Of a DNA stretch of 64,000 bases, positions 1-64,000 are shown piece after piece. Below the pieces are notes generated by a model. It did not search any database. It saw nothing but the letters and a program-made list of their open reading frames with translations, and was not told where the DNA came from. A program made the translations under genes and the position numbers. Source of the stretch: Progne subis subis (Eukaryota > Chordata > Aves > Passeriformes > Hirundinidae); NCBI GenBank assembly GCA_022316685.1, contig JAKJHU010000381.1:62001-126000 (forward strand), given 5' to 3'. How positions within the stretch are numbered: the stretch's first letter is position 1; each line of letters begins with the position of its first letter.

Positions 1-332
1 ACTGGGTTTTCTGTGATTGTGGTAGATGAAACAGCTTCCTAATTTTATTCTGTTTGAAGTAGGTGTCAGCAGTCTGTACATGTCTTCAAGTCACTGGTTT
101 TGTCAGCATCCAAGGGAGAAGTGGGCCAAGTCATGCAAGGCCAAGGAATACCTTGGGAGATCAACTGCTCAGCAACCCAGAAAAGTAGGTGGGCACTGTT
201 TTTTTGACATGGTTTATATGTATCTAAGCTACAGGCTCTTCTGTCTGGAACGAAAAAGACCAAAAAGTCAGGCTCAAGGCTTTTACACAAGGAATGGAGC
301 TTGTACAGGGTAAGCATTGCATTGTTTTGAGT
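1..332. other. unassigned sequence
   Basis: No coding frame, LTR boundary or known repeat is recognised here. The short open frames on both strands carry no motif. Confidence 0.4.
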
Positions 333-409
333 CTGGGATTTGGGACAGCACAGGAGCCTTACCCATTGGATTCCCAGAAGGCAAGAGCTACCAGACCTTT
401 CTACGGGTC
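333..409 (+). repeat. LTR-F (ERVL-like) fragment
   Basis: This stretch aligns by eye with 31063-31140, inside the ERVL-type LTR, sharing the run from GGGATTTGGGACAGCACAGG to CTACCAGACCTTTCTA. It stops where LTR-A begins. I infer it is a remnant of the 5' LTR of the outermost ERVL-like element whose 3' LTR is at 30775-31354. Confidence 0.5.
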
Positions 410-1076
410 TGTTCTAGGGTAACTTTATGATGCTTGTATCCCCAATCGTCTGTTCTGTTTGTGCTGTATATTGAGTTCTGTGCCTTTAAGACTGGTTCTA
501 AGAGCAAGGAGAAGCGCGGAGTTTGTTTTGAGAAAACTGCCTAACTCCTCCACATTCTTCTGCGGACAGGGTGTTCAGCGGAGGCTTGGAGAGACTGCAG
601 GACAGAGATTTTTTTTTTTTTTTTGCTTTTAGTTAGTTTCAGCTAGCTAGGGCAGAGAAGTTCCCTGGACTGTTTTTTTTTTCCTTTTTCTTGGAACTGT
701 TTAAACCTGCTCTGGACTGAAAACCCAGGGGAGCACTGGGGGCTGCACCTGCGGCCCACCGGGGCCTGGACCTCGGCATTTTCCAGCAGCGCCGGAGGGA
801 CTGGGACTGATGAGAGACTGAGAGAGAGCTGAGCTACACCCACGGCAAGGACTTTCTCAATTTGCCATCTCACTCCAGAACGAGAGGTTTTATTGTTTCG
901 TATTATTCATTCTTTATACTTGTATGCACTTCATTTGTTAAGTAAAATAGTTTTTTCCACTTTTCTCCAAAGAAGTTTTTTTACCGGACTGGTTGGAGGT
1001 AGGGGCCACTTGGGTTTGCTTCCCAGAGGGATCCTATTCAGGGGTTTTCTCCCAAATTTGTCCCTAAACCAAGACA
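410..1076 (+). mobile_element. LTR-A, 5' LTR of composite ERVK-like element P1
   Basis: The LTR runs from TGTTCTAGGG to CCAAGACA. It matches the solo copies at 6063-6697 (plus) and 37102-37758 (minus) along its length. A primer-binding site follows, so this copy is a true 5' LTR. A poly-T run at 608-623 interrupts U3/R. Confidence 0.85.
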
Positions 1077-1086
1077 ATACATTTAT

Positions 1087-1104
1087 TGGTGCCCAACGTG
1101 GGGC
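1087..1104 (+). promoter_or_regulatory. retroviral primer-binding site, tRNA-Lys type
   Basis: TGGTGCCCAACGTGGGGC differs by one base (T for C at position 4) from the tRNA-Lys(1,2) primer site of many beta-type retroviruses. It lies 10 bases after the LTR end. This supports an ERVK/betaretrovirus-like assignment. Confidence 0.8.
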
Positions 1105-1598
1105 TCGAGAGAGTGGAAAAAACTTGTATTGATTATTAATTGCATTTTTTAGTTGTCCTTTGTGTGAGGATTAAACAGTCAGTAGCTATGTTGCTTCTTG
1201 AATTCCTAATGTCTCTTAGAATGGAGTCTTTTCTGTGTTTCTGTTCCCTAAGCTTTTTTGAGGTTTTAATACCTTTCTAGTCCTTAGGTTTGTTTTCTTA
1301 CCCAGAAATAGCTCCAATATTGTCCCTAACATACAGCTTTTACACTAAGAATGCACAAATTAGAATAGCTATTTTGCTAGGCTTAGTGATTATAGTTTAC
1401 AAGAGGCTTATAAAGGTACTAGAGTTTGTTCCAGGTATGTTCAGTTTATGGTTTTTTCGTCCTACCCTGCATCCTAGTTCCAGCAGCATGTTTTAAAGAT
1501 TTATCAATAATTGCACCCAGTTTGTTAAAAGAAGAGTAGGGGATGAAGCTCTTCAACCTCTCCTTTCCTTCTTCTCTTTTGAGTCAGTTACATCACTT
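1105..1598 (+). other. leader of P1, non-coding
   Basis: AT-rich sequence between primer site and the first gag-like frame. Short open frames carry no recognisable domain. Confidence 0.4.
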
Positions 1599-2790
1599 TT
1601 GGAGAATGTTCAGGGCCTCCTGAATGTTAAAGACCCCACCTTCCTGGTATTTCAGCTAGTGAGCTTCCTCTATACAGTTTGTAGCTTTTCTAGAATGAGT
1701 CACACACTGCTAAACACTGTAAGGCAGCAGATAGAGGCAGGGGAGCAGGGAGATAAATCAGTCACTCAGGCTGCAGCCAACCCCACAGCTACTCAGGTTG
1801 CAGCTAAACCAGACAGTGAAGCTAAGACACCAGCAGTTGCTGCAGTAAAAAAGGGAAAGAAGCACACGGACAAAACCGATCGACCAGTAGATAATGATTC
1901 AGGTGAAAGATCCTCAATGCCTCCTGACATCCAATCAGAAGCTGAACCAACTGACACACAATCAGAAGCTAAAGCAACTAATGATACACAGTCAGAAGCC
2001 GAAACAACTGGTACAAAATCAGAAGCCCAACCAACTGGCACAAGATCAGGAGTCTGACCAACTAGCACATGATCAGAAGCCCAACCAACTGCTACAAGAT
2101 CAGGAGATACTATTAAGTCCTTTTCCCTGAAAGACCTTCGTAGCCTAAGAAAAGATTACACTCAACAACCTGATGAATCTATAATTAGTTAGTTAGTCCA
2201 TCTTTAGGATGCTGCAGGTGAGGCTACAATGCTAGATAGCACTGAAGCAAAGCATTTAGGATCTCTGTCACATGATCCAGTTATCGACCAAGAAATTATG
2301 AGGGAGGCTCACTCTTGCAGTCTCTGGGAACGGGTCCTGGGAATTGTGGCACAAAGATATCTGTGTGCCGACGATCTCTATATGCAGAAAATCCAGTGGA
2401 AAACCATTAAACAAAGGATTCAGCACTTGAGAGAAATGGCAGTGGAAGAGATTGTCTTCTCAGATGACCTAAACACTAAGAACCCCAACTTGGTACCATG
2501 TACACCTGTAATGTAGCGAAAACTTGTACGACTGGGGCCACAAGAATACTCTTCTGCTTTAGCAATAATGGAGCAGGATGACACAGAGGAGACTGTTCTT
2601 GATACAGTGAAGAAGCTCTGAGCATATGCAGATGCTGTACATAGTCCAACACATGCAAGAATCGCAGCTCTAGAAACACAGGTGCAGGGATTAGCAGACA
2701 AGATAGAGAAGAATCACAAAAAACTCAGGGAGGAGATAAAAGAGGACATTCTCCAAATATTCAGTTTTGAAGGAGGTCAGTAACCCTGCC
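1599..2790 (+). pseudogene. gag: gag-like remnant of P1
   Basis: Broken retroviral gag-like sequence. The first open piece (1599-2057, 152 codons) is lysine/alanine-rich and ends in QSEA-type repeats. A second piece (2229-2516) has a helical, tryptophan-containing segment (SLWERV, ADDLYMQKIQWK) of the kind found in structural regions of avian ERV Gag proteins. It reads on after a stop at 2514 into a coiled-coil-like stretch (heptad Leu/Ile, many Lys/Glu) to about 2760. At least three stops or frame changes separate the pieces. No zinc knuckle is present. Capsid identity is inferred from layout and flavour, not from a firm motif. Confidence 0.55.
1931..2106 (+). repeat. imperfect ~30-bp tandem repeat in gag-like frame
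   Basis: About six units built on CA-ATCAGAAGC-(C/T)-AA-CAACTG, each encoding a variant of the QSEA peptide. Two open frames cover the array because unit lengths vary. Confidence 0.75.
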
Positions 2791-2867
2791 TTGTTTCATT
2801 TACTGAAGGCCCTGTGGTGGGCAATTCAGGCCAGGGTTCAACCATACTACGTTCTGCATGTACGGAG

Positions 2868-3222
2868 TGTAGCAGGATTTTTGGAGACAGACACAAAGAG
2901 GCATGACAATTCTGTGAAAGTTCTGTTGTTTTAGCACTGTCAAGGACGTTGAGCCTGAGAACCAGGACACTGAGCCTGAGAACCAGCTTTTTCTCTCAAC
3001 AAAGTGTAAACAGGTAACTGCAAAGGAATGCTTATGCAGACAACACTAGCCAATAGCGAGTAGTAAAATGCTGTGTGAACAGCTTATGCACTAGAACGAT
3101 ATATGTATAAAAGAACCCTGTGTACCCTCAATAAATGGAGCATTCACCACTACTTCTGTGAAGAAGGTGTTTGACTCTGGCTGTTCCCCATGCATTTTTT
3201 TCAAAATCTTCTTCAACAGTCA
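2868..3222 (+). mobile_element. LTR-B copy joining two parts of P1
   Basis: Begins TGTAGCAGGATTTTTGG and ends TCAAAATCTTCTTCA, matching the two LTRs of provirus P3 (reverse strand, 16216-16587 and 22773-23139). The flanks (ACGGAG and ACAGTC) do not match, so this is not a clean solo insertion. It sits between gag-like sequence and the end of RNase H, so it probably marks a deletion or recombination point. Confidence 0.75.
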
Positions 3223-4234
3223 CACTAACTTGCCAGGATTTGTAGCGGAAGGTAATGCAAGGGCTGACAAGTTGGCTAACCCAGCGTGGGTAGCCCCTCA
3301 GCCTGACGTGCTCGCGCAGGCCAAGGCATCGCATGGGTTTTTCCACCAAAATGCGCATATGCTGCAGAAGTAGTTCCAACTGACGCCCACTGAGGCTCGT
3401 GAGATTGTCAAGTCATGCGACGACTGTCACGCCCTTGGTGCGCTATTGCCAGCAGGGGTTAACCCCAGAGGCCTTAAAGCCTTGGAGCTTTGGCAGACCG
3501 ATGTCACCCAGGTCACCGAGTTTGGCTGGCTCAAGTATGTGCATGTCACGGTGGACACGTTCTCCTTTGCAATGTGGGTTTCGGCTCACAGTGGAGAGAA
3601 AGCCCATGATGTCATTGCCCACTGGAGGCAGGCCTTTGCTGTTCTTGGCATACCTTCTGCTGTGAAAACTGACAATGGTCCTGCTTACGCCTCACAGAAG
3701 GTACGGCAGTTCCTACAGTCGTGGGGTGTGTCACATAACTTTGGCATCCCTCATTCTCCGACGGGACAGGCGATTGTAGAACGCAATCACGGTACACTCA
3801 AGCGTGTTCTTCAGAAACAAAAACGGGGAATGCAGGGTGAAATCCCACACAGTCAATTGGCAAAGGCTTTGTACACCATCAATCACCTTACGGTGCCGCA
3901 GAACTCAAATAATCCTGTCATTTTGAACCATCACCTCACGTTGCAGGCTTTGGACGACACGCATCAGCCTCGAGCAAAGGTTCGGGTCAGAAATTTAGTC
4001 ACCAAGCAATGGGAAGGACCCTATGAACTTATCGCTATGGAGCGTGGGTATGCGTGCATGTCCACAGATACTGGGACACGCTGGCTACCTTCAAAGTGTG
4101 TCCATCCTGACCTGCGACCGCAGAGGCAGAATTCGGCTGACAGGCGAGGTGGAAACCGTGATCAGCTAGAAGGTCACCAAGTGACTGAATCCTCAAGTGA
4201 TCACTCCGATGATTCCTCCACAGACAGTGATTGA
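3223..4234 (+). pseudogene. pol: RNase H C-terminus and integrase of P1
   Basis: The frame opens with the end of RNase H (HTNLPGFVAEGNARADKLA) and continues into integrase. One amber codon at 3371 interrupts the zinc-binding region; 3446-4234 is then open for 262 codons. The integrase core shows WQTDVTQ (first Asp), KTDNGPAY (second Asp) and SPTGQAIVERNHGTL (Glu), so the DDE triad is complete. The tail WEGPYELIAMERGYACMSTDTG is the C-terminal DNA-binding domain. The acidic end (DHSDDSSTDSD) is followed after about 60 bases by an LTR, so there is no env. ERVK-type by similarity to P2 and P4 in this window. Confidence 0.85.
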
Positions 4235-4281
4235 ATTTGTATATATTCCTTTTGTAAATTTGTTCATTTTTCTTTTTTGTA

Positions 4282-4296
4282 GTTAAAAGGGTGAGA
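4282..4296 (+). promoter_or_regulatory. polypurine tract of P1
   Basis: A purine-rich run (GTTAAAAGGGTGAGA) directly before an LTR start is the expected plus-strand primer for retroviral DNA synthesis. Confidence 0.6.
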
Positions 4297-4509
4297 TGTC
4301 ACCCTGGTTTTTCTGAGTTTTTTAAAGCCTTCTACTTGTTCCTAAGATGGAGTCAGTTTCTTTAGTTTCTGCACAATATTAGGAACAGGATTTCGCTTTT
4401 CTCACACATGGGAACATAAACAAACCTTTTGTTTTCATTCCCTGTCCTTTGTTTACATATTTCTAGCCTGAAAACAATGTAACTGACAGCTGGTCTGGCC
4501 AGTGGGGTG
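4297..4509 (+). mobile_element. LTR-D, 5' part, interrupted by provirus P2
   Basis: Begins TGTCACCCTGG and matches the start of the solo LTR-D on the minus strand at 30262-30659. It breaks at GGGGTG (4504-4509), exactly where P2's LTR begins. The missing 3' half reappears at 28729-28881 after a second GGGGTG. It most likely served as the 3' LTR of P1's integrase segment. Confidence 0.8.
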
Positions 4510-4888
4510 TGTGGTATTACTTTAGAGAGACCCAGATGACCACCGACGGCAAAAGGAAAGAGCCTGCTCTTTGTCCGGGGGCGGGAATTATAGCTTTATT
4601 TGGTCCAGAGCTAGTTTTAGCTCCTTTCCCATCTTCTCCGGTGCCAGAAAGAGCCCGGCCCCACCGGTCCCAGGGCTTTTTCCCTGGGGAGCCGGGCCTA
4701 GAGGCAGGGACAAGCCACTACCCAATCAGGGACAAGGTGGGAGTGGAACAGAGTTGGGTTACAATCCAGTGTGGGGGATGGACGCGGCCGAGCAGGGAAA
4801 AACCACGTGATACAGTTTCCAAGGGGAACAGGGGAAACATTACAAATCCAATACAACATATTATAAATCCAATTAATGCATTACAACA
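4510..4888 (-). mobile_element. LTR-E, 3' LTR of P2
   Basis: On the minus strand it starts TGTTGTAATGC after a polypurine tract and ends TACCACA. The same LTR occurs at 28343-28722 and as a solo copy at 33486-33879. Confidence 0.88.
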
Positions 4889-4905
4889 TTTCCCCCTTTC
4901 TTATT
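4889..4905 (-). promoter_or_regulatory. polypurine tract of P2
   Basis: On the minus strand AATAAGAAAGGGGGAAA abuts the LTR start, the standard position of a polypurine tract. Confidence 0.8.
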
Positions 4906-5045
4906 AAATTGAGAAGGGGGAAGGCTCAGTCCGTGGGAGATGTTCAGAGTTCGGACCTTGAGTACCTTTAAAGTTGAAGAAGAAAAAAAAATGACATCTA
5001 GTGCAGACAAACTGTTCAGAAAATGCTGTTAAGGGAAGATGATAA

Positions 5046-6062
5046 TTAGAAGGAGAGGGTTTGGTGCTTTCTCCTCCTCCAGGCAGCACTGGCCACTTGT
5101 GGAGCCTCTGCAGGCGGTTTTGCACTTTTAGGGATGAAAGGTTTCACCCACTTGGCTGGCACCCACTTGAGACCTGAGGGAGTGGACACGCAGGCGTACC
5201 CATGACCCCAGGTGATCAGATCATGAGGACCCTCTGTTTCCCTGGTTGCTGGATCCTTTACTATTACCGGTGGCTTTGCTTTCAGCTGCAGTTGGGAGTT
5301 CTCTCTGAAATGGCGCACAATTGGTGGGTTAAGATTTTCATATGTGCAATTTAAAAAATTCAGAGTGAACAAGGCCTTGGACAACTGGATTTGGGGTGTT
5401 TCTAATTTTAGAGACTGATGCTGTTGGCTGAGGACCCTTTTGAGATTTTGGTAGGTCCTTTCCACGATGGCCTGACCTGTCGGGGAGTAGGGGATGCCTG
5501 TTTTGTGCTCTACTCCCCATTGCTGCAGGAAGCTTCTGAACTCCTTGGATGTGTACATGGGTCCATTATCAGTTTTTATTGATTTGGGGATGCCCAGGAA
5601 GGAGAAAGCCTGTATTAGGTGTTTCATGGCATCACTAGACTTCTTCCCTGTGTGGGCAGAGGCATAGACATCTCCAGAAAAGGTGTCTACAGATACATGG
5701 ACATACTTTTGTCTACCAAAGGACATGATGTATGTAACATCCATCTGCCAAACCTCACAGCTGTTCAATCCCCTGGGGTTTGCTGCTGCACTTAGGGCTG
5801 GGAGTGCATGTTGCTGGCACGAGGGACACTGACACAATTGCCCGAGCCTGTTCTCGAGTTAAGTGGAACTGGCGGACTAGGCCTGGTGCATTCTGGTGAA
5901 AAAGCTGATGGCTGATTTTGGCTTGTCCAAAGATGTCTGGGAGTGAGGCCATCTCCACAGGCACAGCAAGAGCATCAGCCCTTCTGTTGCCCTTGGCTAT
6001 GAATCCTGGTAAATTGGTGTGTGATCTGATGTGCATCACATAAAATTGTTGCTCTCGGTGGG
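5046..6062 (-). pseudogene. pol: P2 RNase H C-terminus and integrase
   Basis: Integrase frame open from 5837 to 5046 (263 codons), preceded in another frame (6039-5755) by the RNase H tail and zinc-binding region (HIRSHTNLPGFIAKGNRRADALA, then FHQNAPGLVRQFHLTREQARAIV). The core has WQMDVTYI, KTDNGPMY and SPTGQAIVERTYQNL, so all three acidic catalytic residues are present. The C-terminal domain follows (HGYACVSTPSGLKWVPAKWVKPF). The start is arbitrary because the enzyme is part of a Gag-Pro-Pol polyprotein; a frameshift near 5800 separates the halves. The frame runs into LTR-flanking sequence without an env gene. It ends at 6062 where a solo LTR-A is inserted. Confidence 0.87.
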
Positions 6063-6697
6063 TGTCCTAGGGTAACTTTATGATGCTTGTATCCCCAGTT
6101 GTCTGTTCTGTTTGTGCTGTATATTGAGTCCTGTGCCTTTAAGACTGGTTCTAAGAGCAAGGAGAAGCGCGGAGTTTGTTTTGAAAAAACTGCCCGACTC
6201 CTCCACATTCTTCTGCGGACGGTGGTGTTCGGCGGCGGCTTGGAGAGACTGCAAGACAGAGATTTCTTTTGCTTTTAGTTAGTTTCAGCTAGCTAGGGCA
6301 GAGAAGTTCCCTGGACTCGTTTTTTTCCTTTTTCGTGGAACTGTTTAAACCTGCTCTGGACTGAAAACCCAGGGGAGCACTGGGGGCTGGACCTCGGCAT
6401 TTTCCAGCAGCGCCGGAGGGACTGGGACTGATGAGAGACTGAGAGAGAGCCGAGCTACACCCATGGCAAGGACTTTCTCAATTTGCCGTCTCACTTCAGA
6501 AGGAGAAGTTTTATTGTTTCATATTATTCATTCTTTATACTTGTATGCACTTTATTTGTTTAGTAAAATAGCTTTTTCCACTTTCCTCCAAAAAGGTTTT
6601 TTTTTTGGACTGGTTGGAGGGAGGGGCCACTTGGGTTTGCTTCCCAGAGGGATCCTATTCAGGGGTTTTCCCCCAAATTTGTCTCCAAACCAAGACA
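6063..6697 (+). mobile_element. solo LTR-A inserted in P2 RNase H
   Basis: TGTCCTAGGG to CCAAGACA, flanked by the 5-bp duplication GTGGG (6058-6062 and 6698-6702). The RNase H reading of P2 continues on either side. It shares with 410-1076 a TTTAAGACTGGTT motif and a TTTATACTTGTATGC segment. Confidence 0.88.
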
Positions 6698-6950
6698 GTG
6701 GGAGATCAGATTTACTAGTTTTGAGAGCAAGTTGAAAAGTGCAGAATTGGAGACCTCTCTCAGTACAGCTTGTTCAGATCTGGACACTACACCTGCTACA
6801 TAGGCCGAATCTGTGACCAAATTGAATGGTTCAGGAAACTTTTCAAAAGCTCTAACAACTGCAGCCAACTCAGCTACCTGAGGCGATTCTTCCACCTCAG
6901 CAATATCTTTCTCTCACTGCTGAGTTTGAGGATCTTTCCACGTTATTACT
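6698..6950 (-). pseudogene. pol: P2 RNase H, middle part
   Basis: Minus-strand sequence reads EESPQVAELAAVVRAF and FNLVTDSAYVAGVV, carrying the second (Glu) and third (Asp) RNase H catalytic positions. A TGA lies where a tryptophan would be expected, upstream of EKDIAEVEE. It is bounded by the solo LTR-A on one side and by the LTR-C/P4 insertion at ATTACT on the other. Confidence 0.85.
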
Positions 6951-7585
6951 TGTCGCAGGCTTTCCCCGACATTCAGGTGGTTTTAGAGTCTTTTTGCCCT
7001 CTGCAAAGCTCTGTGCCAAACGGATGAAGGAGACAGAGTCTTCAGGTTCCGATTTTTCCAGGTTGCATGCTTTGTTTATTGTTTCTTATCTTACAATTTT
7101 CTCAGTGCCCTACAAAGATGTTTGCAGCTGCCTGGACATATGACGACTCCTCCTGGACTGGGCTGTCGCTATCTTTTATACTAATTGCTACGTATTCTTT
7201 ATTTATCATTACTTGCCAATGTCTATCACTAATACTAAAAAGGTCATCCCTACTTTGACCCAGTCTTCTTAAACTACTTTGTGCCAACGTCACTGCAGAA
7301 AATGGAGTGAGGGAAGAAGAAAGAAGAAACAGGAGACAACACCCCAAATTCTCCATCTTGCCCCCATTCACTTCAATGCTAGAAACCTAGATTTACTGTT
7401 TTTTCACCCTGTGATAAGCTAAACTACTATTTTTCACACTCTTGTGGCCTGAAATTCATCTCTCAGTGTTGGAAGCCTCTCCCATGGACTGAGATCAAAG
7501 CCAGTGTCCCTCTGAGCTCTGGGCCGGGGTCCCAGACCCCCCTGTCCAGGTCTCTGACCCTCCAGGGCAGCCAAAGGAATGCCCT
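6951..7585 (-). mobile_element. solo LTR-C in P2, main part (remainder at 15029-15039)
   Basis: The plus strand runs from TGTCGCAGG to GGAATGCCCT; it is the reverse complement of the LTR at 45526-46170. The missing tip GGACTCCAATA is at 15029-15039. The whole is flanked by ATTACT (6945-6950 and 15040-15045), a 6-bp target duplication in P2 RNase H. On its sense strand it has a TATA-like and an AATAAA motif in the usual order. Confidence 0.8.
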
Positions 7586-9300
7586 TGTTGGAGTCCAGCA
7601 AGGAAAGGGAGGTTAGCACAGAGCCAGAAGAGATAGCCATGCTAACTCCAAGATTGACACATCCCCCAGGGGAAAGAGAAGGGGGAGGGGAAAGAACAAA
7701 CGTATCTCAAGGTCCAACAGGAAGCTCGTCAAAAGCCCAAAACTTAATTCCAGGAGAAATAAAGCTTCTGATCCATCCAATAGAGCAGGAGAATCTGGAC
7801 ATGCTTTTCTTTGAAGCAGTCCCAGAACAAACCCCACATTCGCACACGGAGGGGGGGGAAGAAGTCCACCTAGAAGTCCCTTCACCCCCCCAGAATCACC
7901 GCGGCGACAAATGCCTCAGTCGCCACTGCTCCTTTCCCTTCCCGTGGAAAAACCGGGTGCGGGTGGAGAGGATGGGGGGGGGGGGTGAAAGAGCAGGGGC
8001 GAGCGCCATCAGAACCGCGGAGGAGGGGCGAAGCTGTGTGGGAAACCAAGGCTGCGCAGGGAACCGAGGTGGCGGGACGCGACGGGGAGCGATTAGAAGG
8101 CGCGTTGGGAGACAGAGGCGCGGATCGCCGGGAACAGTCCGCGGGGGATGGGGCCGTGGCGGGGGAGGGCTCAAGAACGAGCCGAATACTACACACCCCA
8201 GAAATCCTTGCGGCCGGTCCAGGTGCAGGCGCAACAGGGGCAGGGCAAAGCCCGAGGCACGTTCCTCTTCAGGGAGGGGCTGATTCCGATGACGAAAGAG
8301 ACGGGGCGGACCTTGAACGTGAAATAGGGCGGGGTATCCCGCCGGAGACTGCCGGGCCGAGATCGGCAGGGGTGGGGCCAGCGGAGACGGAGCGGGCAGG
8401 GATGGGGTGTGGCCGAGGCGGGGAGAGTCTCGATGGCACCACCCCCAGGCAGCAGGGGCTGCGGAGCCTGATCACGTCCACCAGCAGCGATGACCCTGAG
8501 CCGCCTGCATGCAGTGATTCAGAGACAGCTGCCGAGGTGTTGCGGATGGGTGCGCGTCCGAAAATATCTCAGATTTTACAGGCTTTTCCAGAACTTAAAA
8601 GATACTTCAGAACTCCGAGCCCGCAGAGAACAGCTGTCAGTGTGCCGACGTCACCGAGGGGCGGAGCAGAGAGGCAGCGAGCACGGAGATCATCAGTCGC
8701 ATCGACTGAAGCATCGGTTTGGGAGGACACCCCCACGCTGCATTGTTTTTTTCCAGTTTCATGTAAAAAAATCAACCTCTCCAGAACAGCGATTCAAACA
8801 GAAGCCGAGAGAACCTTTGCCAATGGTAAGGGATGATGATGTTGTTGATGAGGACCAGGAGATGTCAATCACAGATGAAGATATAATCAGAATCACAGCA
8901 TCAGAGGGGATTCCTGCCAGAAGAGTAAAGGCACTTGAGTTCACAAGGCAAGCTTCATCATTTTTGTTATCTGAGGACTTTATGAACAAGTTTTTTCGCA
9001 GGTTCACTGAAACAGCATTTCGCCACAATCTCACATCTTTCTCTCGAATTTTTCTTTCAGGGACAGATGCTTCAGAAAAATTTGAGGATGTTCAGCAAAC
9101 CCTGATTCCTCTCCAAAGAGAGAAAGAGAGAGAGAAAGAAAGGGAGAAAAAGAGAGAGAAAGAGAGAGAGAAAGAAAGGGAGAAAGAAAGAGAGAAGGAG
9201 AGAGAGAAAGAAAGAGAGAGAGAGAGAAAGAAAGAGAGAAAGAAAGGGAGAAGGAAAAAAGAGAGAAAGGGAAACAGAGAAAGAAACAAAACCTGATGAG
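7586..9300 (+). pseudogene. gag: P4 gag, region upstream of capsid
   Basis: Overlapping open frames (to 8283, 7985-8836 and 8490-9296) suggest one gag N-terminal and linker region broken by frameshifts. The protein is proline-, glycine- and charge-rich, with no clear matrix fold or N-terminal glycine start. 8827-9060 reads as an acidic, helical segment (DEDQEMSITDEDIIRITAS) that leads into the purine repeat and then capsid. Domain identity is inferred only from its position. The very GC-rich stretch 7900-8450 produces many shadow frames. Confidence 0.55.
9110..9290 (+). repeat. purine microsatellite (GAAA/GAGA)n inside gag
   Basis: About 180 bases made almost only of A and G. In the gag frame it encodes alternating Lys/Glu/Arg (KEREKE pattern), predicted to be a long charged helix. 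The reverse complement gives misleading Ser/Leu-rich open frames. Confidence 0.9.
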
Positions 9301-10557
9301 GTGAAGCCTGCAAAACAAGTGGGTTCAGGGAGAGATGAAGCAGCAAAGGAGACAATTTCAGAGGCAGACACCGCACAGGCTTCTGCCAAGCCAGAATTCC
9401 GTCCAACAGACTGGACAGACATAAAGAAATATGCATTGAAAGGGGATACACTTTCAATGGGTCCAAAGGGCATGGCTATGCCAGTAACATATGATGCACA
9501 GGATGCAAACCCAAGATGGGAGAGGTTGGATCGTGAAGTCGTCAGGGATCTGATGAAAGCCGTTCGTGATAATAGATTGGGGTCTCCATACTTCAAACAA
9601 CTTTTAAAAGGGACATTTAATATATATGATTTAACACCATATGACCTCCGATCCCTTGCTTCAATGATCCTGAGTGACGCACAATTCATCGTTTGGGAAG
9701 CAAAATGGAGAAAAATTTTAAATGATTACAGAATCAAATACCAAGGAGGAGCAAATGCAGGTTTCACAGTGGCACAATTGGCCGGTGATCCACCGCTTGA
9801 CAGTGCAGCTCGTCAAGCCAGGTTTCTTCCTCGAGATATGTTGACAGACATCAAGGATGCAGCCAGAAAGGCAATGGTGCAAGTTTCACCAGCAGGAGTC
9901 ACAGAAAGTATTTTTACAGAGGTGAAACAAGGTCCTTCAGAACCCTTCAGTTCATTTGTCAATCGTCTCACACAAGCAGTGGACAGGCAAGTCACTGATG
10001 AGGGAGTGAAGTCACATTTGATTTGGTGTCTTGCATTTGCAAATGCCAACCCAGAATGCAAGCGCGTCATCAGTGCAATGCCAGGCCAACCCACCATGGC
10101 AGAAATTCTAGAGGCATGCAGCAAGGTGGGGACACCACAGCACGTTGCAGCAATTTTGGGAGATCAAGTGGAAAAAGCTGTCAAAGACGCATTTGCAAAT
10201 TTTCAACAAAGACAGTGTTACAAGTGTGGCAGATCAGGGCATTTCAAGAAGGACTGCCCACAAGTTACAAACAATGCAAATTCAACAGATCATTGTCCGA
10301 CATGTGGAAGAGGGAATTATCACCCTGCAAGAAACAATGTGAGTGGAAGAACTCAGTCGGGAAACTCCAGAAAGAGCGCGAATCGTCAACGCGCGATGAC
10401 ACAAGTGATGGCGATGACTCAAGAGCAAGTTCCGCAAGGGGGACAATCATTGGGGAACAACAATCCAGCGCCCTCAGCAGGACAATTTGTAGGATCCCCA
10501 GTGATCCAGAGTTACTCCCACCAGGGGCGCAATGTGACTTGGCAACTTCCAAAGTGA
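9301..10557 (+). CDS. gag: P4 Gag capsid and nucleocapsid
   Basis: Intact 418-codon frame. After about 30 residues of linker, capsid begins near MAMPVTYDAQDANPRWERLD. The major homology region is at residues ~200-220 (KQGPSEPFSSFVNRLTQAV). Nucleocapsid has a perfect CCHC knuckle CYKCGRSGHFKKDC (about residues 308-321) and a second, degenerate one (CPTCGRGNYHPARNN, last Cys missing). Capsid builds the particle core; the knuckle binds packaged RNA. The first ATG at 9301 is simply the first Met after the purine repeat; the real protein would start far upstream. The frame overlaps the protease frame and holds a -1 slippery site. The best preserved frame in the nest. Confidence 0.88.
   Translation: MKPAKQVGSGRDEAAKETISEADTAQASAKPEFRPTDWTDIKKYALKGDTLSMGPKGMAMPVTYDAQDANPRWERLDREVVRDLMKAVRDNRLGSPYFKQLLKGTFNIYDLTPYDLRSLASMILSDAQFIVWEAKWRKILNDYRIKYQGGANAGFTVAQLAGDPPLDSAARQARFLPRDMLTDIKDAARKAMVQVSPAGVTESIFTEVKQGPSEPFSSFVNRLTQAVDRQVTDEGVKSHLIWCLAFANANPECKRVISAMPGQPTMAEILEACSKVGTPQHVAAILGDQVEKAVKDAFANFQQRQCYKCGRSGHFKKDCPQVTNNANSTDHCPTCGRGNYHPARNNVSGRTQSGNSRKSANRQRAMTQVMAMTQEQVPQGGQSLGNNNPAPSAGQFVGSPVIQSYSHQGRNVTWQLPK
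10359..10394 (+). promoter_or_regulatory. -1 ribosomal frameshift signal between gag and pro
   Basis: The heptamer GGGAAAC (10359-10365) lies in the G-GGA-AAC phase of the gag frame, as in betaretroviral gag-pro sites. Ten bases on, GCGCG (10376-10380) can pair with CGCGC (10390-10394) over a 9-base loop. A -1 slip moves ribosomes into the open frame carrying dUTPase and protease. Confidence 0.8.
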
Positions 10558-11213
10558 TATGTTTTTTAGATGACAATTATTCAGTGATACCCACTGGTGT
10601 CACTGGATCCTCGTGGAAGAGACAGGACTTTCTAATTATAGGTAAGGACAGAAGCAGTGTTTTGGGACTTGTTATTTACCCTTCTGTCATTTCAGCAGAT
10701 CGCAATGATGAGTTGACAGTTTTAGCGAAGCCTCATCAGCCACCATTGATCATTCCTCCAAACACCTCAATTGCCAGGGCAATTGCATTGCCACCCCATA
10801 CAGCAGAACAAGTCTTGCCAGTGCTCCGGGAACAAGATCCTCCTTCAGGTGAGCACATGGAGGTTCATGCCTCCTGGGTGAAACACATAGGCCGAGACAG
10901 ACCAATTCTCGTCTGTGAATTGACCCAGGGTGACAAGACAATCGCAGTCAAAGGGATGCTTGACACAGGGGCAGACGTCACGGTAATTTCATATCTTTTT
11001 TGGCCCAGGAGTTGGAACTTAATTGCTCCCTTGAGTCCTCTTTCAAGCATAGGGGGGAACACCTTATGTCTGCAGAGTGAAGATGCAGTTGTTGTCTCGG
11101 GGCCAGGAGGTAAGACTGCAATCATTCGCCCATTTGTTGTGCAAAGACCCATCACAGTATGGGGAAGGGACATTTTAGTACAATGGGGCGTGAGGTTAAA
11201 AGTGGATTTTTAG
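10366..11213 (+). CDS. pro: P4 dUTPase-like domain and aspartic protease
   Basis: Open in the -1 frame relative to gag (the frame itself is open from 10023) and ending at 11213. The first part reads as a retroviral dUTPase-like domain (PTGVTGSSWKRQDFLIIGKDRSSVLGLVIYPSVIS and later NTSIARAIALP). Protease follows with MLDTGADVTVIS (catalytic Asp at about 10962) and a C-terminal WGRDILVQWGV strand. dUTPase-protease fusion in a separate frame is the betaretrovirus/ERVK arrangement. The protease would cut Gag and Pol; dUTPase lowers dUTP during reverse transcription. No stop interrupts it, although function is not proven. Confidence 0.85.
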
Positions 11214-12400
11214 TGGGGGCCACTGTGGCACTCACCACTTTGAAATTGACCTGGAAAACAGACAATCCTGTCTGGGTGGATCAGTAGCCCCTCGAAAGAA
11301 AAAAATTGAGTGCTCTCAAAAATTTGGTCAGGGAACAATTGGAAAAGGGACACATTATACCAACAAACAGTCCCTGGAATTCCCCAGTGTTTGTCATTCG
11401 CAAGAAAGCCTCTGGATCATGGAGATTGCTTCATGATCTCAGAAAAATCAATGAGGTCATTGAGGAAATGGGACCACTTCAGCTGGGGCTTCCATCTCTC
11501 TCAATGATTCCGAGAGATTGGCCGCTTGTGATCATTGATCTCAAAGACTGTTTTTTCAACATTCCACTTCATCCAGATAATGCTCCTCGATTTGCCTTTT
11601 CCATCCCAAGTGTCAACAGGGAGGAGCCTCTGCAGAGATACCATTAGGTTGTTCTTCCTCAAGGACTCCGGAACTCGCCGACTATCTGCCAATGGTTTGT
11701 TGCACAGGCACTGTCTCCAGCTCGAGAGAAACATCCAGGAGCAAAAATCATTCATTATATGGATGATCTGCTCATTGCAGCACCGACACAACAGGAATTG
11801 CAGAGAGCTCGTGACTGTGTGATCACAGAGGTGCAACATGCAGGATTGGGAATTTCCACTTCAAAAATTCAGGAAATTGCACCTTAGAAATACTTAAGAT
11901 GGAAAATCACTGAACAAACAGTGAAACCACAGAAAATTGAAATTAAAGCAGAAGTTAACAACTTACAAGATTTGCAACAACTTTTGGGGGAGATCAACTG
12001 GATGAGATCCATCTTGAGGATCACAAATGATGAACTTGCGCCGTTGTTCAGTCTCTTGAAAGGGGACAGTAACATCAAATCTCCCAAGAGCCTCACCCCT
12101 GAGGCTCGGGAGGCCCTTGAGAAAATTGCTGGAGCCCTCCAGCAGAGACAGGCACATTGCTTTGTAACATCTTTACCTTTTTTTCTTGCCGTGTTGGGGG
12201 AAAAATACAGTTGTATGAGTTGATTTTTCAGTGGAATTCATCACAGAAAGACCCATTGTTGATTTTAGAGTGGATTTTTTTATCTTACAGGTCTCCGAGG
12301 ACAATCCTCTCAAGTCTAGAAATGATAGCTCAGATCATCATCAAAGCTAGGACCAGGCTGCAAACAATGGCAGGCAAATATTTTACAACAATTTACCTGC
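11214..12400 (+). pseudogene. pol: P4 reverse transcriptase
   Basis: RT in a third frame. Visible motifs: [32 protein letters not shown] (first catalytic Asp), LPQGLRNSPTICQ and HYMDDLLIAAP (YMDD at 11756-11767). Three TAG stops in frame (11285, 11645, 11885) all stand where P2's parallel sequence in this window has tryptophan (EQWPL, RYHWK, PPWKYL). After about 12220 the connection domain becomes fragmented by further stops. A second -1 shift from pro into pol would be expected near 11200. Confidence 0.87.
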
Positions 12401-12954
12401 CATTGAAAAAAGATTATTTTGATTAAGCTTTGCAAAAATCAGACGATTTGCAGATTGCATTGTTAGATTACTCAGGTGTTTGTACTATTCATTTCCCAAG
12501 TCACAGGCTGTTAAAAGCAAAAATAAGTTTCAGAGAAAAACCGAAAATAAGTGAGGTGCCGTTAGATGCAATAACAGTTTTTACCGACGGCTCAAGAAAG
12601 ACTCACAAATCAGTAAGTACATAGCAGGATGACATCACGGGGGAGTGGAAATCAGATATAAGAATAGTACAAGACTCACCACAAATAGTGGAATTAGCAG
12701 CAGTAGTCAGAACTTTTGAGCTGTTCCAGCAACCTTTTCACTTAATCACAGACTCAGCTTATGTAGCTAATGTGGTCAAGAGGCTTGAGGGTTCACTTTT
12801 GAAAGAAGTTGACAATGAAAATTTGTATTCATATTTGCTGTGCATGAGGACATTTGTGTTGCAAAACAGAAAACATAAATACTTTGTCTCTCACATCAGA
12901 GCACATTCATCCCTTCCAGGTTTTTTAGCAGAAAGCAATGCACAGACAAATTGA
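12401..12954 (+). pseudogene. pol: P4 RNase H
   Basis: Reads DAITVFTDGSRKTHKSVST (first catalytic Asp), VELAAVVRTFELF (Glu) and LITDSAYVANVV (Asp), then HIRAHSSLPGFLAESNA near the end. One TAG at 12616 replaces a tryptophan present in P2 (SVITW). The final catalytic position and the join to integrase are blurred by a TGA at 12952. Confidence 0.84.
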
Positions 12955-13850
12955 CCATGCCAATTTCAAAGACTTTACCGAACATTTTTGAACAGGCAAA
13001 ATTGAGTCATGCATTCTTTCATCAGAATGCTCAAGCACTAATGAAAGGCTTTCACTTTTCCAAAAGTCAAGCAAAAGAAATCATTAGTGCTTGCCCAGAT
13101 TACCAGCTTGTGCAGCCTCCTGCATCAATAGGAGCAGTCAATCCAAGAGGATTGCACAGTTTGCAGTTATGGCAAACTGATGTCACAAAATATCCTTCTT
13201 TTGGGAAGCTCAAAAATGTTCATGTTTCAGTTGACACATTTTCAGGTGCAGTCTTTGCATCTTTGCACACAAGTGAGACAGCACAACATGCTTGTCGACA
13301 TTTCTTGCAGGCATTTGCATCTTTAGGCGTGCCGCAAGAAATCAAAACAGACAATGGACCAACATACATAGGGAAAGTGCTTGACAAATTCTTGAAGAGG
13401 TGGCGTGTCCATCATACCTTTGGTATCCTGCACTCTCCAACAGGTCAAGCAATCATTGAAAGAACACATCAAACATTGAAATCCCTTTTGGACAGACAAA
13501 AAAGAGGAGAAGCAGACGCAACACCATACATGCGCTTGAATAAAGCCTTGTATGTGTTGAATTTTCTAAATGGCTCTTTTGCAGAGCCATCTCCACCAAT
13601 CATAAGGCATTTTTCAAACAGCACAAGAGCAAAACTGAAGGAAAACCCTTTAGTTTTGGTTCAGAAACCCAGAAACAGGTCAAATTGAAGGACCATTCAA
13701 ATTGATAACTTGGGGCAAGGGATTTGCTTGTGTCTCCATAGCAGTTGGGCCAAAGTGGCTGGCAGCAAGACACGTGAAACCATACCGAGTCCAGACGCAA
13801 GCAGAGACGGACCCAAAGACCGGAGGAAGAAAAGTGGGCACGCAGACGTG
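12955..13850 (+). pseudogene. pol: P4 integrase
   Basis: Open frame 12951-13688. The zinc-binding region has FHQNAQALMKGFHFSKSQA with its second His pattern. The core shows WQTDVTKYPSF, KTDNGPTY and SPTGQAIIERTHQTL, a full DDE set. The C-terminal domain continues in another frame after a break near 13675 (GPFKLITWGKGFACVS, GPKWLAARHVKPY), to a stop near 13850. Integrase inserts viral cDNA into host DNA. The env gene starts about 130 bases on. Confidence 0.86.
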
Positions 13851-13975
13851 AGCCGGTGTCAAGACAGCAGACATCCCTTCGTTCTACATGCAAAAAAGAC
13901 TCTGGGACTTGAGTTCTTTAGGGCTTGGGTAGTGTTGCATTTTTAGGGATTCCCATAGGAAAAAGGTCATTGAAA

Positions 13976-15023
13976 ATGAAAGAACTATCCTTGTGCCTCA
14001 TTCTCTTCTTAGTTGCCTTGAGCAATGCGGCAGTTTTGCCCGTAGCTCAACCAAAAGAGAATGTTTGGGAAACTCTAGCCAATGCATCAGGTTTAGATAC
14101 CATCTGCCTGACACACTCAAGACCAGGGAAACCTTTCTCAACATGTTTAGTGGGATTGCCAGTGAGCAAATGACCGATTCCAAAAAACATCCCTCCAGAA
14201 ATTTCAAAGTCCATTGGAAATCCAGTGGACCAATGGGATGTTTGGGTGAAATTCCTTCCTGTAGCTCCTTTTAAACCCCAAGAACTAGAAATTCTCGGAT
14301 CAGTCCCAATGCAATTCTGTGTGAAATTCAGCCTTTCTGGAGTGGCAAAAAATAAAACTATAGACGTCACTCCAAACCTCAATTTTTACAGAAATTCATC
14401 ATCTTGGTGTAATTACACTAAGATGCTGAAAAAAACCATCCAATCATGTTCCAGCTCAGTTACCAAGGGGAAACTTTTTCATTTGTGGGAACAAAATTTA
14501 GCCCACAATTCCCCGCAAATGCCACAGGTAGTCCGTGCAGCATTGGAATGCTTTCATTGCTAACACCCGACATGACACTGATGAGAGAACTAAAACAGAG
14601 AAGGAAAAGATCTGTTCAAATGTATGATCCAAATTGTGATGATGAGGTTCACATATAGAGCAAGGCTCAGAGAATTGCAGTTGCAATTTTTTCACCACAG
14701 GCAGCATCAGGAGCAGCCTTGACACAATTAGATCATGTGAGTTGTTGGCTGAGCAAACATGCCCGACCCACCTCTCTTGCACTGAGTGACATGTTATTGG
14801 ATGTTGACAGTGTAAGATGAGCAAGTCTCCAAAACAGAGCAGTGATAGATTATCTATTGCTGACACACGGGCATGGGTGTGAGGAATTTGAGGGAATGTG
14901 CTGCATGAATTTGTCAGATCATTCCAAATCCATTCATGAAAACGTCAGGCAATTGCAGGAGAGTGTGAACAAACTTGGAGAGGTAACTGCGTCATGGATG
15001 AATGGTATGTTCAATTTGTTTAA
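13976..15023 (+). pseudogene. env: P4 env, truncated in the transmembrane subunit
   Basis: A hydrophobic signal peptide (LCLILFLVALSNAAV) at ~13992-14037 is followed by surface-subunit sequence with ENVWETLANASGLDTICLT and FSTCLVGLP. Several frame changes and stops follow. A furin-type site RRKR lies at about 14598-14610. The transmembrane subunit keeps CEEFEGMCC (CX6CC, 14878-14904), which marks covalently linked gamma/alpha-type Env. It ends at WMNGMFNLFK, before the membrane anchor, at the P4 boundary. Stops include a TAG at 14656 and a TGA near 14817. Confidence 0.82.
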
Positions 15024-15028
15024 GCCCT

Positions 15029-15039
15029 GGACTCCAATA
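15029..15039 (-). mobile_element. tip of the LTR-C interrupted by P4
   Basis: GGACTCCAATA completes the LTR-C begun at 6951 once P4 and one GCCCT are removed. It is followed by the target duplication ATTACT (15040-15045). Confidence 0.7.
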
Positions 15040-15045
15040 ATTACT

Positions 15046-16215
15046 GACTTATGAGAGTCTCCGGATAGATCTGTAAAAATGGTTAGAGCTTTTAAGGGCC
15101 TCCTGCTCTGAACATTTTTTAATGACACTTTGAACTGAATTTGTTCACTAAATAATTTGTGAGCAGGCCAATGAATTGAAATTTGATGTGTGTAGCTATC
15201 CAGAGCAAACTGCAAAGCTTAATTTTCATGAATCAGGTGCTCTAACATTGCTTTTGTGATTTGGCCTGAGTTTATCTCAATTGGGATGTGAATACACTCA
15301 AAATCACATCCTGCCAACTCCCTGATCTGAGTCCTGGCTTTCTGGATGAATTCTGCTACCAGTTCCTGTGGCCTGGTCATTCTTTTGGACCAGTGGTGAC
15401 TGAGGAAAACCAACTCTATGATTAAGAGGGGATCCCTACAGTCTTTGTCCTTTTTTGATTTTTCCACTCTTTCCCACTGAAACATCACCCCGTGTAAGTG
15501 TGGAAATTTGCCTAAAATGATGAATTTGAATGGCAAGTCTGATTTGCACCTGTTGGCCTGTCTGGTGGCCATACAGTCCTGTACCTTTTCTAGGGCTGCT
15601 CTTGCCTCTTGGGTGAGGGTCCTAGGAGAACTTAGCTCCTCTCCCCCTTTTAAAAGATTAAAGAGGGAGTCTAGGTCCTCAGTGGTCAGACCTAGTCAAG
15701 GTCTTACCCAATTTAAGGACCCACACAACTGCTGGACATCTGCTAAGGTCCTGATGTTATTTTTGACAACTAATTTTTGCGGCACAATGGTCCGCTTACC
15801 AATCTCCAGACCCAGGTACTTCCAAGGCGGCATCCTTTGAACCTTTTCCTCCTGAAGCTTGAACCCTGCAGCAACCAAAGAATCGATTGTCCGGTCAAGT
15901 GCATGGGACAGTAAGTCATCATTGGGGGCACACATGAGCACATCATCCATGTAGTGCAGGATGATGTCTTCTCCTACAGCTGCACGCACTGGGGACAGCA
16001 GGGAAGAGAGGTACCACTGACAAATAGATGGCGAGTTTTTCATCCCTTGGGGAAGAAATTTCCAGTGGTATCTTTTCCTCGGGGCTTCTCGGTTGAGGGT
16101 AGGAACCAAGAAGGCAAAACTTGGGGCATCGTCACAGTGCAGAGGGATCTGGAAAAAACAATCTTTGATATCAATAATTGCCAAATTCCAATTTTGAGGG
16201 AGCATCGCTGAGGAT
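15046..16215 (-). pseudogene. pol: P2 RT (palm to connection) and start of RNase H
   Basis: Minus-strand RT resumes after provirus P3. It shows NLAIIDIKDCFFQIPLH, KFLPQGMKNSPSICQWYL and LHYMDDVLMCAP (YMDD), then PPWKYLGLEIG and ADVQQLCGSLNW. The connection domain is 15572-15219, and RNase H begins with ALTIFTDLSGDSHKS (first catalytic Asp), cut at 15046 by the LTR-C/P4 insertion. Frames change at about 15700 and 15580. The right edge ATCCTC (16210-16215) is one copy of the target duplication of P3. Confidence 0.86.
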
Positions 16216-16587
16216 TAAAAGGTGATTTTTGAAAAGAAAAAAAAAACCAAAACAAAAACAAAAACACGGGGAACAGCCAGAGTCAAACACCTTCTTCACA
16301 GAAGTAGTGGTGAATGCTCCATTTATTGAGGGTACACAGGGTTCTTTTATACATATATCATTCTTGTGCATAAGCTGTTCACATGGCATTTTACTACTAG
16401 CTATTGGCTAGTGTTATCTGCATAAGCATTCCTTTGCAGTTACCTGTTTACACTTTGTTGAGGGAAAAAGCTGGTTCTGAGGCTCAGTGTCCTGGTTTTC
16501 AGGCTCAACGTCCTTGACAGAGCTAAAACAACAGAATTTTCCCAGCACTGTCAGGCCTCTGTGTCTGTCTCCAAAAATCCTTCTACA
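16216..16587 (-). mobile_element. LTR-B, 3' LTR of P3
   Basis: On the minus strand starts TGTAGAAGGATTTTTGG after a polypurine tract and ends ATCACCTTTTA. It is nearly identical to 22773-23139, including a TATATGTATAAAAGAACCC core promoter and AATAAATGGAGC polyadenylation signal. Confidence 0.9.
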
Positions 16588-16608
16588 ATTCCCCCTTTTT
16601 CTTTTGCA
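16588..16608 (-). promoter_or_regulatory. polypurine tract of P3
   Basis: On the minus strand AAAAGAAAAAGGGGGAAT lies directly before the LTR start. Confidence 0.85.
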
Positions 16609-16612
16609 CAAG

Positions 16613-17864
16613 CTAAGCATTAGATATTGTCTCACGCAATATATTCTTAATACATGACATTACACAACTTAGTATTAATAATCCTAATAATATAAGTAAT
16701 AATATAACAAACATTTAATAACATACTTCAGCTATCTTATAATCTTAAGGCTACTTAACTAATCTTTAAATGCATCATTACTTTCTTTAAAATCACGTAA
16801 TTTGTTCTTCATTAATTGCATTTTTTGTGAATTGATCCAGAATGGTCTGATGGGTTCATGCAACACATTCCTTCAAACTCTTCACACCTATGGTTATGTA
16901 CTAAAAGCAAAAATCAATCACAGCATGGTTTTGTAAAACAGCATAACACTGGTAATATCCACTGATAGCTCATCCAAAATTTGGCTAGTCACATTCAGTT
17001 CCAATTTGGTCCAGTATGCCATCTGCTTTAATGTGGTCATTGCTCTGGCGGCTGTTGCTCCTGGTATAAACATGGATGTTAACACTGTCCTAGCTTGGGA
17101 CTAGAATTTAGGATCTTTTATGTCTGTACTGTCCAACTCATGTATGGCACATTTTCTCTGAGTGGTTTTTGCTAAAGTCATCAATGTGGTTATGTTAGGG
17201 TGAAACAGGGTAAGCTTCCCTAAATAGCATGGGCCCCCATGTGGGCTGGCTGGGACTCTATTCCAAGCGTGGTCCTCACATATCAAAAACGTTACTGGTG
17301 GAAGGCATCGCGCTGGTTTGCAAGTCAAATTACATTTGGAATAAAGTTGTTGGTGAACACTGCCACAAGATAGTCAGGCTGAATTTATTGCAGCCTATTT
17401 CTGGCTATGTATATTTAGGCTCTGCTCTGTGGGTGCTCAAAGGACACCCAACCTCCCTCGCTTCTATTCGTAGAGCTGGCATTCATACATTCAAGGAGGT
17501 CTAATTCTTCAGGTGGTGATGTAGGCGTATCATCAAGTTGCTCTATAATTTTACACTGCCAGCCTCCATCAGCCTGGGTGACTACAAAATCTGATGTCCA
17601 CACTGTGGTGTTTGCCACAGTAAAATTCAGCATTGTCTCATTTTTCACATAACCTTTAGAATTGTAAGGGCTCCAAAGGGGTATTCCTATCAAACAAGTT
17701 CTGAATGGGTCTTGGGGATTGGCCAGGCTAAGGCAAATAGAATCCTGTCCAGTCACATTGGCAAATGTCACCCATACATTAGTTCTCTTAGAAAATTGAT
17801 GAGCTAATTGAGAAGATCTTGCAACACTTGTTGACACCATGAGCAAAAAGCACGCAACACGCAA
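16613..17864 (-). pseudogene. env: P3 env
   Basis: The surface subunit is open from 17864 to 17415: signal peptide RVACFLLMVSTSVARSS, then VWVTFANVTGQDSICLSLA and FRTCLIGIPL, with several N-glycosylation sites (NVT, NET, NTT, NAS). After a stop at 17415 the rest is in pieces. Another frame at 17328-17101 has CEDHAWNRVP and ends KF-stop-SQAR. The transmembrane subunit keeps CEEFEGMCC (16860-16886) and a membrane anchor (FVILLLILLGLLILSCVMSC, near 16650-16740). The first codon is uncertain: the frame is open upstream of a TTG. Same Env type as P4. The gene lies between the zinc-ribbon frame and the polypurine tract. Confidence 0.83.
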
Positions 17865-17884
17865 GAGTGTTTTACCATGCGGAC

Positions 17885-18353
17885 CTACTATATCTCTCTC
17901 TTAATGGCCCACACTGTCTGCGCAAATCTCCAATCTGCTACTCCACCAAAATCGTCAGGAACAGGGTTAGGTATTCTCAAAGCTACCTGTGCTGCTTGAT
18001 AAAAGGCACCAAGGGTGCCACTGTAGCAATGGTCACACAAACCACCTTTATGCCGAAGCTTTAGTGTCTCTCTCTCAAATTGTACACCACAAACTCCACA
18101 TCTCACTTCTATAACTATTACTTCCTGACACTGAGGACACTTTTTCTTGCCACTCATGCAAGTCCTGGGAAAGTTCCATCGATCCCAAGGGGCCTTGGCG
18201 ATCAAAAATGCACGCTACAACCCAGTCTGGGTCAGGAGGGAGTTGTTCACCAGTGGCCTCAACCACCAGCTGTCTCAGCAAGGACTTGATGATCCGTGCT
18301 CTTCTTCCTTCTTTTCCTTCCTTGCTGGTCGAGTCCACTTACTCGGTATCCAT
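17885..18353 (-). pseudogene. zinc-ribbon-like pre-env frame of P3
   Basis: I do not recognise this protein. An ATG at 18353 opens MDTE, then a TAA, then a basic segment (KEGKEGRRARIIKSLLRQL) and EQLPPDPDWVVACIF. After one frameshift near 18208 the second part has four Cys pairs or knuckles in order CPQC, CGVC, then H and CDHC, resembling a zinc ribbon or double zinc finger, and ends at about 17888, 24 bases before the env frame. CGAGTAAGT, a good splice donor, overlaps its start. By position it could be an accessory protein or a long Env leader. It is absent between integrase and env in P4. Confidence 0.5.
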
Positions 18354-18754
18354 TCTGGCCCAGATGCAAAGTTCAAATGCTTGGGTGCAGCTGTTGTCGA
18401 ATTCGCCTCAGAGGTGTCCTGATCGCTGACCAGCAGGTTTCAGAGTCACAGATTCCAGGGCCCTTGGAGATCTGTCAATCTGGGACGAATTTGAGATCAG
18501 CTGCTCTGGCCAGAAGTGTTCCTCTTATCTTCTCCGGAGCTGATCATCTGGCTTTTTATCTTCAGAGGGATTGCAGTGTTCACTGCATGCAGAAGGCTTA
18601 CTGTGACCCTGTTCAGCATGAAACCGCTTTGTCAGCAATGCATAAGTAAAAACCACCCCAGCTTGGCTCTTACTTGGCAGCTGCTGCAGCCACAAAACTT
18701 AGTAAGATATCTTTGGGTTTTCACCAGCTTAAGTCTTTAGGAAATAAATTCCAA
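18354..18754 (-). other. P3 non-coding, possible CEPT1 3' UTR or viral splice region
   Basis: No coding motif is seen. Sequence between the solo LTR-K and the pre-env frame. It could be distal CEPT1 3' UTR passing into viral pre-env sequence; the junction cannot be placed by eye. Confidence 0.35.
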
Positions 18755-18760
18755 GTGGAC

Positions 18761-19449
18761 TGTAGTGGTGTGAGAGTTGTTTTATTAAGTTATTAAGTTA
18801 TTTTTGTAAGATTTTTGAGTTATTTTGGTAATGGTTTAGTCCACTGTACCCCCCTGTGTTTTGTAATAGTTTTCCCCCTCATGAGTTAGGTATTTAAGTA
18901 GATGTTTTCTGCCAATCATTCCTTCCCTGCACCTGTCCCTGTCAGTTTCCCCCCCTCTCCTCGTGGTCGCCCTGTCTGTCACTTCGAGACCCTTCCCTGG
19001 ATTCTGGAAAGATCCAGGAGAGGTGTCGAGTGGTAGGCTGGTGCCCGGGGAATCCCCTCCTACCCTTCTGTGATTTGTTAATGGTTCAAAGGTTGACACC
19101 CCTGTTACCACCCCTGTGTTCCCTGGTTGGCTGACCCATTGTCAGCCCTCCTCCGTTTATAAGTGGCTGTCAAGCTTTGATCTCTGCTCTCTCTGGGCAG
19201 CAGTGGTCTGAGGCAGAGCTCCTTGCTGGACTCCCCTTAATAAACTACCTTCTACCCTGCCTAAAGAGAGACGACTCTTTTTCTGTAGCCGCAGTTGCAA
19301 CTCCATCTGGTCCACTCGCTGGTGTGGGGAACCAAGAGCCCACCAGGAGGAGGTTACTCACCCTGCCTGTAACCCCAACCGATCCTCGCTGTGGCAGTGC
19401 AGAACTGTGCTAGCCTGCACGCCTGGAGGCGTGAGAGGACACTGCTATA
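18761..19449 (+). mobile_element. solo LTR-K in P3
   Basis: Runs TGTAGTGG to CTGCTATA, with duplicated GTGGAC outside (18755-18760 and 19450-19455). It has a TTATAAG box at 19158 and AATAAA at 19239, so it reads on the plus strand. The usual final CA has become TA. Confidence 0.85.
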
Positions 19450-19455
19450 GTGGAC

Positions 19456-19836
19456 AATAAACAAGTATTTCACTAAGAGATGATGAAATGTTAAAATTAA
19501 AAGCAAGTCAGATTGCAGCTGTAATTATACTATATTAGAAACTCCAGCTGGTGGGGATCCATTCACCATATAGAGAGAAATTAGTAATCAAGGTAATTAC
19601 AAAGACAGAGCATTTGCTTCCTGCATGCTTTTCCAGGCTTGGAATCAACAGAGTTGACTACACGGAGAGTTGACTAGGGTGAACTCAGAATTCACTCTCT
19701 CAGGCAGGAGACTAGTTAAGAAGTGCTTCTGATAACAAAGAAGAAAAGTTATACAACATTGATTATTATAAATTACTTTGTTCTCATCTGCTTTTAGCAT
19801 TTGTCTCTTACAAGTCTTCATCCATTCCTGTAGAAA
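19456..19836 (-). other. apparent 3' UTR of the captured CEPT1
   Basis: AT-rich, without a coding frame, lying 3' of the CEPT1 stop once LTR-C (19843-20488) is removed. Assignment as CEPT1 3' UTR is inferred from position alone. Confidence 0.4.
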
Positions 19837-19842
19837 CCTAAC

Positions 19843-20488
19843 TCTCTGTTTTTAGTTCCGAGATTCAGGTGGTTTTAGAGTCTTTTTGCCTTCTGCAAAG
19901 CTCTGAGCCAGACGTAAAAAAGAGACAGAGTCTTCAGGTTCTGATTTTTCAAGGTTGCGCGCTTTGTTTATTGTTTCTTATTTTACAATTTTCTCAGTGC
20001 CCAACAAAGGTCTGTGCAGCTGCTCGGGCATCTGTTGACTTCTCCTGGACTGGGCTGTCGCTATCTTTTATACTAATTGTTACATGTTTTTTATTTATCA
20101 TTATTTGCCAATACCTATCACTTATACTAAAAAGGTCATCCCTACTTTGACCCAATCTCTTGAAACTACTTTGTGCCACCATGACTGCAGAAAATGGAGT
20201 GAGGGAGGAAGAGAGAAGAAGCAGGAGACAACGCCCCAAATCCTCCATCTTGCTCCCATTCACTTCCATACTAAAAACCCAAACCTACTGTTTTCTCACA
20301 CTGTGATAAGCTAAACTACTATTTTTCACACTCCAGTGGCTTGCAATCCTTCCCGCAGTGCAGGAAGCCTTTCCCATGGACTGGGATCAAAGCCAATGTC
20401 CCTCTGGGCTCTGGGTCAGGGTCCCAGACCCCCCTGTCCAGGTCTCTGACCCTCCAGGGCAGCCAAAGGAATGCCCTAGACTCCAACA
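19843..20488 (-). mobile_element. solo LTR-C in P3
   Basis: Minus-strand start TGTTGGAGTCTAGGGC. CCTAAC is duplicated (19837-19842 and 20489-20494), so the LTR end is ACAGAGA rather than CA. It matches 45526-46170 and 6951-7585. Confidence 0.82.
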
Positions 20489-20494
20489 CCTAAC

Positions 20495-21455
20495 TTCTTT
20501 TTCCATTCCTCTGTGGCAGCTCCCATCCCTAGTGATGGTTCGAGTGCATGGGGCAGCCCTTGATGTGGAACACGTGGATGTGCAGGTGGGCAGCAATTCT
20601 GGCTGCACACGCTGACACAGTATCGGAGCAGGTTAAACAGGGATGGGATCAGGGCAATCCAGAGGACAATATACTTATAAATAAAGCTGTTAAAACACTC
20701 GTCAAGGCACAGCAATTCTGGGCCTATTAATGCTGTGTCATATAGATACATCTCACTTTTGGTCATGTGGGCAACCACCAGTTGATTTGTGATCTTGGCA
20801 GACACAAAGCTAAAAGTCAGGATGTAGAGGCAGAGATGCCTCTCAAAGAGCTGCACAGCAAATTTCTTGCAGATCATTGCAGCCAGGGCAATCATGGAGC
20901 CAATATGGAGAAAAGGTGAGAGGACACTTGTTCCTGCTAAAGTCAATCCATTTTTTGCCAACTGCACCTGAATGTTCAGTCTTGGAATCAGGGATTGCTA
21001 AAAAGGTGGTCCTCTAATCACTGCTAGCAAATACATGATTATTATGATTTGTATTTCAGTCACATCAATCATGCCGAAGCTCAGCGTTCCTGAGACATAC
21101 ATCTGTCAGTGTGCACAGTAAAACATGAATGCCACACCAAAACAGCAGAAGAACATCCAATCAGGGTTGGTGTCCAGCTGCACAGCAATATAAGTTTCTA
21201 AAACCACAAAGACTGTGGACAATGAATCACAGCTATGATCAAAAAGCTCTCTTAACGGAGTGCTGCTATTTGTCCTTCTTGCTTGTTTTCCATCTGTAGC
21301 ATCCAGGGACTGGAATGCCACAGGCACAAGCAATGAACGTCCAGGGAGGTGCCTGCCTTTGAAGCTGTTGAGCGGTAACATACTAATAATAGTGTTGTAA
21401 ATATATTTATTAACAGTTCAGTGATGATGATCAGATTGGGGGCAATCCAGGCTGG
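20495..21455 (-). pseudogene. CEPT1: captured CEPT1 cDNA fused to P3 gag
   Basis: Intronless copy of the C-terminal three quarters of choline/ethanolamine phosphotransferase 1, an ER/nuclear membrane enzyme that transfers phosphocholine or phosphoethanolamine to diacylglycerol. It begins at PAWIAPNL in the same open frame as viral capsid. The CDP-alcohol phosphotransferase motif is readable at ~21303-21226: [17 protein letters not shown], then R where G is expected, then ELFDHSCD. Further matches: [48 protein letters not shown]. About 27 codons are missing before GTSVLS. Frameshifts (near 21380 and 20600) and two in-frame stops (near 21105 and 21000) inactivate it. The native end (HSNHH, stop) is at about 20534. 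CHPT1 is a weaker match. Confidence 0.88.
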
Positions 21456-22475
21456 AGAATTGATATCTGCAGTATGAATCCAATCTAACGTTGCTGGAGC
21501 AGTTTCAGATTTCAAGCCATGCTCTTTTACTGTATTTTTTGCCTGTTGCAAGATTTTTCCATTCATGCTGCTCACACACAGGATTACCATCTCTGAACAT
21601 GACAGGACATGCTACAGGACATGCCATGTGTCCTGTGGGTTCCCACTGTCCTTCTAGTATAACATCACGTATAATTCCGGACCATCGAGTCACAGGGGGG
21701 TTAGGCGAAGGCGTTGCAAGGGAACTGCTTTGTGCAGTTTGTTCTAGCAATTGTTGCATTGGAGTTAACTGGGAGCTAAACGATGTCGGCTCCTCCTGAT
21801 TTTTAGCATTTGTTGTATATAGTTCCTGGGCTTTTTCCAGCAGCAGCTTAGTTGCTGCATGCTCTCGCTCATTCAGGCGCTGCATCACTTCCTGAATCTG
21901 ATCAGTCAGTTCCTTTAAACCAATCGTGGGTTCTGCCAGGGGTTCTGCTCCATCATTGGGGTCCTTCTCTAATTCATCCGGCAGCAGAACACTGTCGGGG
22001 GAAGGTGGTCGACAGCAGGGGTCACCAGTTCCCCTGTCTTAGTCGACGGGTGTCTCTTCGGGCACAGCCGAGAAAGGGGGGGCAGTCGGCACATGCGTTG
22101 TGGGACCAGCGGCGCTGGGAGCAGCAGCGGAGCGGGGGGGCAGTGGGGACCCCCGGGGGCTGCTTCCTCCTCGTCCTGCCTGTTACTGAGCGGTGGCAGG
22201 GGTGGCGGCGCTCAGACGACGGGGAACGGTCCACAGGCCGGGAGCAGCAAGCCAGGCATCGGCCAGCAACGGTGCCGGGGCACCGGAGGCGGGCGAAGGG
22301 CACCACAGGGGCCCCACGGCACCTCCCCGACTTCGCAGCGTCGGGGGGTTGTTAAACGTCCATTTCCCTGCGCCCAGTTAATCAGCTTTTGCAGTACTTT
22401 TTCTGCTACTGTTTTTCCTCTCTCAGAGAGTATAATAATAAATAACTTCAATGTGGCAGCAAATTTGCATTCCAT
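21456..22475 (-). pseudogene. gag: P3 gag: matrix, linker and capsid N-terminus
   Basis: A likely start is the ATG at 22475 (MECKFAATLKLF), leading to a matrix-like helix (GKTVAEKVLQKLINWAQ). A GC-rich linker (22330-22030) follows in broken frames. 21888-21505 then reads a coiled region (EREHAATKLLLEKAQEL), a proline-containing stretch and WSGIIRDVILEGQWEP, the latter typical of the matrix-capsid junction region. After one frame change, capsid starts (KNTVKEHGLKSETAPATLDWIH) and runs without a break into CEPT1 at about 21456. Most of capsid, the nucleocapsid, and all pro and pol are absent. Confidence 0.8.
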
Positions 22476-22752
22476 GCTTGCCGTCGTCAATGGGACAGGG
22501 AAGTGAAGACTCAGAGCCTTCCACCTTTTTTCAAGAAAACTGCCCCCTGTTCCCCTTACCAGCTCAGCCTCGCACTCTATTTGCAAGGATGGTGAGCTTC
22601 TGCCTCTGCTGATGCATCTCTTGGCAGATCAGCGTCTGACTGCTATTTTCCGGAGGGTCTCACCTCAATGCAGCTGCATCTGTCGGCGAGTTCAGCGTCC
22701 AACCGTTCAGCGTCCCACCGCTAATTTTCTCCTCCAGGTCATCACCCCAAGG
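22476..22752 (-). other. P3 leader with likely packaging region
   Basis: Non-coding sequence between primer site and gag start, with a repeated GACGCTGAAC element (22690-22720). No splice donor was chosen with confidence. Confidence 0.45.
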
Positions 22753-22770
22753 TCCGAAGTTCGGGCACCA
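22753..22770 (-). promoter_or_regulatory. primer-binding site of P3
   Basis: Minus strand TGGTGCCCGAACTTCGGA, 2 bases after the LTR end. The first 12 bases resemble lysine-tRNA sites; the rest does not, so the tRNA is not assigned. Confidence 0.65.
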
Positions 22771-22772
22771 AT

Positions 22773-23139
22773 TGAAGGTGATTTTTGAAAAGAAAAACAA
22801 AACCAAAACAAAAACACAGGGAACAGCCAGAGTCAAACACCTTCTTCACAGAAGTAGTGGTGAATGCTCCATTTATTGAGGGTACACAGGGTTCTTTTAT
22901 ACATATATCATTCTAGTGCACAAGCTGTCCACACGGCATTTTACTACTCGCTATTGGCTAGTGTTGTCTGCATAAGCATTCCTTTGCAGTTACCTGTTTA
23001 CACTTTGTTGAGAGAAAAAGCTGGTTCTCAGGCTCAGTGTCCTGGTTCTCAGGCTCAACGTCCTTGACAGTGCTAAAACAACAGAACTTTCCCAGCACTG
23101 TCAGGCCTCTCTATGTCTGTCTCCAAAAATCCTGCTACA
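22773..23139 (-). mobile_element. LTR-B, 5' LTR of P3
   Basis: Minus-strand TGTAGCAGG to ACCTTCA. Inserted in P2's RT just after the MPSP codons, where the other half of RT resumes at 16215. Confidence 0.9.
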
Positions 23140-24020
23140 GGGGATGGCATCCCTGGTTGGAGAGAACCCATGTCCTCAATGACATTATTAATTTGACGAA
23201 GATCGTGAAGGAGCCGCCACTTGACTTTGTTTGCCTTTTTTATAACAAAGACTGGGGAATTCCACGGAGACGGGGTTTCCACAATGTGGCCTTTAGCTAG
23301 CTGTTCATCCACTAGCTCCTGAAGTGCCTTCAATTTTTCTTTACTGAGCGGCCACTGCTCTACCCAGACTGGTGAATCAGTTTTCCAATTGAGTTTCTGG
23401 GTAGGGTGCTCTTCAGTGGCCGCAGCCTGAAAAACCAGGGGGGCATCTGGAATGCCAATCGTGACCCCCCACTGGGCCATCAGGTCTCTCCCCCACAAGG
23501 GCTCTGAATAATCTAAAACAAATGGATGCAGTGTAGCCAACTGTCTGTTTGGCCCCTTAATTTGCACAACACTTTTTGACTGTTTTGCCCATTTCATCCC
23601 CCCTACACCTTCTACGTGCCCAGCCACATTTTGCAGTTCCCAATGCGAAGACCACATCCTTTCTGGTATAATCGTTATATCCGCGCCTTTGTCCAAAACC
23701 CCTTTGAGGCTTACTACTTCCTCACCGTGATGGACCTCACACCATATTATGAGTTTGTCTCTCCCAATAACTCGTGTGGGGCAAACATCAAGGTGTTTGT
23801 TCCTTGTGATGTCTTTTTCAGGGAACAGGTCAGGTGCTGGAATTGCCTGAGCTATTATCTGCCCCTTAGGCAGAAACAAGGGTGGGCGGACACAGTGCAG
23901 CCAGAGAACTAGTTGTTTAGGGTTTGATGAGGCAGGACCCAGAAGGATCTTGACCTCTCTCTGTGTGTACTTGGTGTCCCCAAGGATGACATACTTACTG
24001 CCAACATGTTACCAGGAGCC
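23140..24020 (-). pseudogene. pol: P2 dUTPase-like end, protease and RT N-terminus
   Basis: Open from 23879 to LTR-B. It reads [14 protein letters not shown] (end of dUTPase-like domain), then protease with [14 protein letters not shown], where Lys replaces the Thr of the DTG active-site triplet. [12 protein letters not shown] closes the protease. RT begins [20 protein letters not shown] and [20 protein letters not shown] and stops at MPSP, where P3 is inserted. Protease and RT share one frame here, although they are normally separated by a frameshift. Confidence 0.85.
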
Positions 24021-24501
24021 TGGCACCTGTAGATCCAACGAACCTAAATGCCAGTCTGTGTCACTTAGGTGCAAGGACTCAGTCAGTTGCAACCTAAAAG
24101 GCTTTTGGAGACATTGTGTGGTTAGACAGGGTCTGCTCACATCATGATCTGAAAGGGTCATATCTGGTGACTTCTGCTGAAAGGGAGAACTGGTTATAGC
24201 AGGATTATTTAATTTAACATTTGCATTTTCTAGTTTTTTATCCCCCCTCCTCGGATTTGCCCCATTTATGTCGGCACGCTGGGCAAGTCGGAGCTCAGAT
24301 TTTAGTTTTTTGAAAAATTCCCTTTGGACCCTTGAGACCCCCCCGCCCCCATTGTCCCGAAAGTCCAGAAATTGCTTCTTTAAAGGGCATTGAGATGCCC
24401 AATGTCCAGCCTGATCGCACAGGAGACACATCATTCTTCTATTGGGCGGTGGCCATGGCACAGGCACAGGAAGCATAGCGTCTGCTGTGGCAGCTCTTTG
24501 C
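24009..24501 (-). pseudogene. gag: P2 nucleocapsid and start of dUTPase-like domain
   Basis: Frame continues from capsid across the LTR-L insertion: FRP on one side, SQRAATADAM on the other, with GATGG duplicated. It holds one CCHC knuckle CLLCDQAGHWASQC (~24430-24390) and a basic/polar linker, then SDTDWHLGSLDLQVPGSW, the start of a dUTPase-like fold, and a stop at ~24009. Confidence 0.82.
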
Positions 24502-24506
24502 GATGG

Positions 24507-26035
24507 TGTCATGGGTTAGTACAGTTTGGTTTTTTAGTTATAGAAAAATGTAAAATAATTCTCCAGGTCAGGACCTGGGAATTGCTTTAAAAGAGACAGG
24601 GACATATCAGAGAGTTAGTTGGAATATTGACATCTATTCTGACCACTGAAATTGTTAGCTGCGACTTTGGGAAGTACCATATAAAACCCCATGAATTTCC
24701 TGTAGGTAGGTCCTTTTCTTTCTTCCTTTGGCCAGAGAGAGACAGGTAACATCGAGCTGGGCCTGCTGCTCCCCCCCTTTTTTGGGGGGGAAGCTGGCTT
24801 GAGGCCTGGCCAGATTCCATCGGCTCCTGGGTGAAAGGAAGGAAGGAGAAGTTGCTGTTTTGAAACAGCTACTTTCTTCAAACTTCCCTGGAGCAGAGAA
24901 AAATTTCTGCTATGCCCCTGATAAGAGCTATGGGCACCATTTGGGCCAAGGCCACCCCAATTTACACCGAGGGGTGGGCTGAGAAGGCATTTATGATCCT
25001 GCCTGGGTTTTTTTGTGATTCTAGACTGCCTGAGTGCTCCAATCTCTAATGTTTCTGCGTGAGTTCTTCCTCCCTCATCAGCTCGGCCTTGAACATCTAA
25101 CACCAGGAGCTACAGAGAGAGAGAGACAAAGACCCCGAGCAGATTTAACTCTTTCCTAGCAACATGAAGCTTCCAGAGCTTGGCCCTTCTCTGAGAGAGT
25201 AAGGAAAGACAGAGTAAACATAAAGAACAACAGCATGAAGTCAGTAAAGCAAGAGTGAAAAGCCTATTAAGACAGAGGGTTAAAGAGTTAGTTGTTCTAT
25301 TCTTACTTGAGCCATAGAAATGAACTCTATATTTAGGTCATTCCTTTAAATCATAAGAAAAATATGCATTTGAGGAGATGATTGTTTTGCATGTAGATTT
25401 AAGCAAAGGCGTTTGTGATGAACTAAGTAATATCCTATAAGATGCTTGAACAGAGATAAAGATGAGAAGCCCCCTGCGCCAGTGAAGAAGTGAGAAGATA
25501 TCTCTGTATCTTGAGGTGAAGAATCTTTGCTTTGGAGTTATTCATCTTTAAAAGGTGACACCCCAGTATGCAAAAGTCTAAGACCCATGACCCATAAGCA
25601 GCTTGGGAAACTGCTCCTGGGAGGGTCACAAAAGCAAGTTTTCTCGAGGCAGTTGTTTTTGTGACAGTTTAAAACCCACAAGAAAACTGTTCTAAGTTGT
25701 CAGTGGGATCCATGACTCAAAGAGATACTCTTCCCCTAATAAATTGATGAAAGACTATTATCAGATAGTGAAACTGACTGAAAATTACGTGTTTTGTCTC
25801 TTTATGTTGTTTTGTAAGAAAGTGAACAGGTTGTAAGAGAAGAGAAAAGTGTTTTTTAAAGTTTCATTCCATTTTAGGTTATTTTCCAACTTTCTGTTTT
25901 TCTATTCTTTTAGTCTATGTTAATAAAGTATTTGTTAATTTTAAAGTTAAGCCTGCTTTGTTTTTCTCCTAGTCTCTCTCTCACAAAAAAGAGTAAGTAC
26001 CAAGACCAAAATTTAGTGAACGTAAAACCACTACA
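24507..26035 (+). mobile_element. solo LTR-L, 1.5 kb, in P2 gag
   Basis: TGTCATGGG to CCACTACA, flanked by GATGG (24502-24506 and 26036-26040). Removing it with one GATGG restores the gag frame between FRP and SQRAATADAM. A late AATAAA at 25922 suggests plus-strand reading. A 1529-bp LTR is long; an additional insertion inside it cannot be excluded. No coding frame with a motif is seen. Confidence 0.82.
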
Positions 26036-26040
26036 GATGG

Positions 26041-27655
26041 TCTGAATGCATCTCTGGAACTGTGATTAAGGTGAGCTTTTATGAAGGGAATCTTCCTGGC
26101 ACACACCTGGAACATGTCATGTAAAGTTGGAGCTGGTTCTATATAGAGGCTGAGGATAGCTGCCTTGCACTGTTCGTCTGCATTGGCCAGAGCCATCTCC
26201 TCCAGGACATGTTCCTGGGCTCCCTCATTCTTAACCTGTAACTCGATAGCTCGGGTTAATCGCTTCACAAATGTTACTAAAGGTTCTGATGGAAGCTGCT
26301 TTATTTTACTGTAAGGTTGGAAGGACCCATCGGGCTGGATTGAAAAGAATGCTTTGGAAGCAGCATCTTCAATGCACCCAGAAACAGCTAAAGGAATTTC
26401 TTGAGCCTGCTTGAGGGCTGAGACCCATTCACCATCACCACATAGATGTTCTAATCAAATTGGCAAATTATTATTATCAACAGCCGTTTCAGGATTTTGC
26501 CAAAGCTCTGGGACTAAATCTCTTAATCTTTTTTTCCATGTAGAGTCCCAAAGCCTAAACTGTGTGGACGAAAGGAGGGAAGAAAAAAGCTGCTGGAGGT
26601 CAAAGGGAACAATAAGATTCCCTGCTAAATTTGCTTTTAAAAGGCTGTGAAAGCATTCACTTTCGCGTCCAAATTTGGCCTGAGCTTTGTATAAATCCAG
26701 AATCGCTTGTTGGGGGAAGGGATCCCAGTTACTGTGGACAGCACCCCCCCCTTTTTGACCATCGGTATGTGACGGCGTGGCAGAAAAGCCAGGATCACTT
26801 CCTGCTTCCAGGTTCCCGGCTCCCACCCCCTCCCCTCCGGGGCATGGGAACTGGGACTGTGGGCTGGGAAACTGTGGGAACCAGGGGCAGGGAGGGGCTG
26901 GAGGCTTGAATCACATGGGGCGGAGTCAGAGTGTGGAGGTTTGAGGGTAGGGGGTGGAGTCAGAGGAGAGGGCAGTGCCGGGGGCAGCACTGAAGGGAAG
27001 TGGGGGTCTGGGGAGAGGAAGGGATTGCGAAAGGGATTGTGGGAAGGAGGGACAGACAAAGGGAGAGGCTTCTCGTGGCTCGAGAGCACATGGCTTCAGC
27101 CATTTTAGGGAACAAAGGAGTCCCCTCCATCTTGTGACCCCCCTTCTGAACTAAGACTAGTTTGGGATTCACTAAGATGGGGGTTTTGTGCACTCGAACT
27201 GCCTGAAAAAGTAAACTGAACCCGGGGTTTACAAACTGGGGAAGAAGGGAATTTTGGGGAAAGTTTAGGGGTTTCTTGAGGAATATCCGATTTTGGGGAA
27301 GGGATTTTGGGGTCGGGATAGGGAGAAACTGAGGAAACTGGGGAAAATCCACAAGGAAATGGCTTTTTTTCTTTTAATTTTGTTTTTGCATTGCAAATAA
27401 AATCTGCAAGCTCCAAAGAGCAAAATTTGCTTTTTCCTTATCATTAGAGGAGCTTGATTGAGACATTTTTTTTACAACAGCTTCCCAAAATTCTGGGGAG
27501 TTTATTTGCTCAAATGATACATCTGGAAATTGAGAAAACAACCACTGAATCAATTTTTTTAATTGTTTCTTTGAACAATGGGTCCTGCCATCATCCAAGG
27601 CACTTAAAATTTGATAATAGGCTCTTTTTTGAGACACAGACAGCCTAGCACCCAT
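26041..27655 (-). pseudogene. gag: P2 gag: matrix, proline-rich region and capsid
   Basis: Starts at ATG 27655 with MGARLSVSQKRAYYQIL: Gly2 suits N-myristoylation and membrane targeting, and the helices up to ~27400 suit a betaretroviral matrix. A frameshift near 27400 leads to a long proline-rich linker (27350-26830). Capsid includes FPQQAILDLYKAQAKFG, FSSLLSSTQFRLWDSTWKKRLRDL (26700-26500) and, in another piece, the region after the major homology motif (FVKRLTRAIELQVKNEGAQEHVLEEMALANADEQCKAAIL type, 26280-26110). At least three frame changes and a TAG-like break near 26455. The start is chosen for the myristoylation signal. Confidence 0.85.
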
Positions 27656-28322
27656 TTCTGGCTCAGATTTTAAGTTTCTGTGTCCCCTTTAACTGTGACT
27701 GGGAAACCGAAAATTAAAAAAACCTCGCTGGACAGAAAAAAAAGAGGCGAAGGGGAAACAGTTACCTTTTCCACCCCCCCACAGGCAGCTGAAAGGAATG
27801 TGCTATTAAAGCACCCTGAAGGTTTATTCTGAAAGCAAAAACCTTCCCTGAAAGGAGAAAACCCTTTTCCCTGAGGAGCATCGCCTCCTAAAAAGATTTT
27901 CCCTTCGATACCAAAGTGATAATACTTACCAAAAATCCAGCATTCAGAGGAATCTTTCCTTTCTTTCCCAATCACTCCTTTTGCCTTAGGCTGACCCTTC
28001 TGGTGCAAAAAGAGCTTCCAGTCTCAGTTCCCAGGGTCGGCTGTCCACTAACACACGGTCACCTTCTCTGGGAGCAGCCTGCCAGTCGGGGGGCTTCTTT
28101 GCAGCACTCCGATGGGTTTTTTGAGTCCAAAGGAGAAAACTACAGCCCTGGCCTGTAGAATCCTGTGTTTCGGAGACTCCACAGTGAACGCCAAGCCTGA
28201 TGGGTCTGTGTCTCTGCGTGGGTGGGCTACATTTCATGACTCATGTGCCTGCATGAGATTCCTCGGCCACGTGCTCCCTGCGTGGTTCTTCCAGCGTTCT
28301 GGGAGCCCCTTGTGGTTTCGAG
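27656..28322 (-). other. P2 leader
   Basis: Between primer site and gag start, non-coding. Homopolymer runs are frequent (27735-27780). A splice donor and packaging signal would be expected here but are not assigned. Confidence 0.45.
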
Positions 28323-28340
28323 CTGCACGTTTAGGTGCTA
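28323..28340 (-). promoter_or_regulatory. degraded tRNA-Lys-type primer site of P2
   Basis: Minus strand TAGCACCTAAACGTGCAGCT aligns with the P1 site TGGTGCCCAACGTGGGGC with several substitutions, just after the LTR end. Confidence 0.6.
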
Positions 28341-28342
28341 GA

Positions 28343-28722
28343 TGTAGTATTTCTTTCGAGAGACCCAGACGACCACCAATGGCAAAAGGAAAGAGCCTGC
28401 TCTTTGTCCGGAGGGGGAAATTATCGCTTTATTTGGTCCAGAGCTATTACTTAGCTCCTTTCCCGTCCTCACCAGTGCCAGAGAGAGCCCAGCCCCGCCT
28501 GTCCCGGGGCTTTTTCCTCAGGGGGCTGGGCCCAGAGGCAGGGACAAGCCACTACCCAATCAGGGACAAGGTGGGAGTGGAACAGAGTTGGGTTACATTC
28601 CAGTGCAGGGGATGGGTGCAGCCGAGCAGGGACAAACCACATGATACAGTTTCCAAGGGGAACAGGGGAAACATTACAAATCCAATACAACACAATATAA
28701 ACCCAATTAATGCAATACAACA
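28343..28722 (-). mobile_element. LTR-E, 5' LTR of P2
   Basis: Same orientation as 4510-4888 and similar throughout. The second target copy GGGGTG follows at 28723-28728. Confidence 0.88.
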
Positions 28723-28728
28723 GGGGTG

Positions 28729-28881
28729 AAAGATAGCAACCCCAGAAGCCAATCCACAACCAGACCACAAATATATAAAAATGAAAGAATAAACAGGCTG
28801 CACTCTCGCTTTCTCTTGGAGAGCAACTCTGCACTGCAGACCTCTTGTCTCTGTGTTATTGCTTTGCGTGCCACCATCACA
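28729..28881 (+). mobile_element. LTR-D, 3' part, split by P2
   Basis: Continues LTR-D from 4509: AACCCCAGAAGCCAATC, TATATAAAAATG, AATAAAC, ending CCATCACA. The solo LTR-D (30262-30659) carries the same elements in one piece. ERVL pol follows at once. Confidence 0.78.
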
Positions 28882-30258
28882 GAAGCCCCACCGTATAATG
28901 AGCTACTGGAGACTGAAAGACAATATGCCCTCTTCACTGACGGTTCCTGCCGAATTGTAGGTGCTAACCGGAAATGGAAAGCTGCAGTATGGAGCCCCAC
29001 ACGACGAGTTGCACAAGCTACCGAAGGACAAGGTGGATCAAGTCAGGTTGCAGAACTTAAAGCCATCCAGCTGGCTTTGGATATTGCCAAATGAGAGAAG
29101 TGGCCAAGACTCTATCCCTACACCGACTCGTGGATGGTAGCTAATGCTCTGTGGGGATGGCTGAATCGCTAGAAAAAGGCCAACTGGCAGCACAGAGGGA
29201 AACCCATCGAGGCTGCTGAGATGTGGCAGGACATCACCGCCCGAGTAGAGAAGCTGACCATGAAGGTTCAACACGTGGATGCACACGTATCCGGGAGTTG
29301 GGCTAATGAAGAGCATCGTAACAGCGAGCAGGTGGACAAAGCTGCCAAAGTATCACAGGTGAATCTGGACTGGCAACACAAGGGAGAAGTATTCCGAGCT
29401 CATTGGGCCCATGATGCGTCTGGTCATCAGGGGAGACATGCAACATACCAATGGGCCTGTGACCAAGGGGTGGACCTTACTATGGACAACATCTCACAGG
29501 TCATCCACAACTGTGAGACCTGCGCTGCAATCAAACAGGCCAAGCGGGTAAAACCTCTGTGGTACAGTGAACGATGGTTGAAGTACAGGTATGGGGAAGC
29601 CTGGCAGATTGACTACATCACCCTTCCTCAAACCTGCCAAGGCAAGCATTATGTGCTGACCATGGTGGAAGTCACCACTAGATGGTTGGAGACCTACCCT
29701 GTGCCTCATGCTACTGCTTGGAATACCATCTTGGGCCTAGAAAAGCAGGTCCTGTGGAGACATGGCACCCCTGAGAGAATCGAGTCAGACAATGGGACCC
29801 ATTTCAAGAACAGCCTTATAAACACCTGGGCTAGAGAACATGGCATTGAATGAATATATCACATTCCTTATCATGCACCGGCTGCCGGGAAAGTTGAACA
29901 ATGCAATGGACTACTTAAGACTACCCTGAAGGCACTTGGCAGGAGAACCTTCAAAAATTGGGAAGTGAACTTAGCAAAGGCCACCTGGATGGTCAACACT
30001 TAAGGGTCAATTAATTGAGCTAGTCCTGCCCAGTCTGAACCCTTGCACACAGTGGATGGAGATAAAGTCCCTATGGTACACATGAAAGGCATTTTAGGAA
30101 AGACTGTTTGGATTAATCCCACCTCAGGCAAAGGCAGACCCATCCGTGGGATTGTTTTTGCTCAAGGACCTGGTTCCACTTGGTGGGTAATGCAGAAAGA
30201 TAGGGAAACCTGTTGTGTACCACAGGGAGACCTAATTTTAAGTGAGAACTGGATGTAA
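28882..30258 (+). pseudogene. pol: ERVL-like pol: RNase H and integrase
   Basis: RNase H starts near 28882 (RQYALFTDGSCRI first Asp; SSQVAELKAIQLAL Glu; LYPYTDSWMVANALWGW Asp; VQHVDAHVS and NSEQVDKAAKV at the end). Integrase has HDASGHQGRHATYQW...CETCAAIKQ (HHCC zinc site), WQIDYITLP (first Asp), ESDNGTHFKNS (second Asp) and APAAGKVEQCNGLLK (Glu position present). The HPPYHAP-like spacing and YALFTDGS style fit avian ERVL pol. Stops: TGA at ~29092, TAG at ~29170, TGA at ~29851, and TAA/TGA near 30001-30018; several replace Trp or Arg codons. RT and Gag are missing upstream because the P1/P2 nest replaces them. Confidence 0.85.
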
Positions 30259-30261
30259 GGA

Positions 30262-30659
30262 TGTCACCGAGACATGCAAAGCAATCACACGATCACACAT
30301 AGACGAGAAATTTCGCAGGGCAGAGAGGTTCCTCCGTGCCAGCTCAAGGCTGAGTCAGGGCGGAGAGAGCCTCTTTGTTTATTTCTTACTTTTTATACAT
30401 CTGTGGGTCCGGCTAAAGATTGGCTTCTGGGGTTAAACACCCCTCAGCCTCAGTGGCTAGACCAACTGTCAGTTACAATTGTTTTCAGGTTAGAAATATG
30501 CAAACAAAGGACAGAGAATGAAAAACAAAGGATTTGTTTATGTTACATATGTGGGAAAAAGGCAGAAACTGCTCCTAATATTGTGCAGTAGCTAAAAGAT
30601 CTGACTCCATTTTTTTGAAAATCAAAAGGCTATGAAAACTCAGAAAAACCAGGGTAACA
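30262..30659 (-). mobile_element. solo LTR-D in ERVL element
   Basis: Plus-strand TGTCACCGAGACA to CCAGGGTAACA, flanked by TAAGGA (30256-30261 and 30660-30665). It contains a TATAAAAAG box and AATAAAC on the minus strand. Inserted just after the pol stop. Confidence 0.87.
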
Positions 30660-30774
30660 TAAGGATTCATTCTGTATATGTGTATGTATAAGCATGTGTA
30701 TATTTATCTATCTAGCTGTAAGAATGCATTAATTTGGGTATGATGTAGATGAGGATAGAATAAGGGGTGGATTA

Positions 30775-31354
30775 TGTCCTAGGTTGCAATGTAAAATGTG
30801 CCCAAAGTATGTATTCTATCACCATCTACATGAGCTGTTGAAACTAGGTTGGGCAGTGTTTCCCTTGCCCCCTCCCTCCAGACTATCTTCTGTTAATGGC
30901 CCATCAATGCCCTGCTGCATGACTCATAGGTAACTCCCTCCAGGAGCTATCTCTGTTTAATGGGCAATCAAGGACCCATTACAAGACTCATAAAATTATA
31001 TCAGCCCATTGTGAGATGCTCCACCCAGGGGGAGGAGCCAGGCATTCCCACCTGGATATAATTTGGGATTTGGGACAGCACAGGCAGCCTTACTCACTGG
31101 ATTCCTAGAGGACAAGAGCTACCAGACCTTTCTATGGGATCACTGCTTCAACAAGACCACTTCATCTGGACTGCTACCACCACCACAGGGTATCAGGTTG
31201 TATTCTGACTCTGTCAGTGATCTTTTTTACTTTTGCATTTGTTTTTTTTTTTTTTAATTTATTTATTTTATTTTACCTTTCTTTTTCTCTCCTATTAAAT
31301 TGGGGTTTTTTCTGACTTGGAGTCTCTCGCTGGTTTTGCCTTCAAGCCAGCACA
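30775..31354 (+). mobile_element. LTR-F, 3' LTR of the ERVL-like element
   Basis: TGTCCTAGGTTGC to AGCCAGCACA, preceded by a purine-rich run (GAGGATAGAATAAGGGGTGG). It contains TATATCAGCCC and GATATAATTTGGG promoter-like motifs and a late CTATTAAATTGGG. Shares 75 bp with 333-409. Confidence 0.75.
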
Positions 31355-33485
31355 TTAACCCAGGAGAGTTTTTCTTAATGAAGAAACAGAAATGGGTTAA
31401 GTGAGAGAAAGAAACTGTAAGACAAAGCAAAAAAGCCATGGCTGTGTTTTAAAGGTTGAAGTCTGTGTTCCTTATGAAGACAGAAGTATTCACCTGAAAC
31501 AGAACAGGCATAATTGGGACTGAGTGCCTACTTCTTTGTGTCTGTTGGTGAAGACAGGAAGTTCTGTGGCACAGAACAGCCAAGAACACAGTATGTATCT
31601 ATATATCTATGTGCCTACCTGTCAATCTGTGATCTATCTATCTATCTATCCACCTTTAATTCCTCTTACCCACTCACTCTGCTTGTACAAATATCCTAAA
31701 TGCCTTAATTGTCTGCATTTTTTTGATCAGAGATACCATCTGTTTAGCAAAAACCTAAGAAAAATAAATTATGTCGTCTCTCATGCCTTCATCTCTCTGG
31801 GCTGTGTGGTGTGTTCTGTGTAGTGCATTGTGTTTCACTATAGGGGAAAAAAATGCTGGGTGCAGTGTGTGTGTGTAGTTAGGCTTGCCCAGGCATGCAC
31901 ATCTCTCTCAGTCATGTAACCCTGACTGCATATCACACCCTGTGATGTTAACAGGGTGGGAGGGTCACTTCCCACTTCATTTGTGAGTGTGTCAGCTGAG
32001 TGGGAGAGGTAGCATGAGCAGTCCCAGATTAGACTCCTGCTCTAGACAGCTTCTGCACAATGAAGTTCTGGGTTTGAGTCCACTTCATGTTCTAGCATAG
32101 AAACAGGAGCAATACTTACCTAGACAACACTGCCATGGGTCAGGACTGGGTGTTCACCGTGAAACAATCTTGATATTTGAGCAAGACCCAGGAGTAATGC
32201 TTTCAGTATAAAATGTTCCTGCATTGGAATAAAATGGCTGGCAACTCCCTGTATATTTTTAAGGTTTCCAAAAATAGATCTAAGTCACAGGCAAAAATGA
32301 ATGGAGCTGAGGCTTAAATGGAAAGAACTGGTAAAGGGTCATTTGTCTGAAATGGTTAGTGCTGAGATCATCTTCCACATTACATGCCACTACCTGGAAA
32401 CATGGGCCAGTTTTCTTTTCCTTTTTTATGACTTTCTGAGCCCTATTTTCCAATACACTGATTCACTTGACCAAGTTTCAGTACAGTGGGGAGAACTGAC
32501 TTTAATATTAGTGTTGGGACTGAGAACCCCACCCCTGCTCTGATTCTGCTCTGTAGGAGCTGGAATTCCTGGAGCACAGAGTCAGTCTTGCAGCCCTGGA
32601 GAAGCAGAAGAAAGTTTGATTATAAGCAGTTGCTCTGTGTGTGAGGGAGAGAAGGTTTTTAAATCACAATGTCAGGTGAGAGAGAAGGTCAGGGATAGTT
32701 GAGTGGGAGTAGGGGCAGACTGGAGGGTTAAAGCTCTGGGAAGGTGCACTCCTCTGTTCCAGGAGGAATTTGATGTTAATCAGTGAAGCCTTAATGCATG
32801 GGTGAACCTGGGGCATTTTGTAGAGGGGAGAAGGAGAATTTTGAAGCCAGCTCCAAAACTGCAGTTTGGTGCTAAACCCACCCATGTCTCCCAGGCATGG
32901 CCTGGGGCTGAAGGTGCTATTCTGACTGAATTTGAGACTGTCTTCCTTGGAGGTTACTGTCCCCACAGAGGTGTCAGTAAATCTGTCTCCTTGCTTCCTA
33001 ACTTACTTCTGTCACCCTGATTAAAATCTATCTTGCTAAAAATGTTTAAACAGGTTCTATAGACACAGAAGCAAGTCTGGATCATTTTGACAGGTAAACA
33101 TTCCTACATTAACAAGTAGTGTGGTGTAATAAGAGCAGATATGGAAAACAAAAGAGCTGCTGCTGACTATTTAACAGTACCACTAAATGTGCTTCACAGT
33201 GAGATTATTTTGGAGTTGCTCTGTTCTGGTCCAATTAACTGAATGCTTGCCAACAGCTGGAGCATGATAGGTACACTCCTGGAGCATATCCAAAAGGAAT
33301 TTAGTTCATCAGGTATGACACTATACCATGATGGGAAACAAAATGCACTGAATTAGGAAATTAACTTCAAAATCAAACTCCTGGTCTGAATTAAAAAGCT
33401 AGTGTAAATATAACTTGCTCATGCAGTTGGTGGCTGAGAAGCTGATAATCCCCAGGAGACCTAGAGGGTAGTGATGATGGGGATG
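31355..33485. other. gene-free stretch with a TATC microsatellite
   Basis: No coding region or LTR is recognised. 31589-31652 holds a short TATC/ATCT repeat. Small open frames lack motifs. Confidence 0.5.
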
Positions 33486-33879
33486 TGTGGAAGTTCTTTA
33501 GAGAGACCCAGACGACCGCCAATGGCAAAAGGAAAGAGCCTGCTCTTTGTCGGGGGGGGGGGGGGGGGGGGGGGAATTATCGCTTTATTTGGTCCAGAGC
33601 TATTTTAGCTCCTTTCCCGTCCCCACCGGTGCCAGAGAGAGCCTGGCCCCGCCTGTCCCGGGGCTTTTTCCCAGCAGGGATGGGCCCAGAGGCAGGGACA
33701 AGCCACTACCCAATCAGGGATAAGGTGGGAGTGGAACAGAGTTGGGTTACATTCCAGTGGGGAGGATGGGCGCGGCCGAGCAGGGACAAACCACGTGATA
33801 CAGTTTCCAAGGGGAACAGGGAAGAAAACATTACAATTCCAATGAAACAAAATATAAACCAAATTAATGCATTACAACA
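33486..33879 (-). mobile_element. solo LTR-E
   Basis: Flanked by GGGATG (33480-33485 and 33880-33885). Similar to the P2 LTRs. A run of about 25 G at 33550-33574 is far longer than in the sister copies. Confidence 0.87.
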
Positions 33880-33939
33880 GGGATGTGTGAAAACTTTTAA
33901 ACAACTATTTGTACACTGGTACTGGGTGTATTTCTATGT

Positions 33940-34617
33940 TGTCTTGGTTTGAAAAAAGACAGTTGTCTGCTAAGGAGAGGCAAGCCTCTCCAGGAAATAA
34001 GGAATTCAAATCTTTCCCTCCGTGTTATTATAATTTAGAAGATTAAAAAAAACCAAAAACTTTCAGTCAGAGCTATAGGGAAAAGGAATAACAGTCCTTT
34101 ACTAGTAAATATAACAGGACAGACAAACAACAACAGCACTTATAATAACAGTAAAACAGAACCAAGAACTCTGAGGGCAAACGGTGGCAAAGTCCGTCGC
34201 TGATGGCTGCAAGCTGGAAGCGATGGATTGTCCTCAGCAGGCAGGGGGGTGCCCTGGCAGATGAAGTGGGCAGTGCCGGAGAACCCGCAGCGGCTGGACC
34301 CCGGGCTGACCCAAAATCCAGCAGGGTAACGAAGAAACTCCGAATTCCTGGGCACTCCAACAGATGATAGAATTCCCAGGACCAAACTCCTCCGTTAGCT
34401 GTGGACTCCAGGCAGCTACTCCGTAGCCTGACCGTCCTCCCCGGGAAAAACCAAGAGAAGTGAGCCCACTCCTTAGTTCTCCTGGGAGTCTCCTCCCTCC
34501 CCCAAAACCAAGTGATCAACTTCTTTTGTCAGGTTAAGCACCGCTTAACTACCCCTACTTAAAAATCTAGCAACTCAAGAGGGGGAAAAATTCTACAGGA
34601 GAACTTAACCCTCAACA
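33940..34617 (-). mobile_element. solo LTR-G
   Basis: Plus-strand TGTCTTGGTTTG to AACCCTCAACA, flanked by TATGT (33935-33939 and 34618-34622). Reverse complement of the solo LTR at 48021-48684. Confidence 0.87.
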
Positions 34618-35058
34618 TATGTGTGCAGAGTGAAAATGTCAAATACACGACCCTGACTTTCCAGATGTTCTCGAAACCTATGCTACATGAGCACATGGAC
34701 AATTTCCAAGTTGAGGGGTGTATTTTAGACCATTACTATGCCTGAGGACACAAAGTATTAAGATATGGAGAATGAGACTCCATATTAATCTGCGTCCTTT
34801 CTACAACTTTGCAGTTTGGTGGGATTTGGATAAGACTATTGTGCAGTTTTTCCCTTTTTATGTATCATAGAGCCTGGACAAGGAAAACAGCTGTTGTTCT
34901 TGTCCTGCTATCTGCCTCTCTGGGTCTTGATGCTAGCAGTGCTCTGAAGTACTTGAACTGTAACACCACAGAAGACTTTAAAAATAAACTCTTTGGACTG
35001 ATAGCTCCAAAAAGTATATCTCGGAAACTAGTCTCTTAAATTAAGAATTGAGATAATA
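34618..35058. other. no gene recognised
   Basis: AT-rich sequence with one short plus-strand open frame (34809-35039) that has a hydrophobic patch but no known motif. Confidence 0.4.
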
Positions 35059-35567
35059 TGTAGAGGTGTAATACATGATATAAAAATTTGTGCTGAAACC
35101 AAAGTAATCTCATCTAATAAAAAACCCAGCATGAATAGTCTGGGAGATGCATATCCCAGAGGATCTCCATCCAATAAGATTAAGTTGAAACCAGCATGAA
35201 TATTCTTCTGGGAGATGTGTATTTTGAGGGGGTTGAAACCAGCATGAATATTCGTCTGGAAGGATTGCATTCCAAAGGGGCTTTTCAATTAAAGAGAGAG
35301 ACATGTCCCAACATGTAAGAGAAGACAAGACCACCGAAAAAGAAGGGACCCCTGGAAAAGGCTTGAGATCGTATAAAAGAGAACCTGTGATAATAGTATT
35401 TCGTGAAACATGGTGAAACGGTGCCTTAGAGCCCCTCCCTGTCTCACCCAGCACTGTTAGCCTGGTGCAGTGTGATACTGATTTTTGCTTTTGGCTTCTT
35501 ACAATTGTATTTTAATTATGGAATAAATTCTTTTTATTAATCAAATTTGCTATCAATTTATAACAGA
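35059..35567 (+). repeat. LTR-like sequence with ~57-bp tandem repeats
   Basis: Three imperfect units built on AAACCAGCATGAATA lie at 35125-35275. A TATAAAAGAG box (35374) and AATAAA (35521), then TTTATAACA, give the order of an LTR. Its ends and target duplication are not established. Confidence 0.4.
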
Positions 35568-37101
35568 GGTATTTATTTATAAACTAGTAACATAAAATAT
35601 AGAATTTTCACTGTTGCCTGAAGCCTTCAGATGACAACTTTGTCAGTTCCCTCAGAGATAGCCAATCTCATTATATTACTTTGATAGCTAGTCAAAAGCA
35701 ATATATAACCATCCAGTCACACACTGACACAGTTTGTAGGACCAAGGAGAGCTATCTGCTAGTCTCTGTTTCTAATCTAGAGGGCACTACTGCCTCCACT
35801 ACCTCCTGTCATAACTGGATTTTGTTTGCAGCTGGAGGTTCTTGCTATTACAGCTCATTGTGAGTGTTGGTGACCCACGTGCCTTTGGGACGGGTTTAAT
35901 TTTAAATAGTGAAACTGCATGACCTGAAAATCCCTCTCAGAAGTGGCTTCTCCCTGGTTCTTGCTCAGTAACACTCAGTTTGATCCTTCTTTGGCCCTTT
36001 TCACCATCCAGGAATGATTCTATATACAATTACTCTTGATTATTAAATGCTGATACCTTCAGAAAACCCCAGTGTAAATTGATGCCTTCCATATAGACTC
36101 CTGTGCAGTGGACACCTATATCAGAACCATCTGGAGCCTGGTACTCGGCCCCAGAGGTTGGACTGGCCACTCCTATTCTCTGGCAGGTATGGAAGAAAAC
36201 ACCTGGTGGCCTTTGTTACAACCTCCAAGTTCACAATCTCTGAGTCAGAAAGACAGTGGCCCTACATGGTCATCACACCAGTACCAGCATCTTTGCTCCA
36301 CACCAGCCATCTGAGGAGGCAAAGCAGGAGAGCAGGGGAAGAGAGGAGAAAACTCCCACAGAGCTTGTTTCTTTGGGGTACTAAAACTGTGAAGATCTTG
36401 GCTAAAGACTACAAATCACTCCCTTTCTGCAGCAAAGCCTATTAGTACTGCATTGTAAACTCTTGGTGGTCTGAGCCCTGTTGAATAAAAAAATTGCTAG
36501 ATTTTATGTCTACAAACTTTGAATGATCCTGTTAAGAAAGTAAGATGGATGACGAGCAGAGCATCAGATTTCGTTATATTTTAGAGACTTAATTGTTTGG
36601 GTTTTTTTTCATCATGGTTTGTTACAGCGAGGCTTTGCTGGTCAAGACAGATCTGGGGGATGTCCCACAAGTTTTGTGGACTGCCTGTTGAGGAATACAT
36701 TTAGTGCAGATAGCTCAGTGTGCAGACTCCAGTGCAGGCTGAGGATTGAGCTCTGGGACAGGAGGTCATGGACAGTCACTGGGCCTTTGCACAATGGCAC
36801 GAGGACTTGTGGTGCCAGCCAGGAGACTGGACACTCAGAGACACAGCAGGAGCTGATGACTCAGAAGATCCCAGGCTATCACCAGCACACTGTGAGGATG
36901 TAAAAGCGCAGGGAGTCCTTTGTTCACAGTCCCTCCCTGGAGGCACCAGGACAAACTGTGATTCTGTCGCTGCACCGTGATAAAATTACTTAAAAGAAAC
37001 AGAGGCCTGAGACTCTGCTATGGGAAACCTGGGGTCAAGCTGGTAGGGAAAACTCGTCTGACTGTCTGAGAGTGGCATGTGTAGGGAGTCAAGTGGGGCT
37101 C
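35568..37101. other. no gene recognised
   Basis: No conserved domain, splice-flanked exon or repeat boundary is visible. Plus-strand open frames (36108-36445, 36619-36980) overlap in different phases and lack motifs. Confidence 0.4.
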
Positions 37102-37758
37102 TGTCCTGGTTTGGAGACAAATTTGGGGGAAAACTCTTGTATAGGATTTCTCTGGGAAGCAAACTTAAGTGGCTCCTCCCTCTAACTAGTCCGAAAAAAA
37201 ACCTTTGTGGAGAAAAGTGGAAAAAACTATTTTACTAAACAAATAAAGTGCATACAAGTATAAAGAGTGAATAATATGAAACAATAAAACCTCTCGTTCT
37301 GGAGTGAGATGGCAAATTGAGAAAGTCCTTGCCATGGGTGGAGCTCGGCTCTCTCTCAGTTTTTCCTCAGTCCCAATCCCTCCAGCGCTGCTGGAAAATG
37401 CCGAGGTCCAGGCCCCGGCGGGCCGCAGGTGCAGCCCCCAGTGCTCCCCTGGGTTTTTAGTCTAGAGCAGGTTTAAACAGTTCCACAAAAAAGAAAAAAA
37501 AACAGTCCAGAGAACGTCTCTGCCCTAGCTAGCTGAAACTAACTAAAAGCAAAAAGAAATCTCTGTCCTGCAGTCTCTCTAAGCCTCTGCTGAACACACC
37601 GTCCGCAGAAGAATGTGGAGGAGTCAGGCAGTTTTCTCAAAACAAAATCCGCGCTTCTCCTTGCTCTTAGAACCAGTCTTAAAAGCACAGGACTCAATAT
37701 ACAGCACAAACAGAACAGACAATTAGGGATACAAGCATCATAAAGTTACCCTAGGACA
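37102..37758 (-). mobile_element. solo LTR-A
   Basis: Plus-strand TGTCCTGGTTTGG to CCCTAGGACA, flanked by GGCTC (37097-37101 and 37759-37763). Third LTR-A copy and the second with a 5-bp duplication. Confidence 0.88.
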
Positions 37759-38269
37759 GGCTCCTACTGTTGAGAAGGGGCTTTGGTCCCAGCAATAAAG
37801 TCTCTGATGGTGGAAGTGTAACTGCCAAAGTGGCTGCTGAATGGTCAGATAGGGAAGTTTCCTTAACATGCTTCAGGGGGATAAAATGCAATGGGTAATG
37901 TAAGTTTTTTACCTTTAGCTTATAGTATGTTTTAAGATGACCATGATTACTGCAAATGCTTAATGGCCTCTGAGAAATACGTATGAATAAGCATGTTTCC
38001 TTTTGGATACACATCACACCATCAAACCTATCAGAATAAATACCATTGGAGTTACTTTTTAGATTAGATACATTTTTCTAAAACTGAAAGCCCTACCTTG
38101 ATTCTTCCCATCACCCACAGGAATCATTTTTCTTCACTGGTTTGAGGTGGAACAGAGCAGTGGGATTTACTCCACCTCCTTGCTCTAAGGAGAAGGTGCC
38201 ACTATCAGTCTCCAAACCTCACATTGTTCCAATTCTGCACAGATTTAAGAGCATTTCTACATCAGTACC
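37759..38269. other. flank of P5, no gene recognised
   Basis: Unique-looking sequence ending in GTACC, the target duplicated by provirus P5. Confidence 0.4.
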
Positions 38270-38820
38270 TGTGAAAAGTGCATATTATATGGCTCTATGC
38301 AAGTTATTTACTATATGTATTATGTTGTATTGATTGGTAATGTTGTATTAATATTTTGATAGTATGGTATAGGTAGTTTGGTAGTTAAAATGCAGTTTTT
38401 ATATACCAACCACAGGAAAACGTAAATCTTTCAGAGGACAAAAAAAAATTACTACTTCCTTATCAGAAGAGACCAACTTCTCCTGCCTTGCTCAGCCCTG
38501 AAGATGCCATAGAGATTAAAGGAAAAAAGTGATACTAACCAGAGGCAATTCTTTGTTTGAATGGAATTTATGCATCATGTATGAAATGTATGAATATTCA
38601 ACAGGCTATTGCTTTTAAGAGATAATCCTTTGTTAACGGGAGTCCTTCTCCGGAGCTTTTTTGCTCGGGGAGGCACCCAGACGTCTGTGACTTGGTTTTT
38701 ATTGTCTCGTATTGTCCTAACCTTAATTGTTCAATTTTTTTCTCTAATTCTATTTTTATAACCATCTTATTTACTATTAAACTTTCAACATTTTAAAACA
38801 AGTGATTGGCGTTTTTCACA
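38270..38820 (+). mobile_element. LTR-J, 5' LTR of P5
   Basis: TGTGAAAAG to TTTTTCACA. It includes AT-rich U3, a pyrimidine-rich 3' part and TTTACTATTAAAC near the end. Matches 49676-50223. Confidence 0.93.
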
Positions 38821-38824
38821 ATTA

Positions 38825-38842
38825 TGGTAGCAGAGGATGGTT
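38825..38842 (+). promoter_or_regulatory. primer-binding site, initiator tRNA-Met
   Basis: TGGTAGCAGAGGATGGTT is complementary to the 3' end of vertebrate initiator tRNA-Met (ending CCATCCTCTGCTACCA) over the full 18 bases, 4 bases after the LTR. Confidence 0.85.
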
Positions 38843-40347
38843 AGAACACCTCACTGCCGGTGCCTCAGTGGAATCAGGATGAGGACAGCGCGCCCTGCCC
38901 AGTTGGCAGCCTCGGTCTGTGTTCCCCTGGTGTGACTGACAGATGCAGGTTACGATCAATGGACAAGAGGAGGCAATAAAACAAAGAAAAGGGAAAAGAT
39001 TCCCTAAAACCATGGTAATTAGCCCCTAAGACTAAAGTGTACACGAAGACAAAGACTCAAGGACAAAGGATAGGTGAGTACTAGTTTGGACGGGGCGGTT
39101 TAAGGGGGTGGATGAATGTGTGTGAATGAGAGGCAGCTGGTTATCCCAGACCTGCTAAGCGAGTGCGGAGTCTCCTACGCTGTGTTTCCGTTATTTCGCA
39201 AGAAAAACGGCCAGAAAAGAGACGAAGCGGGTGATAAGAAGAGCGAGAGAATCCCCCCCAGGGAAATTGGGACTGAGTCTTAGAGAAGGGGTGGGACACC
39301 TAGGAAGCAAAAAGTCTGCTGGATTGAGGGGTGAGTGCCCAAGAGCATCCAGGACTAAAACTTTTGCTGGGTTGAGAGATTAATATCCCAAGAGCACCCA
39401 GGGTTAAGCAAAAAGTCTGCTGGATTGAGGGATGAGTGCCCAAGAGCATCCAGGACTGAAACCTGCTGGGTTGAGGGATTAATATCCCAGGGGCACCCAG
39501 GGTTCTGCCAGATTGAGGTTATGCCCAAGAGCATCTAGGGTTGGACAACACAGCTGGATTGAGAGGATATCCAAGAGCACCAGGACTGGCCAGTAACACC
39601 TAAAATTGTAATAGGTGATTTGAAACTAAAAGGTACCTTATTGTTGTTTTGTTGTGTGAGAGTGAGTCACACACAAAATCTGCCTCAGCTTCCCAGGCAG
39701 GTGGGACTGTGGCAAGAGGTGTAAGTGACCTACAAATCAACCCTTTTCCCTCCGGGCGTATGGAGGGGGGGCCGTGGTAAAAGTGTAAGTGACACACAAA
39801 TCAGCCTCATAGGTGGACCGGCACCAGAGGCGACCAGATTCTGGGCCCTCCTCAGACGCCCAGCTATACTGGAACCCAGAGAACAAACCCAAGGCGAGGG
39901 GGGCCACACAGAGCCGCGATTCTCTGACGACAGGGATCGGCTTCATGTCCTAAGGGTGTGAAAGAATGTGTAAAAGTGAAGGAGAAATGAAGCAAGAGTA
40001 GATGGATGAAAGCACATGTAATGTTGATTGTTAATTTTAAAATTCACTATATCTCCTTGGAGGGAGGTGTATTGTATTGAATAGTTGTGTGAGAAAGAAG
40101 GGATTTTTTGTGTGTGTGCATAGATAGAAGTAAGTGGTCTTTAGGTTGTAAGAGAAAGGGAAAACAGAGGTGGGGGACAAATAGATAAGATCTTGAAAAA
40201 TAGGACAGAAAAACAGTAAGTTGGATACAGGGAAGAAAAAAGGGTGTAAAAAATTACTAACGGAAATACCTCAAGATAGCCCTCTTGGCATTATGTTAGC
40301 TAACTGGGATAAAAAAACCTTGTACAAGAAGAAAGGAAGAGATAAAG
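38843..40347 (+). other. P5 leader with broken gag N-terminus
   Basis: Long untranslated leader. At its end (40265-40347) a frame one base out of phase with gag reads SPLGIMLANWDKKTLYKKKGRDK, which looks like the beginning of a gammaretroviral matrix. A single-base indel near 40340 and loss of the initial Met codon would explain why the open gag frame now begins at 40348. Confidence 0.55.
39318..39588 (+). repeat. ~45-bp tandem repeats in the P5 leader
   Basis: About six imperfect units, each starting GCTGG(A/G)TTGAG and containing CCAAGAGCA-CCAGG. Consecutive units alternate between two versions (GTGAGTGCCC and TTAATATCCC). Confidence 0.8.
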
Positions 40348-42321
40348 ATGATACAATTTTGCATGATAGAATGGGCAGAGAAGGAAATAAGACCTGACCA
40401 CTTTTATTGGCCCAGATATGGCTCTTTTGAGAATTGGATTTGTCAGGCTATAAATGCATTTGTAAATTCAAAGGAACCGTTTAATCCCGAAGAAAGAGAA
40501 TATGCCACATGTTGGACAGGAGATTTTAGGAGAATAAAAATCTTTCACGTATCAGAAACGCCCGAGATGAAACAAGAAAAGAAAAAGGGGAAAGAAAAGG
40601 GAGGGGAACAAGAAGAAAAGAAGGAAAAAGAGTGGGATCCTTTGCAGGCTTTGCCCCCTCCGTTCCCACTCGCGCTCCCGCTGTTCACGGTCGAGCCCCC
40701 TGTCCCGGGTCCCGCTTCAGTCCCGCCTGCCCCGGTTCCCGTCCCGAGTGCGGGCTCGCAGCCCGCAGCAGCTGCGCCGGTCCCCGCATACACCCCATCC
40801 CCGGCCCCGCTGGTGAATTTGTCTGCCCCGGCTGCCTGGCCCGCGGCCGCCCTAAGGGCCGTGCCGGGGGTCCCTCCTGACGCGTGGTCTAAGACCACTG
40901 CCCCGACCGTGCCGGGGGTCCCGTCGGTCCCAGTCATCCTATCTCCAATCGCTTCCCCCACTGCCCGATCCCCGGCTGCCCTGCCCGTGCCAGCTGCGCT
41001 GGGCGCTGCTGCTGCTGCTTTGTCTCTGCCGGGAGCCACTGACTCAGCCACCATTAGCCCTGTGCAGGCTATCCACGCTCCCCTCTGGTATCCCCAAGAA
41101 CTGGCCCCTCCTCTGCTGGTCCCGGCAGCAAACCCTGCCTATGCTCCGCCCTTGGAGGACCAAGCCTTGGCGCTATGCCCTCCCCTCACCCCTCTTCCTG
41201 CCCTGAGCTCCGTTCCCTCGGTAACCACAGCTACTGCTCAGAGAAACGATTTCTCCCTAGAGATGCCTTATCGAAACACTAGAAGTTCAGTTACAAGACA
41301 GCCCTCTCTGGATTCTTTCTCAAAACACAGGAAAAAGACAACAGAGGATAAAAAACAAAAATGGGATAAAGAAATTAGTCTATTTCCACTAAAAGAAGTC
41401 CCAATGGGAGGGGGTGGAACAGGGTTTGTAAATGCCCCTTTGACTTCTTCTGTGGTCAGAAATTTTAAAAAAGAAATCAAAGGAATTTTAGAAGATCCCA
41501 TAGGCACAGCTGAACAATTAGACCAATTTTTAGGTCCGAATATTTATACTTGGGAAGAGATGCAGTCTATAATGAAAATAATATTTTTTCAGGAAGAAAG
41601 GCAATTAATCAGAGCAGCTGGAATAAAAGTTTGTGAAAAAGAGAACCCACAGGGCCCCCCCGGAGAAGACAAAATGCCAACTGCGCCTCCTGAGTGGGGT
41701 CAAAATAATGAGGAGGGGAGGAAACACATGAATGAATATCGTAATTTAATAATCAAGGGAATAGAAGAGGCAGCGCCCCGAGGGCAAAACGCTAAAAAAG
41801 CTTTTGAGGCACAGCAAGAAAAAGAAGAATCTCCAAATGAATGGTTGGACAGACTTAAGAGAAATATGAAACAATATTCCGGAATAGACCCTGAAACTGA
41901 TGTGGGAAAAGCTTTGTTAAGGATTAACTTTGTTACTAATGCCTGGCCAGATATTAGAAAAAAATTAGAAAAAATTGAGGATTGGCATAATAAATCATTA
42001 GATGACTTATTAAAGGAGGCTCAGAAAGTTTATGTCCGAAGAGATGAAGAGAAAGCTAAACTGAAAGCAAAACTTATGGCAGTCACCATGCGAGAAAACA
42101 ATTTCCAAAAAAATCAAAAACATACAGGCACTACTTCTAGATATAAAATTAGTAGAGACAGGGGAAAGGAAAAGAATAGAATCCCAATACAAACCAAGTC
42201 TCAGCAGCATTCCAGGAATGTCTGCTTTTACTGTGGGGGCGAGGGACATTATAGGAGAAATTGTCCTAAGCAGGTAATAGATCTGAAAATCTTCAAAGAG
42301 ATGAGCACAGAGGAAGAATAG
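40348..42321 (+). CDS. gag: P5 Gag polyprotein
   Basis: 657 codons, open. Residues 1-75: matrix (IEWAEKEIRPDHFYWPRYGSFENW). Residues ~75-95: Lys/Glu-rich. Residues ~95-310: proline/alanine-rich linker encoded by very GC-rich DNA (40640-41240). Capsid then follows (TSSVVRNFKKEIKGILEDP, YTWEEMQSIMKIIFFQEER), with a major-homology-like segment around residue 490-515 (EESPNEWLDRLKRNMKQYSG). One zinc knuckle CFYCGGEGHYRRNC at ~625-638. It ends in TAG. The N-terminal glycine for myristoylation is lost (see leader). Gag would form the particle shell; length is in the normal range for the genus. Confidence 0.92.
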   Translation: MIQFCMIEWAEKEIRPDHFYWPRYGSFENWICQAINAFVNSKEPFNPEEREYATCWTGDFRRIKIFHVSETPEMKQEKKKGKEKGGEQEEKKEKEWDPLQALPPPFPLALPLFTVEPPVPGPASVPPAPVPVPSAGSQPAAAAPVPAYTPSPAPLVNLSAPAAWPAAALRAVPGVPPDAWSKTTAPTVPGVPSVPVILSPIASPTARSPAALPVPAALGAAAAALSLPGATDSATISPVQAIHAPLWYPQELAPPLLVPAANPAYAPPLEDQALALCPPLTPLPALSSVPSVTTATAQRNDFSLEMPYRNTRSSVTRQPSLDSFSKHRKKTTEDKKQKWDKEISLFPLKEVPMGGGGTGFVNAPLTSSVVRNFKKEIKGILEDPIGTAEQLDQFLGPNIYTWEEMQSIMKIIFFQEERQLIRAAGIKVCEKENPQGPPGEDKMPTAPPEWGQNNEEGRKHMNEYRNLIIKGIEEAAPRGQNAKKAFEAQQEKEESPNEWLDRLKRNMKQYSGIDPETDVGKALLRINFVTNAWPDIRKKLEKIEDWHNKSLDDLLKEAQKVYVRRDEEKAKLKAKLMAVTMRENNFQKNQKHTGTTSRYKISRDRGKEKNRIPIQTKSQQHSRNVCFYCGGEGHYRRNCPKQVIDLKIFKEMSTEEE

Positions 42322-42335
42322 GGAGGTCAAAGGCT
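42319..42335 (+). promoter_or_regulatory. gag-pol stop-codon readthrough site
   Basis: TAG followed by GGAGGTCA, the same immediate 3' context as the murine leukaemia virus readthrough site. Pol continues in the same frame. A downstream pseudoknot would be expected but was not worked out. Confidence 0.75.
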
Positions 42336-42570
42336 CTATTTTTTAGGGGACAAATACCATCTAGAGCCTGTGATAACTCTAAAAGTGAGTCCCCAAGAAG
42401 AAGAATTAGAATTTGTGGTAGATACAGGGGCAGAAAGAACCTGCCTGCTAAATGTACCAAAAGGCTGTGGTGTGAGTAAGGATACTGCAAAAGTAACAGG
42501 GGCAAAAGCATAAACTTTTACAGTTCCAGTCATTAAAGATGTAGTAATTGAAGGGGAAACTAAAATTTGG
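42322..42570 (+). pseudogene. pro: P5 protease
   Basis: In frame with gag: LEPVITLKVSPQEEELEFVVDTGAERTCLLN has the DTGA active site. A TAA at 42511-42513 interrupts it 25 codons later. The rest (MGYVLLVPKAGSNLLGRDLQVKLGI) is at the start of the following open frame. This is the only stop between gag and the integrase. Confidence 0.88.
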
Positions 42571-45525
42571 ATGGGATATGTCTTATTGGTCCCAAAGGCA
42601 GGTAGCAACTTACTAGGAAGAGACTTACAAGTGAAATTAGGAATAGGGGTTATACCAGAAGATGGGAAAATGACAGCTAAAGTCTTAAAATTAGGCCAAG
42701 AGGATGAAGAAAAAATTAACAAGGAAGTTTGGGCTGGGGAAGGAAATAGGGGAGGATTAAATATTGACCCTATAAGTGTTACAATAGAGAGAGAAGATTG
42801 TCCCATACGTGTACATCAATACCCCATATCTTTAGAAGGACGGGAAGGTTTGAAGCCAGTAATAGAAGGACTAATAAAGGATGGGACACTAGAACCTTGC
42901 ATGTCTCCCCATAATACCCCTATTCTCCCAGTAAAGAAACCTGATGGGAGTTATAGACTAGTACAAGATTTAAGGGAGGTTAACAAAAGAACTCGGTCTC
43001 GTTACCCAGTGGTACCCAATCCCTATACACTTCTAAGTAAAGTTCCACCCCAGCATCAGTGGTTTAGTGTAGTGGATCTTAAAGATGCTTTTTTGGCCTG
43101 TCCACTAGCTAAGGAGAGCCGAGATATCTTTGCCTTTGAATGGGAGGATCCAAAAACTGGAAGAAAGCAGCAATTAAGATGGATGAAATTACCGCAGGGC
43201 TTCACAGAGTCTCCAAACTTATTTGGGCAAGCTTTAGAAAAAATACTACAAGTCTTCTCCACCCCTCCTAGAATACAAATTATCCAATATGTGGATGATC
43301 TACTATCCGGGGAAGATGAAGTTGAAGTTAGCGAAGCTACAATAAAACTTTTCAATTTTCTTGGAGAAAAAGGATTAAGGGTATCAAAAGGGAAACTGCA
43401 ATTTGTAGAACAAGAGGTGAAATATCTTAGACACTTGATAAGTAAGGGTAGTCGAAGGCTCAATCCAGAGAGAATTGCAGGAATTTTATCCCTTCCACCT
43501 CCCTCTTCAAAGAGGGAAATCAGAAAACTACTCGGATTATTGGGATATTGTAGATTATGGATTGAGGGGTACACACAGGCAGTAAAATTTTTGTATGAGA
43601 AATTGACAGAGGGAGATAATATAAAATGGACCAAGGAAGATGATGATAAATTAGAAAAATTGAAGTTAAAACTGGCCTCAATACCAACTTTAAGCTTACC
43701 TTCACTAGAAAAACCCTTTCATCTGTATGTGAATGTGGAAAAGGGGGTAGCTCATGGAGTTCTAGTCCAGGAGAGGGGAGGAGTAAAGAGACCAGTAGCT
43801 TATTTATCAAAGATGTTGGACCCAGTGAGCCACGGCTGGCCAGTATGTATTCAAGCTATAGCCGCTACTGCAATCCTGGTAGAAGAAAGTCGTAAATTTA
43901 CTTTTGGAGGTAAACTAATTGTGTGCACACCTCATGCAGTTCGAAATGTGTTAAATCAGAAAGCTGAAAAATGGTTGACAGACTCTAGAATGTTAAAATA
44001 TGAAGCAATCTTGATAGATAGTGATGATCTGACATTAGAAGTAAACGGGAGTTTAAATCCAGCTCAATTCCTATATGGAGAACCAGCAGTTAACCTAATA
44101 CATAACTGTTTAGAAATTATCCAATACCAAACAAAATTTCGAGGGGATCTTGAAGAACAAGCCCTTTCAGAAAGGGAAATAATCTATGTGGGTGGTTCCT
44201 CCAGATGTCTACAAAGAAAAAGAATGTCAGGGTATGCAGTAGTTGATGGAAAAAACATGCAAACTATTGAAAAAGGAAAATTACCTTCAAACTGGTCAGC
44301 TCAAACTTGTGAATTATATGCTCTAAAAAAGGCACTGGAATATTTAGCACACAAGAAAGGAACTATATATACTGATTCGAGGTATGCTTTTGGAGTAGTA
44401 CATACTTTTGGAAAAATTTGGGAAGAAAGAGGGTTACTTAACTCAAGAGGAGAAGGATTAGTACATGAAGGACTCATTTTAGAGATTTTAGAGCCATTAA
44501 AACTACCTGAGGAAATAGCTATAGTACACATTAAGGGACACCAAAGAGGAGTGACCCCAGAAATAAGAGGAAATAATTTAGCAGATCAGGAAGCTAAGGA
44601 TGCAGCAGAAAATGGAGCTGAAAGAGTTATGTTAATATTAACTCCAAATGAGGAAAAAATGGAAATCCCAAAGTTTAGTGAAGCAGAGAAAAAAGAATTA
44701 AACAAGATAGGAAGAAAACAGGCTGAATCAGGGAAATGGAAACTTCCTGATGGAAGACAATTACTTAATAAAATACTGTCTAGAAAAATATTAGAAGATA
44801 TGCATCAGAAAACCCACTGGGGTACTCAGGCCTTGTGTGATCATTTTTTAAGGAACTATGGATGCACTGGGATTTTTGGAGTAGCAAAGCAAGTAACTGA
44901 AAAATGTATAACTTGCCAAAGGATAAACAAAAAGGTGATGAGAAAAACAACATTAGGAGGTCGTGAGTTAGCTCTTCGACCATTTCAAAGTATCCAAGTA
45001 GATTTTACTGAACTTCCTCAAGTACAAAGATGGAAGTATTTATTAGTAATGACAGACCATCTAACTCATTGGGTAGAAGCAGTTCCCACTACCAAGGCCT
45101 CAGCCAACATAGTAAGTAAAACCCTTTTAGAACAGATTATTCCCAGATACGGAATGGTTAATAGAATAGGCTCAGACAAAGGAATGCATTTTACATCAAA
45201 AGTGTTACAACAGCTAATTCAATCTTTAGGGATAAAATGGGAGCTGCATACTCCATGGCATCCACAGAGTTCTGGTCGTGTAGAAAGGATGAACCAGACT
45301 TTAAAGAGAACTTTGACCAAATTAATAGTTGAAAAGCAAATGTCATGGGTACAATGCCTACCTTTGGCCTTACTGAGGATCCAAACACAACCCAGGTCAG
45401 ACCTGGGAGTGTCACCCTATGAAAGGATGTTTGAGTTACCCTTTTTAACCACCCAACATGAAAATGCTACCTATGAGGTAGGGGAAATGAGTATTAAAAG
45501 ATACGTTAACACCATTGCGAAAACT
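42571..45525 (+). CDS. pol: P5 Pol: protease tail, RT, RNase H and integrase core
   Basis: One open frame up to the LTR-C insertion (nominally to 45570). RT: DLREVNKRTRSRYPVVPNPY, VVDLKDAFLACPL (Asp), LPQGFTESPNLF, IQYVDDLLSG (YVDD at residues 240-243). RNase H: YVGGSS at ~539-544, so the first catalytic Asp is Gly; CELYALKKAL (Glu), YTDSRYAFGVV (Asp) and ADQEAKDAA (Asp) are kept. Integrase: H-x3-H and CITC zinc site (THWG...CITCQR), VDFTELPQ (Asp), GSDKGMHFTS (Asp; Lys where Asn is usual), HPQSSGRVERMNQTLK (Glu). The frame is among the best preserved in the window. The ATG at 42571 is internal to the polyprotein, not a start. Confidence 0.93.
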
Positions 45526-46170
45526 TGTTGGAGTCCAGGGCATTCCTTTGGCTGCCCTGGGGGGTCATAGACCTGGACAGGGGGGTCTGGGACCCTGGCC
45601 CAGAGCTCAGAGGGACACTGGCTTTGATCTCAGTCCATGGGAGAGTCTTCCAACACTGAGAGATGAATTTCAGGCCACAAAAGTGTGAAAAATAGTAGTT
45701 TAGCTTATCATAGGGTGAAAAAACAGTAAATCTAGGTTTCTAGCATTGAAGTGAATGGGGGCAAGATGGAGAATTTGGGGCGTTGTCTCCTGCTTCTTCC
45801 TTCTTCTTCCCTCACTCCATTTCAGCAGTGACATTGGCACAAAGTAGTTTAAGAAGATTGGGTCAAAGTAGGGATGACCTATTTAGTATTAGTGATAGGC
45901 ATTGGCAAGTAATGATAAATAAAGAATACGTAGCAATTAGTATAAAAGATAACGACAGCCCAGTTCGGGGGGAGTCGTCAGATGTCCAGGCAGCTGCAAA
46001 CATCTTTGTTGGGCACTGAGAAAATTGTAAGATAAGAAACAATAAACGAAGCATGCAACCTGGAAAAATCGGAACCTGAAGACACCGTCTCCTTCATCTG
46101 TTTGGCACAGAGCTTTGCAGAGGGCAAAAAGACTCTAAAACCACCTGAATGTCAGGGAAAGCCCATGACA
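45526..46170 (+). mobile_element. solo LTR-C in P5 integrase
   Basis: TGTTGGAGTCC to GCCCATGACA, flanked by AAAACT (45520-45525 and 46171-46176). It has TATAAAAGATA (45942) and AATAAACG (46042), fixing its direction. The insertion with duplication (651 bp) is a multiple of three, so the pol phase is kept downstream. Confidence 0.92.
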
Positions 46171-46176
46171 AAAACT

Positions 46177-46527
46177 CTTGAAAACCTACAGTTGAATGGA
46201 ATAATCCCTCAAACCACACCTTGAGACTTTAAAATCCATAATGTTCATCCAGGGGAATGGGTGCTAGTAAAAACCTGGAAAGAACAATCTTTAACTCCTC
46301 AATGGGAAGGTCCTTTTCAGGTATTGCTGACGACCGAGGCTGCGATCCGGACCAAGGAACAAGGGTGGATCCACGCCAGCCGAATCAAAGGACCTGTGGA
46401 TGAACCTAAGGAGTGGACGATTGCATCTGAACCGGGTGATACAAAACTGACTCTTAAACGGGGACTGGGTGGTAATGAACTGGGAAGACCCAAATGGTCC
46501 CAGAAATATACCCAGGATCACACCTAA
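46177..46527 (+). pseudogene. pol: P5 integrase C-terminal domain
   Basis: Continues pol after LTR-C. A TGA at 46222-46224 lies between the core and the DNA-binding domain, which reads HPGEWVLVKTWKEQSLTPQWEGPFQVLLTT and GWIHASRIKGPV, a typical gammaretroviral integrase tail. It ends at 46527 and overlaps the next frame (from 46469) by about 60 bases. Confidence 0.88.
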
Positions 46528-46954
46528 TTGGGAGATAAGGCCAAGCTTATATCAGTGGTTTCAAGTACTGCCTGGACAAGCTTTGAGACGTCTCAGATAC
46601 CCTCCCTGGGAAGGAATACTTCCACTCCAAACAGGAGGATCAGGACTGTTTTGGACAGAGAACTCTTGTATTCACACCTTAGCCTGTGATTTATGCAAAG
46701 AGGAAGAGGAGTTGCAACTTCCATCAGTGCCAGACCAAATACCCTGTTTGATCCACCCAAATAACAGACATGCTAACTGGGTTAAATGTAAATGTTTAGA
46801 TTGTGGGAAGAATTGGTATTGTAGGTCACACAAGCGACGCTCTCGTTGCAGGAAGTGTCAAGGGCCAAATCAATCTCCTATCCAGGTAGAACTCGAAGAA
46901 ACCGAAATAATAACTTTGTTTTGTGGATGGAAATTATTAGTGCCTGTTGAATAG
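46469..46954 (+). CDS. P5 Cys/Arg-rich pre-env frame, function unknown
   Basis: 161-codon open frame overlapping the end of pol and ending 150 bases before env. I do not recognise it. The C-terminal half is dense in Cys/His: CIHTLACDLC, then H in HPNNRHANW, CKCLDC, CRSH and CRKC; a basic run (RSHKRRSRCRK) lies among them. That combination is common in small nucleic-acid-binding regulators, but no homology is claimed. The N-terminal half is aromatic/proline-rich (YQWFQVLPG, RYPPWEGILP). It could instead be upstream Env coding sequence or a chance frame; conservation would decide. Confidence 0.5.
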   Translation: MVMNWEDPNGPRNIPRITPNWEIRPSLYQWFQVLPGQALRRLRYPPWEGILPLQTGGSGLFWTENSCIHTLACDLCKEEEELQLPSVPDQIPCLIHPNNRHANWVKCKCLDCGKNWYCRSHKRRSRCRKCQGPNQSPIQVELEETEIITLFCGWKLLVPVE

Positions 46955-47103
46955 GAGATACCTGAAGAACAGTGGGAAACGACAGTTAAGGAGTGTCAAA
47001 AACGATTTGCCTGGAAATTAGCTAAGAGGAAGTGACAAAGGAATAGAGGGCAAGACCAGATTAGCCTCTGTATTCGCCACCAAGAAGATCAAATACACCT
47101 GCT
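46955..47103 (+). other. P5 spacer between pre-env frame and env
   Basis: The reading phase of the Cys/Arg-rich frame continues past a TAG with EIPEEQWETTVKECQKRFAWKLAKR, so that frame may once have been longer. A splice acceptor for env mRNA is expected here but not fixed. Confidence 0.35.
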
Positions 47104-48020
47104 GTGGGTTGCAACCCCATAGGCATGGGAGGTGGGAGTATAAGCCATACTGGACCTCTGTTACTCCTTTTTCTGTCACTCAATTTTTGTCTTCTCCCTT
47201 TTGGGATATCGACAAGGCCATGTTACAGATGTTACCAAAAGCTGTATATGGAAAGACACAGAGGTTCTTTTTTCATTTCTCACACACATGTCAACAGTCA
47301 CTGTTATAACCCATCCAAATTAGGCAATTGCATACATAAAGGGAAGAAGTACTGGATTGCAGAGAACTTAGGAACAAGTGGTAGCAGGATGGGAAGTCAG
47401 TGCCCAAAAGAGGAGAAATGGATTTGTTTTACCTACATTACTGGGCAAAAAACACTAGATCTTGTAAAAGAGCAGTTGATAAGCAAAAAAAGCTAAGTCA
47501 GTACAACCACCTAAACCTGTGCCAATTTCAATCAACGATTTGTATACCAAACTTGAACAGCAATTAGAAAAAGAAATAGATATCTCAAGGATGGGTAAAA
47601 ATCAGTTTGTAGAATTGGGGGAAAGAATAAGTAAGGAACTTAACATAACCAATTGTTGGGTCTGTGGAGGGGCTTTGATGTCAGAAGAATGGCCATGGAA
47701 AGGCAGCAGCTTAGGCCCAATTGAGCTTCTAAAATGGAACCAAGCAAGTACAAGTGGAGAAAACAGACCAGAAGGGTGGATTTTAAGCTCAACAGTGATA
47801 GGGGAAGAATGTCTCTGGCGCACTGGGAAAAGGTTCCTTTATGAAGTAGGAAAAACACCCTGTAAAAGATATAAGGTTAGTAATGGAACTTCTGTATGGT
47901 GGGTCCCAGAAGCACCAACCGTGTATTGGACCCGAGAAAAAGCAAAAAAGGTGAATTGTAAGTATGATAACAAAACAAAACTTTTTCAATATAATGATAC
48001 AGGTAAAAATCCTTACTATG
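47104..48020 (+). pseudogene. env: P5 env surface subunit
   Basis: Two phases joined near an A7 run at 47488-47496. The first (47104-47496) has a signal peptide (LLLLFLSLNFCLLPFG), CYRCYQ and CPKEEKWICFTY. The second (from 47519) contains CWVC (47654-47665), the CXXC isomerase motif that in gammaretroviral Env forms the labile disulphide with the transmembrane subunit, plus GTSVWWVPEAPTVYW and N-glycosylation sites. At YYV it is interrupted by LTR-G. Confidence 0.85.
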
Positions 48021-48684
48021 TGTTGAGGGTTAAGTTCTCCTGTAGAATTTTCCCCCCCCATGAGTTGCTAGATTTTAAGTAGGGGTAGTTAAGCTGTGCT
48101 TAACCTGACAAAAGAAGTTGATCACTTGGTTTTGGGGGAGGGAGGAGGCTCGCGGAGAGCTGAGGTGGGGACACACAGCTCTCAGTCTTCCGGGGAGCAC
48201 GGATCGGACGATGGCTGGCTGGAGTCCACGGCTACCGGAGGAGTTTGGTCCTGGGAATTCTACCATCTGTTGGAGTGCCCAGGAATTCGGAGTTTCTTCG
48301 CTGTCCTGCTGGATTTTGGGTCAACCCTGGTACAGCCGCTGCGGCTTCTCCGGCATTGCCCACCTTGCCTGCCAGGGCACCCCCTGCCTGCCTGCTGAGG
48401 ATAATCCACCGTTTCCAGCCACCAGCGCCGGAGCTTTCCACCGTTTGCCCTCGGGGTTCTTTGGTTCTGTTTTACTGTTATTATAATTGCTGTTGTTGTT
48501 TGTCTGTCCTGTTATATTTACTAGTAAAGGACTGTTATTCTTTTTCCCCATAGCTCTGACCGAAAAGTTTTTCGTTTAATCTTCCAAATTATAATAACAC
48601 GGAGGGAAGGATTTAAATTCCTCATTTCCCTGGAAAGGCCTGCCTCTCCTTAGCAGACACCTGTCTTTTTTTCAAACCGAGACA
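48021..48684 (+). mobile_element. solo LTR-G in P5 env
   Basis: TGTTGAGGGTTAAG to CCGAGACA, flanked by CTATG (48016-48020 and 48685-48689). The 669-bp gain keeps the env phase. Same LTR as 33940-34617. Confidence 0.92.
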
Positions 48685-49631
48685 CTATGGCATCCCGGAA
48701 ATTTCCAAATTTTGGGAGAATATAGATCAACAAAAATTTGACTATTGGAAAGCTCCAGACGGCTTATTTTGGATATGTGGGAAAAGAGCACACCCAAAAC
48801 TCCCTTCTCAGTGGAAAGGGAGCTGTACTCTGGGAATTATACAGCCAGGATTTTTTCTTTTACCAGGACCTGATGGGGATCAATTAGGGATACCAGTTTA
48901 TGAGGATCTAAAGAGAAACAAAAGAGAATTGATTGGAGGATTCCAAAAATGGGGACATGAGGAATGGCCCCCTGAACGCATACTGGAAACATATGGGCCA
49001 GCCACCTGGGCACAAGATAGGAGTTGGGGATACCCCAATTTATATGCTAAATCATATTATAAGATTTCAAGCCGCTGTAGAGATAATAATGAACAAAACT
49101 GGTCAGGCAATGGAATTAATATCAAGGCAACAAACCCAAAAAAGAGCAGCCGTGTATCAGAATAGGTTGGCTTTAGATTATCTATTAGCTGAAGAAGGGG
49201 GTATTTGTGGAAAGTTCAATACATCAGATTATTGTTTAAAAATAGATGACAATGGAGATGCCATCCTGGACATAGTCAATGATATCAGAAAAATCGCTCA
49301 CGTACCAGTTCAAAAGTGGGAATCAATGCTAAATACTAGCTGGTGGGATAATGTGCTGGGAGTAGAATGGTGGAAAAAGTTAGGCTTCTTCCTTTTATGC
49401 GCTACAGCTGGTCTAATATTTCTTCCTTGTTTGATCCCCTGTTTCATTCAGCTCATCACCAGTGTAGACCAAAGCATGCAATTAGTGAACATTGACCAAA
49501 AGTTGCCTACAACAACAACACCACAAAGGATTATGGTGTTAAAGAAACAAAATAATATAGAAGACCCCTTCAAAGAAGCGAGATTGATTTGTGAAAAAAA
49601 TGAGCGAATAATGAAGGCTAGAAAACAATGA
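48685..49631 (+). pseudogene. env: P5 env, end of surface and transmembrane subunit
   Basis: Reads on from LTR-G (IPEISKFWENIDQQKFDYW; LFWICGKRAHPKLPSQWKGSC). The cleavage site RNKR is at ~48914-48925, followed by the start of the transmembrane subunit. One frameshift near 49040. Then a coiled coil (NHIIRFQAAVEIIMNKTGQAMELI), QNRLALDYLLAEEGGICGKF and DYC: the CC pair of the usual motif is YC here. The membrane anchor FFLLCATAGLIFLPCLIPC is at ~49386-49445, then a long cytoplasmic tail (KLPTTTTPQRI...KARKQ). Confidence 0.88.
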
Positions 49632-49658
49632 ATATTGCTTGAGCCAAATTAATTATAA

Positions 49659-49675
49659 AAAGAAAGAGGGAGGAT
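49659..49675 (+). promoter_or_regulatory. polypurine tract of P5
   Basis: AAAAGAAAGAGGGAGGA directly before the 3' LTR. Confidence 0.88.
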
Positions 49676-50223
49676 TGTGAAAAGTGCACATTATATGGCT
49701 CTACACAAGATATTTACTATATGTATTATGTTGTATTGATTGTTAATGTTGTATTAATATTTTGATAGTATGGTAAAGGTAGTCTTGTAGTTAAAATGTA
49801 GTTTTTATATACCAACCACAGGAAAACGTAAATCTTTCAGAGAAAAAAGAATTTACTACTTCCTTATCAGAAGAGACCAATTTCTCCTGCCTTGCTCAGC
49901 CCTGAAGATGCCATAGAGATTAAAGGAAAAGAGTGATACTAACCAGAGACAATTCTTTGTTTGAATGGAATGTATGCATCATGTATGAAATGTATGAATA
50001 TTCAACAGGCTATTGCTTTTAAGAGATAATCCTTTGTTAACGGGAGTCCTTCTCCGGAGCTTTTTGCTCGGGGAGGCAACCAGACGTCTGTGACTTGGTT
50101 TTTATTGTCTCGTATTGTCCTAACCTTAATTGTTCAATTTTTTTCTCTAATTCTATTTTTATAACCATCTTATTTACTATTAAACCTTCAAAATTTTAAA
50201 ACAAGTGATTGGCATTTTTCACA
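49676..50223 (+). mobile_element. LTR-J, 3' LTR of P5
   Basis: TGTGAAAAG to TTTTTCACA, followed by GTACC. Confidence 0.93.
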
Positions 50224-50228
50224 GTACC

Positions 50229-51694
50229 TTTCACACAAACTGGAAAAATATATTCCCATTGATTGTTTTGTCCTTCCTGGTGATGTTATCTGTTATTTGG
50301 GTTGTAAATATTTGAAGTAAAGTCCCAGAATATCCATTAGATTTCTCTTTGTTCCCCACATTGCTACAAGCAGTACAAGATGTCCAAGGCATGAGCATTT
50401 GCTCCCATATGGTACAAACAAAGAAAAAATGAAGATGGGACAATTCTAGCAGATGGGTTGTTCTTACTTTTTTTAATATGATCATTGCATTCATTGTACA
50501 CTTTTTGTCTGATTTGAAACCCTCCTCTTTAGTCTCCCCCTGCACAAACAGCATATTCCCAGCACATCCCCAGACATGCAGGAAGAGATGAGTGTTGTGG
50601 GCCATACAGTGAGTCATTGTTCCTAGTAAAGCCTTCTCCATGTTCCTTGCAGGGCTGTCACTGCCAGTGCGGGATTTATATGCTGGAGGGAATGAGGAAC
50701 TAGGGCTTTACAAAGCATCTGGAAGACACAAATCCCTGGGATTTCCAGGCAGTTTCAGCTTTTTCTGCCCTGGTGAATGGACAAGCTCTATACTGTAATG
50801 AGTTCCTTTTCTTGAGGTGGAAAGGGGATGGATAAATGGGTTCACAAATCCAGTGGCCCCATCAGCTTCTGCCCTGTCACTGCAGCTGCATGTGAATGGA
50901 ATTATTTACAGCCTTTTCAAATCCTGCCTTCCTGAACGTGGTATGCTTTCCCCTTTACCCCTCTCATCCTTCCAGCTTGAGAATCACGGCAAAAGATTAG
51001 CCCATTCTCAAGACATAAAGGTGTGATTGGAGTGATAGTATTTGTTTGGGAGGAAAGATGCTTTTTACCCCTAAATACAATTAAACACTAAAAAGATGCA
51101 AGATCATCACTGACAGCAAGTCATTGTGAACCTATAGGCATTAATGTCTAAGCAGAAGGAAAGCAGTAAGAACAGGAGAAAGAAGTTTAGCTGCTCTTCA
51201 AAGAAAATCTCACAACCAGACTGGTTAATTTTAAAGAGTCAATCCAGGACTACTGTGTGTTGAAGGTGCAGTTCTCATACTATGGTAACAATTTCATTTT
51301 GTGCCTTCCTTTACTTATGTGAATCAAACTAAATGTCAGCCCTCTGAAATACACCTCTAGTATGAAACACCTTTGGCTTCTATCCTCTGTCAAAGCCATG
51401 CAAAGGGGAGCTCAAATTACTCCTCATTAGTCAAAAAAACCTGTATGCTGATGAAACAGCCCCTTGTTTAGTGCTCATGCTAAATAATTCTGGTAAGTTA
51501 GACCAAATAATTTATGTGTTCTTTCTGCTTAAAAGAAGCTACTACAAAAGGCTTGATGAAAATAAAACCAAGACAATAAACCCCCAGTGAAATACCAGAC
51601 CTCTTCCCAAGAGAATGCTTAATGTCATCCTGGTCTAATCTAATTCTGAAATACTTTAATATTATTTGGTGCTATGGACGATAAATAGCCAATT
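50229..51694. other. no gene recognised
   Basis: A 136-codon minus-strand frame (50641-50231) has no domain signature or neighbour support and is treated as chance. No LTR boundaries are seen. Confidence 0.4.
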
Positions 51695-52266
51695 TGGTAT
51701 AAAGTAATTTTATTCCGCCATTTTTAAAAACAATCTGAAACAGCCACAATAAAAGAGACAACCTCGATCCTGGGTTATTGAAGTTGGGTGAACGCAGAGA
51801 CAGCCACAACTGAACCAATCCTTCCTGTTCACGATCCCTTAGATTCCGTGAGCAGGTTTTATACAGCTTTTCTTCCCTGAGGCAGTTTTATTGTTAGTTC
51901 TGTCTGCTGCGCATATTCATGTATTTTCTTTCTCTTGCCAGCTTGGCTTTGAATGCTTCTTCCCAGCAGAATCGAGGGCTTGAATGGGGTTCCAATAAAT
52001 GGCATTGGGATGCTGATAGTGACATCTCCGGGTTTTCCACTTCTAGATTTGTATCATGTGTTAATCATCGGAGAAGGCAGTGGACCCTCCCTTGATGGAT
52101 GAGACATCTCCTGTCTGGCCAGTCCCTTTCTGTTGTTAATTTGGACTTCACCCTGCAATTGTCTGGAATCTCTACAATTGCAAATTAGTTTCGGCAGCCA
52201 GAAGTGTCCCCACAGTTTTTGGAAACCCCAGCTTTTAACACAGTTTATAGGTTATAACATATAACA
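51695..52266 (-). mobile_element. LTR related to LTR-H
   Basis: Shares with 55192-55916 the order TTTTATT, CAGCCACAAT-AAAAG, CTCGA-CC-GGG and TGGGTGAACG. A target duplication was not found, so the ends are approximate. Confidence 0.55.
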
Positions 52267-52749
52267 CACTTAAAACATGAATTTATCTCAAAACATATAT
52301 CACATTTGGGATCTGAGCAGTCTGGAAGTAACAGCATTTTTGAGGCCCTGGGTAATGTTACTAATTTCTCCAGCCTCCTGCAAGGAGGACTTTTATTCAG
52401 CTGATACTTTTACCCCTTGGAATTTCATCCTGAAGTTAGAGGGAGATGTAACTCCTGCCTGCAGTTCTCAAGGAATCCACTGATATGGTTGTTCTCACAC
52501 ATGGCCAGGCAGAGAGGGCTCAGCAAAAGTGCTAGATGACACCATCACTCCTCAGCAGCTGGTAAAGCAGAGGTCTGTGGGGAAGGTCAGGTCTCGGTGC
52601 AGCACCTCCACTGCAGAAATTCATCATGGAACTGTCGCTGGAGTGCCATGAGGCTCAAATTTCAGATGTCTTGTTCTCCACCTCAGCAGTGAAGGGGAAG
52701 GGGAAAAGAAGAAGCAGGAGAGGAAATAAAGTGTAGTGACTCATGGGCC
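52267..52749. other. no gene recognised
   Basis: Short plus-strand frame 52277-52483 without motif. Confidence 0.4.
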
Positions 52750-53415
52750 TGTCACAGGATACTCTTGTCTTTCAAAGTGGCATTGAGATGTTAATTTTGA
52801 GGAACTAAGGATTTTTAGGAAAGTTAAGATAATAAGTTGCTGAATTAGCTGAAGTAGATAGGTAAGCTTTGTTTGCAGTTAACAGAAGCCGGATCTTAGA
52901 TAAGCTACCCCGGATCTTGTAACTCATTTCTTGTCAGGTTTATGTTTATGTAGTTGTGCTTGTAATGAAAAACAAAATGTGGTAAATAGGACATAAGATA
53001 GCTGCAGATTTCCTGCTTAAAGAACCCATTCAACACAGGAAACTGTAAGTTCTACCAAGGACTCATTTGTCATGAATGCATTGAAAAGGTAGAAAGGTCA
53101 GGACGAGGAAGACTCATCTTACTTCCTCATTTTGGGTGACTCCTCCCCAGAAGAGACCCTCGACTCATTTTAAGAAACAAAGTACGCATGCTTAATAGCC
53201 TTTTTGCCAATTAGCATACGAAGCGAGGAATGGGAGGTGACAGGGCTATGAATATGCATTTGTATTTTGGATATTCAACACTTTTGTAAATAAAAGGCTT
53301 TATAATTACCTGTGAATTTCGCAGTGCGAATTAGGGAAATATCCTGCATGCTGCCTGGCTGTAATAAACATACACTTTCTAACTTTAAACTGTTAGAGAG
53401 TTTTTGTCCGTCACA
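52750..53415 (+). mobile_element. probable solo LTR-M
   Basis: TGTCACAGGATAC to CCGTCACA with complementary ends, AATAAAAGG (53291) and AATAAAC (53364) near the 3' side. No matching target duplication is clear. Confidence 0.5.
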
Positions 53416-53935
53416 GTTGGGTATCGATATTAGATCAATATCCATATTTCTTTAATAAGTCAGGCATGAATGGTATTTTGTTTGGCTATTGATATGAATA
53501 ATAGGGAAGGACAAGAGAACTGGCTGGGATCAGAAACAAGTCTATGTAATGCTGAAGCTTTGTCTCAGTCCTTCAGACTGTTTGGGACTGACACAGGATT
53601 TATGACTTTTTGTGGACATGGCCAATACCTGGTACACTCTAAGTGGGAATACAGTTGCTTTGGATCTGATTGTTTCACTGGCATGGGGATTCATTTGCCT
53701 CATTAGCACTCCTGTCATTAGCACTATGAAGAAAATCTTAGGTCTCTGGATGTTAAACTATGGCCCCTTAAATTTGGCAAGGAAATAGCTAGACTTTTAT
53801 CATCTAAAGTTTTATCACCATTGCAAAAAAGATTAATGGAATTTTACGAATAGTTACCTAGTTATATGGAGGAATATTGGTATAGAAGTTTCAATAGAAG
53901 CAGAATTGGGCTCTCCCTATCATATATGTTGCTAG
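53416..53935. other. no gene recognised
   Basis: Open frame 53470-53706 lacks a motif. Possibly interior sequence of an old element. Confidence 0.35.
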
Positions 53936-54621
53936 TGTGATATATGTCCTAAAGTTAATTCGTGTTTGAAATATGTTTGTATTGTAATACACCCATATAA
54001 AATATAAGTTCTATTTCTACTCAAATATATTGTAAGAAAACTGAGACAGAAGTTACACAGAGAAAGGTACGAGGAATTTCCTGCTGGCAGCACAATACAC
54101 AAAAGGGGACATGAGAAACTATGCTGAGAATTACACCAAAGGGGACACGGGGATACCTCTGCCGGGAATCATTAAGAGAAACACAAAGACAACAGAAAAA
54201 AAGAGATGAGAAACCCGGGAACCAAATGATCACATCAGATCAGTATCTCATCCGTCTCCTCCGGACATTACCATCTCTACGACACACCTGGGCTTGACGA
54301 TTAAGGACATTGTTTTTCCGGGCAAATCCATTCAGAACACCAGAACCCGAACAGGAATATTCAATGAAGCTGCTGCGGACAGGGAAAACATCGGAGCCCC
54401 GATTTTTCTCAGTGATCCACTGTATAAAAAGAGGCAGCTTCAAGCCAAAAATGTGAACTTGGGGGGTAGCATACTGGCAGAGTGTGTTACCGTGGTTCAC
54501 CCAGCGCCGATCCCGGGCTCGACGTTGTCCTTTTAATTGTGGTTGTCTGAGACTGTCATTTTGTCTCTCAATAAAATTCTAAATTTTGATTTCTAAAATT
54601 TAGTCTATCGTATTTATAACA
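53936..54621 (+). mobile_element. solo LTR-H, plus copy
   Basis: TGTGATATATG to TTTATAACA, with GTATAAAAAG (54421) and AATAAAATTC (54571). CTAG stands at both edges (53932-53935, 54622-54625). Inverted relative to 55192-55916. Confidence 0.75.
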
Positions 54622-55191
54622 CTAGCATAAAAGAAGTCTCCACAGAGTCTCTTCAACTTAGCGAGAAAGATCACACCTAACATTTCTGGATCCAAACCTG
54701 GCAAAAAAAAAAATCACAAGCAAGTGACTATTATTCTGTATTTTTTCTGTCAGTATCTATTTCTGTAGGAAATAAGTGTAACTCATGGACCAGTCTTGTT
54801 TGACTTATTCTAAGAAAGTCTCAATGTAAAAAGGAGACAGAAAAGAAAGAAAACTTTGTAAAACAGCCTCTTAGGCACACTGTGACTTTCTGTGCAGAAA
54901 AGTTACACCAGTTTACATCAATCCAATTATACTCATGCTTTTTTCCTATGTAGGCACAGCATAGAGATTCTAGTTTAAGTGAAGCTTGCATATTCAGTTG
55001 AAGCAAACAAAGCACCTAGACCGTTTCCATCTCCTGCCAGACAAAAATGTTTAACAGCTTTGACAAGAAGTCACAAAGTCAAGAAAAAAAAATTGCATGT
55101 TCCTATTTTCTTTAAAAATAAGGCATTACATTTATTTAATTTCCTTCTTCTGGACAACATTAACTTTGAAAAGAATGACTTTGTTATAAAT
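54622..55191. other. spacer between inverted LTR-H copies
   Basis: AT-rich, no gene recognised. Confidence 0.4.
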
Positions 55192-55916
55192 GAGATAGAC
55201 CAAATTTTTAGAAATCAAAACTTAGAATTTTATTGAGAGACAAAATAACAGTCTCGGACAGCCACAATTAAAAGGACAGTGTCGAGCCCGGGATTTCGGC
55301 ACTGGGTGAACGAGATGACACACTCTGTCAGTATGTCACCTCCCCGAGTTCACATTTTGGGACTGAAGCAGTCTCCTTTTATACACTGGATCGCAGAGAA
55401 GAGACGAGGCTTCTATGTCGTCTTTGTTCGCGGCTGCTTCATTGATTATTCATGCTCGGGTCTAGGAGTCTTGAATAGTTTTTCCGGGGTTAACAATGAC
55501 CTTAATGGTTGAGCCCAGGTGTGTCGCAGATATGGTAATGTCCAGAAGAGTCCGATGAGATATGAGGAGATATGATAATGTCTGGAGGAAGCAGGTGAGC
55601 TACATCTCTGATGTAATCAGTGGTTCTTGAGTAGCTTATCTGTTCCTCCCGTGGCTTTTGTGTTCCTTTTAGGGTTTCCCGGCAGGGGCACGTTACTGAA
55701 ATTCCTCTCTCGTCCTTGTGTCCCTAGTCGGGGGTTTTTTGCTGCCAGCAGAAATATTTGTACATTCTCTGTATGGCTTTTACAGAATATAAACTTACAT
55801 GAATTAACCTTAAAATATCTCACAGTCTTTATTTGAACATGTGCAACTTATACTTTATATGGGTGTATTAAAATACAGACATATTCCACACAAACTAATC
55901 TTAGACATTTATCACA
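55192..55916 (-). mobile_element. solo LTR-H, minus copy
   Basis: Plus-strand TGTTATAAATGAG to ATTTATCACA, flanked by GACTT (55187-55191 and 55917-55921). Confidence 0.85.
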
Positions 55917-56040
55917 GACTTCTAATTTCCTGGGGGAAAAATAGGACTTAGTTTGCTGTATGAAAGTTATGTTCAAAGTCCCAGATGAGATGAGATGGCT
56001 TCTTTAAATCCCCATGAAAATGCTGAATCTTGATTCCCTC

Positions 56041-56284
56041 TGTTAGGAAAATTAATCCACGAACACCAGAGGTTTATGTCCAAAAAGGAGACAGAGGAGT
56101 CCTTTTACTTTATTCGAATAAAGGGAGAGGCCATGGGGCATTTTCCCTGGGGTCTCTCAGTTTTTCGGAGGACACAGCCTCCTTTTTATCCTAATTTCCT
56201 AGCCGCATGTCCCTCCCCTCTCTCTTTCCCCATTGGCTGAGGTACTTGAGAGGTACAGACTTCCCAAAATGCCTAAGACCTAAG
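56041..56284 (-). mobile_element. LTR-I, minus copy
   Basis: Shares CTCAGCCAATGGGGAAA, GGATAAAAGGAGGCTG and a CTTTATTCGAATAAAG-like polyadenylation region with 56937-57222. A purine tract on the minus strand (AAAAGGGGAA) borders its start, so it may be the 3' LTR of an element lying to the right. Confidence 0.55.
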
Positions 56285-56936
56285 ATTCCCCTTTTAATGT
56301 ATAACCCCCCTAATTTTTAATTTTTATGGGATTTATGGGTTTTCCCCATTGTTGCTTTCATCTTTCAACATTCAATTTCATTTACAAACAAACATGGTTT
56401 GTTTGTAAAGGCAAGTATCTTCTTTTCCATTCATCAATCAGTAGAATCCTTCCCATTGTTTCTCTTATCTCTCAGTGCTAGTTTTATCTACTAGCAGACT
56501 CAGGGCTTGTTTGTAAAGACAAATCTCATTCCTCTCACCTCCATCAGTGGTTGCAAAACAGAGATGGCAGGAGAAGCTTTGGTGGATGGCTTGCCACTGA
56601 TCCTCTGCTATTTTCATCCTTGAATTTGATTACTCATTTATATTGTGTGATTATGGGTGTGGCCGAAGCCATGAAGAGCAGACGTGACTTGCCAAGCTTC
56701 AGGAAGCTACACTCCCTTGGGCTTTTGAAGCACCTGGAACTTGAGAAGGAAGATGTGTGCTAATGTCTCGACAAACAATTCGATGGGTGAAGGTATGGGT
56801 GTTAAAGACTTTGAAATGGGTCTTAACGTCTCTATTAACTTGGGGCAGTAGGTTTGTTGCAGATCCCAGAGAACTTGGATCCTGAAACAGTCAAGTGAGT
56901 CTGCACAAGCTTGAGTTTCTGAACTTTAAGGTAAAA
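56285..56936. other. possible LTR-I element interior
   Basis: No coding motif is seen. TTTGTTTGTAAAG occurs twice (56398, 56502). Confidence 0.35.
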
Positions 56937-57222
56937 TGTCAGGTTCAAGGGGGGCATACATGGTATGCAGATTGGGAAGGCTGTACCTTCCTAGTACCTC
57001 AGCCAATGGGGAAAGGAAGAGGGAAACGTGCGGCTGGGAGTTTAGGATAAAAGGAGGCTGCGCCCTCCAAAACCTCGAGAGAAAAGACCTTGGAGATGTG
57101 TGTGTTCGCATGCATGCATGCATGCGCGCGCCAGTGGACTCTCTCCCTTTATTTGAATAAAGTTGCAGGACTCCTCTGCCTCTTTTATGGACACTGGTTT
57201 TTCTTAGCGTGCTTTCCGCACA
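56937..57222 (+). mobile_element. LTR-I, plus copy
   Basis: TGTCAGGTTC to TTTCCGCACA, with GGATAAAAGG (57047), a GCAT run (57108-57126) and TGAATAAAG (57154). Oriented opposite to 56041-56284. Confidence 0.55.
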
Positions 57223-57489
57223 AGCTGGAAGTGTGCTTTTTAGTCAAATAGATGGCTGTGAAAACCTTCTACAGAACAGCACACTGACCGGCCACACCAT
57301 GGGCCGAGGAGCCTGGGCTGAGCTGCATCTGTGTGCACACGGCTCTGGCTGCACGAGGGACAGGACTGGTCACAGGTAAGTGTTGCGGTCTTGCTTTGAA
57401 CAGTGCAATCGCCGACAAAATAGCATCATTTTTTTAAATAATGCTTTTATCAAGGACCAGAAGTCTCAAAGGCACTGACCCGCGCATAA

Positions 57490-58160
57490 AGTTCTGCGAC
57501 CGGTGCTGTCTAGGCACTAGTTTATGGGCGCTGGAAGCCCTCGGCTCTTACACCGGTGGGAGTGTGCCGCAGCCCCTGAGGCCGCGCCCCTCCCGGGCTG
57601 CTCCGCAGGGACCGCCCGGCTCGGCCTTCCCGGGGCGGGGGCGCCGCGACTCCAGGAGGCAGCCGGGCGGGGCCTGGCCGGGCGGAGAGGTGCTGCGCGG
57701 AGTCCCGTTAGAAGTAGCGCAGAGCCCGTGCGGATCCCCACCGACGCAGGAGGAGCAACGGCCGTGCTCAGCCCGCCGGGAAGATGCCGAAAACGGTGGG
57801 TGCCGCCGGCGCGGGGCAGAACGGAGGCCTCGCCGCAGGGTCCGGGCGGGCGCGGCCTGGGGGCTCCTCCCGCCTGGGCTCGGCTGCGCCCCGGCCGGCG
57901 ACGGCCGCCCCAGAGGGAGCGGCGAGGGGTACGAACGAGTCCTGGGGAAGCGGAGCCTCCTGCGCGCCCCTCCATCTTGTGCTTCCACTGCCCGGCCGCC
58001 GCGGCTCCCCCGCCCGAGGGGCCCGGCCGGGACCGCGGGGTCTCGGCGCGGCGGGGCCCCCTCTCCGCCCTAATATGTCTGGCGAAGCGCGGCGGCGGCG
58101 CCGCGCGCCCAGACGGGGGGGGGGGGGTGGAATGGGGCGAAGCTTCCGAGAGACTGGTGG
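57490..58160 (+). promoter_or_regulatory. MSN: CpG-island promoter
   Basis: A sharp rise in G+C and many CG dinucleotides, with GGGGCGGGG-type Sp1 boxes (57630-57640, 57665), mark a vertebrate CpG-island promoter. The long open frames here on both strands are a by-product of few stop codons. A G13 run is at ~58117. Confidence 0.82.
57784..57795 (+). CDS. MSN: candidate first coding exon of moesin
   Basis: ATG in good initiation context (CCGGGAAGATGCC) encodes Met-Pro-Lys-Thr and is followed at once by GTGGGT, a usable splice donor. Proteins of the ezrin-radixin-moesin family share a start exon with only four codons; MPKT is moesin's form, while ezrin and radixin have MPKP. Moesin links actin to the plasma membrane through its FERM domain, encoded in later exons outside this window. 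The CpG island around it and the lack of exons for the next 6 kb (moesin has a long first intron) fit. Only 12 coding bases support it, so the name is provisional. Confidence 0.55.
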
Positions 58161-61100
58161 GAGCGGGTGACGGCTATGGCCGCCTCCTGCGCTCCCTGAA
58201 GAGGAGAAGTTGAGGTTTTCACAACTTGTATTTAGTCAGTTCGGGTTGCCAGGGAGCCTTGTCCCAACTTGACTCGAGGCATTTCTTGGCTAAAGAGGTT
58301 TTAGTACTTTAGAATGTCTAGTCAAGTCGGTACTTGACTCTTCTCGAAGCAGGAGTTTGGTGACTAATGAGGAGCATGGGGTTTTTCCATTTAATGTCTC
58401 CTGGTATGAGTAAAAGAATTGGTCTCAGCCCTTCATTAATAAAACAGGAAAGAGCAGGCTGGAAGTCTCTGGATGTTTCCGTACTGATCTGAAATGGCCT
58501 AAGAAAATCTAATGTTTAAGCTAAGAGTGTGGTTTACATAAAGGAGAGGAAAAAAAAAAAAAAAAAAATCCAAACACTCATCCCTATGCAAGTAGAGGTT
58601 GAAATAAAATCCACCGTGATTTTCTTTTCTTTTAATAATTTTTTTACTTTAGATAATGAATGCCTATTCAATTGACAGCTAATTTTCCTGATGTCTTAAA
58701 TGCCATCTCTGATAGCATGGATAGCTAGATGATGGTTATTATTTAAACATCAACATCTTAAAGGATATCAAACTTCAGGGTTAAGACAGTATTTTCTTAA
58801 GCTTTAGAAAGTTCTTCCATCAAATATTAGTGAAGACTTACTTACTAAAAAAGCTAAAATACAGGCAACAAGTTCAGTAAGATTAACAGAAATAGCACAA
58901 GTTAGGGGACTTCTGTGTAAAATGCAGTTGAGACCTTTTAGCCAGAGAGTTTATGGTCGTGATTAGTGACTTTTTTTTAGTGTGGATCGGCCAAGGAATC
59001 CTGAACAAGAGAGGCTTGCTGGGCGGGGTTCCCAGCACCAGGCTCAATCAACGCTGGCTTCCAGGTGCTCATTGCAGCCTCTGCAGACACACCCTAGGCT
59101 GGATTCACCTTCTCAAATCTGTTGCTTTCTGGTTTTGACAGAGCAGTTCTGCTTTTGGAGCTTTTAAAAACTGGAGTAGATAGAGAAATGCAAGTGTTTT
59201 GGTGTAATGCTTTGTATTGCACACTGAAGATTCTACAGAAAGCGGTTCCAGTGTCTGTGCCTGTTGCAGTACAGAGCTGCAGGCCTGCTGCTGTATCAGC
59301 CTTTGGTTTCCTGCCCCATCTGCTCTAGTTACAGACCCAACTGAAATAATATTTGAAACATTATTTCTTCATCTTTGGTTTGCAGGAACAGGATATGCTG
59401 GCATAACTGTGTAATCAGTTCTTCATGTGAAATAAACATGACTACTAGTGTGCTAGCTTAAGATTTGTTAATAGCTGCTTAATTAACAAAACAGTAAAAT
59501 GCAAGAGACTTTAATCTATCAAGGAAAAAAATCAAGGTCAAACGTGGGTGAAACCTGGGCAGTTAGATGTAGGTTTATGTGGGCTTCATCACAAAAATAA
59601 ATCCATTGTGAAGAAGACAGATGGAGGAAATGTTCTAGGGAACAGTTCTGGCTGGGCAGCAAGAGCATTTGTGTCAAAACTACTTGGTTGGTAGCTCTTA
59701 CCTCACCAGGCTTACAGAAACATGCTGCTGCGTAGCTTAAGCAGCAAAACCTGTTGAGTTCTGGGTCTCTACACCTCCACAAGCTAGGCTAAATGTTAGC
59801 ACATGTAGCTGGAGGTTTCCATTTTGTTATGTGAGGTTTGCTATGAGTGACACTAGGCTGTGTAGCACTATTAATAAGAATCCAAGATTAACTCTGGTAA
59901 CCTTTGAACTAGTGCACATGATTTCCTGTTGTGACATGTAATGAAGGGGTTTGGTTGGTGGAGGCTTTGTAGGCTGTCTAGAAAGTTCATCATGCATCAG
60001 CCTGCTGATCCTGCCATATTCTCAACAGGAAACCTTCACTGTTTTATCTAGTGATACATCTCTGGCTTAAATATTTTGTGTTCTGGAAAGTTTGTGAAGT
60101 GTGAACAGTTAAAGCAGACACCAAAAAGGGCATATAATTCCCCCGTACTTCGTATTGCAGAAGGTGGAAGTAGTTGAGTGCTAAAAATGAGCCGTTGTCA
60201 AGCTCTGATAAGTCTCCAGTTGTCAGCAGTCTGTTTATTTGCCATGAGTAGGCTCTGCTCTCTCCCTGACTGATGGGTGCAAGGCTTCTGTATCAGGATT
60301 CATTGACTATTTTGCCTATGCATGTGCTTACTCTGTGGCTTTATGAATGGATAGGCCACTGAATGTGAAACAGGAGCATTCATCACATGTGAGGTGTGCA
60401 CTCAACAGTCCTGTCACTAGGACTTGGGCAGTTCTGTTTTAGGTAACATTGTCTTCACTCATTGTAGAGAAAGGGATTTAATCAAAGCTAATCTTGTGAG
60501 TACAGAAAGTTTTAGGAAATAATAAGGGAAAAGGTACCAGTCCAAACTTTATTATACCTTAGTTTGAAGCTAAGTGTAGCAATAGTTATTAGGATCCTTA
60601 GGGGCCCTGTCTGTAGTTTGAATTGATGGTCCTAATTCCCAGTAGGACTCAAAAGCTTTTTTTCCATTGTTCTTTGGAACTTGAAGGTTCTGGTTAGAAG
60701 AAAAGTAACTGAGAGATTGAGGTGTGTATCAGGAGGACTCTGGTTAATTAGTTTCTTGTGTGTAGCTACTTGCTACCAAATGCTGCAACAAGATGGCAAC
60801 TATGAGCAGAATGCTACACTTGTTTGCATGAGTGTTTTTCTTCTTTTTTCTTTTTTTTTTTTTCCTCTTGTGGAATTTGGTTGATGTCTTGAAGGGGGAA
60901 GGGATAGTCATGAAAACTGTGACCTTAATAGATGGGCACTTCTCTCTTGACCCTCTTGTGCTGTGAAGGATCTCTAGAACGATCCTAAATGCCTTCTGTC
61001 TTATTTCATGACTGACCCATTGGTGCTATCTCCTCCTTTCCTCACTCAGTACAACTTGGGAAGCTTGGTGACACTGATCCAAGTTTGACATGTGTGCTAA

Positions 61101-62577
61101 CTTGTTAGGCAAACTCAATCCATTATATGTTTCTTCTAATGCCATCAGATATGACTTGCTGTAAAGAGGTGTGTTTGAATGCTCCCAAAGACCTTTCTTT
61201 ATACAGAAGTGTTTCCCATGTTGATGATTTTCAGATGACTTTGTACTTCAGAAGCAACAATAGCTAAAACATGCTGCGTTTACAGTGGAACCAGGTAAAC
61301 TACTGAAACTGGTAAGCAGTGAATTATCTGTTGCTTTAAACCTACCATGGGATTTTGCAAAACAGGAAAGGCCTTTACACCCTAGCTTGTATTGTATTCA
61401 ACAGCTTGGTTCCTAGGTTCTGCAAGAATAGCAAGGTTTTACTTCATGTCAGATGAAGCAATTAAGCCTGACAGTGAGCAAAAGCTTCTGTTTGATACTT
61501 TTAGGCCTTCTATATTAAAGTTAAACAGGTATTTTAAAGTACACCATTGATGATAAACAAACATTCACTTTGTTTTTACATACTGGTAAAATCTTCCTTT
61601 CTCTTCATATGGCAAGCCCAGAGCTTGACTGGGCAAACCCCATCAGTTATAGTGGTTTTACACTGTTGTGAGCAAGAGCTGTTCCAAGTGCCTGATCTGA
61701 ATTGGTAGCCATGATCCAGTTTACAAAACTTCAAGGTGACAGTGTTACGTGTAATAGTGCTTATCATACAAAAGGTTTTAGCAGATTAAATGTCTTAGTT
61801 GAGTCCTTTATTTCATTTTTGCCCTCTTGATCTGTTGCCTGAAGCAGCTGAGCAAGAAGCAGGTTGGTGAGGTGCACCCAGTAAAAGGGGCCCAATGAGA
61901 GCTTTAGGTCTGCTGCTTCTGCTGTAAGACAGGGGTGCCTCCTATCAGGGGTTCATCACCACTCGCTTCTTGCAAAGGTCCTGTCACCATAACGTTTACA
62001 AGCAGCATCTTTTTTAAACATTCAGGGCATTGCAGCTTTTTCCTTGGAGTGATTCTACCTTGTCTGATCAGTCACCCCTGAAGTTTAATTACAATTCTTG
62101 CTTTTCTCATGAGGATGGTTCATAAGATGTCGTAATATGGACTCCTTTATTTTGAAAGGAAATGACATCTCTGCCTCTAGAGGAAACTTGTTTCAGTTGT
62201 TTTATGTATAATGCCTAGTCTGAAGTGAAATTCTCCTCAAACAGATCACTAAGTCCCTAGTAGCTGCTTGAAAGACAGCTGATGAACTAAGATGGAAGGA
62301 TTCAAATACCTTCTGCTTGTGACACTGGGTGTGCCGGGGGACAGCACCCTCCTGGGGCTGCTGACCTGGCCACGTCCCTGCTGATCAATGGCTACTCCAC
62401 AGAGAAGCTCCTCTTCCTCCACAGAGGTGGCTCTGGCTCTGCTTCAGGGTATGAAGGAAACTGACTAAAAGCTTCCTCTGGCTGTGTCATCTCCTGGACT
62501 CTTTCCTGGCTCCGTGCAGCTCAAGCAGCCTTATTTGGCTGACTTAATTTTTTTTTTTTTCCTCCCCTTCTGTGCAG
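57796..62577 (+). other. intron 1 (candidate MSN)
   Basis: No coding exon or LTR boundary is seen. Poly-A at 58551-58568 and poly-T at 60850-60863 are simple homopolymers. Short open frames carry no motif. Confidence 0.5.
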
Positions 62578-62625
62578 CAAGAGGGCCTCCCTGAATTTGT
62601 ACAATAAAGCTGTTATCTGTGCTTA
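62578..62625 (+). other. terminal-exon-like segment
   Basis: A long pyrimidine tract and CAG (to 62577) form a strong splice-acceptor-like site, and AATAAA follows at 62603-62608. Together they could end a short alternative or non-coding transcript. No protein frame is supported. Confidence 0.3.
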
Positions 62626-64000
62626 ATCACTGTTCTGAGAACTACAATGGGGTTTGTTGAAAAGAACTCCAGTATTTCAACTCCTTGCATCTCTGTCATT
62701 CCTGTCTCATTTCCCTTTTGTCTATTTGGTAAGTGATTCTACCAGAAACCAACCCCAGTGAGGAGTCTCTGCTGCTGTAGTCACACTGTGGGAAATCCAG
62801 GCACACTACTGGAAAAGAGGAAATCTCTCTCTACCCAGGAATAATCCAGGGCAATTAACTGATGTGAATTAAGAGCAATAGTAAGCAGCCAGTTAATTGC
62901 TTGCTTTTTCCTGGGGATATTTGGGAACAGCAGGGTATTTGCATAGTGCAGCCAATAATACTGAATTAAGAGTTTGTTTTTTTTCCCATCTGAAACTTCC
63001 AAACTAGGCTGAAGTCTCTAGGTTGATGGAAGGCTACTCTTTCAAGCACATCTTTGTAACATTCCTGTGGCTGTTTCTAGGTGGAGCATTCAAGTGTTTT
63101 GGAAGTTGTGGGCATAAAACCCACCCTTCTGAGTCCAGTAACTAATGCTGACTCTTAAGGTAATGTTTAAAGCAAATACTTGGTGGGGAGGTAGGAAGAG
63201 GCAGTCACTGGCAGGCTTGGTGGTTATAAGACCGCAGGATCATTTACAACTGTTCGGGGGTTTAGAACCTGAAATTGCAGAGGTTTGGGCCTTATATTGA
63301 CAAGAAACAATTATGGTTGAGCAACTGTGACTATCAATAGGTAGGTGACCTAGTGCTGCTTCCTTCCTGTGCAGCTGTGAAAGGATATATTCACTTCTAT
63401 GAATGTGTGATCTTCTAGTGCAGTAGTGGGGCAGTCAGAAACTCCTCACCTTTGTATAGCAGCTTGTTGAACTTAAATGGGGAAAAAACACCCTTTGAAG
63501 ATGTTCTTAAAGGCATGACTCCTGAAGAATGCTTTTTCCTAGCTGCTCTAACATCTTTGAGGCCCGAAGTAGTTGTTCTGAGGAACCTATTGAAAAATAC
63601 AAACTGTGAATGAAAACATTGACCAGTTCTCATCCTATTGCCAGGCTAGGGAATAGGAGTATTTGACCATGCTAGGCCTCTTTCCCTTTGGCTGTTGCTG
63701 GTTGATGAATAGCTATGGACAAGGGCACAGGAGTGCCCCTAAAGGAGGAATGAATGAAAAAGCTCTGAATCTGATCAGCTCTGTGGAGAAACATGTAATT
63801 AGGCAAGAATGAGTTGATGGACTAGAAGGAGGAAGAGACACTCCTTTCTCTGCCAGCTGAGATTCTGTGTAGAGTAAAATGAAATCTCAGAGTTCAGAAA
63901 GAATACCTGAAACGGTGAATCAAGTACCATGATATTCATGGTCCAGACTGAGCTGTATTCTTGCAAATTTCTAGTTCTCTTTGCCAGCTTGTTTGTTTCC
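62626..64000. other. no gene recognised
   Basis: Intron-like sequence without recognised repeats or exons. Confidence 0.45.

Follow-up and report, generated by a model that had tools for sequence, protein, structure and literature searches.

An avian endogenous retrovirus family carrying CEPT1 in place of pol, with a probable origin in one capture of a spliced, polyadenylated host mRNA

Introduction

Most of what is known about gene capture by retroviruses comes from tumour viruses, in which the cargo was found because it had been selected. The acute oncogene-type transducing retroviruses, such as MC29 with gag-myc and Fujinami with gag-fps, are replication-defective, and poly(A) remnants are found at the 3' joints of some viruses of this type. 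In this regard, one locus of Progne subis subis raises the question of how CEPT1, by homology a phospholipid enzyme and here truncated, came to follow a retroviral capsid frame. The locus lies in the window that we analysed, a stretch of 64,000 nucleotides (GCA_022316685.1, contig JAKJHU010000381.1, positions 62,001 to 126,000 of the forward strand). A first-pass annotation, made from the letters alone, had read it as the uptake of a host cDNA by a single provirus in the form of an in-frame Gag fusion. Here, we compared the window copy with the native gene, with related copies in the same genome and with gene models of Hirundo rustica.

Results

Layout of the CEPT1-bearing provirus

The CEPT1 sequence lies in a minus-strand provirus at 16219-23139 of the window, which is nested inside the reverse-transcriptase region of another endogenous retrovirus (ERV); pol of the outer ERV was found on both sides, with RVP in 23073-23879 and RT in 15696-16205. 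The 5' LTR (22775-23139) and the 3' LTR (16219-16587), both on the minus strand, are identical at 349 of 371 positions by blastn, with a K2P distance of 0.043 over 363 aligned sites. Directly inside the 5' LTR, within the approximate limits 22750-22774 (minus strand), is the primer binding site region, of the tRNA-Lys3 type, where the window copy has TGGTGCCCGAACTTCGG. This site varies among L009-L028, where a TGGCGCCCGAACAGGG type occurs beside TGGTGCCCGAACTTCGG and TGGCACTGAACATCGG types, and it reads TGGCGCCCGAACAGGG(G/A)C in L010, L022 and L025. These differences may reflect several tRNA primers inside one family.

Leader and the 5' part of gag follow at 22000-22774 (minus strand), a region matched upstream of the capsid in all 20 fetched copies, and then the N-terminal part of the gag capsid (21457-21999, minus strand), which is severed at the CEPT1 joint. 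The PF00607 profile scored 16.7 bits (E 0.0069) in the window copy, under the cut-off of 24, and 25.4 bits, over the cut-off, in copy L018. An open reading frame at 21252-21590 of the minus strand passes from Gag p24-like sequence into CEPT1 with an in-frame join at 21456. The coding cDNA at 20529-21456 (minus strand) corresponds to native mRNA nt 237-1251 less a 75-nt deletion in the window copy, and its native stop triplet is at 20529-20531. The cDNA had been thought to end at that stop; it runs on instead for about 580 nt through the CEPT1 3'UTR to 18595, broken by two later inserts. The three 3'UTR pieces, all on the minus strand, lie at 20502-20528 (aligned through native mRNA nt 1278), at 19449-19844 (nt 1283-1676, 93.9% identity to the native gene) and at 18595-18760 (nt 1670-1834).

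The first insert (19845-20501) holds a solo-LTR-like repeat of another family at 19858-20488. This 630-bp repeat, one copy of which sits directly past the CEPT1 stop, is found in the window also at 6966-7585 and 45526-46163, and outside it in loci L027, L037 and L044. The second insert (18761-19448, about 690 bp) is absent from the other copies, which go from mid 409 to mid 1098.

Beyond the 3'UTR comes a 228-nt stretch at 18367-18594, which we call segment X, and then viral sequence past integrase at 17870-18366, made up of the end of pol and a Cys-rich reading frame, with an 88% match to L044, a relative that carries no CEPT1. The env remnant (16588-17869) reaches the 3' LTR and was recognised by env matches, with PF03708 (Avian_gp85) in copy L018; all three parts are on the minus strand. 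Elsewhere in the window, a further LTR of the same family lies at 2868-3201, on the strand opposite to the provirus LTRs, and a second ERV occupies 40348-49631 of the plus strand; its long open frames are gag-like (657 residues) and pol-like (999 residues), and it has pieces that resemble env. Judged by eye only, this second ERV is gammaretrovirus-like.

CEPT1 as the source of the insert

The first-pass annotation had named CEPT1 and suggested an alignment with both CEPT1 and CHPT1; our comparison of the two came out for CEPT1: the two larger pieces of the window copy scored 121.7 and 193.5 bits against human CEPT1, versus 99.2 and 144.9 bits against CHPT1. The host's own CEPT1, at G000:C1358, has eight coding exons with 1251 bases and 416 residues, of which 372 are identical to human CEPT1 (the human sequence as typed); its exons were found in L029, L031 and L043. 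A CHPT1-like exon, a name that rests on its weaker match, is on C1335. The window copy is 91.7% identical to the native gene over 929 coding bases.

All seven native introns are missing from the captured form. The exon joints are gap-free in 22 of 22 compared copies, except for one joint that is so in 21 of 22, which bears out the earlier remark that the insert has no introns. The accompanying claim of one open frame held in part: the capsid does enter CEPT1 in frame, but it does not stay open as far as the native stop codon, since the window copy has two premature stops and four frameshifting indels.

A family of copies with the same joint

The window copy is one of many, and the picture of a single event in one provirus had to be given up. 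We searched the window's own genome with a 75-residue query across the Gag-CEPT1 joint; among the best 150 rows out of 251 candidates, 136 span the joint (counted by eye) and the remaining 14 stop near it or cover one side. A search with the CEPT1 piece gave 394 candidates, of which the best 150 were scored, some rows being pieces of one copy. A number of the contigs with matches seem to be duplicates. We fetched 20 copies, each with at most 9.9 kb of sequence, L022 and L028 being shortened by contig ends. The 22 copies compared below were chosen largely for likeness to the window copy, and they amount to about 20 independent sequences because L008/L015 and L010/L025 are near-identical pairs.

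The order leader, gag, CEPT1 was found in 20 of 20 fetched copies, with a 5' LTR match in 19 (absent in L014). Env follows CEPT1 in the window copy and in 15 of the 20; the other five stretches end or are rearranged before it. In L010 and L025 (about 7400-7800) the leader recurs after a second LTR, as in tandem proviruses with a common LTR.

Hirundo rustica accounted for 24 of the 43 matches in a protein search, and its gene models P0009 and P0010 contain both PF00607 and PF01066. Going by these two models, the CEPT1-element family appears to be present in Hirundo rustica as well. P0009 has no exact match in the window's genome, the best being 96% over residues 1-189, so that it comes from another assembly. 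In two further Hirundo rustica models, P0005 and P0006, gag is joined straight to a later part of CEPT1, as either a deletion subfamily or a model artefact would give. Many of the copies sit on small contigs, as might be expected if an assembly error had joined CEPT1 to ERV sequence. However, the joint recurs on many contigs, some of many megabases (C1335, C1113, C2354), as well as in the Hirundo rustica models with P0009 from a different assembly, and we regard such an artefact as hardly conceivable.

The 5' joint between gag and CEPT1

Alignment to the native mRNA begins at nt 236/237 in 21 of the 22 copies and at nt 244 in L014. No other 5' joint was seen among these 22, the genome rows having been ranked by likeness to the known joint. 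Seven fetched gag copies without CEPT1 (L033-L039) match the captured form as far as the joint and diverge from there on. Just beyond it, four of the seven carry TGGATTG(C), which is present in CEPT1 too; it appears with a single change in L035 and L038, and in L037 the alignment stops at the joint. The short common sequence can be read by setting the captured form AATTCTCCAGCCTGGATTGC beside the uncaptured gag of L033, AATTCTCC-GC-TGGATTGC, and the native gene, GAGTTCCAGCCTGGATTGC. A Hirundo rustica Gag without CEPT1 (P0002) runs on as normal capsid, with 113.6 bits to PF00607.

Loss of pol and integration of the whole element

L044, the relative without CEPT1, has reverse transcriptase, RNase H and integrase immediately ahead of the Cys-rich frame, env and an LTR that belongs to the CEPT1-element family. 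The gag of L035, an adjacent stretch on the same contig and strand, probably belongs to the provirus of L044. Among the CEPT1-bearing loci, 16 of 21 could be assessed because the fetched stretch includes env, and none of the 16 has same-strand pol-like sequence between CEPT1 and env; the pol-like matches in the loci are on the opposite strand or outside the LTRs. Since pol precedes env in L044 and is found in none of the 16, we infer that the capture removed the rest of the capsid, of gag and of pol, the very end of pol being regained in type II, the form to which the window copy belongs.

LTR pairs were found in 13 of 21 loci, of which 12 are datable, L012 with 27 aligned sites being left out. 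Outer flanks could be compared by eye in eight loci. The 6-bp target duplication round the whole element is perfect in L017, L020, L027 and, on the assumption that its first LTR base has mutated, L026; it matches at five of six positions in L011 and in the window copy, and is absent in L019 and L028. In the window copy the flanks are ATCCCC and ATCCTC, and they match at five of six bases when the 3' LTR is extended by one base beyond its end in most copies.

Two forms of the 3' joint

Three copies, which we call type I, retain the CEPT1 3'UTR to nt 1882 (L012), nt 1912 (L016) and nt 1917 (L023), with an AATAAA signal in L016 and L023. In all three the 3'UTR gives way to an A-rich tract, which includes some G in L023, and this tract leads directly into env. 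At the corresponding position the uncaptured L044 has ATTAAAAAGGGGATATGG, from which it appears that the poly(A) tail met an A5 run there. The absence of poly(A) noted earlier is thus true of the window copy and untrue of these early relatives. A 72-nt stretch near the 3'UTR end has 22 genome matches, namely the native gene and 21 others; 20 of these 21 tails are within 250 bp of a same-strand env match by eye, the exception being C536. About 21 detectable type I tails are left, the poly(A) tract itself being seen in the three copies that were read and the other 18 resting on match positions.

In 14 of the 22 copies, including the window copy, the 3'UTR stops at nt 1834 and segment X comes next, which is the type II form. 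In L018 segment X leads to the integrase end, the Cys-rich frame and env. Where the segment occurs in other type II copies, it is 92-96% alike to that of L018; it has no long open frame, and among the loci read it occurs in type II copies only. No source for it was found among all fetched loci or in the genome, where 40 of 247 candidates were scored. Five copies (L008, L013, L015, L021 and L022) break off earlier in the 3'UTR. Type II is likely to be the bulk of the family.

The type I copies bear directly on whether a LINE (CR1) made a processed CEPT1 pseudogene that landed by chance in a provirus which then multiplied. Early copies with a poly(A) tract, two of them after AATAAA, and a 5'-truncated, intron-free cDNA are what LINE products look like. 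However, the cDNA has capsid on its left and env on its right, with pol between them in the relative, so the viral flanks are non-contiguous and two events would be required, an insertion and a separate loss of pol. The longest word common to the two viral flanks in L012, L016 and L023 is five bases and not at their ends, and the poly(A) meets the virus at the A5 run. A poly(A) tail together with a target duplication round the cDNA had been named as the sign of independent insertion; the three type I copies have the poly(A), and a duplication in a contiguous target was not found there. A LINE origin, already thought less likely in the first-pass annotation, is contradicted by the flanks, and we consider it very unlikely.

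Type I as the probable older form

In the tree of the CEPT1 region, the native gene, L023, L016 and L012 are split from all type II copies with a support of 0.966, and the native gene, L023 and L016 form a split with a support of 1.000. Type I would be the older form, because the poly(A) form cannot come from the nt-1834 form without regaining 3'UTR. Two distinct 3' ends, at nt 1834 and at poly(A), might suggest that related viruses captured CEPT1 mRNA several times independently. Against this stand the identical 5' joint in types I and II, a premature stop common to 22 of 22 copies with further changes common across the types, and the ladder-like tree, in which type I stands between the native gene and type II. 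Independent captures are therefore extremely unlikely, and a single capture remains our reading.

LTR divergence in the 12 datable copies ranges from 0.026 to 0.119. Songbird substitution rates are 2-3.5e-9 per site and year, at which the insertions would be, very roughly, 4-30 million years old. In L023, half the LTR divergence is 0.045 (156 sites only), compared with 0.043 for the whole CEPT1 branch; the two being about equal, L023 was probably inserted soon after the capture.

The CEPT1 frame is broken in all compared copies

The premature stop common to all 22 copies is at native codon 235 of 416, so that the native protein loses 44% of its length; upstream of this stop lies the CDP-alcohol motif, at native residues 136-158. 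A second, earlier premature stop is common to 19 of 19 type II copies. Most type II copies also have frame-breaking changes in common, and other changes are common to types I and II.

We counted nonsynonymous and synonymous changes (N/S) at coding positions covered by at least 15 copies. In the absence of selection the expected N/S is 2.4-2.9 for transition weights from 6 to 2, and 3.3 with none. Type II gave 102/34 for shared changes, a class somewhat inflated by the near-identical pairs, and 163/57 for singletons, and CEPT1 in this form shows no purifying selection. Type I singletons gave 42/19, or 2.21. Early changes, that is, those on the stem or common to types I and II, gave 41/26 versus 163/57 for type II singletons (Fisher p = 0.046); with the stem left out they gave 38/21 (p = 0.145). 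The low early N/S is a weak signal, which would be compatible with a short phase of selection early on and to which the host's own branch also contributes.

These counts bear on whether the captured CEPT1 was of use to the virus as a protein, be it as a lipid enzyme or in a membrane-anchored Gag-CEPT1(80-234) fusion, and was selected before type II expanded. The in-frame join, the two-domain gene models of Hirundo rustica, the lower N/S of the early changes and of type I singletons, and the position of the CDP-alcohol motif before the common stop would all fit such a use. On the other side, the common stop removes 44% of the protein in all 22 copies, and type II has a broken frame and no deficit of protein-changing substitutions. 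We think selection for a useful protein improbable. The earlier suggestion that the virus put a phospholipid-synthesis enzyme to use is in any case not supported, because the premature stop is common to all 22 copies and purifying selection is lacking in the later form.

Another way in which the CEPT1 segment could have aided spread is as a truncated membrane-anchored Gag-CEPT1 fusion in type I or, once the frame was gone, as RNA in small-RNA or microRNA cross-talk with the host gene, many copies being 91-95% alike to the host CEPT1 coding sequence and having its 3'UTR. We give this little credence too. Most likely the CEPT1 insert travelled as a passenger, and we read the cargo as truncated at or soon after capture and as unnecessary for later amplification.

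Proposed origin of the element

The common 5' joint, the poly(A)-env joint, the position of pol before env in the relative and the short matches at both joints argue for one retroviral capture and not for a LINE pseudogene. Very probably, one capture of spliced, polyadenylated CEPT1 mRNA replaced pol, and type II descended from type I. The central proposal of the first-pass annotation, capture by a retrovirus as an in-frame Gag fusion, is thus upheld by the two joints, the replaced pol, the LTR pairs and, in several copies, the 6-bp duplications round the whole element.

In this scheme an avian endogenous retrovirus would have taken up the CEPT1 mRNA of its host during reverse transcription. 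Minus-strand synthesis may have switched from the viral RNA near the start of env, where the relative has the A5 run, to the CEPT1 mRNA at its poly(A) tail. It would next have run through the 3'UTR and the coding sequence as far as codon 80, and then switched back into the capsid at the short match between gag and CEPT1. The presumed product had, between its two LTRs, gag as far as the CA N-terminus, then CEPT1 with its 3'UTR and poly(A), and then env, and had lost the remaining gag and pol. Such a chimera would be mobile only with Gag-Pol supplied in trans, and a helper seems probable because pol is absent from the element and a pol-bearing relative is present. One type I descendant may later have recombined again within the 3'UTR, at nt 1834, and so given rise to type II, losing the poly(A) and gaining segment X together with the end of pol and the stretch that had been missing before env. 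Type II would then have multiplied, and it apparently accounts for most copies, including that of the window. In the common ancestor of the compared copies a stop already cut the CEPT1 frame short, and the frame was later lost altogether.

Discussion

The element resembles the acute oncogene retroviruses in its in-frame joint in gag, its origin from spliced host mRNA, the loss of pol, the partly kept env and the need for a helper. It differs from them in carrying a housekeeping lipid enzyme instead of a growth gene, in its many germline copies and in having no good sign of selection on the cargo.

ERV lineages holding captured host mRNA are known from crocodilians as well. The available part of that account (PMC4299795) describes captured KIT-ligand and nectin3 mRNAs, nectin3 having been gained at the cost of env, with intact open reading frames under purifying selection, no complete nectin3 frame in A. 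sinensis and six nectin3 insertions in A. mississippiensis. Compared with the cases in that part of the source, the CEPT1 element has its cargo broken in all 22 compared copies and free of visible purifying selection in type II, has pol and not env replaced, and has at least 136 joint-spanning rows versus the six nectin3 insertions (PMC4299795). The switches proposed here are like those of LTR-mediated retroposition and maize Bs1, for which the portion available (PMC5408686) describes switching between packaged mRNA and element RNA templates at short similarities, by which host sequence enters element cDNA. Set beside these, the CEPT1 chimera retained its cis signals and grew into a mobile family that has subfamilies, which is not to imply that the elements in that portion of the source (PMC5408686) did not.

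We found no publication on a captured CEPT1 in an ERV in the open-access literature searched. The mechanism is of a known kind, and the CEPT1 cargo and the preserved joints are without precedent in that literature. The element stands out by what it carries and by the broken state of that cargo, by having pol replaced, by a poly(A) joint that has survived and by the size of its family.

For annotators the family carries a warning, as the Hirundo rustica Gag-CEPT1 models P0009 and P0010 look like pieces of it. For the biology of retroviruses, it is a germline record of a captured housekeeping gene that was stopped early and then drifted, in which both original joints, including the poly(A), are still legible in old copies. 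Such a record allows one to ask how often retroviruses take up arbitrary mRNAs, and it suggests that a chimera of this kind can grow into a large mobile family without a working cargo.
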